64,000 nucleotides of DNA from Haliotis asinina (lineage: Eukaryota; Mollusca; Gastropoda; Lepetellida; Haliotidae): the NCBI RefSeq assembly GCF_037392515.1, contig NC_090295.1:16573001-16637000 (forward strand), given 5' to 3'. Positions 1 through 64,000 of the stretch are shown here, piece after piece. The notes beneath the pieces were generated by a model, which made no database searches, was not told the origin of the DNA, and saw only the letters and a program-made list of their open reading frames with translations. A program made the translations under genes and the position numbers. Every line of letters begins with the position of its first letter. The stretch's first letter is position 1.

Positions 1-599
1 AAGAAAAGCTGTAAAACACTGTCACTTCCTGCCCAGAACCCCAGGATGTCACGCCTCAGAAATAAGTAACCTTCTCACACAGACATATCAAGGACAACGC
101 ACAACAAGAAGACAATGTCTTTCCTCTGGGACTCTCGGTATGTTATCAGTGTTGGGTTTTCATCATTAACTATACATTTTCAACCAAACCATACTTGGAA
201 TTCTAGCTAGCCAAATACGCAGATTTCGTTTTAATATTCTGCAATCCATTTTTAGTAGTACCCGGTGGCCCGGCCCGACCCGACTTTTCTTGGCCCGACT
301 TTTAGGCCACCCCTGGGAACACGCATATTTATAGCTCCCGTTCCGACAACATCCCTGTCTGCCACAGGAACCGGATATCTCACTATAGGTTAAACATAGA
401 CCATAGATCTAAACACACGTCATATGTATTTTAAAAGAGTAAAGGAGCAGCAGCTGCCATATTGGGTCGTCGTGCCGACATCCACTCTTTCCGAAAAGCT
501 GAAATGTACGCTAAGAATTCGGTGACATTCGAAACTATGCACACGTACCTCTCAATTATACAGTTCCCCACACATCCTCCCTGATTTCCACGACATAAC
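1..599. other. No gene seen
   Basis: I see no gene here. A short GC-rich stretch of repeated GGCCCGAC-like words lies near 262-310. The words around 325-370 recur imperfectly near 18535-18580, which suggests the end of a dispersed repeat. Confidence 0.4.
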
Positions 600-2121
600 A
601 CCCATTTTATTAACTTCAATACTTCCTCAAACTCGAAAACCAAGGAGTTTCGGTTCCTTGCAATGTCATCCATTTCGTTTGCAGGTTTTTTCAGATTTGC
701 TGAAGTTGTTAGTATAAGAAGGTCAGATGTAAATTTCTGTGATGGGTACATGAGCATTTTTATAGAAAAATGCAAGACTGATGTATATAGAGACGGTAAA
801 TACGAGGGGATATCAAAATGTTTTGAGCCTTGCATATTTATACTTGACAAATAGTAATGGGCAGGGCACCTAACGTATATTAGAGTCCTAGCTATATATT
901 CCCGGTAGGATCACATAGCTGGATGCATTTCTTCAATGACAGTGCCTTGTAGAAGAGATATACCCCCTAGTGAATGTGAAAAATGGACAAGGTTGAATAT
1001 AGAGCAGTTACAAAGTTTCTTGTCGTGGTGGGCAACACGGCCAAGCAGGTTGAAGAGCGACTCACTACTGTTATGTAACATCATCCAATCATATATCATA
1101 TAAATATAGCTCTGCACCCCATTCTCATTCACCTGATGAAGGAGTAAGCAGTAACTCCGAAACTTTGTGTACTCATACTAAAGAAGTTGATATCTATAAA
1201 AATCTTCATTCTTAGTAAAGGTGTTATCCACATCGACTACTTGCCTCATGATACGATAATGAATGGAGAGTAATATGCTAACCTTCTGAAGCAGCTACGC
1301 CAGTCCATTAAAGAGAAGCGGCAAGGAAAGATCCGGCGAGGGATTCTTCTTCACCAGGACAATGCGTCAGTCGACACCAGTCAAGCTGCAAAGCCCTTAG
1401 CGACTTCCACCTCTTTCCTCGACTGAAAAAACACACCCGGGGCCAGGAATTTCAGGATGATGATGAGCTTATCGCTGCTGTGGAGGGTTTTTAGGGGACC
1501 AAGATGTGGAGTTCTTCAGATCAGGAATCAGCAACTGGCAAACCGGATGGGAGAAGTGTGTGAAGTTGGAAGGGGACTATGTTGAAAAATAAAGCAGTAT
1601 GAATTCCAAAATCTTGCTTTTTCAGGGCGAGGCTCAAAACCTTTTGATATCCTCTCGTATGTCTTAATTTCAGCTTCTGGATCCGAACTCTTTCCTGTTG
1701 CTATGCTTAGGCGTTACATAGTGAAAGCTGGAATTTGTGAGTATTCGCAGGAATACCTATTCAGAAAGTTACGTTTTTGTAGAAAACGTGGATGCCACAT
1801 TCTGAGGGGAGACACGCATATTTCATATTCCAGAGCCAGAAAGATATTTATTGAAGAATTCAAACTTGTAGGGGACGGTGTTAAGACAACAGTTTCATAA
1901 GAACTAAGATTTTTCCTAAGTCCAAACTTAAGGGTTTTTTTCAGACTTAACTCCTTTCATGAATACCGCCCCCGGTGGCGCTACTACTGCTGCCAGTGCT
2001 GGTGTACCAGACCGTTTGTTCAAAAGAGATGGCCGTTGGGGCTCTGAGAATGCAAAAGATGGATATGTCAAAGATAATGTAAAAGAACTGTTGAGTGTTA
2101 CATCGTTGTTGGGCTTGTGAG
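600..2121 (+). mobile_element. Tyrosine-recombinase element, broken and split by a mariner
   Basis: Two blocks read as one eukaryotic tyrosine recombinase of the kind often annotated as xerD-homolog-like. The first (about 627-802) carries FAGFFRFAEVVSIRRSD, which holds the first catalytic arginine, then KTDVYRDGK. The second (1658-2121) carries VAMLRRYIVKAG, then GGATTAASAGVPDRLFKR, GRW and AKDGYVKD, the usual C-terminal arginine, tryptophan and tyrosine region. A mariner lies between them at a TA. The element is broken and I see no ends for it. It could be Crypton-like or DIRS-related; the sequence here does not decide. Confidence 0.7.
803..1657 (+). mobile_element. Mariner transposon, degenerate and internally deleted
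   Basis: Terminal inverted repeats of 27 bp lie at 803-829 (starting CGAGGGGATATC) and 1631-1657 (ending GATATCCTCTCG) and differ at two positions by eye. A TA lies on each side (801-802 and 1658-1659), the duplication expected of mariners. The interior (1217-1592) reads as the end of a mariner transposase: QLRQSIKEKR, GKIRRGILLHQDNAS with the second catalytic aspartate, DDDELIAAVEG, and WEKCVKLEGDYVEK before a TAA. The segment that should carry the third catalytic residue (PPYSPDLAPSD type) is missing and the frame is interrupted, so it is not autonomous. It sits inside the recombinase coding region. Confidence 0.85.
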
Positions 2122-2344
2122 AATAAAATGTCGGAAAACATCTACCCGTTCTCTTAATTTCGAGCTGCGGTAGACATAACCCACGTTGTGTGTTTGTTAT
2201 ACAATTATATATGTTATACAAAATATTTTATGTTCGGTTGATCGAAGAGAATTACAACATAACATACAATTATGTGTGATTAATGTATCGAGAGCACAGT
2301 AAGCTAGAGGAGATGATAAAGCGTATCTTTATCGCGCCATGTCG

Positions 2345-2405
2345 AGTTTACCACGGTCTTTGTTATATTACGGTGTAAGTTGACTGTGGTAGCCGGAAGT
2401 GACGA
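2345..2405 (-). repeat. Repeat block with an inverted partner near 7.3 kb
   Basis: The segment containing ATTACGGTGTAAGTTGACTG is matched on the other strand at about 7315-7390, where CAGTCAACTTACACCGTAAT is read. The two copies face each other about 5 kb apart around the 5' exon and 5' intron of gene A. I do not recognise the family. Confidence 0.6.
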
Positions 2406-2879
2406 TAGCTTACAAATATATACCAGTATATAATACGCGTGCAGTATGTGAAGTCTGTCTCACATGTCCTGCTTGGAATATTCTCAAAAGCGTAGTTAAA
2501 CCATTTACTCACCTTTGGTGACGATCAGATAAAACGGCCCACCAGCCTCACAACGCAGTAAATAGTCTTCTCGGAACGCAAACCGAAAGTTGAAATTAAG
2601 AAAGGCGTGTGTTCTGATTGCACCGTGGTGATAAATGTCCATTACAAATTTGTATACACAGCTGACGTAAGCATCACGCGATCAATGTTATTCATTCAGT
2701 CCATGAGAATTTTTCCCCGACGTTCGCCTCATAACAGTCAGTCCCTCAGTCTCTGAACCACATTATTTCCCTTCCGTCCAACCATTTCTGCAATGCTAAA
2801 GCCCAAAATGAACCAGTTTAGATTTCCACGGGTTCAAGTTCTGAATCTCCCATATAACTATATCAGTTCAGAGTTATTT

Positions 2880-3050
2880 GTTTCTGTCTGTGAGGCTGAC
2901 TACCAGGATATGTGGGCAGCCATGGTGACATACATGTTATTTTATCCCAGTGGCGAAGATAGATGTCAATCACTGGATTGCCTGGTCTTGTCTTGATGAC
3001 TGACAGATCGCCTTAAAACATCTGGCATGCTGCAGTGTTAAACTATAAAC
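2880..3050 (-). repeat. Dispersed repeat, inverted copy of 35787-35945
   Basis: Words such as GGATATGTGGGCAGCCATGG and TGTCAATCACTGGATTG recur on the opposite strand near 35787-35945. The central words (CACTGGATTGTCTGGTC type) are those of the abalone-type SINE-like repeat, so this is probably a diverged relative of it. Confidence 0.6.
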
Positions 3051-3273
3051 AGCACAGAATTAACTATAGCAAAATACAGTGTACTTCTAAATATATGTCA
3101 TCCATGTGCTGAAATAGATCTCAGTATAACGCAGTTATTTTATCTATCCACCGTTAAGCAAGCTGAAATTTGACTTTTTTGTGTGTTGATATGTAAGACG
3201 TATATTAGTCACGTTCACTTCTGATAATATACACGTTTCGTAAAATTCGCTTTCTTTTTCGAGTCCACCGTCA

Positions 3274-3321
3274 TGACGTAATTGTTGTTCTCGGGATTTA
3301 GATAATGTTTATATCGGTCGC
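3274..3321 (+). promoter_or_regulatory. Conserved promoter-proximal block of gene A
   Basis: This 48-bp block starts TGACGTA, the core of a CREB/ATF-type site, and aligns without gaps to 39621-39668 upstream of gene C, with roughly 30 of 48 bases equal by eye. It directly precedes the conserved first exon. A TTTATAT word lies at about 3308-3315. The promoter role is inferred from paired conservation at paralogous genes and from the position beside a spliced exon. Confidence 0.5.
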
Positions 3322-3383
3322 TGAGTATAGTCGCTCTGAAGAAAGCTTGATCACAGACGTGTGTCAGCTGGCTCTGAATCAAG
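3322..3383 (+). other. Predicted 5' non-coding exon of gene A
   Basis: A 62-bp block aligns gap-free with 39669-39730 upstream of gene C (46 of 62 bases equal by hand count; both contain ATCACAGACGTG). Both copies end AAG directly before a consensus donor, GTGAGT here and GTACGT at C. The block has no ATG, which fits a spliced leader exon joined to the acceptor directly before the ATG at 7651. The intron would be about 4.3 kb. The transcription start is not determined. Confidence 0.6.
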
Positions 3384-3419
3384 GTGAGTTTTAATTTCCA
3401 GAGACATTGGGAAGATCAG

Positions 3420-3612
3420 GAATAGATTCCTAATGCTGGTGCGTTACTTGTATCCTGTCTGTAGCGAGATGGTTAAGCACCAGAAAAGTGAGAGAGTATG
3501 GTTTTACGCCGTTTATTCCAACAATATCACGGCGGGGGTCACCAGAGATGGGCTTCATCAATTGTACCCATGTGAGGAATCGAACCCAAACTAACTCACA
3601 TATATTGGTCGT
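3420..3612 (-). repeat. tRNA-derived SINE, diverged
   Basis: On the minus strand this reads as the tRNA-derived SINE seen elsewhere in the window: a box-B-like GGGTTCGATTCC, a short linker containing AAGCCCAT, then a GGAATAAACGGCGTAAAAC-like tail. It lies just inside the predicted 5' intron of gene A. Confidence 0.55.
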
Positions 3613-3699
3613 TTATTAGGGTCATTTTTAACAAGACCCTTTGCCATAAATGCCTGTAGTTCCGTGGTTTTTGTTGTAGTATTTTTTTTAAATAAAAAA

Positions 3700-4340
3700 A
3701 GCTCGATTATTTAATTTTGATCGTTAAACGATTGCTCCCCCATTGTTCCCCTGTGCCAAACTCCCCGGATATCTTGGGGCACGGGTAAACTGTAGCGCAA
3801 ATGGGTTGCGCAGGATACCGAAAATGACCAGTCTTCTTAAATGCGAGTGAAGCGAGCAAAGGTTGGCAACGTACTTCCCTCGCATCGGTTCGAAAAATAT
3901 TTCTCATGTCAAAATAAAATATCGCCACCATGAAAACTATACACCTATTTCTTCACTGGGTTGTTCTCTCTCATTTCCAACCCCATGTTGAACAATTACT
4001 CACGTGAAATATATTTTATTCAACATTTTAAACGCAACTCGTGGTATAGCAGACCGTACTTCGCCTCCATTACCACTTCCAGCTTCCGGTTCAACGGAGT
4101 GAAGGGACAGGGTATTATTCCATATGGAATGCTTACAGTTACCTCCCCTGCTTCATTCGCCCATTACGCCAGAAGTGTTTTTATGTAATGTTTTAATGTT
4201 ACGAAAATTCCAACAATAGCGACGACATATAAGACGAATAAACTCCAACAGGTTCATGATAAAATTAGGCAATATGGTACTTCTTTTTAATTTTTGCTTA
4301 TTCTTGTTCCGTCACTTCGTTCAACTGGAAGCTGGCAGAG
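3700..4340. repeat. Foldback element, copy 1, one arm plus centre
   Basis: The block 3890-4335 matches 8965-9395 closely (shared words: CATGTCAAAATAAAAT, TGTTGAACAATTACTCACGT, CAGACCGTACTTCGCCTCC). The outer part, 3700-3890, matches the reverse complement of the right arm of copy 2 (about 9601-9740; shared ATTTGCGCTACAGTTT). Copy 1 therefore has one full arm and the centre but no second arm; the 31-bp minisatellite begins where that arm should be. I see no coding potential. Confidence 0.65.
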
Positions 4341-4354
4341 GCTGGCAGAGGATG

Positions 4355-4803
4355 TGCATACGTCAGAGCTATCACTATCTCGTGGTGCATACGTAAGAGC
4401 TATCTATATCCCGTGGTGCATACGTCAGAGCTATTTATATCCCGTGGTACATACGTCAGGGCTATCTATATCCCGTGGTGCATACGTCAGGGCTATCTTT
4501 ATCCCGTGGTGCATACGTCAGGGCTATCTATATCTCGTGGTGGATACGTCAGGGCTATCTATATCCCGTGATGCATACGTCAGAGCTATCAATATCTCGT
4601 GGTGCATACGTTAGAGCTATCAATATCTCGTGGTGCATACGTAAGAACTATCTATATCCCGTGGTGCATACGTAAGAGCTATTTATACCCAGTGGTGCAT
4701 ACGTCAGAGCTATTTATATCCCTTGGTGCATACGTCAGAGCTATCTATATCCCGTGGTGCATGCGTCAGAGTTGTGTATATCTCTTGATGCTTACGTCAG
4801 CTA
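4355..4803. repeat. 31-bp minisatellite, about 14 copies
   Basis: The unit is close to GTGCATACGTCAGAGCTATC followed by TATATCCCGTG, 31 bp. Copies vary at a few positions (CAGAGC or CAGGGC, TATATCCC or TATATCTC). The open frames across it are by-products of the repeat. It lies in the predicted 5' intron of gene A and abuts foldback copy 1. Confidence 0.9.
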
Positions 4804-7650
4804 TCTACACAAATTCCTATTGGACAATCATCGCAATGGTGCAGTCAAAACACACCCGTTTCTTAATTTTATCTCTCGGTTTGCGTTCTGGAGAAGGCTC
4901 TTTAATGTGTTGTGTAGAGTAATTGAATATAACTGAACGCCGCTTTTTGAGAACATTCCAGGCACGACACCCGAATTGGGTTCACAAATTGTACTTCACA
5001 TGCCGGCACAGAGATGATTCAGCTTAACATCACTGCCACAGGCTAATTTGCATATCACGTGATCGGACTATTCTCTTCTTCTAAACTTCTTCTTAGATAA
5101 GAAGAGACCGGCGCGGGCTTCTCCATGTTTTACTTTTTTTTACATAAATAATCTTCTACAACTGCGACAGTAAGGTATGGAACAATTCATATTTATGTAT
5201 CAAAGGGGATCGATTGTTTGCTTTCCGTCGGCTTCGATGACAGCACGTGATGCCCCCATTCGTCACCACTCGCCCCTTTCCTTATCCTCTGAAAAGGACT
5301 TGCCCCCCCACTCGACGCTTGTTCTGTGCGAAAATACGACAGGTCATTCAGATTCGAACGCGCGCAGTGGATATTGTGCTTTGAAAAAAAATCCTGACTC
5401 CTTACATCCATTATGGCATTATGCTATTGTTTAGGAAATCGTGAAAAGTAAATACAACCAGCTTGGTACATTAAGAAACTTTTTGAGCAATTCTGCTGTG
5501 ATGCCATGCCCGAACGCCAAACAGACTGTAATTTCGGATTTTTTTAAGAGATAAATTCCCCACATGTACACGTATGTACATTCCGATTCCGTTTGTGTGA
5601 ACTATACAACTTTTTATACTGACTTAAAATGAATTAGTGCTGTCAACTAAATGGGATCGCTAGTGAGGTTGTTAAATTATTCTTGTTCTTATCTTTTTGT
5701 ATGCATATTTATTTGCCATGACGAATAAAGTGATTGAATTGATTTACATTTGTATATGTTGTAATTTAAAGATCAATACTGTCGTAAACGTTTATTGCAA
5801 AGATATATTGTTCGTATGTGTATCCTACTGCAAAATAACGATGTGTTAAGCACCGTGGTCGTGTTGGTTCTTGGTCTTTTCAATGCTGACGGATGTGTCG
5901 AACACTCGGATAAGTCGAACTTTCCCGTTGGACCCGACGAGTTCGACACAACGGGGTTTGACTGTATCGTCATATTGAAAGTACAAAGAACGTACCTAAC
6001 AGAACTGTGTTGTCTAATGTGAAGTTTTTGATAAAAATCATGCTACTGACGGCCGGAGATTCAAGTACACGCAAGTGTGTTTATTGACATAACGGCTCTC
6101 ACTGGTCCAGCTGAGCGTTTTTCTGGCGATCGTGCGGGCTTGTTATGATGATTGTATGTGCACGTCCAACGGTTTTAGGAAATGTAATAATAAATCGATT
6201 GGCGTTTCAAACCAATAATATTCTGTAAAATATACTGTATAAGTATTCAAAGCTATCTTTAATTTCAAAGTCAGTTTGGACTTTCTGCTTTGGCATGTAA
6301 TGTAGCATTTTTTTGTAATTAAATTAATTTTATTTGTATATTCAATGAAACAAATACCATTTAGTCAGTAAATCTTTTTTCTAAAATATATTTTGAAATA
6401 TAAGGTGACAATTACGTCTGAATATGTCTTTAATGTGTTTTCCCCTTCTTTTAGTTGTTTTAGCCTGACTCTACTCTGTTTTTAAGTATCATTTGAATCA
6501 AACACGACCAGAGTTACCGTTTCTGTCGCTATTCGGCTTGTCCCGAAATAACACGAGTTAGTCACGAATGTCACAACCGATGGAAGCAAAGGATCGCTAC
6601 CTAAAAGTGTTCCACGTTTTAAGATATTTTCTCATTAAAACTAAACCATTTTAACAATGATGTTTAATTAGACTTGTAGACTCATAAAAAAATAGTTAAG
6701 AAATATAATCCTAAAAAAGTATAGGAACTGTACTGTCAATGTACGATGGTCGAAATTGGCAGATATATGAGACTGAATCACTGTTGATACAGTAATAATG
6801 GATGTTTTGAGAATGCATCACCACATGGAATTCATATAAAGCAAAGCTATTCGTTCAGTTATTCCCCTGTTAGGTGACTGGAGTATGGCATGAAAATTTC
6901 AGGTTTACAATTTTCAGTCAGTAGTGTGTGATTTGACCCTGAAAACCCTGACCATGCACAGACGCAAGAAAATTATCGGAAAAAATGGTCTACAGTGATT
7001 TGTCGACCTGCCTCAAAAAACGTCTAGATTCATAATGACACCCCATGCACGGGTAGGAGGCTCACACGTTGTGCACGTGCTTCCCATGCAGTGTGTTTGC
7101 GTGTGATGAGAACGTGAACTGATTCTGCATACACAAGATGAATGTCATTATGACGTTCCTCAATGGGTTTTCTTTCTGCCAGAAATCAAAGTTCAGGTTC
7201 CCCTACTTTTTTTAAGAGTATATGTACATTACACTGAATGCACTATGCGTGACGACGCGTCACGTCATTTTTGCCTGTGGCTGGTCACATGGAACCTGGT
7301 AGGAGTTGATTGTACCTCCGTGGTGAGTCCACGTCACTTCCGCCTATCACAGTCAACTTACACCGTAATATATACACAGAAACCGTGTTAAATTTGAACC
7401 CGGACTTTGGCTTGATGAGATTATGCTTTACCAACACCTCTACCCCACTGTCTTCTCAATACATTAATGACACAGACCATATGTGTCACACACCATATAT
7501 AAATCACAATGTGGGTATTGGGCAGAACAAAGACACTACGCTGTTGGGTATAGCCCCTCGTGAGGCAAAAGGGCGAATTCCAGTAAACTCCCTGATAAAT
7601 GTTTAAGTGTAAGCAAAGACACAGGGGCTATTATGTGTTGGTTTTTGTAG
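4804..7650. other. Remainder of the predicted 5' intron of gene A
   Basis: I see no gene. Short dispersed words (TCGTCACCACTCGCCCCTTT near 5261, CTTGTCCCGAAATAACACGAG near 6538) recur near 15.6 kb and 49.1 kb. Overlapping open frames at 5773-6022 on both strands look like chance. Near 7500-7570, ATTGGGCAGA and ATAGCCCCTCGTGAGG recur just upstream of gene B exon 1 (about 20517-20552), so the paralogy extends upstream of the ATG. The sequence ends TTTTTGTAG, a splice acceptor, just before the ATG. Confidence 0.5.
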
Positions 7651-10600
7651 ATGGCAGAAGATGGAGTACGCCACAAGGTTGTGGATAACGTCGATGACTG
7701 CATCAAGGCTGTCGATGACCTCCTCAAGCAGCCGGTCGTTGCTGTGGACTGCGAGGGAATCAATCTCGGAAAGACGGGCCCTCTCACTCTCCTCCAGGTG
7801 GCCAAACTAGACGGTTTTGTCTACTTGTTCAATGTGTTCGTTGAGCCAAAAGTCTTTATTGAAGGCCGACTGAAGTCGTTTCTGGAAAATCGAAACATTG
7901 TCAAGGTTTGTCTGTCAAATGATGTCAATGATCAGTGTTTCTGGTAGGACACAAACTCAAAATAGATCTTAAACATTCTCACGACTGCCTCAATTTTCCG
8001 CCATGTTGATTTACTGGGCTTCAATTTAAATTTCGGGATGACAAATTCAGACGTGTGTTATTGGAGGACGAACAAATATATTTTTGATCAATATATTTAT
8101 TATTACACGTTTTCAAAGCTTATGCACCTCGGATGATCGTGTTCGTATCAAGAAATGCGTAGAGACGGAAGTAAATCTATGCAAAATAAGAAAGTCTGTT
8201 GGGGATTTCACACTAACACAATGGCCTGTCTCAAACTGGGTTCCACAACAACCAGTTGATGATAGGCGTTGAAGCTCAGATCACCTCATCAAATGAATGA
8301 CCTTTCTTTCAATTTTAGGTTTTTCATGCGTGCAGTGGTGACAGCGCGGCCCTGAAGTGCCAGTTTGATGTCATGCTGAACAATGTTTTTGACGTGCAGG
8401 TATTGTGAAACGATTACGCTTCATACTCTCGTTCAGCTTGTTTCATTGTTTCATAAACAAGGCCATACTCATTCATATTGCATCAGCGTACAACCAACCC
8501 ATCAATATTGCGTCTATGTTCAGCCAGCCCATCCTGATCACGTGATCCATGCTACGCTAATGTACAATCTCCATATTTTCCACAGAGAGCTCTTTTCATC
8601 ATTGAAAAATCTGAAGGAAGACAACTTCCATATTCCCGGAAGTTGATGGATGTTTGCAGCCGCTACACTAACGTCACTTCCCTTGAGAGAAAGGAAGACG
8701 TCACAGTAGGTTACACGTAGCTGAAGAAGAAAGAAAGTGGCATTACTGACAAACCTGAGTTCACTAAATACTGTGTGGTACCTATTTGTACTAGGTAGAG
8801 CAAAAGCGACATGTATACATAATTTCGTATATAGTTGTCGGTTTTTTATGTAGAAAGGTGGTATTTTATCAAAAGAAAGTTTTCAATGGGTTTGTCTTAA
8901 GTCAGTCAGTGTTTCTATACAGCTTTCCACGGTATAAGGCTTTATTTGGTGTGTTTTTTCATGTGTTTTTCATGTCAAAATAAAATTTCGCCACCATTAA
9001 AGGTATACATCCATTTCTTCATTGGGTTGTGCTCTTACATTTCCAACTCCATGTTGAACAATTACTCACGTGAAATATTTTTTATTCAACATTTTAATCG
9101 CAACTAGTGGTATATCAGACCGTACTTCGCCTCCATTCCCCTTTCCAGCTTCCGGTTCAACGAAGTGAAGGAACAGGAGGGTATTGTTCTATATGGAATA
9201 CTTACAATTATCTCCCTTGCTTCGTTCGCTCATTACGCCTGAAGTGTTTTTATGTAACGTTAAAATGTTCTAATGTTACGAAATTTCTAACAACAGAGAC
9301 AACAAATAAGACAAATAAATTCCAACAGGTTCATAATAAAACTAGGCAATGTGGAATTTCTTTTTAATTTTTGCTTATTCTTGTTACGTCACTCTGTTCA
9401 AACGGACGCTGGCAGGGGTAACGGAGGTGAAGAACGATCTGAATGCCACGAGTGGCGCTTAAAATGTTGCGAAAAAAAAACATTTCGGGTGAGTAATTAT
9501 TACACATGGGGTAGGATATTGAAGAGTACAACCAAGTGAGGAAACGGGAATGTATCTTTGATGGTAGTGATTTTTTGTTTTGACATGAAAAATATTTTTC
9601 CATCTGAAGCGAGGGAAGTACTGGTCATATTCACTATGATGCCGAACTCCATTTGCGCTACAGTTTGCCTGTGCCTTAAACTAGTAAGTAGGCTGGATAC
9701 AAAATCGCTCCTATTGTGCTCTGTGGTGCCGAAGTTCTGTCAGAATGATTATATTAAATCGGTTTTTAAGGGGGTCTAGTCTCGTTTTTATCTGAATTTG
9801 AGCGTCGGCTTAAATGTATTTATGAACAGAATTGGTGTACATCACTTCAAAATGGCAGTAAATCTCAGTCAAACATCCATGGAATTGTACTTAAATGTAC
9901 TTGCCCAGTGCATTGATGTATTTCGCATCAGACGCATCAGTAACGTATTAAAATTGGAGTGTATTATTATTTGTTTACCTATGCGACAAAGGTTATAATG
10001 AAAATGACTACCATTATGTTCTCGTGTCTTCCAAATTTAAACTTCCGCTTGAAACGTTTACCTTAAACCTATTGTACCAATCCAAGTAAAACTTAAAGGT
10101 CCCATGCAACCAAAAAATCAAACATAATTAAAACACAATTATCACTTATCCATGACATATAATCATGTAAAAAAAACAAATAAACAAAATCATAAGTGTA
10201 CAATTGCGATTCAAAAGTGCAATATTTTGTTCTTGGGCTTACTTCCCTCGAAACGAAGCCCTCGGGAGACCGAACCCAGTCATAGCAGGTAGGGGTGCAC
10301 TCCACACTCCGGCGCAGCGATGACTTAGCAAAACACTATAACATATACAATGCTGGCTCGCCACATGGAACTCTGGGCCCAAGTTTCGAAGCTCACTTAG
10401 TACTAACATAGACGTAAGCTAATGTATGGCACTTACGGCTATCTTAGAGGTGAGAGAGCTTAGAAAATCTAGGGCCTGGGTAGGAGAGTGGGTACACTCA
10501 ATTGCAAAGACGGCTTCCGATTGGCTGGTTCATTTGCTGTGGGCTCATCGTGTGTACAGAAAGATGATCTGTTTGATGGGCATTTCAGAAGTATGGCGAG

Positions 10601-13600
10601 TCACAAGAAAGTAAGATTCCTTGTGGATAACAACTTCATTTATTGTACTTGATGCATCGTTTCAGTATAGATTCATATACCGTTGTCAAACAAAATAATT
10701 TACACTAGAAGAAGTTGTTATCCATAAAGAATGTATATCGAGACGTTGGGTTTTTTAAATACATGTATTCTGAATTTGTTCGATCCAATCAAAAATCATC
10801 TCAGTACCGATGGTGAACTACTGTGTGGCTAGCAACTGTCATTCGTCCAAGTACAAAGCAGGAGCTGAAACTGACAAGAGTTTGCACCAGTTTCCGCCAC
10901 ATCCAGTCATCCGAGAAAAATGGATGTAGTTTGCAACCCACAGACATAAAAACATGTGTGTATGTATGTTTCCTTAATTACATAATGTGGCACGAGTCAT
11001 AAATCAATTAATTTTGTTTATGACGTGTAGCCTGATAAGTGTTAAGTTCAAATTGCATGTGGTCAATGACTGAAACTGTGCATTGCATGTTGTCTTTAGC
11101 AGACAGGCAGGCAGACATATGGGTGTCAGTAAACCAGAAATTGAGCTTTCTCTGTGAAAGAAGCTGCCTACCACAATCAACAAGTTTTTTATGTAACGAG
11201 TAGATTATTTACTTCTTTGTGTACACAACCAAGATTAGACGACTGCTGACAACCCCATACTTCGTCCATGCATACTGTTCAAGCTCCGCGAACCTATTCA
11301 GTGCTCATACGTTATGGGCGCAGCGCAGCACAGATGTTGAAAGCGCTTCTCCCAGGGGGGAATTTAATGAATCGTTTGAACTATAAGTTGAATTGGCATT
11401 TTTGATGATTTGTTTCAATAAGTGCATACCGAACAGTATCAAAATCTGCAAAGTTGTGCTTTACGTTGCATGTGACCTTTAATCAAAATTCCTCATGTCA
11501 TCATCAGTTTGATAGTATATGAATAAATTATTCATTATTATTATTATTATTTATTTGGCATTATTTATGAGACAGTGCATCGAAGATATTAATTTGTACT
11601 GCACACACTATTTTTTCATGTACAATGTAACCTATTTAGACTGCATAAAAATTGAATGTTTCTCGGGCACATTTTTTCAAAAGTGACTAGAGAGGAGGAC
11701 ATTTTTAAAAAATTTGAGAGAAAAAAGTGACGCGGGAGCAACACATTTTCATTTTGTGCTCTCAGAAATACAGATTGGGAAGTTTAGCACGTGTTAATGA
11801 GTTATAGATTCAGTGACACCTGTTCTTACAGACACTCATTCTTATAGCGGACAAGTGGATGATCGGGACGCGGCCAAACCAAAATAAATTTTTCTGAATG
11901 GTAAAAAAATATATTGTTACGCGTACAAATGAAAGTGACGTGCCGATGCCCGAGAAACATTTCACTTTTTTTGTTTAGCCTTAGTTATGTGCCGATGGCC
12001 TTCACTTCTAAAATAAAGAATTCGACTGATTTGCTGACGTACACACGAAGAAACACAACTGAAGCTCTTTGGTGATTTTTAAAAACAAGGACAGTATTCT
12101 TAGAGGGACAAGTCACAGACATTGTGTACGTGTTGCGAAAGCACCACATAGTTGGTCCCAAACTGTGAATTTGTCAGCGTCTTACGTGCTCAATGGACGA
12201 CTCAGCCGATGTTGACTGGTGAATGATAAACCCTGATCAGGACAGCATGAAGTTCTTTCGTCACTGCTGCAAATGTGGTGACCAGTGCTGATGACGTTAC
12301 TGCTCTTGCTGCTGATGACGTCACTGTTCTTGCTGTTTGTGATGGCACTGCTCTTGCTGCTTATTATCTCAGCATTTTGACGCGTGTTTCAAATAACCTC
12401 ATTCAGCTGTGATTAAGACTGACGAACTAAAACATTTACGTCGTTTGGGGCTTCTGAAAAAAAAACGGTTTATACCTTCTTTTGTTGGTCAGTTTATTTT
12501 ACAAGCAGTGTATTCAAATCAACGGATCGTCAGGTTACCCCGATGTCATAGGGGGTTCTGCTTTTTCGGTAAACCCGTGAAGATCAGGGTTAGAATTGAT
12601 CTTCAGTTACCCATGCTTGTAAGAGGCGACAAACGTGATCGGGTAGTCAGGCTCGCTGACTTGGTTGACACATGTCATCGTATTCCACTTGCATAGATCA
12701 ATGCTAATGCTTTTGATCACCGGATTGTCTGTAGATGGAACAATGCTGGCTGTCACGTCAAAGAACGTTAATGCAACCGATGTTTTTAACCATCATGATG
12801 TGACACGGTTAAGAACTTTTCTTTATGATTCTGACTTTATGATTCTTTTCGTACATTTCAGGCCAAATTGGACAAGTGCAATGCTGCTTATTGGGCAACA
12901 AAAGAATTAACACCGGAAATGATCGACTACGCATGTGCAGATGTACGGATTTTAATACCAGAGGTGTATGAGAAACTGAAAAGGTTGGTCAGGAATGTAT
13001 TACGCTTAATAATTTGCCGTGACAAAATGTGTAAGAAATCCCCACTGAACCAGAAAAATATAACACTGACAAGTCTAAGATTTTTAATGACTCTTCAGAT
13101 ACAGATTCACGAGAGAGGTTTCATATACAGTGCAAATGAGTCAATTCTAAAATAATAGGTCAGACATATAATGTCAACTCACCGAAGTTTTGATATGAGA
13201 GTGAGAAACAGTTAAGCAGAATGTAACACAGCGCGGTCAGGCAGCAATTATGAAGATCAAGTATTGACAGAGACAGGAAGATATATATTCCAGTTGCCTG
13301 TGTGTATTTTCCGTGTCGACAAAACGGCAACTAGCCTTTATATATACAGTCAACAATTCCTGAAAGTTCGAGCACTAACGACCATCGCCATCACTGTAGC
13401 ATGCTCTAGACCAGCCTCGTGTTTACCTCATAAAAATAATCAAAGGAAGGTAACTCTATTGAACTACCTTAAAGGCCTACCGATGAAATACTTACACCAC
13501 TGAACTTCTATCATACGGAATGTGACCCATAATAATTATTTTTCAAAACACTAAACTTTGTGACCCACTAATAATTATTACTTAATTAATAAATTCAATT

Positions 13601-14920
13601 TAAAGAAAATACTCTCGTAACAGATGTCACTAGCAGGGAGTTGTGAGACAACACGAGGTGTAGTGTCAACAAAGAATGATACTTTTTACTGTTTAACGTA
13701 GAGCATGCACGGCAGGGCTACACAGAGGCTACCAGGGGAAGGTGGCAGAAGGTGGCTGGATCGACTGGTCAGTTGGTCCCTCAAGGTCCTTAGCTTGCCT
13801 TTCTTCTGGTTTGTCAGCGTTCACCTGCTGGCTCTGCCCTGTTTGCCTGCCCTGTTTGATAAGGATCTCTTTGTCTGTTCCGCTTTTATAGACCGCATAT
13901 AAAGGCAGATGAAGGTTCTGCAGTTCAGACTGACATAATCTGCGAAGGTTCTTATGGACATATTCTGCCCAGCTGGGAATATTTGACGAGCTTGACATGT
14001 GTCCGACAAGTGTACGCAACAATAGTGTAACACAAGGTCAGTCAAATAGTACCTATCATATCTCAAGTTTTATGGAACACACTGCATGTAATACTTACAT
14101 TATACATTGTTTCAGTATAATTGACGATAAGGATCTCTGGAGCGATTTCAGGGAAAGGGTAGAATACCAGCTGAACTGTCGATGGAACGAAGCAGTGAAA
14201 TCAGAAAGCTATGAAGCCACGTCAGTCGTGAAGAAGGTTCTGCACCAGTTTGAATCGAAGTACTCTAGCGACATTGCCTTTGCTGATATTTCTGACGAAG
14301 ATGACATTCAAGCTCTGAAACTGGTCCGAATCACAGAAATTGACGAGTTTCCTGCTCTTGTCAGGAGGTTGAAAATTGAATTTCTCAAGAACGAACTGAA
14401 GACGATTGAAGAAGAGATGACTTCACAAGGGGACTCATTTATTGCGACTTCATATTACTTGAATTCGTTGTATGCGGCAAAGAGAAGCAACAGCTCAGAA
14501 CTGAAGAACGCAGCTCAAAGACTACAGCAAAGAGTAAATGAAATACTCAAGAAAGACCTCATCGTCAAATACACGGAGCTAACCCCAAACAACCATCTCA
14601 AAGATGGAGAGAGAAGGTTGCTACAAGATCTCCCAGTATCAACCGGAACCAGCTCAGCTGTCAACCCCGTCCTCCGCCATCTTTACAACGTCGTCATCGA
14701 CAGCGACGTCGACAAAATCGAGACTCTGAGGCTGAAACTCCGGCGCGAAGGTAGTCTTTTCAGACTGAACGATGCAGACGTCAGACAGTACAAGTACTTC
14801 ATCAGCAACCCTGGGGTCCCTTCCAGGCTTAAGACTAAAGCTAAGCAATTTCTGAGGGAATTAGAGGACGCTGGGTTGGTGACACCTCCCAAACGGAGGC
14901 CACGGAATCAGTTAAGATAA
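7651..14920 (+). CDS. Gene A: EXD1/Egalitarian-like DEDDy 3'-5' exonuclease paralogue
   Basis: Five coding exons: 7651-7905, 8319-8399, 8586-8705, 12862-12983, 14116-14920. All junctions are GT-AG, phases 0,0,0,2, giving 460 residues. Residues 1-192 form a DEDDy exonuclease domain: Exo I is VAVDCEG (D33, E35), Exo II is HACSGDSAAL (H88, D93), Exo III is DYACADV (Y175, D179). All key residues are present, so an active nuclease is plausible. The family (EXD1, Egalitarian, WRN-exo relatives) acts on nucleic acid; animal EXD1 works in piRNA biogenesis and Egalitarian in RNA transport, but a piRNA role here is inference. Residues 193-460 are a conserved charged domain I do not recognise, ending in a basic tail (PPKRRPRNQLR) that could be a nuclear signal. 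The ATG follows a splice acceptor, as in B and C. Intron 3 holds a foldback element, a Kolobok and a SINE. A is the most diverged copy. Confidence 0.85.
8965..9770. repeat. Foldback element, copy 2, with both arms
   Basis: The left arm (about 8965-9180) is matched in reverse complement by about 9385-9601. For example, CATGTCAAAATAAAATTTCG near 8971 pairs with a block ending TTTTGACATGAAAAAT near 9578-9593. The arms are about 220 bp, separated by about 200 bp. Right-arm sequence continues to about 9770 with no left partner here, but copy 1 carries that outer part. It lies in intron 3 of gene A and has no coding potential. Confidence 0.7.
10097..11478 (+). mobile_element. Kolobok-type DNA transposon with a THAP fragment
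   Basis: TTAA flanks both ends (10093-10096 and 11479-11482). The ends are inverted repeats, AGGTCCCATGCAAC at the left and GTTGCATGTGACCT at the right. Inside, an ATG at 10810 opens YCVASNCHSSKYK ... LHQFP ... REKWM and then a stop: the C2-x4-C start of a THAP DNA-binding domain plus its FP and W residues. TTAA duplications with a THAP domain point to the Kolobok superfamily. Only the first part of the transposase is left, so the copy is non-autonomous. It also carries a hairpin module (10624-10724), described in the findings. It lies in intron 3 of gene A. Confidence 0.7.
12270..12366. repeat. Short 24-bp tandem repeat
   Basis: About three to four copies of a unit like GATGACGTCACTGCTCTTGC plus TGCT, in intron 3 of gene A. 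The copies are diverged and carry repeated CRE-like TGACGTCA words, probably by chance. Confidence 0.6.
12572..12733 (+). repeat. Abalone-type SINE-like repeat, 5' two-thirds
   Basis: Starts CCCGTGAAGATCAGGGTTAG and runs through GTAAGAGGCGACAAACG, TGACTTGGTTGACACATGTC and TTGATCACCGGATTGTCTG, then stops. The 3' part with the CTCACTCACTC tail is absent. It lies in intron 3 of gene A, about 130 bp before exon 4. Confidence 0.8.
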
Positions 14921-15606
14921 ATATGGTATGTCTTTAGAATTGTCTCCATGACAAGAACCTGAGTTGTGTCTGTTTTCAAATATACTCTTGTTCCAGCAAT
15001 GACGATATTTCATTCCACAAGTAATGCCTCAATATTAATTGTGTGAAACAATTCCATGATTGCACTGTTTCTGAATAACACGAATTTGCTTCAGCCCTTT
15101 GTGCCTGTCAAGAACCTTCCTATGTATTGTGAGCTACAGAACACCGATGTTGTGATACTCTGCTTTGAGAGATGGTATTGGAGATTTTAATGTTAACACG
15201 TGAGAGAATGTATTTAAAATTAATGTTCAGGGGTCGCGAGGGCTTGAAAAACACATTTTCAAAAAGGCTCTAAATTTGTTTTAGCCTAAAATTTACCCTA
15301 ACTGCTAACAATTAGTCCTAAAAGATCTTATATTTAGAAAATCGCATCAACTTATGAGTCAAGGAAACAGATGCGCGGTTAAAATACCTTGCAATGAGAG
15401 AAAGCCTTAATTATTCTTCACCGCCGAAGATACCCAGTGCATCGGTGTTGCTGATGGTTGGTCCCACGTTTGACCAAGCGTTTGTTTAACTATTATGGTT
15501 TAAATGCGTTTCTGCCGTTTTCTAAATTGTTGTTTGAATCCTAAAAACTCCCTCAGAAGGCCTTCAGTGCGATGGCTGATAATGTGTCAAGGTCAGGACG
15601 ACAATC

Positions 15607-15745
15607 ATTCGTCACCACGCGCCCCTTTCCGTAACCTCTTATTCGACTTGTCCCGGAATAACACGAGTTGGTCACGAAAGGTCGCATTCGTCACCACTCG
15701 CCCCTTTCCGTAGCCTCCTATTCGGATGTCCCGGAACAACACGAA
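15607..15745. repeat. Two tandem copies of a dispersed short repeat
   Basis: Two copies about 80 bp apart contain CGCCCCTTTCCGTA, then TCCCGGAATAACACGAGTT, then TCACGAA. Parts recur near 5261-5290, 6530-6572 and 49140-49175. The unit begins TTCGTCACCA and ends near GGTCACGAA, so its ends are loosely inverted. I do not recognise the family. Confidence 0.6.
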
Positions 15746-16443
15746 TTACTTACGAATGGAAGGATCGTCAGTGTGTGGGCCTGAAACGATCTCATCTCAC
15801 ACGTCTGATCATTTTTGTAAACTAAGTATACTTAGTAATTTAATGAAAAGTGTAAATATGATTTAGCCTCTTCCATTCTCCTTGCTTTTGTTGAGTTGCT
15901 ATACGTTTCCTTTTCGCTAGAAGTGTTGGTGGGAGCAATTGCTAGTGTTAATGTTATGCATACACTTGTGTTTTTTTAAAGGACGTTAAATACCATTTTT
16001 CATTCTTCAACAGTAAATTAATGCAAAATGGCAAACGGACCATTTAAAATAAACATGTTTCTATTCGGTTTGATTGGCATTTCAATAGCTGATGAATAAT
16101 AAGAAAGATACAATGCTTTATGGATGACAAAGTTGTTGTCCATGCAAACTATCGTACCTTTCTTATGTTTTCTGATAATATTGCCAGGGGTCTAAAGCGA
16201 AAAAGCGTCAAAATGAGTTCATCTCCCCTAGGAGGTATTATCATGCTATGTCTGTCCTTGAGATATTATTTGTTAGCTTTTCACAACTGATGTTTAACCT
16301 TAACGAAAGAGACTTCTACTTTTTACTAAAATCATATCAGAATATCTGACACTGTCCGTTTATTTCCTTGTACCATCAAATGAAAATTCAACCGACGCCT
16401 ACATTTTAAGTTTAGATTTGTTAGTCAAGGTGTTTAATGTTTT

Positions 16444-16935
16444 TGCATGTAAATTAATGCCTGTGTGCAAACATTATTGTATCATCAGTCTATTGCATCC
16501 TTTAGATTGCCTACCTTAATTACTGAAACTGTTACTATGCTTTCTTGTTTTACGGTAGTCTTGTGTACATCCTGATATCAAGAGCGGAGCTACGTGACAT
16601 TAATTATTTCATTTGTTGCATGTAAAACAATGTCTATATGCAAACATTATTGTATTTTCATTGTATTGAATCCTTTAGATTGCCTTCTTGGATTACTGAA
16701 ACTGTTACCATGCATTCTTGTTTTGTGATAATCTTGTTTACATCCTGACATCAAAAGCGGAGCTACGTGACATTAATTATTGCATATTTTTGCATGTCAA
16801 ACAATGCCTATATGCAAACATAAATGTATTTTCATTGTATTGAATCCTTTAGATTGCCTTCTTTAATCACTGAAACTGGTTCCATGCTTTCTTGTTTTGT
16901 GATAATCTTGTATACATCCTGATCCTATCCTGATC
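16444..16935. repeat. About 175-bp tandem repeat, 2.8 copies
   Basis: Units start near 16444, 16617 and 16793. Each carries TATGCAAACATTATTGTAT-like words, CCTTTAGATTGCCT, TTACTGAAACTGTTAC, CTTGTTTT, ACATCCTGA and GGAGCTACGTGACATTAATT. The third unit is shorter. No coding potential is seen. Confidence 0.85.
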
Positions 16936-17282
16936 TCATCCGTGACAATGATGTAACACTGTCTTTTCAATTATGTTGTGTCAGCTTACACGTTTTAAAT
17001 TGCTTTCATTCACTATATTTGTCAAACATATTTTATTGTAAACATGTTATACCCTATGCTCACGTTATGCCCATATGAACTGTGATTCTTGGTCAGGGTG
17101 ATATATTCTAGACTTAATGTGTCTCTTAAACTTGTTGCGGGTTCTTAACAAAACTTAGAAGTTAATATCTTTGTATTGCTATATCTTACCTGCAACAAAT
17201 TTAAATCGCATCTTCAATATTTAACTTAACACCAAATAAACACGTTTGACGAGGTTCTTGTGTTATGACCTCTCTTTTTGAA

Positions 17283-17495
17283 AAGACCCGTGAAGGTCCG
17301 GATCAGAATGTATCTTCAGTAACCCATACAGACTTGACTGACGCGTCATCGGTTCCCAGTCACGCAGATCGATGCTCATGATGTTGATCACTGGATTGTC
17401 TGGTCCAGATTACATTATTTACAGACCGCCGCTATAAAGCTGGAATAATGCTGAGCGCGGCCTAAAACTGAAATTCCTCACTCATTTGCTAGTAT
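17283..17495 (+). repeat. Abalone-type SINE-like repeat
   Basis: Starts GACCCGTGAAGGTCCGGATC and continues through GCAGATCGATGCTCATG and TTGATCACTGGATTGTCTGG to a tail of TAAAACTGAAATTCCTCACTC. It is missing about 30 bp in the AAGAGGCGACTAACGGGATC region seen in other copies. Confidence 0.85.
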
Positions 17496-17619
17496 TGAAA
17501 ACATGACACGTTTTATGGATAGCTTCATTTTCAATTATTAACACCACCGTTCAAAGCTAGTTGCTGCTCCTTCATCAGGTGAAAAGATAGATAGACAGAT
17601 ACACTTCGACACTTTTCAC

Positions 17620-17742
17620 AATATTCCATCAATAACAATGAACACCGGACTTCACACATTTCACCCATGTGGACAATCGAACCCGGGTCTTCGGCTCGAC
17701 GCGCGAACGCTTTAGCCACTTGGCTACCCCCACCGCTCCAGT
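17620..17742 (-). repeat. tRNA-derived SINE
   Basis: On the minus strand it reads GGAGCGGTGGGGGTAGCC, then AAGTGGCTAAAGCG (box A-like), then GACCCGGGTTCGAT (box B-like), then CCACATGGG. This is a tRNA-derived SINE head and not a functional tRNA gene: the cloverleaf does not close and there is no 3' stem. The 3' part is diverged. Confidence 0.8.
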
Positions 17743-19337
17743 ATGAAGTATTAACCCGTATATATATTAATAAAGATTAGTTTAAAGAAACTTGTTTGAT
17801 ACCATTAATTTTTATGGACACTCTTTAAAAAAAAATATTACGGTTTCGCCTTTAAAGTTTGAAGACTTATCTCCCTTTATCATTCACCGCTGCTATGCAA
17901 GATGACAATGCACCTTCAACATTTCTCTTCCTTCTATTGATAAGTCAGAGAATCGCTTTCCTAATCAAGAAAGTAAAATGTGTCTTCTGACTTCATTAAA
18001 AAGAGACTAATCATTGGATTGTCTGGTCCAGTATCGATAGTGTACTGTCAGCTGTCATACAGCTGCGTAACTCAACATAGGACTCTCACAGTCTGAGAAA
18101 TCACTGGTTTGATTGATTTCGGAAGAATAATGAATGTGAATCACCACATCCGACATTTTTTCCATTACGTATTTAGCAAAAAAGTGTCCATTTTAGTATT
18201 GTCTCTTTTCTTTGGAATATTTGTTTCGAACTATTTTGAAATTGGAAATTTCAAGTATTTTCTCGCAACCACAAGTATTCTCCAAAACTTGAAATTTAAA
18301 GCATTTAGTGTTTGCTTTTAGTATTTCCTCTTAAGTTCAGGATTTTTAAAGCAGGTTGAAAGAACAAGGAACGACTCTAAGCAACGAGATATTGATCGAA
18401 GCAACGTAAAATATACCTGAAGTGACGAGAAGCCATCTGAAATAAAGGAAGCCCGGCAAAACAATCGAAGCAAAGAGAATAAAATATTTTATGCCGCAAT
18501 AGTGGCCGCATTCGGCTTTCGTAGGCACACACACATCTGTAGCCCCCGTTCCGATAATACCCCTGTCTGCGCCACATCATAGTGAACGGAATAGAGTTAC
18601 CTCCCTTCGTTCCGTGAATGAACTTTCGGTTTATGATCTTCGTATCAATCCAGTCTCTCTTGACTTAAGCGGTAGCAGTGTTTCTCAGGTGTCTTGACTC
18701 TTGACCGATACACAGTAAGGTACGTGTTTTAAAAAGGAACTCAACATACTCTAGAAAACTGTCGCACATTGCATCAATTGTCTTTCTTTCATGAACAGTT
18801 CGCCCCGTCTCATAATACATAGATCTAACTAGTCCTAGGCCAAATGCTAGAAAAGTCCCTATCTCTCAGGATCTCTCAGCAGCAGTAAACGTGTTATTCA
18901 GTGATTAGTATGACAATTCCCACCCTCCAAAATTTCTTGTTTATGTGGAACTAGCTACAGGAGGTATCAGGTTACTAAAAATTAACTGGGTTCAGTCCAC
19001 TGTTGAAACAGTGTCCACATGTTCACAGGCAAACTGCTTTAGTATTGATCGCATTGTCTAATGGGTGGTGACAAAGCACTGGTGTTCAGCATGGGCAAGA
19101 TATGCAGTATGGGTGATAAGGCTGGGTGCATCATATTACCTGATTTTGATTCTATCTCAACATTTGACCTGAGAGTATACAGTATGCTTTACACATTATC
19201 GCATTGTCTCAACGGTGTCTTGAATTTGCACTCTGATTCTGCAATACAAGTTGATCCGGATATTTTAATACAGTATTCGTGAGATAAAGTTTCTGTTAGG
19301 TTACAATGACATGTTATTGTCGTACAAATTATAGTAA

Positions 19338-20450
19338 ATATTCATTTGAATAATGTGGGTCCCATTACCATACACGTTATGGTAAATATACTGAGTCAAA
19401 AAAGAAACTTCACAAAATGTAATTTTTAAAAATAATGAATATTTCTTCTCTGATGATACATCTATGTATCCGGAATGGGATCCCTATCTTTCGACTCTAG
19501 ATAATCGTTAGCAAAACCCACTCACACCCATCCATTCGTCGTGCAAATGACGTTAGTGCCAAATCAGGTTTTGCACGTGCAGTCGATCACGTGATCTTTG
19601 CATCGAAGTTTTCTTCATTTGCACGTGTTTGCCTTGGCCTCAAGAATTGAACAAACACTTTTAAACCACAGTTCTAATGGTACTTTAAATGCCACGATTG
19701 TCAAGTGTGCAACGTGAACGTGCCGTTGGCGTGTTGCAAGCGGGAAGATCAGTTACTGACGTCGCAAGAGCAATGAGATGCAGCCGTCGTACTGTATATG
19801 ACTTGCGACGTCTTCTGCAACAAACTGGCACCACTTCTGATCGACCAAGGTCGGGTCGTCCACGTGTGACGTCAAATCGTCCTATGTCACCTACGTGACA
19901 GATTTCTGCCGGCTACACGAACCAGGGCTGAGATGTTTAAAGGTCGACTGTCCTCACAGACCATTCGAAATCGGTTGCGGGCTGCCAATCTCCATTCTCG
20001 ACGTCCATATTGTGACTTGACATTCTGTATACCCATGTTTTGGAACGGCGTGTAGCCTAATGGAACTGATTGTGGCACTGTCAGTGTATCCAGTACATCA
20101 CACAGATCAATGAAATAATAACAATTTAACCATCTCACTATCTCTTGTTCTTTTATAGTGCCCTGAAGAAAGAATGTGAAGTTTCTTTTTTGACTCAGAA
20201 TATTCAGTTTGAGTAATGTGGGTGTCAGTACCGTAAATGTTATGGTAAATATTCATTTTGAGTAATGTGGGTGCCAATACCATATACGTTACAGTAAATA
20301 TTCAGTTTGAGTAATATGGGTGTCAGTACCGTAAATGTTATGGTAAATATTCAGTTTGTATGATGTGGGTTTGATTACCGTACACATTATTTTAAATATT
20401 TCATTTGTGTAATATTGGTTTCATTACCGTATAGTTTGCGGTTAATACAA
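19338..20450. repeat. 49-bp tandem repeat, split by a Tc1-type MITE
   Basis: The unit is close to TATTCAGTTTGAGTAATGTG followed by GGTGTCAGTACCGTAAATG and TTATGGTAAA. One copy precedes 19391 and about five follow 20198; the last copies are diverged. A Tc1-type element has inserted between copies. Confidence 0.8.
19391..20198 (+). mobile_element. Tc1-type internally deleted element
   Basis: Perfect 24-bp terminal inverted repeats by eye: 19391-19414 (starting CTGAGTCAAAAAAG) and 20175-20198 (ending CTTTTTTGACTCAG). The interior opens MPRLSSVQRERAVGVLQAG and continues through RCSRRTVYDLRRLL and GRPRVTS, the N-terminal helix-turn-helix of a Tc1 transposase. It then runs through LSSQTIRNRLRAA and jumps to the far 3' end, so the DDE catalytic core is deleted. 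A second copy at 44504-45263 has the same internal junction. Confidence 0.85.
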
Positions 20451-20624
20451 CATCACTTCCTCCATGTTACGTTAATCACACAACGTCACACACCGACTTA
20501 ATGACAATGACTCTTATTGGGCAGACTGTTTTTCATAGCCCCTCATCAGGCAATAGACTGCATTCAATAAACTCACTGATAAAAAAAGACAATGTCAGGA
20601 CCTTTTTTTGTTTTGTTTTTGTAG

Positions 20625-23600
20625 ATGGCAGAAGGTGGCGAACGCCACAAGGTTGTGGATAACGTCGATGACTGCATCAAGGCTGTCGATGACCTCCTCA
20701 AGGAGCCTGTCGTTGCGGTGGACTGTGAGGGAGTCCATCTCGGAAAGAAGGGCCCTCTCACTCTTCTCCAGGTGGCCAAACGAGACGGTTTTGTTTACTT
20801 GTTCAATGTGTTCGTTGAGCCAAAGGTTTTTACTGAAGGCCTGCTGAAGTCATTTCTGGAAAACAAAGATATCACGAAGGTATGATATCAGGTATATTTT
20901 GGTGTTTGACATTAGCAGCGTGGATGGTTGACATGAACGGTGTAGATGTTTGACGTGAACAATGTGGATGTTTGATATGAACAATGTAGACCTTTCATAT
21001 GAACAGTGTAGATGTTTGACGTGAACAATGGATATGTTTGACGTGAACAATGTAGGTATTTGACGTAAACAATGACGATGTTTGACATGCACAATTTAGG
21101 TGTTTGACATGTACACGGTGCATGTTTCACATGAACAGTATGTGTTTGACATGACAGTGTAGATGTTTGATGTAAACAAAGTAGATGTTTGACGTAAACA
21201 AAGTAGGTGTTTGACATGGACGATAGACTTTTTACATGAACAATGTAGATGTTTGACACAACAATAGGGATATTTGAAATAAAATTGTTATCCCTAAATC
21301 ATTCCCATCTACCATTCAACGCCTCAAAATTGCCTAGAATTTTGGACAGTTCCAAAAGCAGTTCTAATGCTTCGTCTGCTTCAGGTGTTCCATGCCTGCA
21401 ACAACGACAGTGCTGCCCTCAAGTGCCAGTACGCCGTCATGGTCGTCAACGTGTTTGATGTACAGGTTAGCATATTAATGGAGAGCGGCAGAGTAGCTTA
21501 GTGGTTAAAGCGTTTGCTCGTCACGCCAAAGACCCGGGTTCTATACCCCACTTGGGTACAGTATGTGAAGCCCATTTCTGGTGTCCCCTGTCGCGATATT
21601 GCTGAAATATCATTGAAAGAGGGGTAGAAAATCCTGAAGATCAGGGTTAGAATTGATCTTCAATAAGCCATGCTTGTCGAAAGAAGAGACTAACCGGAAC
21701 GGGTGGTCAGACTCATTGACTGGGTTGGCAATTGTCATCGTATCCCAAGTACATAGATAGATCCTCATGCTATTCATCCCAGGATCGTGTTGTTCTGATC
21801 CGATTATTTTCAGACGCCACCACATGGCTGGAATATTGCTGAGGGCGGCTTAAAACTAAACTTACTCACTCAGTACATTAATGACACAGTTAGCCACACA
21901 GGTCATTGAACCACTATTTGTGAGCACAGGGCTTACATGCCTGTACCCTGCTGTGATGTGCACTGTTTAGAAGTATTTGGCGAAATGTCAATGGAGGATA
22001 TGTGCAATCGAATAGGAAACAATACGTTTTAATTTAATGTTGTTTTCATGTTAAATTTTAACGTCAGTCGAATTCAGTGTGGACCGTCACTCTGAGATAA
22101 TCAAGATAACAATTGAAAAATGGATTCATCATTTCGGGGCCTCTTATTTGTTCGAATATGTACGTTCTTTCAGGCGGCCCAGTACATAATTGATAAGTCC
22201 GAAGGGAGACAACTCCCGTCTCACCGGAAGTTGCTGGACCTGTGCAGCTTGTACACAGACGTCACATCCCTTGAGGGGAAAGAAGAAGTTCAAGTAGGCC
22301 ATATCAATCGTTTAATAAACTTGCCATTTACTGCGTCATGTAGTTTGATGTGTGTTTGAGGTTAAATGTACTTGTGGACACACAGTCTTTCCTTGCTTGT
22401 GTAAGACAGCTGGTTACGATATGAGAATGACTTAAGGAGTCGTTATCAGGACAGATAACTGCTACCGACCAGTTATCGCCTTATATTAACGGTATGTACT
22501 CCGCCGTTCGTTAAATTAATTAAACAATATTAATTATGACACTTACTTGGCTGTTCAACGATACTTCAAGCCCGTTGTCTGTCGCCGATCTTATTAGGGA
22601 ATCATTGCTGTGTAAGTAGGTATTGTCTGACAACTTGTATCAGTTATCGCAATTTGCCTTGGGAAAAAATATAGAAATAATTAATGACTGGAACTGTTCC
22701 GGCCCGATAAGTGTTATCCAGTGATAACTGTTCGGCAGCCACTACAACACAACTAAGAGTACAGGTATAGACCCCAGTTAGATACGTCTCGCTCTTTCTC
22801 TCTGATCTTATGTTGCGATGGACGGTGTCAACTACACATATGGTATTGTTGTCTTAAATGTTGATGATTAAATCAGCAGTTGGCATGAAAGTTAGTGTGA
22901 AATGACGCCGGTATTTGCGTGTATCGATCCCTCCACATGGCACGCATTGACATTTTTTTCGTCCATCCCCCTTTAAACCAGAATGTAATTAGATGGTAAC
23001 TATTTTCTTCGATGTACAGGCGAAATGGTACAAGACAGATGGTGCGTACTGGGCTAAAAAAGAATTCTCACCTGAAATGGTAGACTACGCATGTGCAGAT
23101 GTGCGGATTCTGGTACCGGAAGTGTATGACAAATTGAAGAGGTAGGTCCGGCGCAGTGGTGACTTAACATAAGGCCACTGAAGCCCTGGATTTGATTTCC
23201 CACATTAAGGTGCCCCCTTCCATGATATTGCTGGAATATTGTTAAAAGCGCCGAAAGCGCCATACTCAGTCACTCACTCAAACGTTTTAAGAGACATTTT
23301 ATTATCCATACAATGAAACATAACCGAGTACATATAAATCATATGTTATCCACGTGTTATAAACCCTAAAACGAATTTCATTGGTCAGTTATCCGACATG
23401 ACCTCCATGACCCCACTGGGAATGTGGAACTACTTTTTTCATTCATAACTTTTTACTACAAATTTGCTATGAATGTTCAGTCTCGCTATGACCTCCATGA
23501 CCGCACTCGCTACTACGAGAACAAACCAATGAAATGCTATCAAATACAAAACGTTACAAACAAGCAATTTTTCACACACCGTGTTTATTGATGTAAGATT

Positions 23601-26600
23601 TCAAGAAAAGGTAAAAATAAATTCGGCTCGATAACGACAAGTGGAGCACACGTCACTGGCGACAAACGGCTAACTAATCACAGTGCCCGCAAACATATGA
23701 TTCACAAGTTGCTAGACAATAACGTAGCTTCAACGCAAATCGTGCAAGTGTCTGGACATAAGATTGTACAGAGTGTGAACAAGTATTCACGCCTTTCTGA
23801 TACACAACACTGGGAAGTGGGAAATCTGTTGTCTTCGACCGGAAATAAGCCTGCCATGTTTCCATGCTCGCGTCGCGCGTCTTCAATCGTTCCATCATCG
23901 GCAGTTTGTCGGAAATAAATCTAACATCCCAATGCATTTCGTACACAAACACAAGCAAAGCCTTGTCTAGTGATGTTGTTCACACTATCTTCGGAGGCCC
24001 AATAAACGGGGGAAAATTCCACAACATTTAACAACCGAGCCGTTACAACCCGTCGCCGTGTTGCTCGCTCTCCTCTCATTGACTCTTCTGACGACGGAAA
24101 ACTTTACCATTAACAATGTTTCCACTTAAACAGTTCTTACAGTTACTTAAGTTGATAAAGATTACAATTCAAAATGTGTTTGTATTTTTTATCTTCGTGC
24201 GAGAGTAGCTTGTCAATATGTCGCGCTCTTTTCTTAGTAGCATTACACAAGGAGTTTACGTCCATAGTGCCGTATCACTGTATTCTTACGCGACCTTGAC
24301 CTATACGTCAAGCGACAACAGCTGATTTCGTTTTACATGGAGTTGTTTAGATATAAAAAGTTAGACACAAATGGATAATAAAGAAATTAACACACTAGCT
24401 CTCGCGCGGGAAATATGCATTTTTTCTGACACTGGTTTCGTATAAACAATATGACACACTCGCTCGTGTATCAGTCTCTCTTTATTCACTAGCGTACATG
24501 GAAACAATTAAATAAACTACCTCACTGTTCAAATGCATTAACACCCTGTGACGATCAATGATATAATCGGTCGAATAGTCAGGCTTAGTTGATTCAGTCC
24601 ATTGTATTCCATTGCGTGTCATGCTCATGTCTCCAGGATAAACGTTACGATCAATCTCCACTATACCCTTGATGCATCTACGGCTCAGCCCGATAATTTT
24701 ATCACCTTCCTTTGCAGGCTCCACACTTTCACAGTAACCAATCAGTAACCTTTATATCTGTTAACTGACTTTTTATCCAATGAGGTGTCAACGCTGGGAA
24801 GTTGAGCGTACCAATCACATGCTCGCTTCTTCAATTATCTAAACGAACTTGGCAACACCTATCATGCAGAGTTACTCTGAAAACCTGTCCGTATGGACGA
24901 TTTCCAAAAATCTGAGTCGCACTGCGAACAAAATTTGGATATATTCTGGTCCAGACTCCGTTGTGCCGTGTTAAACAACAAAACAACCAACCAACTCTTC
25001 GTATATCATTTGTAATTGAGGGGCGGTGGGGTAGCCTTAAAGATAAAGCGTTAAAGACCCGGGTTCGATTCCCCACATTACTACAATCACTCCAGAGCTC
25101 CAGATAACTTTTCAAGCTATTGGGTATTTACTCCCATGTCTGTTTATGTGTGCGTAATTGCTTGTTCGAGGAGTTACTAGCATTTTGTATACTCCCACTA
25201 ATTTAAAGAATTTGAGTACTTTTACACAGTAAGAGTTTCTTATCCTTATTGGGTAAATAACTCTCCTACATATATAAATATAAATGCTTCTCAGTTGACT
25301 AAAAGTTGTTATTAATTGTTATATTGCAAAATAGTTTTCAGTCATTTTCAAATACTCAACATGGAAGTCATGTTACTATTACAGTAAACTCCGGACAGAG
25401 GCTACAGCTATAACAGTATATAGTTTATATAGGCATCGCCTACCATTTGCTAATGCTGTTATAGAGTTTGGGCGCCATGACGAATCATACGCAAACTTGT
25501 CAGTTAATTGAGTAAAGTACGCAGGTATTATAGACCTATCGGATTTTAAGTGATTCTTAGTGCGTTTTTCGTACTTCCAGATTTGTAATTAATTGAGTAA
25601 ATATGACTTTTATTTAGCAAAATGCGGCAAGTACGCGCCTTATCTGGAGCTCTGTTACAATGTATGAAGCCCTTTTTTTGGTGTCCCTCCGAAAAACACT
25701 AAAACCTCATACATTCATTCAATTTACACCGCGTTGATATTATTTCAGTTTTGTCGCGGGGTGTGAATAACGGGCAAGAAGTGACTCTAAAATATGGACA
25801 TTTTGAGAAAATATCAATGACACCACTGTTTTATTCGTGCACAAGAAAAAATAATCATTTTGGTTTTCCATTTGATTTAATGACGTGAGTGAGTGAGTTT
25901 AGTTTTACGTCGCACTTAGCAATATTCCAGCTATATGGCGACGGTCTGTAAATAATCGAGTCTGGACCAGACAATCCAGTGATCAACAACATGAGCATTG
26001 ATCTGCGCAATGGGGAACCGATGACATGTGTCAGCCAAGTCAGCTAGTCTGACCACCCGATCCCGTTAGTCGCCTCTTACGACAAGCATAGCCACCTTTT
26101 TATGGCCAGCATGGGTTGCTGAAGGCCTATTCTACCCCGGGACCTTCACGGGTCATTTAATGACAACATTAAGAACCGAGAGAGTTGCCAATGCACCCGT
26201 CTACATTCCCGAATGATAATCCTATTCATGTTTGAACTACATTTTACAGGGCACTTGATGAAAAAAAGCTGTGGGCAGAGTTTAAAGAAAAAGTAGAATT
26301 TGAATTGAACTTTCGATGGAATGAGAATGTCAGAGATGACAAGAATGAAGAGACCATGACTCTTGTTAAAAACATACTTCGCGAGTTCTCAACAAAATAT
26401 ACCAGCAATGCCAAGCTGGATGACATCACAAGCGAGGATGACATTCAAGCGTTGAAACAGATTCGAATGCAAGACGCGGGACAGTTTCCTGATATTGCCA
26501 TGAAACTGAAAAACCAAATTCTAAAAAAGGATATGGACGAATTGGACCAAGCCTTAACAGAAAAGGCCGACTCCTTCGTCCCAATGGGATCGCACTTCAG

Positions 26601-27051
26601 AATGCTGGCCGGCGGCAAGAGCAGCCCTGATCCTGTACTAAGTATGACAGCACGCAGACTAAATCTCAAACTGGATGAGATTCTGAAGACGGACCTAATT
26701 ACCAAGTACAATGAGACAACTCCAGGGAATTACATCTCGGAGGATGAGAAGAGATTCATGAGAAGACTTCCATCGTCTACCGGCACCAGCCCTATTGTAA
26801 ACCCCGTCCTCCGCCATCTTTACAACGTCAGCATCGACGGCGACGTGGAGGAAATCGAGACCCTGAGACAGAAGTTCCAGGCTGAGGGGAACCGTTTCAG
26901 ACTTCGAGACGGTGATCATAGGCTGTTCAAATACTACATCAGCGCTCCTGAAATCCCATTTAGACTCAAGACCAAGGCTAAAGGATTTCTGGAAATGCTG
27001 GAGAAGGCTGGAATCATCTCAAGACATAGGAAGAGACCGTATCGCTTTTAA
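20625..27051 (+). CDS. Gene B: EXD1/Egalitarian-like DEDDy 3'-5' exonuclease paralogue
   Basis: Five coding exons: 20625-20879, 21385-21465, 22174-22293, 23020-23141, 26250-27051. All introns are GT-AG with the same lengths of exons 1-4 and the same phases as A and C, giving 459 residues. Catalytic residues are complete: D33 and E35 in VAVDCEG, D93 in HACNNDSAAL, Y175 and D179 in DYACADV. Residues 193-459 are the same unrecognised C-terminal domain, ending SRHRKRPYRF, a basic tail. The ATG is the first codon after a TTTTTGTAG acceptor, so a 5' non-coding exon is expected, but I could not locate it for B. B is closer to C than to A: exon 1 differs from C at 15 of 255 bases and from A at 28 by hand count. 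Intron 1 has a 22-bp minisatellite, intron 2 two SINEs, and intron 4 a tyrosine-recombinase fragment and further SINEs. Confidence 0.87.
20895..21262. repeat. 22-bp minisatellite in intron 1 of gene B
   Basis: The unit is close to GATGTTTGACATGAACAATG plus TA, with about 16 diverged copies. The same unit fills intron 1 of gene C (43366-43866) and is absent from intron 1 of gene A. Antisense open frames such as HVKHLHCS are translations of the repeat and not genes. Confidence 0.9.
21474..21612 (+). repeat. tRNA-derived SINE, same site as in gene C
   Basis: Head GCAGAGTAGCTTAGTGGTTA (box A-like), then GACCCGGGTTCTATACC (box B-like) and a GATATTGCTGAAATATC tail. It begins about 9 bp after exon 2 of gene B, at the same place and in the same orientation as the copy after exon 2 of gene C (44299-44455). 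Confidence 0.85.
21625..21880 (+). repeat. Abalone-type SINE-like repeat in intron 2 of gene B
   Basis: Starts AAATCCTGAAGATCAGGG and runs through GGTGGTCAGACTCATTGACT to GCTGGAATATTGCTGAG and a TAAAACTAAACTTACTCACTC tail. The same copy exists in gene C, where a Tc1-type element has cut into it after CAATAACCCATGCTTG. Confidence 0.85.
23146..23280 (+). repeat. SINE remnant after exon 4 of gene B
   Basis: A diverged tRNA-derived SINE: GCGCAGTGGTGACTTAA-like head, then TTTGATTTCCCACATTAAGG, then TGATATTGCTGGAATATTG and a CTCAGTCACTCACTC tail. Gene C has no such insertion at the matching place. Confidence 0.65.
23640..23840 (+). mobile_element. Tyrosine-recombinase C-terminal fragment
   Basis: The plus-strand frame reads KRLTNHSARKHMIHKLLDNN, then TQIVQVSGHKIVQSVNKYS. 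This carries the HxxR (HSAR), GHK and final tyrosine motifs of a tyrosine recombinase, of a different subgroup from the one at 0.6-2.1 kb (GHK and NKYS here; GRW and DGYV there). Only this C-terminal piece is visible, in intron 4 of gene B. It is a broken mobile-element fossil, Crypton-type or DIRS-related. Confidence 0.65.
25020..25690 (+). repeat. tRNA-derived SINE interrupted by a small hAT-like MITE
   Basis: The SINE head (GGGGCGGTGGGGTAGCC, then GACCCGGGTTCGATTCCCC) runs to about 25088 and resumes at about 25656 with TTACAATGTATGAAGCCC and TGGTGTCCCTC. Between them, 25093-25654 is bounded by inverted repeats (CAGAGCTCCAGATAA left, TTATCTGGAGCTCTG right), the CAG-type end of hAT elements. 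TACAAT occurs on both sides, but a clean 8-bp duplication is not visible. The insert has no coding potential. Confidence 0.75.
25885..26154 (-). repeat. Full-length abalone-type SINE-like repeat with 10-bp TSD
   Basis: Flanked by an identical 10-bp target duplication, ATTTAATGAC (25875-25884 and 26155-26164), which fixes the mobile unit at 270 bp. On the minus strand it runs from GACCCGTGAAGGTCCCGG to a tail of AAACTCACTCACTCAC. The variable-site duplication and short tandem tail fit retroposition. It is absent from the matching intron of gene C, so it postdates the B/C split. Confidence 0.85.
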
Positions 27052-27668
27052 TTATCACCAGTTCCTACCAGACACTTGCTTATAAAACGAAAATCATATC
27101 TAATATGTGAAAGAAAATTTCATAATGACCATATAATGTATCATTTTTCGGAGGCACGTCCTGACGTTAAGAGGTCTAATGTACCCTGTGAGTGAACCGA
27201 ACAAGGATTAATTCGACTGGCCATCTAATGATTTGGAATGTTGAAGAACACTATATAAGAAAACACATGTGATAGCCATTTTATTTTGCCTTGCAATGTA
27301 ATTTTCATAAAAATGATAGAATTCAGTAGTTTGATAGGAAAGAAAGTTGTAAGCGGTGTCTGCCCAAACACTACTAAAACATGCTAGGATGTTGTTATAT
27401 TTTTGTTAGTGTAAACTATATATCTTCATGTAAAGGTTATTATCTATTCTATCTATTCTATATTATTCTATCTATTGATTTAGATTCTCTATCGAAAGTG
27501 AAATAGGGTACATTGTAAGTGCCAGCGATAGATTATCACAAACGAGTGTCTACAAGAACTCTATTACTGTTTATTACACTTGCTTTTTCGTTTTGGATTT
27601 ATAGTAAGTAAATTTTTGATGATTGGGATGTTGGAAGATTCTTACTTTGTAAACTTTAGGGAGGCTGA
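27052..27668 (+). other. 3' flank of gene B, shared with gene C
   Basis: From the stop codon to about 27620 this aligns with 50109-50554 plus 53060-53140 after gene C (shared CCAGACACTTGCT, GAATTCAGTAGTTTGATA, GGGTACATTGT, TTTATAGTAAGTA). It probably includes the 3' UTR, but I found no clear AATAAA. A TCTAT microsatellite lies at about 27443-27478. The point matching the Tc1-type insertion after gene C is at about 27541 and is empty here. Confidence 0.6.
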
Positions 27669-30242
27669 TGTTACAGGCCACATTGTGAGATGTAAACATG
27701 AGACGGACGGTCCATTTAATTAGTGTGATACCCGTGCATCACACGTGACACGGTGAGCCGATCAGAGGAGAGTACTGTAAGCGGGGCGTCCGTGCTACAT
27801 GTGTGCATCAGTCTCGTCTTGTCTTCTGTCTTGTCTTCTGTCTTGTCCAGTCGTCGTAAATAAATGTTTTGTGTGCCGGCCGGTGCCTTGATTGGTATCC
27901 CTTACATATGGTGGCAGCGGTAAAGGAAATTGAAGTTGCAACAGATGAAAACCCGACGTGTGAGTGAAAAATTGACTTTGTTCATTATTGTCGTCGCAAT
28001 TTTTGTTGGGTGTTCAACGCGGAGTGAGGCTAACATGTCCGTCCCTGAGGGAGAGAATGCTGCTGGCTCCCAGAATACTGACCAGTCGTGTACTTTCGGA
28101 GGAGGTTTTAAAATGCCAGTTTATGATCCTAAGCAAATGACATTTTCTGCATATATTGACAATATTTATGAACCAAAAGCCTGGGGGTTTGGTTGGAGTT
28201 AAAGACAAAAACTTCATGGACTTTCACGTGCTTTACCACCGGGTCATTGTACTAGCGTGTTTGGTCTCTGCCCCCCTGAATTAAAATCTGACTTTGAAAC
28301 TTTCAAGAAGTATTTGATAAAAGAAATTGACAGGACTGTTGAACGTAAACAAAAATGCAGCAAGTGATTTCCATACTTTGTCACAAAAGGTTTCTGAAAC
28401 CATTGATGAATTTGCGCATCGTTTGGCTTTGAAAGTAGACGAGGCTTATCCTTCATTTGCAAAGTCAAATAAGGAAGAACTATGTGCTCGGCGTTTCTAT
28501 GATGGTCTGTATTCCAAATCTGACAGTCTTGTAGATATGACTCGTCGTTTACAAGATACTGAGTCCCAGAAAAACTTGGATAATACTGCAGTATTGCGTA
28601 TCAAATGTTCATTTTGCAAAAAAACTTGGTCATAAGGAAAAAGATTGTCGTACTAGATTACGCTTAGTCTCTAGTCAGGTGGGTACACATTCTGGTGTTA
28701 TGTCACAGTCCTTTGGGTCACGTGGTGCATCGGGTTCCGGGAGACGTACGCATGATGAGAGGAAGTGTTACCAGTGTGGTATGCGAGGTCACATTGCACG
28801 ATTCTGTCGTAAGAGAGTGAATGTAGTGCGACCATCCAAACTTGTTGAAATTGGTAGGCTATATACGCAAGCAGTCATTGATTCGGGTGCGTGTGTGTCA
28901 TGCATTTGTGTTAGCTCGTTGGAGAAGGCTTTTCCTAGTGGTGTGTCCATACAGGAAACAAAGTCGAAGCTTAAGAGCTTATCTGGCGAGACATTAGATA
29001 CTATCGGTACAGTTGATACGTGTGTCCGTATTGACGGTAGTATCTACGAGTGTATTTTCCATGTGTTGGAAAACAGTACCGAGAATGTTCTACTTGGCTG
29101 GGATTTCCTATCAAAATTTGACAGGGTTACTCTGGTACCTAAACATAATGAAGTCAAACTGGGTAACTTAATCGAGTGTGGTAACAGGGTTGCCAGTGTA
29201 CATTTGACTGAATCTGTTGTTATACCACCAAGGTGTCAGAAAGTGTTGAGGGTGTCTGTTAGTCGGAACCTGGGTGATGGTGAACAGATGATGATTGAAC
29301 GGAATGAGAATTTTGAAACCAAGACAGGGCTGTTTGTAGCCAGGTCTGTTAGCTCGAGGAATCTGTGTGCGTTAGTAATGAATCCAGAACCAGTGAGTAA
29401 GAAGCTGTACAGATGTCAGACTCTTGGGGAGGCTCGAGAGTGTGAGGATTCTGTGTGTTCAAATACTCCCTCAACTTCGAAACAGAGCGAGTTAAGCGAT
29501 CCTAAGTTTAACATAGGGCCCGTGGATGATTTACATCGGGAAAAGTTAATAGCACTGCTCAGAGAATACAAAGATACATTGTTTACAGGTTTAGGACAGG
29601 TGAATGACCATACATTCAAGCTTACACTTAAACCTAATACAGATTTGAGTAAAGTTACACAGCGTCGCAAGCGGTTTGGTCCTCATGTAGATAAGATCGT
29701 TGATGGGCAAACTAAATCAATGGTGGATCAAGGTATAGTGGAACCTGGTACATCAACTATCATTTCACCAATTGTATTGGTTAAGAAGGCTGATAAGAGC
29801 GTAAGATTTTGTTTGGAGCTGAGAATTTTGAATGACCAGTTGCTTGACGAACGTTTTCCTTTAATGACTCCTAATGAGGCACTGATGAGATTTACACATT
29901 CAAAATATTTCAGTGTTCTTGATATGAACTCTGATTATAACCAGATTGTTTTGGATGAAACGTCAAGGCCCTTGACTGCATTTGAGACTTCGTCTGGTGT
30001 CTGGCAATTCTCACGTATGTGTTTTAGCATTCCAACGTACTATGCATCTTGTCCTGAGTGGGTTGTGGAGAGATCATATTTTGGTGTATCTGGACGATGT
30101 GTGTGTCCATTCGTCCACGGCCGATGAACATTTGTCAGTGTTACGTGAGGTGTTTGAGCGAATGAAGTCTGTTGGTTTGACATTAAAACCGTCTAAGTGT
30201 CATTTCTTTATGGATACAATAGAATATCTTGGTTTCCAGGGA
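27669..30242 (+). mobile_element. Ty3/Gypsy LTR retrotransposon fossil, 5' part
   Basis: A candidate 5' LTR spans 27669-27906 (TGTTACAG ... CCCTTACA, with an AATAAA near 27862), followed by a TGGTGGCAGCGG primer-site-like stretch. Then come a gag-like region (about 27.9-28.6 kb), a CCHC knuckle (CYQCGMRGHIARFC, about 28765), a protease motif (VIDSGACVS, about 28876), and reverse transcriptase blocks from about 29770 to 30240 including YLDDV. This order fits Ty3/Gypsy (Metaviridae). It is broken, with several breaks. I see no integrase or 3' LTR, so LTR divergence cannot date it. Confidence 0.8.
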
Positions 30243-30390
30243 TAAATCTACCCCCGCGTCCCGGCAGGACTCATTATTTTTTTACATGTGCGTCCTCAAG
30301 GACGCAAGATTTTGATGGAAACCTAATGATAAATTTTGTGGAGAGGCATTATCGCCGTTATGCACGAAGTGTCCCCGCGAAGTATAGATG

Positions 30391-30838
30391 ACAAAATATT
30401 CGTACTCCTGGAAATTCCGTGTCTAAAAATAATAATTTTCTTCCACACGCGACCGCTGATTTGCGGACAATAAGTAAGCAGCCAATCAGACACAAGCTTG
30501 TATACTACCATGGCTACTGTGCTCTACATCGCTAACATGTGCGTGTGAATTTTCGATTAAATAACAACAGATTTATGAATTGGCAACTTCTTCATTTGGT
30601 GTCAGTTACTTCCATTCTCAAATAGACGTCCGCTAATAACTACACAGTAATTTTAAAACGATCGCTGCTTTCATTCGCATGATATTCTGTTCATTTCCCT
30701 GTTTTCAAAAATAGGTCACACCAAGTGTGTCGGACATACTCCAGGAAAGTTTGTGTTTAAAAATAACAATTTCTTTGAAACGCGATAGCTGATTGGCGGA
30801 ATATAAATAAGCAGCCAATCGGAAGCAAGCTTGCAGGA
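30391..30838. repeat. Two diverged copies of a ~110-bp block upstream of the hAT ORF
   Basis: 30391-30505 and 30729-30838 share ACTCC(T/A)GGAAA, AAAAATAA-AATTTCTT, ACGCGA, GCTGATT-GCGGA and AAGCAGCCAATC-GA. Each carries a CCAAT word and a TATA-like AATAAGTAA/AATATAAATAA, so it may be a duplicated promoter or the 5' end of the hAT relative. The second copy ends just at the hAT reading frame. Confidence 0.6.
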
Positions 30839-32351
30839 AACCTACGTTAAGAACTGTCATGTAGCAGTCGACATGCCACCCAAAAAGCTACAGAAGCTGT
30901 CAAGTTCACAAAAAACATTGACTTCTTTGTTTGGGCAAAGTGAAACGAACAAAGATACAATTCAATCACCCGAATGTTCTGCCCAGGAAGTGGTGGATAC
31001 AGTTACCAAACACAAAAGCAGGAAATTTCAGTCAAGCTGGTTGACTACTCATCGTTCATGGCTTACGTACGACAGGGAAGGGGATTTCATGTTTTGCACA
31101 CTTTGTACTAAGAATGGTAAACGAAATGGCATGACACAAGATGCAAAATGTAGAAATTTCCAAAATACAACTTTGATCAGACACATAAACCACAATGACC
31201 ATAAACTGTCCATTCAAGCTCCCAAACTCAGAGATGATTTGCAAGTTGCAACTTCACACATACATGAGAAGCAGGACAGAGCAGCTGTGGCCCTAATGAA
31301 GTCAGTTCACTGGTTAGCATCAGAAAATATTCCACTGACAAAATTTAAGAGTTTTGTCGAATTTTTACATGAATTCGAAACCAAAGACATTCAAATGCTC
31401 AAGGAGGGTAAAATACATTATGATTCTCCAACTACTGCCACTGATCTCTTAACATCTATGTCTGATGTCATTGAGGATGACTTACAAATTAAAATGGAAA
31501 AGTCCCCATTTGTTACGGCCTTGGCAGACGAGAGTACTGACATCAGCAATCACAAACGCCTTGTCATTTACTGCCAAATAATACTTGAAATGGTGCCGAG
31601 CACTCATTTTGTCACCAACATTGAGTGCACAGATACGACAGGGAAAGGAATTGCAAGGGAAATTCTAGATCAATTGAAGAAACGTGGTATCCCCCCAGAG
31701 AAGATCAGGAGTCTGGGATCAGATGGTGCATCTGCGATGACAGGGAAGTACAATGGTAATTGAATATTTTCAATGACATTCCATGTATACATGTATGAAG
31801 TGAAATATCAGTATAATTAAGAAAACATTTATCACAGATGAGAGTAAATATAACTGAACAAATATTTTGTTTATACTAATTATAATACACATTATCTGAT
31901 CAGGAAATTTTATTAATGATTTTCAATAATTTCATAGTCACAGCATAAACAATTAAAAATATTTAATAGAATAGGTAGTAGCAAAGAGACGTAGACTTGC
32001 TAAATATTTCATGTTTCAAGTTTGAACTGAAAGACATTAATAGTATTCTTCTTTATTAATTTTAGGTGCAGCTGCCATCATAAAACATCTCAGGCTGCAT
32101 CCGGCATTCAGCATTTGAAGGATCATCAGCAAGTTTTGACAGATCTGTTTTATTACTTTCGTGCCAGCAGTAAGCGAGCATCCAGAATACATGAAATTCA
32201 GAAAATACTTGAAGACCCAAAACTGACATATAAAGAGATTCACTCTGTCAGATGGCTGTCTTATTTTGAGGCATTGAGCTGTGTGTATTTAACTCTGGAC
32301 AGTCTGCTTACTTACCTGTCAGAATTTGGCACAACCAGTGCCAACGAATAG
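30831..32351 (+). mobile_element. hAT-type transposase relative (ZNF862-like), truncated
   Basis: Exon 1 (to 31755; the best ATG is at 30873, MPPKKLQ) encodes about 300 residues. A zinc-finger-like segment comes first (FMFCTLCTKNGKRNG with later H-x4-H). Then come TALADESTDIS and LGSDGASAMTGKYNG, the regions with the first two acidic residues of hAT transposases. A GT-AG intron (31756-32065) leads to a second piece with KDHQQVLTDLFYYFRAS and EIHSVRWLSYFEALSC. The reading frame is interrupted after the junction by a deletion and a stop, and the C-terminal dimerisation region is missing. It resembles ZNF862/DUF4371-type proteins. I see no terminal repeats. A domesticated gene is unlikely given the damage. 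Confidence 0.75.
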
Positions 32352-32670
32352 ATTATTTACTTGTTTGTGTACACACCCAAGGTTAGACTTCTGCTCACCT
32401 CATACTCCGGACATGCATACTGTTTCAAGCTCCGCGAACCTATTCACTGCGCATGCGTTTTTGGGCGCAGCGCAGCACAGCTGTTGAAATCAGTTTTCCC
32501 CCAGGCAGGGGGGAATTTAGTGAATCGTTTGAACTCCGATTTCGGGGGCTTTTTATCCATCGCGGTTTTTTTTCAACTTTATAGGTTGACTTGGCATTTT
32601 TGATGATTTATTCCGGTAATTGCATACCGAAAGGTATCACAATCTGTGTTTTACGTTGCATGTGACCTTC
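32351..32670 (+). mobile_element. Right end of a Kolobok-type element
   Basis: Matches the right 300 bp of the two Kolobok copies (ATTTACTTGTTTGTGTACAC, CAAGCTCCGCGAACCTA, GCGCAGCGCAGCACAG, ending ACGTTGCATGTGACCTT). The left part is absent, and it abuts the end of the hAT coding remnant. Confidence 0.8.
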
Positions 32671-33404
32671 AACAGAAACCATTATTATAGACATTTTCAG
32701 GACATGAATGCCTTGATGGGGTTCGATACCAGATGCAGGGTTACAATTTGTTAAGGAGTTATGGCCCTTGTGATGCGTTTCTTGACTTAGTGCATGGCAT
32801 CCACAATAGGAACAGATATTTCGCAACTGTTTTGATATGGAAACCAAAGGCGGCATGCAGTGTACAAACCAGCCACTGGCCTACAAACACATGGCCAATA
32901 AATAAATCAAGACAGTCTCCACTGTCACTGGCTCGACTAGCTAGCGAATTTTCAATGGGTCATTTTGTAAATATATCATTCGATCCGACTTGTTAGGTTA
33001 TTATCATAGACTTTGAAATCATGCAAGATTATGACCTGATAAAAATGTTCATATTAGCAACTTATTGATCAAGACCCGCGCAATGCCGACATGTTTATTC
33101 TCATCTACTTTCGCATTCTTTTGCATAGTTTCTTCGTCCATTTTTCGAGCTGGTGAATTATGTTGTGGGCTGGTATCTTTCAGGCATAGCTATCCTGACT
33201 GGCTCGCAAAATTTGGAAACTATTCCGCGCACTCGTGACCTGTGTTTCAGGACGTGAATATCGTGGTAGAGTTTAAAGAAAAGAACCAGGTTGGACCAGA
33301 ATGCTGTGGCGGGGAGATAGCCACAATAACCGTGTCTTCTTGTTTGTTAGGTATATCCTTCAAATAGTCTTATAATTTTATTTTTTACAGATTAAAAATT
33401 GAAA
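32671..33404. other. No gene seen
   Basis: Unique-looking sequence between the Kolobok end and the LINE. Open frames here are short and show no recognisable protein. Near 33340-33392 lies TTGTTTGTTAGGTATAT and CTTATAATTTTATT, which recur at the far side of the LINE. Confidence 0.4.
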
Positions 33405-35195
33405 TGCAGAGGGTTCGGGTGATCCTGGCACAGTCAGGCTGGTCAAGCTCATCATCAGCTCAGGGCCCTCGCCCCCTCTACACGCAGCCCACACAGCGAA
33501 TGGGACTTCTCCCAGGAAACACTGCCCAGTCGAACCCACCAAGAACTTTTCGGAGAATATGAAGGCTCCCCAACAATGCAGCCTTCTGCATTACCCAGAT
33601 TGTCAGAAGGGCTGTGCTCCCGGTGGAGAACCCGGGCACTCTCCTCATCTGCGCCAAGAGATCAGGAGGTACCAAACCAAGGGCACCGAGAACAATGGGG
33701 AGCCTGACGACAGTGTACTTGGAATGCAAGCGAGACATTTCAAAGGCGAGGTCCGCATATTTATCATGCTTTTCCTGAATCTTGCCAATCACATTGCTGT
33801 CAAAAGGGACAGAAAATTCAATGATATAAATAATTTCATTGGTTTTATCAAAAAGGACAAGATCAGGTTTGTTGGCTGGAATTCGTCTCAGGCTGTATAT
33901 TGGCCTATTCCAGAGAAGTTTGTAGCTGTCATTTTCCAGGACGCCCTGGACATGCTCAGGGTCGTACCATGGATGGACCTCGGAGTCAAAACCACAGGCA
34001 TGGCGGAGACGATAATAAAAGCAGCGAGCCATGCCATCATGTCTTTTAAGATATGCTGTTTGTGCCAAGGAAGGGCATCCACTAACAAGGTGTTGGACAG
34101 TCTCTGTAAATTGATTGCAAAGACGACATTTCATATTGATATTTTCTTTAAGAATCACATTCTGGCGATTGCGAGTGGGAAGTGACTGGTCCTGAGCAGC
34201 AAAAAGGAAGCCCTCAGTTTCACATTTGAGACCAGCCGACTTCATCCAGGCGAAGGAGTCGGTTGGATTGCTGTTCTGTTCCACACACTGCATATACACA
34301 CGATGCAATGGCTTCTCAGACAGCTTCTCCACAAAGGACCGACTCTGGGCAGAGACTTCACCTGGTTTACTCCCATCACTGTACCGTCCAGCAGTACATC
34401 GCCATCAACAAAATCAACTTCAAATTTCAAATTGTGTCCAACAACCTTGGCACGCTTAAAGTAGCTGTGGAATTCCTTGCTTTCATCATGAATCTTGACG
34501 TGCATCACCAGAGGATCATCTGACAAATAAATATGTGCAAAAGTACACAATAAAATTCTGTCATGAAGAGCTTCCACATTAATCAAACCCCGACCTCCCG
34601 AATTGATTGGCATATATAAACGATTAAGAGAGGAGCGAGGGTGGTGTGCTCTGTTATCAGACATGATCCTTCTGGTCAGGCGGTCAAGACTCTGGATGTC
34701 TTGTTTTGTCCAATCAACTACTCCAAAGGAGTAGGAGAGGACTGGCACAGCAAAAGTATTGGTGGCTTTGACTTTGTTTCGAGCATTTAGCTCTGAACTC
34801 CAGATTTTCTTTAAACGAGATTTATACTCGGCCCGAAGTTTATCTTGAATCAGGGCATTCTGGAGCTTGTCTCGAACTTGCATTCCAAGATAGGTGTAGG
34901 CCTTATCTTCCACAAGATGCTCAATAACTCCTCCCCCTTGTAACTTGACCGATCCATCATTAGTTACCTTGCCACGTTTCAGATGAAGAGTATTACATTT
35001 GTCGAGTCCAAATGTCATGCCAATATCATTAGAGAAGGACTCGACAAGGAGAACCTGTTCTTTCAAATTGGTCTCTCCTTTGGCAAGGAGCTCGATGTCA
35101 TCCATATAGAGGAGATGAGTGAGAGGTGTTGGGGATCTGTGCTGAGGAGGTCCGGGATGGTACCCTTCCTCCCCGTTGAGCAGGAAACTCAAAGG
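33405..35195 (-). mobile_element. R2-group-like LINE, 5'-truncated
   Basis: Minus-strand coding from 35192 to 33478. It starts at SFLLNGEEGYHPG and reaches HLLYMDDIELLAKGE, the reverse transcriptase active site, near 35105. Next come thumb-like sequence, a CCHC knuckle (CRLCNQFTETVQHLVSGC, near 34128) and a restriction-enzyme-like endonuclease segment (PDLVLFDKTNEIIYIIEFSV, near 33860). This order (RT, CCHC, REL endonuclease) is typical of the R2/R4/HERO side of the LINEs. The frame changes once near 34240-34330, so it is dead. Upstream RT blocks are missing by 5' truncation. The plus-strand open frame at 33559-34185 is its shadow. Confidence 0.8.
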
Positions 35196-35786
35196 ATTTA
35201 TTATTATTATTATTATTTAAATATTATCTTTTTGTTTGTTAAGTATATACATATATATATATATATATTCTTTAAATATTCTTATAATTTTATTATTTGA
35301 TTTATTTTTCTTATATTATCTTTATTACATACGTGTGCGAACATATCGGGGTTCATATTTTTCCTACGATGCCATAGGACAAAATATCACTTTGTCATGG
35401 TGACGTGACATCATGAGCAATGCCATGACGTCCAGTTTCTTCTGTGACGTTGCGTTCGACGTGCGACGGCGGCGGGTAGCCAGCCTGTGTTTGAAAGAAA
35501 TTTGGGTTCATTTTCCTCTATTTGACGACTTCGGTAATAAACAGAATATCATGTTTATGTCCATGTCATACTATGTTTACCTAAAGGTTGGTATTTCCCG
35601 AGCGAAAATATTATACTATTCATATACAATATTCTCTATTTATGACAATACGTCTTGTACAGACGTTCAAAATAGTCTGGTACAATTTGTTTACTCGGAT
35701 AAATACATTTTCTTTGTTTGGATGACGTATTGTCTTCTATATTTAAAGGTACACTGTCTTTTGCTTTGGTTAATACTGTGTTGTTT
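35196..35786. other. AT-rich spacer with microsatellites
   Basis: An ATT run (about 35197-35216) abuts the 5' end of the LINE, and an AT run lies at 35248-35267. A 125-codon open frame (35413-35790) has no recognised motif, poor composition and no paralogue here; I do not call it a gene. Confidence 0.5.
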
Positions 35787-36300
35787 ATAGCTTAACACTG
35801 GCAGCATTCCAGATATTTCAAGACGATCTGTCAGTCATCAAGATAAGGCCAGACAATCCAGTGATTGACATCTGTCTTCGCAACTGGGATAACACATATG
35901 TCACCATGGCTGCCCACATATCCTGGTTGTCAGCCTCACCGCAAGCTTCAGCTGTTGTAGATAAAGTCTAACGCGGACTTTATGTAAACAAATACGCTCT
36001 GATTTGAAAATGACATGTCGTTTTCTTGGATAAATAAATGCCCTTTGCAGCCAGGTGACCCGTGAAGATCCGGGTTAGAATTTGTCTCCAGTAACTCATG
36101 CTTGTCGTAAGAGGCGACTAACAGGATCGCGTGGTCAGGCTCGCTAACTTGGTTGACACATGTCATCGTACCTCAGTTACGTGGATCGATGCTCATCCTG
36201 TTGATCACTTTTCTAGCCTAGACTCGATTATTTACTGACCGCCGCCTTATAACTGGAGTATGACTTGAGTACGACATGCAACGAAAGTCACTCACTCTGG
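35787..36300 (+). repeat. Dispersed repeat followed by an abalone-type SINE-like copy
   Basis: 35787-35945 is the inverted partner of 2880-3050 (GCCAGACAATCCAGTGATTG, CCATGGCTGCCCACATATCC). 36058-36300 is a SINE-like copy starting GACCCGTGAAGATCCGGG and running through TTGGTTGACACATGTCATCG to a CACTCACTC tail. Between them, a block with AGATAAAGTCTAACG and TTGGATAAATAAATGCCCTT recurs near 53430-53516, again just before a SINE-like copy. Confidence 0.7.
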
Positions 36301-37704
36301 TTATAGATGGGCTTTAGCAAACCAATGCTTGTATAAAGGGAGAGGAAGGGGCGACAAAGGGATTAAGGGTCTCTGCCATGACATGTGGTTAACACATGTT
36401 ACCACTCCCAAGCTGATGTTCAAGATGTCGATCACAGGATTGTTTGGTCCAGATTCTATTATTTAATCCAGACCACCTACTGTAACTGGGATATTACCAA
36501 GTGCGGCGTAGAACAAACAAACGCAAATGTCATGCGAAAACGGTTGGTGTTCATGAAAAACAATTGCCTTCGGCGTGTCTTCATTAGCGACATGTGAACG
36601 GGCATTATCTTGCTGAAGCATGAATGGCTGCCCATGAGGCCCAAATCCTATCCCTGTATCTGAGCTGTGCAGATAAAAATCTCAACTGTTCATTGAACAA
36701 AATACAAAACCCCATTTAGACTCCGGCAAGGTGTGTGCCTGTCTGTGACGGTGGAGCAAAACTAGACAGTTTGCAGACCGTCAAGGCCAGATGTCGTGCT
36801 CCCCCGGTTGGTTTCGTACAGCCCTGCAACTGACTGAAGGTAAGTCAGGAATGGCAGTGAGTCTCTGGTGTTCTTATTATGTTAAAAATGTCACTATAGA
36901 GATGAGATGGCGTGTTTCGATGGACACAAAAATGTCTGCCACTTTTCTCCAGTATACCAACGGCTCGAATACGCCGATTTTCTGTAACCCGTGTCATGAC
37001 GTATGCACAGTTTAGCTTGAAATGAACGTGTATACCACAACATTCAGAGACAAGAGAATAATCAATCATTCTTCAGTTTTCAATCTGAGGTGTGGAAAGT
37101 TCAGGTGTCAGAATGCATGCGAAAGGTCAGTAAGTTCATTGTTCACAAAGTGCCCATGTCGCGCGTTATGGGACATCAAATGTCATGCAAAGTCATGTTG
37201 ATTTAGGGTTGTTATATAACTTTTTAAACACATGTAGGTATCATTTTAGCTTTCTCACGACCGACCCCATGCTCACTTAAAAGTCGCCATCTCAAAAACT
37301 AGTCAGCCGATTTGAGCCAAATTTGGCATCCATGGTGTTTAGTATAGAGAATGGTGGTTTTGGAAAGGTACTTGGTCAGAAACCTCTATTGTATATTCCG
37401 GTAGTGGGGTTTATTCAGTGTGAGGTATAGCAGGGTGTATTTCCTGAATGTGAGGTAGTATATTCCGATAGCGGGTTGTATTTACTGATTATACTGAAAC
37501 ATGAGTCTCATTAATAACCTACATTTTAGCCATCCAAAATTCCTTGTGCAAAAGTAAAAATAGACATCACAAAGAGCTCTGGTTGCATTGAATTCCAATT
37601 TCTTGCTTCATAAGTAAATGGTATTTACAAATGGATTTTAATTATAAACTTTAATAACACCGTATTTCTATTTTTATTGCGAGGTGTAGGCATCAGGATC
37701 TTAA
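36301..37704. other. Repeat remnants and unique sequence
   Basis: 36330-36520 is a diverged SINE-like copy (GATGTTCAAGATGTCGATCA, CAGGATTGTTTGGTCCAG). The rest, to the Kolobok copy at 37705, holds no gene I can support. Confidence 0.45.
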
Positions 37705-38910
37705 CGGTCACATGCAACCAAAAAATCAAACATAATTAAAACACATTTATCACTTATTCATGATATATAATATACATTGCTGCTTTTAAAAACACAAATA
37801 AACAAAATTATAAGCGTACAATCGCGATTCAAAAGTGCAATATTTTGTACTTGGGCTTACTTCCCCCGAAACGAAGCCCTCGGGAGACCGAACCCAGTCG
37901 TAGCGGGTGGACCTGCACTCAAGTGTAACGACGGCTTCCGATGGGCTGTTTCATTTGCTGATATGCTGAGGGTTCATTGTGTGTACAGAAAGATGATCTG
38001 TTTGGCGAGTCACAAGAAAGTAAGATTCTTTATGGATAACAAATTCTTTTTGTGTACTTGATGTGCCGTTTCAGTATGGATTCATATACTGTTGTCAAAC
38101 AAAAAAATCATAAACACTAAAAGAAGTTATCAATGAAGAATGTATATAGAGATGTTAGGTTTTGAAAATACATGTTCTCTGAATTTGCGCTCAATCGAAT
38201 AAAAAAATCATCCCAGAAGAGATGGTAAACTGCTGCGTGGCTGGAATCAGTCATTCGTCCAAGTACAAAGCAGGACTTGAAACTGACAAGAGTTTGCACC
38301 AGTTTCCGTCAGATCCACTCATCCAAAAAAAATTGACATGTGTATCACACCTGCCTAAATACATAATGTGGCAGAGACGGGACTGGGGTGCACGAGTCAT
38401 AAATCAGTTTTTCTTTACGTCGTATATTCTGATAGGTGTTAAGTTCAAAGTGCACGTGGTCAATGATTGAAGCTGTGTACTGCATGTTGTCTTTAACAGA
38501 CAGTCTGACATATAGGTGTGAATAAACCAGACACTGAGCTTTCTCTGAGACAGAGACTGCTTACCACAATCAACAAGTTTTGTTTACGTAACGAGTAGAT
38601 TATTTACTTGTTTGTGTACACAACTGCTCACGACCTCAGACTCTGGGCATGCATACTGTTTCAAGCTCCGCGAACCTAGTCACTGCGCATGCGTTATGAA
38701 CGCAGCGCAGCACAGCTGCTGAAACCAGTTTTCCCCCCAGCACTGGGGGGAATTTAGTGAAACGTTTGAACTCGATTTCGCGGGCTTTTCTTTCATAGCG
38801 TTTTTTTCAACTTTATAGGTTGAATTGGTATTGTTTATGATTTGTTTAGGTAAGTGCATACCGAAAGGTACCAGAATCTGCAAAGTTGTGTTTTACGTTG
38901 CATGTGACCT
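37705..38910 (+). mobile_element. Kolobok-type DNA transposon, second copy
   Basis: Flanked by TTAA (37701-37704 and 38911-38914). The ends GGTCACATGCAACC and GTTGCATGTGACCT are inverted repeats. The reading frame from 38222 starts MVNCCVAGISHSSKYKAG and LHQFPSDPLIQKKL: the first half of a THAP zinc finger, with the second cysteine of the first pair lost (GISH where copy 1 has SNCH). No catalytic domain remains. This copy and 10097-11478 are relatives with separate internal gaps. A degenerate version of the hairpin module lies at about 38033-38135. Confidence 0.75.
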
Positions 38911-39620
38911 TTAACAAAGACGTCACAAACTCCCCCTGTTTGTTGCGGTCGTAAAGTGATTCACAATGCACCTGGCATATGCATTACACCTGTTATGTGT
39001 TTATTCAGTGTACTTATTCAGTACAGTGTACACGATCCAGGAAGCACATCTTTGTTATCAACTGGGTCGGATGTTTTCCTCGAGCTTCAAGAACGTAAGT
39101 GTTATTTGTTTAACAAAAACAAAAACAACCCAGAAACTGTCATTCCTTTATGACCATGCCCCAAATGTCGCTGACACCTCCACCCTTAAATAACATGATT
39201 AAATGTTAAACAACCGTTGTGAAGATAAGACGAAGTAATACGAAAGGCGTTAGCTCATTCCACACAATGCGTGATCGTGACAGCGCTGATGTATTGATCA
39301 CCCACTTGATTTAGCTTCATTAGAATATAATAGTAGCCGCCCACTGCAATGCGATATGTGTGACCTGAAATCATAACAAGCGAGTCTGTCTCATAGTTCT
39401 CATATCCTAGTCATCAAGCCCTTTCTGCCCTTTCTCCCGATTTTACACGGGCTCTGAATCTCCAGTTTCACCGTGACTGCTTTCCAATTTATATGGTGTG
39501 ATTTGTTGCTGCCGAAATAGCACATTGTCAGACAACCTGGTTCCCTGGGTCTGATGCGCCTGCGCTTACATGACATTCATACCTTTCTAAGAAGTAGTTT
39601 CTGTTTCGATTACACATAAA
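38911..39620. other. Spacer between Kolobok copy and gene C promoter
   Basis: No supported gene. A hydrophobic open stretch at 38966-39101 (MHLAYALHLLCVYSVYLFS) runs to an AACGTAAGTG donor-like site and could be mistaken for a signal-peptide exon. Nothing downstream continues it. Confidence 0.4.
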
Positions 39621-39668
39621 TGACGTATCTGCTATTTTCAGTATCTACTTTATGATTATTTCGAAGGG
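39621..39668 (+). promoter_or_regulatory. Conserved promoter-proximal block of gene C
   Basis: Gap-free partner of 3274-3321. The shared TGACGTA lies at 39621-39627, exactly 48 bp before the shared TGAGTATA start of the first exon. A promoter role is inferred from its conservation next to a paired 5' exon. Confidence 0.5.
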
Positions 39669-39730
39669 TGAGTATACTCCTTGTTCTGAGAGCTTCATCA
39701 CAGACGTGCGTTGCCTGGCTGTGAGTTAAG
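39669..39730 (+). other. Predicted 5' non-coding exon of gene C
   Basis: Gap-free 62-bp match to 3322-3383, ending AAG before a GTACGT donor. Spliced to the acceptor just before 43094, it would remove a 3.36-kb intron that contains the 40-bp satellite. It contains no ATG. Confidence 0.6.
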
Positions 39731-40249
39731 GTACGTTTAAAATTACTTTCTCGGGGTTAAAGTACAACTTGGCAGCCGATTTTAAGCTCGATAGCTTAGA
39801 GACAACAAACCATAAGTGATGACACTGTTGTGTAAACATCAACATGTACCAAAACCTTTTGCCAACAGTCATAGTAATACAATGAAGAACAGAAGATATC
39901 ATGCCAGAGTCCCAAATGTTGAGGTCACCGAAGATCTCATGTGACCAAACGCCTTGCCCCCTGTACGGGGCTTGAGGATTGGGTTTGGCTTGGTCTAGGG
40001 GTTGTGGGCGGAATAGGATTCTTTGACGCAAGATCTGGTTCTCCGTGGCGTAATTCCACTGTGTTTCGTGACTCAGAGAATGGGCCGTGAAACGCTCCGC
40101 TTCCTCCCGTGAAAAATCGAGGAGTGGTTCCTTTGAAACAGACCAGTGTTTCTGTTCGCATGTAAACATTTACCATATTGCTCCAAAAACGCAATTTGAT
40201 TGGTCGCGCCACCTCTAGGCATCTCCATTGCCCCCATATTACCTCCATA

Positions 40250-42890
40250 TTATCACACAGGGACAACATCTAAGTGTCACATACTGTGTTTATCACACAG
40301 GGACAACGTCTAAGTATCACATACTGTGTTTATCACACAGGGACAACGTCTAAGTGTCACATACTGTGTTAATAACACAAGGACAACATCTAAGTGTCAC
40401 ATACTGTGTTAATAACACAGGGACAACATCTAAGTGTCACATACTGTGTTAATAACACAGGGACATCATCTAAGTGTCACATACTGTGTTTATCACACAG
40501 GGACAACGTCTAAGTAGTGTCACATACTGTGTTAATAACACAGGGACATCATCTAAGTGTCACATACTGAGTGTATCACACAGGGACAACCTCTAAGTGT
40601 CACATACTGTGTTAATAACACAGGGACAACGTCTAAGTGTCACATACTGTGTTAATAACACAGGGACAACGTCTAAGTGTCACATACTGTGTTAATAACA
40701 CAGGGACATCATCTAAGTATCACATACTGTGTTTATCACACAGGGACAACGTCTAAGTGTCACATACTGTTTATCACACAGGGACAACGTCTAAGTGTCA
40801 CATACTGTGTTTATCACACAGGGACAACATCTAAGTGTCACATACTGTGTTTATCACACAGGGACATTCTCCAAGTGTCACATACTGTGTTTATCACACA
40901 GGAACAACATCTAAGTGTCACATACTGTGTTTATCACACATGGACAATCTCTAAGTGTCACATACTGTGTTAATAACACAAGGACAATATCTAAGTGTCA
41001 CATACTGTGTTTATCACACAGGGACAACATCTAAGTGTCACATACTGTGTGTATCACACAGGGACATCATCTAAGTGTCACATACTGTGTTTATCACACA
41101 TGGACAATCTCTAGGTGTCACATACTGTGTTAATAACACAGGGACAATGTCTAAGTGTCACATACTGTGTTAATAACACAAGGACAATGTCTAAGTGTCA
41201 CATACTGTGTTTATCACACAGGGACATCATCTAAGTGTCACATACTGTGTGTATCACACAGGGACAACGTCTAAGTGTCACATACTGTGTTAATAACACA
41301 GGGACAACGTCTAAGTGTCACATACTGTGTTAATAACACAGGGACATCATCTAAGTGTCACATACTGTGTTTATCACACAGGGACAACGTCTAAGTGTCA
41401 CATACTGTGTTTATCACACAGGGACAACATCTAAGTGTCACATACTGTGTTAATAACACAGGGACAACATCTAAGTGTCACATACTGTGTTAATAACACA
41501 GGGACATCCTATTAGTGTCACATACTGTGTTTATCACACAGGGACAACGTCTAAGTATCACATACTGTGTTTATCACACAGGGACAACGTCTAAGTGTCA
41601 CATACTGTGTTAATAACACAAGGACAACATCTAAGTGTCACATACTGTGTTAATAACACAGGGACAACATCTAAGTGTCACATACTGTGTTAATAACACA
41701 GGGACATCATCTAAGTGTCACATACTGTGTTTATCACACAGGGACAACGTCTAAGTGTCACATACTGTGTTAATAACACAGGGACATCATCTAAGTGTCA
41801 CATACTGAGTGTATCACACAGGGACAACCTCTAAGTGTCACATACTGTGTTAATAACACAGGGACAACGTCTAAGTGTCACATACTGTGTTAATAACACA
41901 GGGACAACGTCTAAGTGTCACATACTGTGTTAATAACACAGGGACATCATCTAAGTGTCACATACTGTGTTTATCACACAGGGACAACGTCTAAGTGTCA
42001 CATACTGTGTTTATCACACAGGGACAACGTCTAAGTGTCACATACTGTGTTTATCACACAGGGACAACGTCTAAGTGTCACATACTGTGTTTATCACACA
42101 GGGACATTCTCCAAGTGTCACATACTGTGTTTATCACACAGGAACAACATCTAAGTGTCACATACTGTGTTTATCACACATGGACAATCTCTAAGTGTCA
42201 CATACTGTGTTAATAACACAAGGACAATATCTAAGTGTCACATACTGTGTTTATCACACAGGGACAACATCTAAGTGTCACATACTGTGTGTATCACACA
42301 GGGACATCATCTAAGTGTCACATACTGTGTTTATCACACATGGACAATCTCTAGGTGTCACATACTGTGTTAATAACACAGGGACAATGTCTAAGTGTCA
42401 CATACTGTGTTAATAACACAAGGACAATGTCTAAGTGTCACATACTGTGTTTATCACACAGGGACATCATCTAAGTGTCACATACTGTGTGTATCACACA
42501 GGGACAACGTCTAAGTGTCACATACTGTGTTAATAACACAGGGACAACGTCTAAGTGTCACATACTGTGTTAATAACACAGGGACATCATCTAAGTGTCA
42601 CATACTGTGTTTATCACACAGGGACAACGTCTAAGTGTCACATACTGTGTTTATCACACAGGGACAACATCTAAGTGTCACATACTGTGTTAATAACACA
42701 GGGACAACATCTAAGTGTCACATACTGTGTTAATAACACAGGGACATCCTCTTAGTGTCACATACTGTGTTTATCACACAGGGACAACGTCTAAGTGTCA
42801 CATACTGTGTTTATCACACAGGGACAACATCTAAGTGTCACATACTGTGTTTATCACACAGGGACATCATCTAAGTGTCACATACTGTGT
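40250..42890. repeat. 40-bp satellite, about 66 copies, with 31-unit higher-order repeat
   Basis: The unit is CATACTGTGTTTATCACACA followed by GGGACAACATCTAAGTGTCA, 40 bp. Two main variants differ in the centre (TTTATCACACAG or TTAATAACACAG). The second makes a perfect 17-nt palindrome, CTGTGTTA-A-TAACACAG. Marker variants recur exactly 1240 bp (31 units) apart: GGGACATTCTCC at 40861 and 42101, and GGGACATCCT at 41501 and 42741. So the array is largely two copies of a 31-mer. Its open frames are repeat translations. It lies in the predicted 5' intron of gene C. Confidence 0.95.
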
Positions 42891-43093
42891 GACTCACGAT
42901 GTCTCGAATTGGGCAATGTGAATCATAAACATACTTGATATAAAACACCAGACTGTTGTTTATAAAGCCCCATAAGGCACTAAAGTTCCACTAAACTTTC
43001 CCTTGGTCCTTTTCGATTTTTCTTTGACTTTGGCCTTTTGGCTTTCGACTTATTTGATTTTGGCCCTTTTGCCCTCTGTCATCGTTTGTGTAG

Positions 43094-46000
43094 ATGGCAG
43101 AAGGTGGAGAACGCCACAAGGTTGTGGATAACGTCGATGACTGCGTCAAGGCTGTCGATGACCTCCTCAAGGAGCCTGTCGTTGCTGTGAACTGCGAGGG
43201 AATCCATCTCGGAAAGAAGGGCCCTCTCACTCTTCTCCAGGTGGCCAAACGAGACGGTTTTGTCTACTTGTTCAATGTGTTCGTTGAGCCAAAGGTCTTC
43301 AATGAAGGCCGACTGAAGACGTTTCTGGAAAACAAAGATATCACCAAGGTATGATGTCATGAACAATATTGATGCTTGACATGCACGTTGAAGATGTTTC
43401 ACATAAACATTGTGGATGTTTGATATGAATGATGTAGATGCTTGATATATACAATATGGATGTTTGACATGAACAGTATACTGCAGGTGTTTGACATGAA
43501 CAATGTAGGTGTTTGACATGAACAATGTAGGTGTTTGACATGAACAATGTAGGTGTTTGACATGAACAATGTTGTGGAGATGACTGACACGAACAATATA
43601 GTGTGTGACGTGAACATTGTGGATTGCTGACCTGAACAATTTAGATATTTAACTTTAATAATGTATTGTTCCGAGTGAACAATGTAGATATTTGACATGG
43701 ACACTGTTGATATTTATTATGAACAATGTAATGGAGGTGTTTGACATGAACAATGTAGGTGTTTGACATGAACACTGTTGCTGTTTATTATGAACAATAT
43801 AATGGAGATGATTGACATGAACAATACAAGTGTTTGACATGAGCAATGTGGATGTTTGCCATGAACCGACCAAGGCGAACAGCCCTTGACTGCTCCCCGT
43901 CGGAACCGTCTACCAATGAACACTTGCCATAAAAGGTGACTATGTCGTAAGAGGCGACTAACGGGATCGGGTGGTCAGGCTGGCTGACGTGGTTGACACA
44001 TGTCATTGGTTCCCAATTGCGCAGTTCGATGCTCATGTTGTTGATCACTGGATTGTCTGGTCCAGACTGCGTACCACCGCCATATAGCTGGAATATTGCT
44101 GAGTGCGGAGTAAAACTAATCTCACTCACTCACTTGCCAATAAACCTATGACATTTATGTGACCTTTACTTTTGACAGTTCCAACACCAGTTCTAATGCT
44201 TTGTCTTCTTCAGGTGTTTCACGCCTGCAGCAACGACAGTGCCGCCCTCAAGTGCCAGTACGACGTCATGGTCGTCAACGTGTTTGATGTACAGGTTAGC
44301 ATATCAATGGAGGCGACAGAGTAGCTTAGTGGTTAAAGTGTTTGCTCGTCACGCCATACACACGGGTTCTATACCACACTTGGGTACAGTATGTGAAGCC
44401 TATTTCTGGTGTCCCCTGCCGCGATATTGCTGAAATATCACTGAAAGATGAGTAGAAAACCCCGAAGATCAGGGTTAGAATAGATCTTCAATAACCCATG
44501 CTTGAAACTTCACATTCTTTCTTCAGGGCACTATAAAATAACAAGGTGTGGTAAGATGGTTCAATTGCTATTATTGCATTGCTGAGATCTGTGTGATGTA
44601 CTTGATACACTGACAGTGCCACAAGCAGTTCCATCAGGCTACACCGCCGTTCCAAAACATGGGTATACAGAATGTCAAGTCACAAGAATAAAAATTCGAA
44701 AAATTGCAGCCCGCAACCGATTTCGAATGGTCTGTGAGGACAGTGTAGCCGGCAGAAATCCGTCACGTAGGTGGCGTAGGACGATTTGACGTTCTTCTGC
44801 TCGTGACGTCACACGTGGGCCATGGTCGATCAGAAGTGGTGCCAGTTTGTTATAGACGACCTCGAAAGTCATATACAGTACAGCGGCTGCATTTCATTGC
44901 TCTTGCGACGTCAATAACTGATCTTCCCGTTTGCAACATGCCAACGGCACGTTCACGTTGCACATTTGAGAATCGTGACATTTACTGTACCGTTAGAACT
45001 GTGGTTTAAAAGTTTTGTTTTTTTTCCAATTCTTGAGACCAGAAGAAAACTTCGATGCGAAGATCACATGATCGACTGCACGTGCAAAACCTGATTTGGC
45101 ACTAACGTCATTTGCACAACGAATGGGTGGGTTTGAGTGGGTTTTGCTAACGTTTTTCTAGAGTCGAAGGATAGGGATCCCATTTCGGATACATAGATGT
45201 ATCATCAGAGAAAAAAATTCATTATTTTTAAAAATTACATTTTGTGAAGTTTCTTTCTTGACTATATATTAATGGATGCGGTAGTGTAGCTAAGTGGCTA
45301 ACACGTTTGCTCGTCACACCAAAGACCCCGGTTCGATTCCCCACATGGGTACAATATGTGAAGGCCATTTCTGGTGCCCGTTGTAGCTATTCCAGCGATA
45401 TGCTGGAATATTGCTGAAAGTAACTGCTCCCTCATTCAGTATATTAATGACACAGCTGGAAGTACCGCTTGCTCAAGATAGGGAACGTCCGACGCATAAA
45501 CCTTTTCTGTATGTGACTTTGAGGGTCAGTGCGCCACTGTTTGTGAGCAGAGGGCCTTCATACTGGTACCCTGCTGCGCTGTTCTCTATCAGTTATAATT
45601 TTTAAACATTCATATAAGATTGCCAGACATTTCAGTGTTTATTTAATAGATTTAGGTGCCTCGCGTTTTCATGTTCTTTCAGGCGGCCCAGTATGTAATT
45701 GAAAAGTCAGAAGGGAGACAACTACCGTCTTACCGGACAATGCTGGATCTGTGCCGCTTATATACAGACGTCACATCGCTTGAGGGGAACGGAGAAGTTC
45801 AAGTAGGACATATCAATCATTTAAGGAACATACGTTTGTCGTTTACTGGCGTCATGCAGTTTGATGTATGTTTGACGTTTTAAGTAGAGACCTACTTGTG
45901 GACCCATAGTCTTTCCTTGCTTGTGTCGAGTAAACAGCATGGTGTCAATGATGATTTTTATCAATACATGCAGAAAGAGCACTAGGATGTGGGAGGTAGT

Positions 46001-49000
46001 CAGCACAATATGAATACCTCACTCAAACATGGGAAAAAATTCGCTCAAGGTTGTATCAATACGTAAAGACTCTTCGTGCCCACCCAAGCACGGCGTTTGT
46101 TCCTATTTCGGATGAAAATAGACGCTCTCTGAGACTGGAACACTACCAAGTTGCAAAGTTTTTTAAGCACAAGAAGCTATTCTCAAACGATACAATGAGA
46201 GAGGTTCTTGTACAGTATAGGTTGTCAGTGACGTGAAGGTATTTGATTGGTGTGCTAACGTTTTCTTAGGCTTCATGTGTTGACGATTAAAGTTTGGTAG
46301 GACTTACTGTTGACTTAAATATCAATGTAAAATCAAGTTGGTATTTGCGGTTATCTCTCCACAAGGCAGTTAAGTCAATTCAAACTGGCTCGGTGACCCA
46401 GGTTATATTTTGATGATGCTGAATAAGTTGTCGGATGTCTCGAAGTTAGGATAACTCGATATTTTTGTTGGTTCCATGAATATCGAGACAACGGTGCTCG
46501 ACTGTATATTCTGTGCGCACGCACACTGAAAACAAAAAGAGCCACCGAATCATAAGCGTTTGTTATGCCGTCATAATTGTTCAATTTAGTTTTGAGTTTT
46601 GACAAAGTCATGTTTATCTTGGAGGCTATTTTGATACTAGATCATTCGGAGATTTTATATCTTATCCTGAAACTAAAAGGTAATAGCACGGTAACCTTGC
46701 ATTTACAACTAAAAATGGTTTGATGTACAGGCGGAAAGGTACAAGGCAGACAATGCTTACTGGGCTAAAAAGGAATTATCGCCGGAAATGGTAGACTACG
46801 CATGTGCAGGCGTGCGGATTCTGTTGCCGGAAGTGTATGACAAGCAGAAGAGGTAGGTTTAGAGGCTGAAAGGGGTTTTGGTTTGAAGACAATTTGGAAA
46901 ATATTGCATTTTTGTTAACTGTTGTAGGAGGAAAGATCTGCAGGTTATACGTACGCGTGATCTAATTGGTTTGTCGTATTTCCCCTTTTCAGTAACCTCC
47001 AAGGAGAGTCGTCCCCGCCTTGATGTCTGTCATGTGTGAAAATACGACATTCAATCATAACCAGCGTTATGATTGGCGTGTTTTAATAAAAATATTAAAG
47101 TTGTGTTTGTTTAAGATGTCATGGAACATATATATCGTCATACTGAAAGATCAAAGATCACAGCAAACAGAACTGTGTTGCTCCGTGTAGATTTTATTAA
47201 GGATAGCACCATGGACTGTGAGAGATTCAAATACACTGCGAACGTGTTTATGGCAAGCCGTTTTCACATTTATTCAGGAATTTCGGATATCTTCAATTGT
47301 TTTAAAGATATCTGCATTATATTTAAAGATATCAATCATGATTTAAAGATATCTGCATTATATTTAAAGATGTCAATCATGATTTAAAGATATCTGTAAA
47401 TATTTGAAGATATCTCTAATTAATTTCACATATCCAAAATAGAATTACTGGTATCTCAAAATGTTATAGAGATGTCAAGATAATCTTTCGAGATATCTGT
47501 AAATGTTTTAAAGATATCTGCAAACCAATTACGATCATAGTGTACATAATTGTACTAGAAATTAATTCAAGATATCTTGAATTCAATTCAACATATCTGG
47601 AAATCAATTCTAGATATCTTGAAATGATCGGTACATATCCACAAATGCATTACAGATATCTTTAATTCAATTAGAGATATCTTTAATTCAATATCTTTAA
47701 TTCAATTATTGATATTGTCAATTCTTACTATTACTGATATCTAAAATTGTTTTACAGATATCTTGAATTGATTTGAAGATGTCTTGAATTGAATTAGAGA
47801 TATCTTGAAATGAATTAAAGATATCTTGAATTGTAACGGTTTCAAGATATCTTCAAATACTGACCCGTGAAGGTCCCGGGGTAGAATAGGCCTTCAGCAA
47901 CCCATGCTTGTCATAAAAGGTGACTCAGCTTGTCGTAAGAGGCGACTAACGGGATCGGGTGGTCAGGCTCCCTGACTTGGTTGACACATGTCATCGGTTC
48001 CCAATTGCGCAGATCGATGCTCATGTTGTTGGTCACTGGATTGTCTGGTCCAGGCTCGATTATTTACAGACCGCCGCCATATAGCTGTAATATTGCTGAG
48101 TGCGGCGTAAAACTAAACTCACTCTCTCTCTCTCTTCAAATACTTCCGGCTACATATCCGTAAATACTTCCGGTTGGAAATAGTTGGTGACCATGCTTGT
48201 ACAGCTCTTACATGCCGTGGGCCGAGATGCGGTCAAGACATGATCCTGTATCGCGGCCAAAAACACCGCCTGTATGAATTCTACCCAGATTCTTGTGGTC
48301 AATATTCCCTCGTAGTTTTTTAGTCAGTTCCTGTATCAACGCTAGCGAGCTAACACATGTGGCAATGCGCCACATTTTTATTTTTATAGTTTCTGATAGT
48401 GTTCTACAGTGGGGCCGTCCAATGTTCATTCGAGCTTTGATTTTCGCCGTCATGGGTTCAATTGAGTGTAGTGCTATCAATGTTTGGGGCTTGACATGGA
48501 GATTGTGTGTGCGCTTCCAACATATTTAGGCATTATACTTGTTAATAGCTGCGAGTTTTAAAACTATAATATTGTATCGGTGTGTAACTAATCAACTTTA
48601 ATCTTTAACATTGGGCTTATATTTCACATCTCTGGGGATAGTTTAGTCTGACTTTGTCTTCGGTTTATTTTTATCATAATGTTTTCATTGTCTGAAAGTC
48701 CAAGACTCAATGTTAAAGGATTGAGGATCATTCATACTTTTTTTCAGCGAATTCATTAAAAGTTCCAACAAAGTTGAGAAATATGTTATTTAAGTCATTA
48801 TTTAGTATCTGCTTCAGGATTTGATGAAAAATTTGATTTTATTTGCATATTAGATAAAACGATTCCCATGTGTGAGTATTAAACCCTGTTTAGAAACATA
48901 AGTGGAAATATCAGGTGAACGGCTGGTAACAACGGCCTTAGAATAGGTCTTCTCCTGCATTTACTTGTATCAAAAAGTTTCAGTTCTTGAAAACAAATGA

Positions 49001-50108
49001 GTAAAAACAAAAAACGGCAATATAAGGTACGAGTACTTTGATGATACTACGAAACACTGGACTCAAACAAGAGTAGAGTTATCGTTCTTGTTTCAAGTAG
49101 TTCTCATGTTTATGCGGCTATATCAAATCCTTTCAGTCCCTGTTCGGCTTGACCCAGAATAAAGAGTTGGTCACGAATGATATCTGCTCAAATCGCTAAG
49201 TCGTCGACACTGACAAAATATCCGTGGCATGTGTGTATTATACGTGTTCAAGGAAATAATTTTTGCTTTTCTTGATTCAATGACGAAATTGAGTCGACTT
49301 TGATAATGCTATTCATGAGTGAAGTATATTTTGCAGAACACTTGATGACAAAGAACTGTGGGTACAGTTTAATGAAAGAGTAAAATTTGAACTGAACTTT
49401 CGATGGAATGATAGTGTCAGAGATGACAAGAATGAAGAGACCATGACTCTTGTGAAAAACATACTTCGCCAGTTCTCAACAAAATATACCAGCAATGCCA
49501 AGCTGGATGACATCACAAGCGAGGATGACATTGAAGCGTTGAAACTGATTCGAATGCAAGAGGTTGGACAATTTTCTGATATTGTCATGAAACTGAAAAA
49601 CCAACTTCTAAAAAGGGATATGGACAAATTGGAACAAGCCTTAACTGAAAATGCCGACTCTTTCGTCCCGATAGGGTTGCATCACAGAATACTGGCCGGC
49701 GGCAAGAGAAGCCCTGATCTTGAAGTAAGCATGGCGGCGCAGAAACTATATCTCAAGCTTAATGCTATTCAGATGGCAGGCCTACTTACCAAGTACAATG
49801 AGACAACTCCTAGTTATTACATCTCGGAGGATGACAAGAAATTCCTGAGAAAACTTCCACCCTGTACCGGCACCAACCCGAATGTAGACCCCGTCCTCCG
49901 CCATCTTTACAACGTCAGCATCGACAGCTACGTGGAGGAAATCGAGACCCTGAGACAGAAGTTCCAGGCTGAGGGGAGCCGTTTCAGACTTGGAGACGCT
50001 GATCATAGGCTGTTCAAATACTACATCAGCGCTCCTGAAATCCCATTAAGACTCAAGACTAAGGCTAAAGAATTTGTGGACATACTGGAGAAAGCTGGAA
50101 TCATTTGA
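43094..50108 (+). CDS. Gene C: EXD1-like paralogue with a lost DEDDy active site
   Basis: Five coding exons: 43094-43348, 44214-44294, 45683-45802, 46731-46852, 49337-50108. All introns are GT-AG and the frame stays open, giving 449 residues. Exons 1-4 have the same lengths and phases as in A and B. Two catalytic acids are changed: Exo I is VAVNCEG (N33 for D33, codon AAC for GAC) and Exo III is DYACAGV (G179 for D179, codon GGC for GAT). D93 (HACSNDSAAL) and Y175 remain. Without two metal-binding aspartates, nuclease activity is very unlikely. The stop TGA falls where B has TCA, removing the last 10 residues (SRHRKRPYRF in B). The rest of the C-terminal domain is intact and close to B. It could be a pseudo-enzyme with an RNA-binding or dominant-negative role, as mammalian EXD1 is reported to act without nuclease activity, or a gene starting to decay. 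Confidence 0.82.
43366..43866. repeat. 22-bp minisatellite in intron 1 of gene C
   Basis: About 22 copies of the unit seen in gene B intron 1 (GTGTTTGACATGAACAATGT and variants with GATATTTATTATGAACAATG). Four neighbouring copies near 43490-43570 are almost identical, which suggests recent expansion. Confidence 0.9.
43930..44130 (+). repeat. Abalone-type SINE-like repeat in intron 1 of gene C
   Basis: Starts inside the unit (ATAAAAGGTGACTATGTCG, then TAAGAGGCGACTAACGGG), runs to TTGATCACTGGATTGTCTGG and ends CTGAGTGCGGAGTAAAAC, CTCACTCACTCAC. The 5' end is missing. It has no counterpart in gene B. Confidence 0.85.
44299..44455 (+). repeat. tRNA-derived SINE, same site as in gene B
   Basis: Begins 5 bp after exon 2 and shares with the gene B copy both its position (GGTTAGCATAT-AATGGA junction) and substitutions, for example GGTTCTATACC in place of the consensus GGTTCGATTCC. 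Confidence 0.85.
44504..45263 (-). mobile_element. Tc1-type internally deleted element, inverted second copy
   Basis: Reverse-complement relative of 19391-20198 with the same internal junction (GTGACTTGACATTCTGTATA in both). The left end lacks about 13 outer bases of the inverted repeat; the right end reads GTGAAGTTTCTTTCTTGAC. It interrupts the SINE-like repeat that continues intact at the matching place in gene B, so it inserted after the B/C duplication. Confidence 0.85.
45268..45440 (+). repeat. tRNA-derived SINE in intron 2 of gene C
   Basis: Head GATGCGGTAGTGTAGCTAAG, then GACCCCGGTTCGATTCCCCA (good box B) and tail GCTGGAATATTGCTGAAAG. It abuts the Tc1-type copy and is absent from gene B. 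Confidence 0.8.
47285..47850. repeat. AGATATCT-rich array in intron 4 of gene C
   Basis: About 25 occurrences of AGATATCT or near variants (AGATGTCT, ACATATCT) at roughly 18-28 bp spacing, separated by AATT-rich words such as TTGAATTGAATT. A strictly periodic unit is hard to define. The core is a palindrome. No coding potential is seen. Confidence 0.8.
47866..48128 (+). repeat. Abalone-type SINE-like repeat in intron 4 of gene C
   Basis: Nearly full length, from GACCCGTGAAGGTCCCGG to GCGGCGTAAAACTAAACTC and a CTCTCTCTC tail. It contains a short internal duplication (CATGCTTGTCATAAAAGGTG, then GCTTGTCGTAAGAGGCG). It abuts the AGATATCT array and is absent from gene B intron 4. Confidence 0.85.
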
Positions 50109-50554
50109 AGACAGAGGAAAAGACAGTACCGCTTCTAATTATCACCACTTCTTACCAGACACTTGCTCATAAAACGACAATCTTGTCTAAGACGCGAGGT
50201 ACATTCTCACTTCATGAGATGTGTACTGAGTTGGAACTGTGAGTAAACCAAACAAAGGTAAACTCGATTGGCCATCCAGTGTTTTCGAATGTTCAGATTA
50301 CTCATATAATATCCATTTAGTTTGGACGTACAATTCATTTTTACGTAGATGACAGAATTCAGTAGTTTGATATGGAACAAATTTGTAAGCGGTGATTTTT
50401 CCTTCTAACTTCTACAAAAAACATCATGTAAGGATGTTCTTGCAAGTGTAATCTTTTTATCTTTGTGTAAAGGTTATTATTTGTCCTTGATTTTTATCCT
50501 TTTTCGAAAGTGAAAAAGGGTACATTGTTGGAACCAGCGATAGATAATCACATA
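50109..50554 (+). other. 3' flank of gene C
   Basis: Matches the 3' flank of gene B (27052-27540) up to the TA where the IS630/Tc1-type element begins; the match resumes at 53060. It probably includes the 3' UTR. Just after the new TGA, the old frame still reads like B's tail codons to a TAA at about 50137, so the early stop is recent. Confidence 0.6.
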
Positions 50555-53059
50555 CTGGTAAACACATATAAGATGATCCACGACCTGACAAATGACCCCA
50601 ATTTGCATAATTGGGATCGCCCCACAGAACGATCCACTTGAAACAAGAGGGAGACAGGTTGTCTGATAAATATCGAGAAGTTCATTTTCCCCGTGCGTTT
50701 CACACATGAATTGTTATAGCACACTCGATTTGGGAACAGGTACAATCCCAACGAATTGAATCAACACATATACTGAGCAAATATGTTTAGGACCACCGAT
50801 CCATTTTACGAAGCAAATGACATTTTCCTGGGGTTTTTTTTAAACAAAATTGTTGAATATCTAAAATGCTTCTCAATGCCCCAATCATCTATTTGTCTTC
50901 GTCTTAACTAAAGGTTAGCTTTGAATATCAGTATCTTATGCCTGAAATTGCAGTCTTATCATTCGAAGGAATATGCGGTGTTGTTTTAATGGTAAAGTTG
51001 ACTTTTCGTCTGCTAAATATTAAATAGATAATAACTACATATAGTTAAATGTGTTAAAAGTTATCTGTTACTGAATGGTGGTGACTAAATCAGAGTAGCA
51101 AGGGGGAAATATTTGTATCCCATAATTTTGTTCCTATTTCTCTGTACAGGCTGGTGATCGACCGGGAATACATGTCTTGGAAATTTATATAACCGGTTCC
51201 AGAGAAATGGTTAGTATTCAAACAATATTTCCAAATTTGTCATATTTTTATTATGGTCACCAAAATTGTGTACAGAAAACTGAAAATACCTTTTGACATT
51301 GATAAGTCAGTGAGAAATATCTTTGTACACAAATTTGTCGGTAGATTCAGTAGATTTATCAGTGACTAAAAAAATATAAAATACAGACAACTCACCAAAG
51401 ATTACTCTTTTTTATGACAAAGTATGGGAACAGTAAAAACCTGATATAGTATGTGTCAATTATTATACAAGACACAACAATGCTGGAAAATTAGGCGGAC
51501 TTACTGATTTATGCTTTAATTATCACTCTCTGAATCAGTCTCGGTGTCTGAATCACTCGCAAGTCCTAAGTCAATCACTAGTTTTTCAATTTCCCTTTCT
51601 ACTGCGATTTCGCGTTGCCAGTAACCATCTTCAATTATTTTAACATGTTTACAACATTCCGGCAATTCTTTTGCACCGATTGCAGACATCCTTTCAATTA
51701 CAGCAACTCTTAAGGAACTTTTTATGAACTGCAAGTTTTGTGAAGCGACATAATTTTTCACATTTGCCCAAATTATCTCAATCGGGTTTTGTTCTGCGTG
51801 GTATGGAGGGAGACGTAGTACATCATGACCATGTTGCTTCGACATCGTGTCTACTCTGCAGACAGGGCCCGATTTGTTGGATTTTGCAAGAAACAATAGT
51901 TCCGATCGGCTTTAAGCATTTTCTCATCAAATGAGATATTGTGCCTTTGTAGCCACGCTTTTATGTCATCTTTTCTGTTGGCGGTTGTCGGACATTTGTC
52001 CACCTGCTTGCTATGATATGGTGCATTATCCATAACGATGACAGAGTGCAGTGAAAGGATCAACTTGTCCTGGAGCCATTTGGAAAAATTACCAAAGTTC
52101 ATCTCGTCATGATAGTCTGCTGATTTGAGTTTGGAATCAAAAACAAGCAAAGCATTTGGAACAAAACCGTTTTCACCCCCTGCATGAACCACAATAAGCC
52201 GAGGTCCGGTGCCAGACGGAGGTTGAACCCCATTTATTACGACTTCACCCTCAAGTTGCCAACACTTTGGGACAATGTGGTGTCCATGCAACCATGTTTC
52301 AGCGATAAAGATGAGTGTTCGATTTCCTTCTCTGTATTTCTTTATTGCACGCAAGTATTGCAAACGCTTGGAAACAATGTCATTACGTTCCATTAAAAGT
52401 TTACGGTTTGACTGCGTTTTTCGCCACCTAAACCCCATGTCTTTGAGATTTTTTCGAAAACTTTCCTTAGAACCCTTGTAGTTCAACTGGCACTTTGCCA
52501 TATCATACATCGTATCCAGAGTGGGTAGTTGTTTTTTACGCCATATAAACTTGACGGACTGCACACAGGTCGAAATCATCAAGTTTGTAACTGCAAGTTT
52601 TGGGTTTGCGCAACTTGGTGGGACTGATAAATGTAGGTCCACTCGCACTCCTACCACCTTCTGCCTTAATGCGCTTTGAAGTTGCCGTTGAGAGTCCAGT
52701 AGCAAGGCTACTTTGTAAAAGGGAATCTGCTTTGGTTGCACAATTTTTGTCCATACACTTGATAACATTGTATGCTATCTCCCTTGCCTGAGAATGAACT
52801 ATTTGCCCATGTTTTCCTAACTTGGACATTTTTTACTACAACTGAAATATGTTTAACAGTATTGAGACAGGTGTAAAACAGTAGCGAGACAGGTGTTAAT
52901 CGGAGGCGGTGTTGATTTCATGTCACGGTTAGCATGTATTGCACGTGCATAATCGTCAAGCTACCTGTAGCAGCCAAGTGTACTCATCCAATTCGTTGTA
53001 GCGCCTCTCTTGTCACAAATGCGTTTAGTGCGCAGGATCATCTAATATGTGTCTAGCAG
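50555..53059 (-). mobile_element. IS630/Tc1-superfamily DNA transposon, 2.5 kb
   Basis: Terminal inverted repeats of 25 bp lie at 50555-50579 (CTGGTAAACACATATAAGAT ...) and 53035-53059 (... ATCTAATATGTGTCTAGCAG), differing at about three positions. TA lies on each side (50553-50554 and 53060-53061). The flanks join into the sequence found uninterrupted after gene B (about 27541), so both ends and the target are well fixed. The transposase is on the minus strand. The 0.9 kb between the left end and the gene is non-coding. Confidence 0.88.
51516..52829 (-). pseudogene. DDE transposase of the IS630/Tc1-type element, broken
   Basis: Starts MSKLGKHGQIVHSQAREI at 52829. The reading frame passes DDFDLCAVRQ, then continues in another frame with KFIWRKKQLPTLDTMYDMA, then LKDMGFRWRKTQSNRKLL. 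The first catalytic block reads FIAETWLHGHHIVPKCW where relatives have DETW, so the first aspartate is now alanine. The second block is VIVMDNAPYHSKQ and the third is LRLPPYHAEQNPIEIIWA, about 80 residues later, a longer spacing than the 34-39 of classical Tc1/mariner. There are two frame changes, near 52555 and 51890. An acidic tail (SDSDTETDSESDN) ends it at 51516. It is inactive as read. Confidence 0.85.
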
Positions 53060-53061
53060 TA

Positions 53062-53769
53062 CAAATGTATACAAGTACTCCATGACAGTATACACCAGCG
53101 TTTTCTTTTTGTATTTATAGTAAGTATATTTATTAAATATTAATTATTTTGTATTTCAATACGTTTTGCACTGATTTTCAAAATAATATGCAATCAAAGC
53201 AAATTGTGTTATTGTGTTACTTGGATAACACAATTTGATTCGACTGATACATTGTTGCTTGTAGTTTATCAGAAGTACTAAGTTCTCGCGAAGTGCCGTG
53301 ACATACCTCGGCTCCAGTTAAATGACATCAGGGGCAGCAACTGGGATACGATGACATGCAGGGGCCACGTGACCATGCTTGTCCACCAGATCACGTCATC
53401 GCTCACTCCAAGCATGAGTCACTGAAGATAAAGTCTAACAATGATGTGCACTAATAAGCTGTGGTTTGAAAATTATAGTTTGCTTGAATAAACAGATGGC
53501 CTTTGCATCCTTGTGTTAATGTTTACGTCAGAATAAATGTTATCTCTAGCACAAATCACAGGGGACCTGTGAAGATCCAGGTTTGAATAGGTCTTCAGAA
53601 ACCCATTCTTGTCGTCGACTAACGGGATCGAGCGCTCACAGGGGCGGGTACAGCTTTTTAGCATTTTGAGAAAGGAGGTGTGCGTACTATTGAGAACGGG
53701 TGCACATTTCATTTTCACCTGAGTTTCAAAGGTCATATAACTAAATTTCCCCTGCAACTCTCTCTCTCT
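53062..53769. other. Flank and repeat remnants
   Basis: 53062-53140 continues the gene C 3' flank. 53430-53516 matches 35955-36055, and 53570-53640 is a shortened SINE-like copy (GACCTGTGAAGATCCAGG). No gene seen. Confidence 0.5.
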
Positions 53770-54113
53770 TGGTTGGGCAGATCACACTGCTACTGAATCA
53801 ACTGATTGGGTAGACCACACCACTAATGAATGAAATGGTTGGGAAGATCACACCACTACTGAATCAAATGATTGGGCAGACAACATCGCCCATGAATCAA
53901 ATGATTGAGCAGACCACAGCACTACTGAATCAAAGGACTGAGCAGACAACGCCACTACTGAATCAAAGGGCTTGTCAGAGGGCACCACAACCGAATAAAA
54001 TGGTTGGGTAGACGATACTACTTCTGAATCGAATGGTTGGGCGGACGATACTGTTCCAGAATCAAATGATTGGGAAGAAGACACCACAACCGAGTCAAAT
54101 GGTTGGGTAGACA
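53770..54113. repeat. 33-bp minisatellite, left part
   Basis: About ten copies of a unit like GGTTGGGCAGACACCACTAC plus TGAATCAAATGAT. Because 33 is a multiple of three, both strands stay open over long stretches and give 11-residue repeats (SAQPFDSVVVS type on minus, LLNQMIEQTTP type on plus). About 2.5 more copies follow at 61247-61330, on the other side of the CACTA-like element. I see no evidence that it is a gene. Confidence 0.9.
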
Positions 54114-54714
54114 CACTGTAAAACTTTCCTGTAGTTATTTACGGTAAACTACAGGCAGCTAGGCTGCCAAACTTTTACAGTAAAAACACGGTATACCGTG
54201 AAAATAACAGCAATCTGTAATAGCATTTAAGATATAATATAACAGTAAACTAAGGTAGGACTTACCATACAATGTGCTGTGCACATTCCTGTATTTCTAC
54301 TTAACTTTAGACTTTACTATCAGGGTTTAAACGGTGAAATAACTCAACCAACTGCAACCTAATGTCATCCAACCTCTGCGATAAGATGCTCTAATATATA
54401 TCCATGTCAATAAAAAAAGACTCAAATGAAGTTTGAAGAAGATTTATTAAAAGAAGAAATAAAGCATAGGGCAAACAAGCCACTGTAAGTGACACCATAT
54501 AACAATGATCAACAGCGGAAAATAACATCTTTGGGATTCATGTGTGCCATTAGTCATATATAAAACGATATTATTGGGAAATGGCCCATTCATATGCTTT
54601 CATTTGATGAAAGATTGCAACAGCTCACTGGCGATATAGGTAAAGTGGAAAAGAAAAAAACCATATTGCTAGTATAGCATCAGCAAAATCAACCTGATAA
54701 TGTATTAACTGAAA

Positions 54715-55345
54715 ACAAACAATATCTAAACAACTTCTGGGGAAAAAAACATGTTTGGCTATCACTGAATTTGAAATTATGCATTTCTCTTCCAGCAATT
54801 AACTCAATGAACACAATTCAAACAATATGTAAACCACTTCTGGAAAGACATGTTTGGCTATGACTGAACATGAAATTGTGCATTTCTCTTCTAGCAATTA
54901 CCTCAATGAACTAAATTCAAACAATATGTAAACCACTTCTGGAAAGACATGTTTGGCTATCACTGAACATGAAATTATGCATTTCTCTTCCAGCAATTAA
55001 CTCAATAACCTCAATTCAAACAATATGTAAAACACTTCTGAAAGACATGTTTGACTATCATTGAATTTGAAATTATGCATTTCTCTTCCAGCAATTAACT
55101 CAGTGAACTCAATTTAAACAACTTCTGGAAAAAACACGTTTTACTATCAATGAAAACGAAATTAAGTACTTCTCTTCCAACAATTTACTCAGTGACCTTA
55201 ATTCAAACAATATCTAAACAACCTCTCGAAAGACATGTTTGGCTATCATTGATCATGAAATTAAGTATTTCTCTTTCAGCAATTAACTCCAAGAACTTAA
55301 TTCAAACAATATCTAAAAAAACTCCTGGAAAAAACATGTTTGGCC
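54715..55345. repeat. About 104-bp tandem repeat inside the CACTA-like element
   Basis: Roughly six copies share AAACAATATGTAAACCACTT, CATGTTTGGCTATCA, GAAATTATGCATTTCTCTTC and AGCAATTAACTCA. It lies in the non-coding side of the element, between its left end and the second reading frame. Confidence 0.85.
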
Positions 55346-56871
55346 GTCATTAATGCAAACCAATCATTACTTAGTATTGCAACTGCTAGACTTTGCCCTC
55401 TCATGCCTCGATCCATTCAAAATCGGCAAGTTCGTTGATGAGTTTGAGAACTTTCGCACTCATAACTGTCTTCTTTCTTTTTTCCTTGCAACCTTTTGAT
55501 CCCTTTTCTGGATTAAGGCGAACGAAGCATCTGGAAATGAAAGCAGTGGCATCATTGTTTCTGCGTTATCAAAGCTTTTCACAATAAATAAATAGGACTA
55601 AGTAAACTACATTTACATTTTTCGGAAAAACAGAAAGTCTGCAATTTTCAGCAGCAGTTCATTTATCCTACAGCCATTTATCTTGATACTGGAGGGTTGG
55701 GCCAATGAGATATTGGTCACATATACCTTTAACATCTACAAGCAGACAGGACAAGGGTAACATCTATTATCAGTGAATCTAAGCTTGAAGTCCCTGATAA
55801 GTAAGACAGAGGCTTCTGAGGGGAACTGTTGCTCTTGGGTGAGTCTTTTAAACCGGAATCCCATATAGTTTTATCCGTCTCTAGCTGGTTGCTGAATTCA
55901 ACAGTCTGTTAAGATACACGTTTAATTTACCTCTGTATGAACTCAAGTGTGACAGCAGACCCAGTCTGATATTCAATGTTAAACACATAGAAAGAAGCGA
56001 AGAGCATAGCAAATGCATCAATGAAGCTGTTAAGTCTTGGGCTGATTACCAAATGGTCACACATCACAGTGTAGTGCTGGCCAGCTAAAACTGAGTCACC
56101 TGAAAAAGATGCAAATGATATCAACAAGATGATATATATATTTTATATAGATCTAGCAATGTGACCTTCTTTCTGTAAATCCACAGTACCCAGTACTGGT
56201 AATCTGACAGATTGTTACTGACACTAAAGTACACACCATGGACGATCATCATGGGGTTCTCAGGAGTGTCCATTGCTTCAAGAGTCTCTGGTGTTGAGGT
56301 TACCTGTAAATTTAAAAATCAGGAATGTAGACATAACTGAATCATGTCATTCCTACAAAAAGACAGATTACAGTTATGGATTTGATAGTGTACTGTTTGA
56401 ATATGTCGTGGACTGTGACCTACAATAGACATTTTGCATATTAGGCCAGTAAAGACACATTAACCTGACAAAGCTATGATATCACAGACATATATTTTCC
56501 AGTGACAGGGTCACAGGACATTACAGATATTTTGGCAATCCAGGAATGAAGCGTGAATTTCAAGGAGCAATGAAGTGACATAGAGTAACTCGTCTTCCCT
56601 AACAATTTTGTTGTTCTCCGTAAACTACTGACTGGAAAAAAACTTGAACTAACTGGGTATGAACACTGGTGTCAACCCAGTACAAAAAAGTAAACGCTTT
56701 TGTTTCACTTACATCAGTCACTAGAAACAGGGATTTTCTCGTCCATGTACTCCATAATGCACAATAACACAGCCACCAGCCAGGCTTTGACATTGTCATT
56801 TTGACTCTGTCTGATTGCTTCTTCAAATATATGCGAAGACTTGTGTGGCAGTTTATTTCTGAAGAATCTGT

Positions 56872-57567
56872 TCATTCTCGGAGCCTTAATCCTGTATGAA
56901 TTGGCCAGTGCCTCATGTTTATTCCAACAAGTTTTTCAAAGTGATTCAGCATTCCTACAGTGTGAAATAGAAATGGCCACTCAGCTTTTATGTGTGCCAT
57001 GCTTGCGCCATTGTTGATCACGCTCCTGAGGAGGGGATATACAGTTTCCATCCCCTTTGCAATGACTTCTGCATCGACTTCTTTTGGATCATCCTCATTA
57101 AGTTTCAAAAGTTCTGCCTGAACATGTTTTATTTTGAGCTCATCCTCCTCTTCAGGATGTGGCTCCCAGTTTATACAGCCATAGGAATCACTTCTTGGTG
57201 CAGAAATGCCCGAGTTTCTGCTTCTGTCGGCATCAGATGAGTCAGTATCAGCTTGCCGTCTTTTCAAATTATGTTTAGTTAAACAGAGTTTATCAACAGA
57301 GATTCCTCGATTGAGATTGTCATTTCGTGAGATTAACCTGTTCAACAAAGATCCATACCCCGAACCCACAACATCGTCATCTATCCAGTCCTCAAGAGAA
57401 TCGGGGTATTTGGCCACGGCTCTTTGTGCAATGATAGACAACTGTCTTTTTGTGGCCTGCACAGTCACAACTCTGACCATATCCATTAAATGTCTAACTA
57501 ATTTCCTTTTCAGTGTAGGTACGAGGCGCTGTTTCGATTCTAGAGGCTTCATGACATCCCTTGTCAT
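56872..57567 (-). pseudogene. Accessory reading frame of the CACTA-like element
   Basis: An open frame of 231 codons reads MTRDVMKPLESKQRLVPTLK, then a SSDADRSRNSGISAPRSDS linker, then GCINWEPHPEEEDELKIK, and ends with AEWPFLFHTVGMLNHFEKLV. From memory the last part resembles a segment found in SAM-domain-like proteins of fish and invertebrate EnSpm elements. The role is unknown and may be DNA binding. Whether it is spliced to neighbouring pieces (57.6-57.7 kb; 56599-56826) cannot be settled by eye. Confidence 0.5.
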
Positions 57568-58093
57568 AGAACTCCAATTTAGGTCAAGTTTGAGTGCCAG
57601 TTAGGGTTCTCTATTTCTACCTTCAAACACAATAGGTGGAGGTGGAGGTGGTGAGAACGTACTGCTGGTACTAGGTGTTGAGCAATCACTTAGGTCACTT
57701 TCAGTTTCTGAAATACATAATAATGAAGAGAAGAAATCTCACTGTTTATTATGTTATAATCAATGGCATCAGTTTTACTTTAGAATTGTTAGGATGCATC
57801 TGCATGATATCATATATTAAAGTTATGACAAACCATGTACAACTGCAGTTATTCAACATGCCATATTTCTATAAAGCAATTATTTCACAATGATTAGATT
57901 CTTACAAGGCATTATGAAACGTCTTACCTGCAGAGGTTAATAAAGGCTGTTTCAGTTGACAAGCATGCTTCAATAATTTCCTGGCTACTATTGTTTTGAG
58001 GTTGTTTTGGCCTTCAGTTAAGTCTTTCTCTTGGACCAAAGATAAATCCTGCACAGACTCTACCCCAATCAACTTTAGTCATAATGTAGTCCT

Positions 58094-60107
58094 TTAAACA
58101 CTTATCAGTGCAATCTGTGTGGTTAGAATCATCAGATGTACTAGCCATTGTGCCCGTGTAGCACTGTGCCCTTCAAAGAGAAATAGAAACTGCCTGAATA
58201 AAAGTACACAAACAATGGCCAGATATCTGCAAAGTCTGAAACAGTTCAGCTCTTTGCATTCATTTTCATTTTCAAAGCCATGTAAACCCATTGTTGGCAC
58301 GGGTATGGACTGAATAGACTTAAATACAATTAGGACTGTTTTTGCTCTAAGTAGAATGATCTCAAGTTTACCAAGCTTCAAACCTTTGTCATTCTCTTCA
58401 ACTACTAAATAATTGTACTAACTTTGTACTGTACACCTCTGTATACGAGTTGTAATGATGAAACCGTATTGGTTTCGTTAACATCATATTTTGAAACTGC
58501 CTTCAAGACTGACTGGCTATGGATACTAGGTGAAAATGGTGAGCTATGATCAGCTTGTAGTTCACTCTGAAACAAATTTCCAGTCATGTAATATGCTTGT
58601 AGGAGCTGATGTTTCTGTGCGAGTGTTTTGGCCAAACGTTTATAGTTTTGAAGCTTTCTAGCACATTTCTTGAACTATGAGTGTTTGCTTTCAAAACGAA
58701 GGGTCCACAACTGGATCAAGGGTCCATGGACGCGATTAGCTCGGGGTAATGATAAAGAAAATGATGTTTTGGTCTGAGCTCTTGATTAGTAAAGAGGGTT
58801 TTCCTATAATAGAGATACTCTTCAATGATAGAGTTCAAAGTAGCTATTTTTGAAACATTGAGTCTGTGACTGCAAACAATTTCAGTAACTGTTTTCAGTA
58901 ACAGAAACAGTTGCCAAACATCATTTTCAGCATCAGACACACAATTCCCTATTAGTGGGGGAAAGGTTCTCACAAAAACCCAATTCTGAATAGCATGACC
59001 TGACAATTTATCAGATTTTGCCTTCACACTCCACATAAGAAAATTCTGAAATCCGTGTATTTAGGTGTTCATAAGTGAACCATTTCACGTTCCTTACAAA
59101 GTAATCAATCATTAGCATCATTTCATATGGTACAATGCCTTCGAACAGGTCATGGCCTAGACATGGGGGCAAACCACTAGTGACATGGAAACTGTTTACC
59201 TGGTTGAAATACGGATTCATGTTTGATACCATCATGGTGAGCAAGGTCTGGATTTTCATCTAAAGCCTTAAGGGACTCTTCATAAGTGTGTTTTGTTCTC
59301 TTTACACCTCTGATTGGTAGTACTGACCCTCTTATATCTGTTTTTGTTGCTGAACAGTATCTACAAAAGTTCTCACCAGAAAAGTTTTCCAAGAATCCAC
59401 CTATCATGTGCGATCCAAGGTTGTCACCTAGGATGTAAACTAAAACCCCTTTAATTTGTCCATCTCCAGTTTCAACACCGTTTACTTCCACATCATGTTG
59501 ATCCCTCACTAAGGGTGGCAATACCTTGTCCTGTCCATATTCCTTAAGATATGCCTCCCTACATAACAATACGAGCTGCATATGATCTATATTGGAACGG
59601 CGATAAGCAGGAGAATTTCCTAGGGTATAATACACGCCGATCAATTTGTGTTTCTTTCTTGCTGATCCCAGGGGATTAACAACCTCAATAGCATCCTGGT
59701 ACAGCAAGATCTCAAAGCAGGCTTCTCCACTACTCAAGATGGGATGGTTTTTAAATAAAGATCCTTGATGAAGACTAGTTAAAACATCTTCATCATCAAT
59801 CTGTTCAGACCTGACACAAGTTCATAGAATCTCTCTGATATCTATACAGTGCTAACAGACTTTCAATTACTGAAACATACTGAAATGTTTTCCGCAATTG
59901 TTTATTGCTATATGCAAGGAATATCTCTCGAGGTTCTACGAAAGGAAAGTGTTTCTTGTAGAAATGTGATCTGAACTTTTGTGATCTTAATGGTCCATTG
60001 TTACAGGCAGAAAATATATCACTTGATTGAATTTCCTCTCTAACATTTCTAATAACATCATTATCTGTCCCACATAATCTTAACGTTTCTGTGACAGCGT
60101 GTTTCAC
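58094..60107 (-). pseudogene. Transposase body of the CACTA-like element, in pieces
   Basis: Minus-strand pieces follow in order: 60107-59805 (EEIQSSDIFSACNNGPLRS), 59737-59177 (CFEILLYQDAIEVVNPLGSA, GVYYTLGNSP, VYILGDNLGSHMIGGF, NFSGENFCRYCSATK), 59259-59011 (GLPPCLGHDLFEGIVPYEMM), 59036-58716 (ENDVWQLFLLLKTVTEIVC, LRPKHHFLYHYPELI) and shorter ones to 58094. The DNLG, FCRYC and HDLFEG motifs are those I associate with animal EnSpm-type transposases. Frames change between pieces, with few convincing introns, so I treat it as decayed. Confidence 0.6.
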
Positions 60108-60163
60108 AAACTTTTGACTAAATTCATGCCATGAATTAAACTCTTCAATAATGCTTTGGATTG

Positions 60164-60988
60164 TTAAACTGGAAGCAAATACTTGCTTTCTAATTTCAAA
60201 TAAAATAATGCCAAGTTTCTCAAATATTGTTCATTCGTGATGGGGCCAAAGTGACTGCCTTCATCATTCCAATTTTGACTTTCAGATACATCACTTTCAT
60301 CTATATCTTTGCTCTGTAACGGAACTATGATGTCGAGATCATTATGATCAGCAATAGCTGTGGTGGCACTATGTTCCGAGTCAGTCAAAGTTCTTGAGAG
60401 ATGTTCATCGCAGTCTATAGTTTGGTAGGATTCTTCAACATCCTTTACTGCTTGTTGAAGTAGGTGTACAGAGATATGGTGAATATCAGAGATTTGGTGC
60501 TTGCGAGAGAAATGTGAAGAAAATGATGACTTTTTATTGAAACGAAGGCCCCAATTCTTAAACGGACACAATACTTCCTCATGTAGAGACAGGTGTTCTC
60601 TTAAATGTGATAAATGCTTACTTAAACTGTCAAAGTGGCTTCCACACCATTCTATACTACATTTCAAACATGTCCAGACCCGAGTAGATTTTGACCTACA
60701 CACGTGTAATTGTCCATGATCTCTCAGTGTATGAGATCTGAATGCAGAGTAAGTATGAAAGGCCCTTTCACACGTGACGAAACAGCATGGAAACTGTATA
60801 TTTGGAACATTTAGGTGAAGCTGGTAATGGTCAACATAGTGCCTAAGCGTTGACGTTTCAAAACTACAACATTTGCAACCCAACATAACCCTCGTCCACA
60901 ACTGCGAAAACTCGAAGAGACGGACAACGCATATTCCCTGGCAAAGACATGAGACTATACTACAAATCAATACAGCAGAAACCAACAT
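60164..60988 (-). pseudogene. N-terminal C2H2 zinc-finger part of the CACTA-like transposase
   Basis: 274 codons with four C2H2-like fingers: CCSFETSTLRHYVDHYQLHL, then CFVTCERAFHTYSAFRSH, then CLKCSIEWCGSHFDSLSKHL, then CPFKNWGLRFNKKSSFSSH. It ends in an acidic stretch and then NLALFYLKLESKYLLP, after which the frame shifts; the continuation (SLTIQSIIEEFNSWHEF) is visible just downstream. Such fingers commonly start animal EnSpm-type transposases and would bind the element ends. Confidence 0.65.
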
Positions 60989-61246
60989 ACTACTCCTCAG
61001 ATCATTATATCATATTCCATACCAGTAACCTGTGATATAGCAGTTGACATGCGGTTGTCAGATGTCTTGTCAGCCTGTCCCAAACCTCAAACAATGGCGG
61101 CATTCAAGAAAAACGATCCCACAATACATCTGTTTACGGTACGAACGTAATATTGACGGCACTTTACCGTATTTAGATATTACGGTGGAGCACTGTTAAA
61201 ATAATACAGCGAACTACCGTATATTTTGCGGTGAGGGTTTACAGCG

Positions 61247-61330
61247 CAACACTGCAACTGAATCAAATAGTTGAGCATATGACACCGCTACCAAATCAAA
61301 TGACTGGGCAGACGACACCATCACCCGTTA
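61247..61330. repeat. 33-bp minisatellite, right part
   Basis: About 2.5 copies of the unit at 53770-54113 (CACTGCAACTGAATCAAATA, ACTGGGCAGACGACACCATC). It resumes directly after the right end of the CACTA-like element. Confidence 0.85.
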
Positions 61331-63073
61331 AATGTTGGTTATCATAAGCTTTTTAGTAAGTCGCATTTCGTTCAACGGTGCACCTTAAATATTAGTGTTG
61401 CAATATATTAAGGTATTTTAAAAAAGAACTCAATGGAGTCGTTTGTTGCAGAAGTCCATACTGTTTTTGTTGTTTTTTTAATGAGAATTTGATGTGCGTA
61501 TCACAGCAATGCACTTCTGTATTTCAATTTTAATGAAGATGAGGAACCTCGTACAAAGCTTGAACGGATCAAATCTAATATGTTTCAGAAATTCCGCAGG
61601 TGAGTGACTTTAGTTTTAGACCGCGTTCAACAATATGTCATCAATGTCACGGCAGGGTTAAATCTTGCAGCCAAGGGGTAGGAATGCCAATTACTGTCGC
61701 TGCTATTGCAAATGTATAACAAGACAGAACTGTTCCCTGGGTAAATGTATTTTACCAGTATTTAAGACCTTTTTTATATATCGTATATCATGGATAGATT
61801 GTCACAGACAAAAACCTAGTACATCTTAAACCCCTATGTACAATACATTGCTATTATAATCATGTATTAGTTATGGTGCGTAATAATATCTGTCGGTGTA
61901 ATATACGGTATGTTTCTTTTCAAGCAACACTGTGCATGAACGTAGGATGTTAAGAAGAAAGTATTTTTGCAAGGAAAGCCAAGTTAATCTCAACAGAAAT
62001 GTCTCTTCGGTACAGTACAATATTCCTGGAAAGCTTCTGGTTATACGACCCATGAAGATCCGGGTTAGACTTCATCTTCACTACACCATGCTTGTCGCTA
62101 TTGGCGACTAACGAGATCGGGTAGTCAGGCGCACAGTATCCCAGTTGATCGATGCTGTTGACGTTGATCACTGGACTCGATTATTTACAGACCACCGACA
62201 CATATCTGGAATATTTGCAGCTAAACTCGATCACTCGCTCGCCAACGACCTCATTTTTTACAGGGATGTGCTTCCCCCTTTTGTCATGAAAGTTTACTAA
62301 TTAAATGACCATTGGAACTCTCATGAAAACGGGTGAAAATGAACTGTGCAACGTTTGCGTCAATCCTATAATGAGCAGTTGACGTTAGCTAAAGCTTTGG
62401 TTCAGACACGGGACAAAATTCCCCAAAGTTCCTTCAATCCTTTAGTGCCGTCTTTCGTAATCAAGCCTGCATCAAAGCCAGTGGTAGACACACAAAATTA
62501 TGAACTTGTGAACTGACTTTTGACACCACATCATGTCAAGGCTGGCAGTGTGCCTAGTGTCGAATCATACTGATTTCGATATTATTCTGCCAACTGTCAT
62601 TAAGTAAAGCACCACAAATCACGTTATTATCTTTTGCATTGACAAATGGCATAACATAAAATAATGTATGGTTACATTTTACTATGTGAAGTAATCGCTT
62701 GATGACAAGCCTGCATCAAAACCAGTGGTGGACACACACGATACTGAATTTGTGCCCTGACTTGGACACGACATCTCGTTAGGGGTGTGTAACATCAAAT
62801 ATGCACAGTTACTTTCCAGCATTATATATGTAAACTTACTATATTAGGACAACTGGATGCTTCAGGACATGATATCGCCAACGTTCACCATATATGTAGC
62901 TTACTTCTAGGAATAGTCAAGGGTGGGTATATTCGCACTTGCATGTTAGATATGCTGGATAATGAAATGCTCATGTCATGTGTGTATCCTCGTGATTTGA
63001 ATACACTTGCTCTAAAATACAGATATTTAGATACTTAGCTTGTTTGAGTGGCATTTTAGAAGTTGAGGTGTAC
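61331..63073. other. Non-coding right part of the window
   Basis: No gene seen. A SINE-like copy lies at 62046-62235 (GACCCATGAAGATCCGGG through TCACTGGACTCGATTATTTA). CAAGCCTGCATCAAA-CCAGTGG occurs twice (62463 and 62707), a short diverged duplication. Confidence 0.45.
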
Positions 63074-63226
63074 AAATAGGACAAATTGTTATGGATAACA
63101 ACTTCTTTATTGCGTGATTGCGACGTTTCGATACAGATTCTTGTACCGTTGTCAAGCAGGGTTAGACAACGAAACGTCGCAATCACGCAATAAAGAAGTT
63201 GTTATCCATAACAATTTGTCCTATTT
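63074..63226. repeat. 57-bp perfect inverted repeat (long hairpin)
   Basis: Arms 63074-63130 and 63170-63226 are exact reverse complements as far as I can read, around a 39-nt loop (GATTCTTGTACCGTTGTC inside). The arms contain TTGTTATGGATAACAACTTC. The loop and inner arms recur within the Kolobok copies near 10624-10724 and 38033-38135. Confidence 0.92.
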
Positions 63227-63284
63227 ATTTAGATACTTGCTTAGCTTTTTGGCTGGTTTGTTGTTTAACTCCGCACTTAGTGGG

Positions 63285-63440
63285 GTTTTGAGGAAGCCTA
63301 GTGGTTAAAGCGTTCGCTCGTCACTCCGAGGACCCGGGTTCGATTCCCCGCATGGTATAATGTGTGAAGCCCATTCCTGGTGTCCCTCGCCGTGATGTTG
63401 CCAGAATATTGCAGAATATAAGTGGAGCAAATCTAAACTC
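63285..63440 (+). repeat. tRNA-derived SINE
   Basis: Well preserved head: GAGGAAGCCTAGTGGTTAAA (box A-like), GACCCGGGTTCGATTCCCCG (box B), AAGCCCATTCCTGGTGTCCC, then GTGATGTTGCCAGAATATTG. It is not a functional tRNA gene, as there is no closing acceptor stem. Confidence 0.85.
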
Positions 63441-64000
63441 TCGTCAAACATTTGAGGAGAATGAACTGCCATTGTGGAGGCCTTTGAATGACATTTAGAA
63501 GTGATACACGAGGAAGGGAGTTGTATGAATGTCAACATCTTCATCATGAGGATCACAAAATTTGGAAGAAAATACGTACTTCTTCATCGGGTCAACTGTG
63601 CAATCGTGCGTGAATTTGGAGACGGACTGCAGTTTAAAATATTAAAAGCGCCATTTCACCATCTCAATCAATTCCTCTTTGAAATCTCCACACATTAATG
63701 ACTACGGTGTAAGTGTCATGCAAGAGTAGATGAAACATCAGCGCCATCTTCGTCAAAGTGTTGTTAAACTGTACTATATATATATTTCATTTGAGCACTA
63801 AAAGATCAAGGTACAGTAACGAGTCATTCTAGCGTTGTGCTTATTTGTCCGTGACAAACAACTCGTAAAATCAGATCGGGTCAATTACTGTTTGAGTTGT
63901 GTCGGGAGTTCTATTGTTCAAACGATCGTGGGATAATTAAAGAGCAAATTCAGAGTCTATCATATTATTGCTGAGGCCCTGCTCATCAGCCTGATACCCG
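63441..64000. other. No gene seen
   Basis: A 65-codon open frame at 63501-63698 shows no recognisable motif. GACTACGGTGTAAGTGTCATG near 63698 shares a few words with the 2.3-kb and 7.3-kb repeat. Confidence 0.4.

Follow-up and report, generated by a model that had tools for sequence, protein, structure and literature searches.

A tandem DEDDy exonuclease paralogue of Haliotis asinina predicted to have lost catalysis

The window analyzed here, a 64,000-nucleotide stretch of Haliotis asinina DNA (contig NC_090295.1), contains three tandem paralogues, genes A, B and C, all on the same strand, and the third is predicted to encode a nuclease fold that no longer cuts. Proteins of this family would consist of an N-terminal DEDDy 3′-5′ exonuclease fold followed by a C-terminal region. 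We regard gene C as a paralogue of gene B that has lost catalysis, most likely a young duplicate in early decay, an explanation to which we give about an even chance. Whether relaxed or repurposed, such a young dead paralogue would belong with the DEDD pseudonucleases already known. The genes and associated features are these:

7651-14920, forward strand: gene A, exons 7651-7905, 8319-8399, 8586-8705, 12862-12983 and 14116-14920; 460 amino acids, full DEDDy set
20625-27051, forward strand: gene B, exons 20625-20879, 21385-21465, 22174-22293, 23020-23141 and 26250-27051; 459 amino acids, full DEDDy set
40250-42890, forward strand: 40-bp tandem array of 66 copies, ending about 200 bp 5′ of the gene C ATG
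43094-43348, forward strand: gene C exon 1, codons 1-85, ExoI motif; N33 at 43190-43192, E35 at 43196-43198
43094-43333, forward strand: probable gene-conversion tract, approximately nucleotides 1-240 of the coding sequence, where A is unusually close to B and C; it includes the N33 codon
44214-44294, forward strand: gene C exon 2, ExoII motif; D93 at 44235-44237
45683-45802, forward strand: gene C exon 3
46731-46852, forward strand: gene C exon 4, ExoIII motif; Y175 at 46797-46799, G179 at 46809-46811
49337-50108, forward strand: gene C exon 5 (proposed), C-terminal region, weak acceptor; TGA at 50106-50108

The first four exons measure 255, 81, 120 and 122 nt in all three genes and are bordered by GT-AG splice sites; over these 578 nt the genes do not differ in length. 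The initial annotation had claimed that gene C has lost two catalytic acids, with all five catalytic residues present in A and B, and this is borne out. Genes A and B both have D33, E35, D93, Y175 and D179, with GAC at codon 33 and GAT at codon 179, whereas gene C has AAC (N33) and GGC (G179) and retains the other three. The four acidic ligands D-E-D-D plus Y that define the DEDDy type are thus complete in A and B and incomplete in C. The same five residues recur in Egalitarian and in three bacterial RNase-D-like proteins. Of eight aligned sequences six have D33, the exceptions being C with N and Bombyx EXD1 with S; seven extend to residue 179, and all but C, with its G, have D there. Both aspartates, of the ExoI and ExoIII motifs, belong to the standard DEDDy metal ligands, and in DEDD enzymes replacement of one of them is known to abolish activity. 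Because D33 and D179 are such ligands we infer strongly that catalysis by gene C is lost; without them a two-metal site would not form, and the product would be expected to cut neither RNA nor DNA. "Predicted pseudo-exonuclease", the wording of the initial annotation, describes it fairly in biochemical terms.

A count of changes points the same way, with at least two of the 12 amino acid changes on the C branch (resolved codons) falling on the five named catalytic residues of 192 (p=0.03; p=0.056 with 16 changes on the branch), although this test is weak because the residues were picked after the fact, and the catalytic roles of residues 33 and 179 carry more weight as an argument. In the exonuclease domain A, B and Egalitarian have the same residue at 50 columns; C deviates from it at five (33, 117, 131, 132 and 179), and the presence of 117, 131 and 132 among these indicates that its losses extend beyond the active site. 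For comparison, B deviates at two of the 47 columns on which A, C and Egalitarian are identical; the figure for A is seven of 52.

All three products match PF01612 above the family cut-off (C 5.4e-17, A 2.3e-19, B 5.4e-22), C scoring 62.6 bits (cut-off 23.6) over residues 11-188, so that C matches the domain of the RNase D, EXD2 and Rrp6 DEDDy exonucleases but lacks their ExoI and ExoIII aspartates. Their nearest solved relative is the exonuclease-homology domain of Drosophila Egalitarian (PDB 9uju/9rvy; C 8e-28, A 2.2e-27, B 1e-28), a protein that also has the exonuclease fold followed by a further region; it differs from C in keeping all five catalytic residues, and from all three genes in having, as described, three N-terminal domains that are absent from the gene models here. 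Judged by its sequence, C has the combination that marks a DEDD pseudonuclease, a kept fold with lost catalytic residues. A parallel with mammalian EXD1 had been proposed at the outset, and it holds as an analogy, in that EXD1 (Bombyx 5fiq/5fis and the mammalian protein) belongs to the same domain family and has lost catalytic residues. As a statement of kinship it fares less well: in the searches with A, B and C, confined to solved chains, Egalitarian is far the better match in all three (for C, 8e-28 against 7e-11 for Bombyx EXD1), and EXD1 is not the closest family member of C among the chains compared. The ligands lost are also partly different ones, Bombyx EXD1 having S at the D33 column, D at E35 and L at D93 in a fragment that stops short of D179. 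EXD1, a partner of TDRD12 and PIWI in making piRNAs, has been described as an RNA-binding adapter (PMC6385260) and called a pseudonuclease or catalytically inactive (PMC8097288, PMC5408684) in papers citing the primary work, but one review table credits it with 3′-5′ exonuclease activity (PMC4982230); C is likened to it from sequence only. The Ssd1-type pseudonucleases derived from Dis3L2 are of the RNase II family, unlike the DEDD-type C, and offer a precedent in that nuclease residues are described as lost repeatedly in these RNA-binding proteins, in some cases after duplication (PMC8097288).

The alternative to decay that survives best, falling somewhat short of an even chance, is that selection retains gene C, much as with EXD1 or Egalitarian, as a non-cutting RNA binder, a decoy, or a protein that dimerizes with A or B; the changed residues would then reflect a changed role. 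Precedents are available: Egalitarian reportedly needs its putative catalytic residues neither to bind RNA in vitro nor to function in vivo (PMC13186709), and two papers (PMC8097288, PMC5408684) class EXD1, Maelstrom and Exuperantia as pseudonucleases or as DEDD derivatives without activity. One argument for retention comes from the reading frame. B and C differ at 143 of 1347 coding positions with no indel among them, whereas their aligned non-coding sequence, sampled as eight alignable stretches excluding the repeat-filled intron 1, has nine indel events in 792 nt with 126 differences. From these flanks 10-15 coding indels are expected over the B and C branches together, and therefore about 5-8 for C alone; that none is seen suggests that the frame has been under selection for much of its history. 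The first 449 codons of C are also free of stops, an outcome reached in 5-7% of neutral simulation runs (at 80 and 70 substitutions).

The right end of the gene argues otherwise. All three copies carry a homologous long last exon, some 256-267 codons in length, behind an acceptor of matching phase, and in C the TGA lies ten codons before the stop of B, such that the basic C-terminal tail of A and B is absent; the sequence 3′ of this TGA still aligns with the tail of B up to a common TAA. The C acceptor is weak, with pyrimidines at seven of 15 positions by hand count, and was located by eye at the homologous site, the pyrimidine filter having excluded it. Among the acceptors listed there are two more in phase near the last exon in A and two more in B, and the homologous ones were used. 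The initial annotation gave no coordinates for a fifth exon. Its claim that all five exons, the splice sites and the frame are intact can be kept for exons 1-4 and their GT-AG borders, and must be softened to a frame nearly kept for the whole: C has five exons, GT-AG borders and no indels relative to B, yet carries an early stop and a weak last acceptor. Two other models of this region were set aside. A small fifth exon of C (46993 onwards) was dropped, having no counterpart in A or B where the long homologous exon is present in all three copies, and the long open reading frame is not taken for an independent gene of one exon, since the matches between copies begin 5-47 nt before the acceptor and no common start codon is seen.

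Rates of substitution divide in a similar way. In a branch model of the full gene (448 codons, 13 of 461 alignment columns having been removed for gaps) the dN/dS ratio w is 0.25 for A, 0.29 for B and 0.94 for C; w=1 is rejected for B (p=0.005) and not for C (p=0.92), the 95% range for wC running from 0.5 to the grid limit of 3 or beyond. Likelihoods of the branch models give 2dlnL=11.0 for one ratio against a model setting A and B against C, but a direct test of wB against wC gives no significant difference (p=0.11), and with codons 1-80 removed this becomes p=0.38 while wB=1 is also not rejected (p=0.12). The exonuclease domain taken alone gives wC 0.43 (range 0.2-1.3), the first rate tests, on a four-exon model, gave 0.40-0.43 for the C branch, below the full-gene value, and as few amino acid changes in the domain of C arise in only 0.9-2.6% of neutral-substitution simulations. 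With B and C pooled, w is 0.50 for the full gene (below 1, p=0.00036) and 0.27 for the exonuclease domain (p=1.1e-5). The last exon pooled for B and C has w of 0.81, not different from 1 (p=0.42), and fitted separately has wB 0.47 and wC 1.67 (difference p=0.50, with two of the two-ratio fits reaching the bound w=20); since this exon may be fast in B too, its rate does not mark C as special. All of these tests are limited by the use of three sequences, by a nearly saturated outgroup (A-B dS of 1.9 in the last exon) and by gene conversion.

The further claim of the initial annotation, that the C protein is otherwise maintained, thus stands in part, on the missing indels, the stop-free codons and the exonuclease-domain ratio, and is weakened by the whole-gene ratio and the loss of the basic tail. 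The outcome it had named as evidence against itself, a dN/dS near 1, appears on the C branch for the full gene, the domain value being lower. The whole-gene ratio, the missing tail, the weak last acceptor and the deviations at conserved columns beyond the active site weigh against retention, and a literature search for EXD1-like genes in molluscs found no work on the family among the matches listed. Under the early-decay explanation the frame of C would have been held by selection for most of the time since the split from B, and the constraint on its residues would have slackened later, with the active site and the basic tail lost and the whole-gene ratio close to 1. Even so, C may still yield a folded, RNA-binding protein that does not cut.

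Exon 1 appears to have a separate history. Third-position differences between A and C number four of 79 in coding nucleotides 1-237 and 53 of 107 in exons 2-4 (Fisher p=6.8e-12), and those between B and C number eight of 79 and 22 of 107, respectively (p=0.07), suggesting that exon 1 was probably homogenized by gene conversion. A more specific scenario, which we consider possible and on balance unlikely, is that C is a very young DEDD pseudonuclease whose frame is under selection, whose active site was lost after the exon 1 conversion, and which now serves as a non-cutting RNA binder or as a dominant partner of A and B.

An assembly error, the collapse of a repeat or a single rare allele is an improbable source of N33, G179 or the early stop. 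Paralogues in tandem, with a 66-copy array just upstream, do make for difficult assembly, but the lesions fall one each in three exons spread over 7 kb, GGC differs from GAT by two bases, and the overall divergence of C from B is that expected of a real paralogue. Least probable is that C still cuts by means of an altered metal site, as the retention of E35, D93 and Y175 might allow, since two of its four acidic ligands are replaced by poor or non-ligand residues and single aspartate replacements suffice to inactivate DEDD enzymes.

Such RNA regulators as EXD1, Maelstrom and Exuperantia have been described as nuclease folds without catalysis, and their catalytic losses are old. If the loss in C is recent, then, with two intact-site copies alongside and B and C still alignable as DNA, related species would allow one to date in what sequence catalysis was lost, constraint changed and the tail disappeared. 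A newborn pseudonuclease would provide a natural test of how EXD1-like adaptors originate; if C is merely decaying, it illustrates an ordinary fate of duplicates.

The C-terminal regions of A, B and C match no Pfam family at E≤0.01, and under laxer Pfam and NCBIfam limits that of B again gives none, and that of A only weak ones that stay below cut-off. Searches against PDB sequences at E≤10, with B as query and with an A/B/C profile, give no match, the chain of Egalitarian included (ten residues of the rejected 46993 exon were part of the C query in the first Pfam search and in the PDB search that matched Egalitarian). An AlphaFold model of the region is poor (mean pLDDT 61.6, pTM 0.38) and a fold search with it gives no match at E≤0.001; at low confidence, the model suggests a mostly helical region. 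Pattern searches gave 122 pattern matches and no relatives in viral contigs, and 86 pattern matches with three distant bacterial relatives in genome contigs. Finally, a TAG resembling a 3′ splice site lies directly 5′ of gene C exon 1, and a non-coding exon may therefore exist further upstream; the 40-bp array may separate gene C from any such exon or promoter.

A single gene occurs three times in the window, as A, B and C, all on the same strand; the first four exons (255, 81, 120 and 122 nt) are equal in length and phase across the copies, have GT-AG borders, and specify a 3'-5' exonuclease domain of the DEDDy type (Pfam PF01612; E-values of 5.4e-17 for C, 2.3e-19 for A and 5.4e-22 for B). 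Because exon 1 starts at an acceptor-like TAG/ATG junction in all three, each model may lack a 5' non-coding exon. A long ORF lies 3' of exon 4 in each copy (∼46% identity between A and B, 75% between B and C), and similarity among the copies begins 5-47 nt upstream of its acceptor, which is in an exon-4-compatible phase in every case, giving the following last exons.

14116-14920, forward strand, last exon of A
26250-27051, forward strand, last exon of B
49337-50108, forward strand, last exon of C

The full proteins are 460 (A), 459 (B) and 449 (C) residues long, and with this exon C reaches past the interval given by the initial annotation (43190-46820). The acceptor in C is pyrimidine-poor and was missed by the acceptor filter; a small last exon for C at 46993 was dropped because neither A nor B has an equivalent. 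No relative of the C-terminal region scores above cut-off in Pfam, NCBIfam or PDB, and the region's structure model is mostly helical, with low confidence.

The initial annotation described C as a predicted pseudo-exonuclease that has lost two catalytic acids, and the residues are as it stated: codon 33 is AAC in C (43190-43192) and GAC in A and B, and codon 179 is GGC in C (46809-46811) and GAT in A and B, while E35, D93 and Y175 are retained in all three. When A, B and C are aligned with Egalitarian, Bombyx EXD1 and three bacterial RNase-D-like proteins (eight sequences in all), the catalytic residues fall in common columns, which we take to be the ExoI, ExoII and ExoIII motifs. D33 is present in six of the eight (C has N and Bombyx EXD1 has S), D93 in all except Bombyx EXD1 (L), and D179 in six of the seven rows that extend to this column. 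From established DEDD chemistry we strongly infer that catalysis is lost in C, and with two catalytic aspartates gone the pseudo-exonuclease label is justified biochemically. As a count, two changes among five catalytic residues exceed chance only mildly (p=0.03 to 0.056, computed after the fact).

The further claim, of five exons with an intact frame, is only nearly right. The borders are GT-AG and there are no indels relative to B, but a TGA lies ten codons ahead of the B stop, and C lacks the basic tail of the other two copies (PKRRPRNQLR in A, RHRKRPYRF in B); the sequence 3' of the TGA can still be aligned to B as far as a common TAA. Across eight alignable non-coding segments, with the repeat-filled intron 1 excluded, B and C differ by 126 substitutions and 9 indel events in 792 aligned positions, whereas the 1347 coding positions have 143 substitutions and no indels, against an expectation of 10 to 15. 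The frame stayed free of stops in 5-7% of neutral simulations, at 80 and 70 substitutions. Selection probably guarded the reading frame for much of its history, in contrast to the residues, and because coding indels are missing and few neutral runs remain stop-free, C has probably not been neutral throughout its whole life.

The substitutions themselves give a different picture. Between B and C, pairwise dN/dS rises from 0.23 for the exonuclease domain to 0.71 for the last exon, and a three-branch codon model (448 codons) gives 0.25, 0.29 and 0.94 on the A, B and C branches; a ratio of 1 is rejected for B (p=0.005) and not for C (p=0.92), with no significant difference between the B and C ratios (p=0.11). 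Without codons 1-80 that difference has p=0.38, and 1 is no longer rejected for B (p=0.12). With B and C pooled the whole-gene ratio is 0.50, below 1 (p=0.00036), and for the exonuclease domain alone the C ratio is 0.43 (grid range 0.2-1.3). The pooled last-exon ratio of 0.81 is not distinct from 1 (p=0.42) and is distinct from a one-ratio model with A (p=9e-5). Rapid change here may be a trait common to both young copies. The maintained protein of the initial annotation is not established. A dN/dS close to 1 over the whole gene, together with the weak acceptor and the loss of the basic tail, points to relaxation, and there is about an even chance that C is a dead duplicate in early decay. That it is instead a retained pseudonuclease, as the missing indels favour, is a credible if somewhat doubtful possibility, against which the same three features count.

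Exon 1 probably has a separate history. Differences of A from B and C number 0-4 per 30 nt in CDS nt 1-240, 6-15 in nt 241 to 480, and 2-8 in the remaining windows. At third positions of nt 1-237, A and C differ at 4 of 79, versus 53 of 107 in exons 2-4 (Fisher p=6.8e-12); the corresponding counts are 10/79 and 48/107 for A and B (p=2.4e-6), and 8/79 and 22/107 for B and C (p=0.07). The simplest reading is homogenisation by gene conversion; constraint on silent sites could also account for the pattern, but the abrupt break within exon 1 argues against it. Since the N33 codon lies inside the putative conversion tract, this change probably post-dates the exchange.

The top solved relative of A, B and C is Drosophila Egalitarian (8e-28 for C), with Bombyx EXD1 far behind (7e-11). 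According to a report on Egalitarian (PMC13186709), its putative catalytic residues lie ∼15 Å from bound RNA, and neither RNA binding in vitro nor function in vivo requires them. In this closest solved relative, catalysis does not appear to be what selection requires, so A and B too are putative nucleases. EXD1 itself is termed a pseudonuclease or inactive DEDD derivative (PMC8097288, PMC5408684) and an RNA-binding adapter (PMC6385260), and is entered with exonuclease activity in a table (PMC4982230).

Repeats lie next to C and within B and C.

40250-42890, tandem array, 66 copies of a 40-bp unit, whose end lies ∼200 bp upstream of the gene C ATG exon
20903-21265 and 43358-43866, 22-bp minisatellite (TGTTTGACATGAACAATGTAGA and relatives), much of intron 1 in B and in C

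Part of C intron 2 (44504-45158) is ∼81% identical to inverted sequence upstream of B (19500-20185), with no match to it reported in B intron 2, and may be a mobile element that inserted into C. Retroelement-like ORFs occur at 28541-30127 and 33478-35216; an aspartyl protease/RT-like ORF on the plus strand has Pfam matches below cut-off, and a minus-strand ORF matches zf-RVT above and RVT_1 below it. For the ORF at 30807-31763, the match to a C17orf113-type zinc finger exceeds the cut-off and that to DUF4371 falls short of it; this ORF is perhaps a relative of hAT-type transposases.
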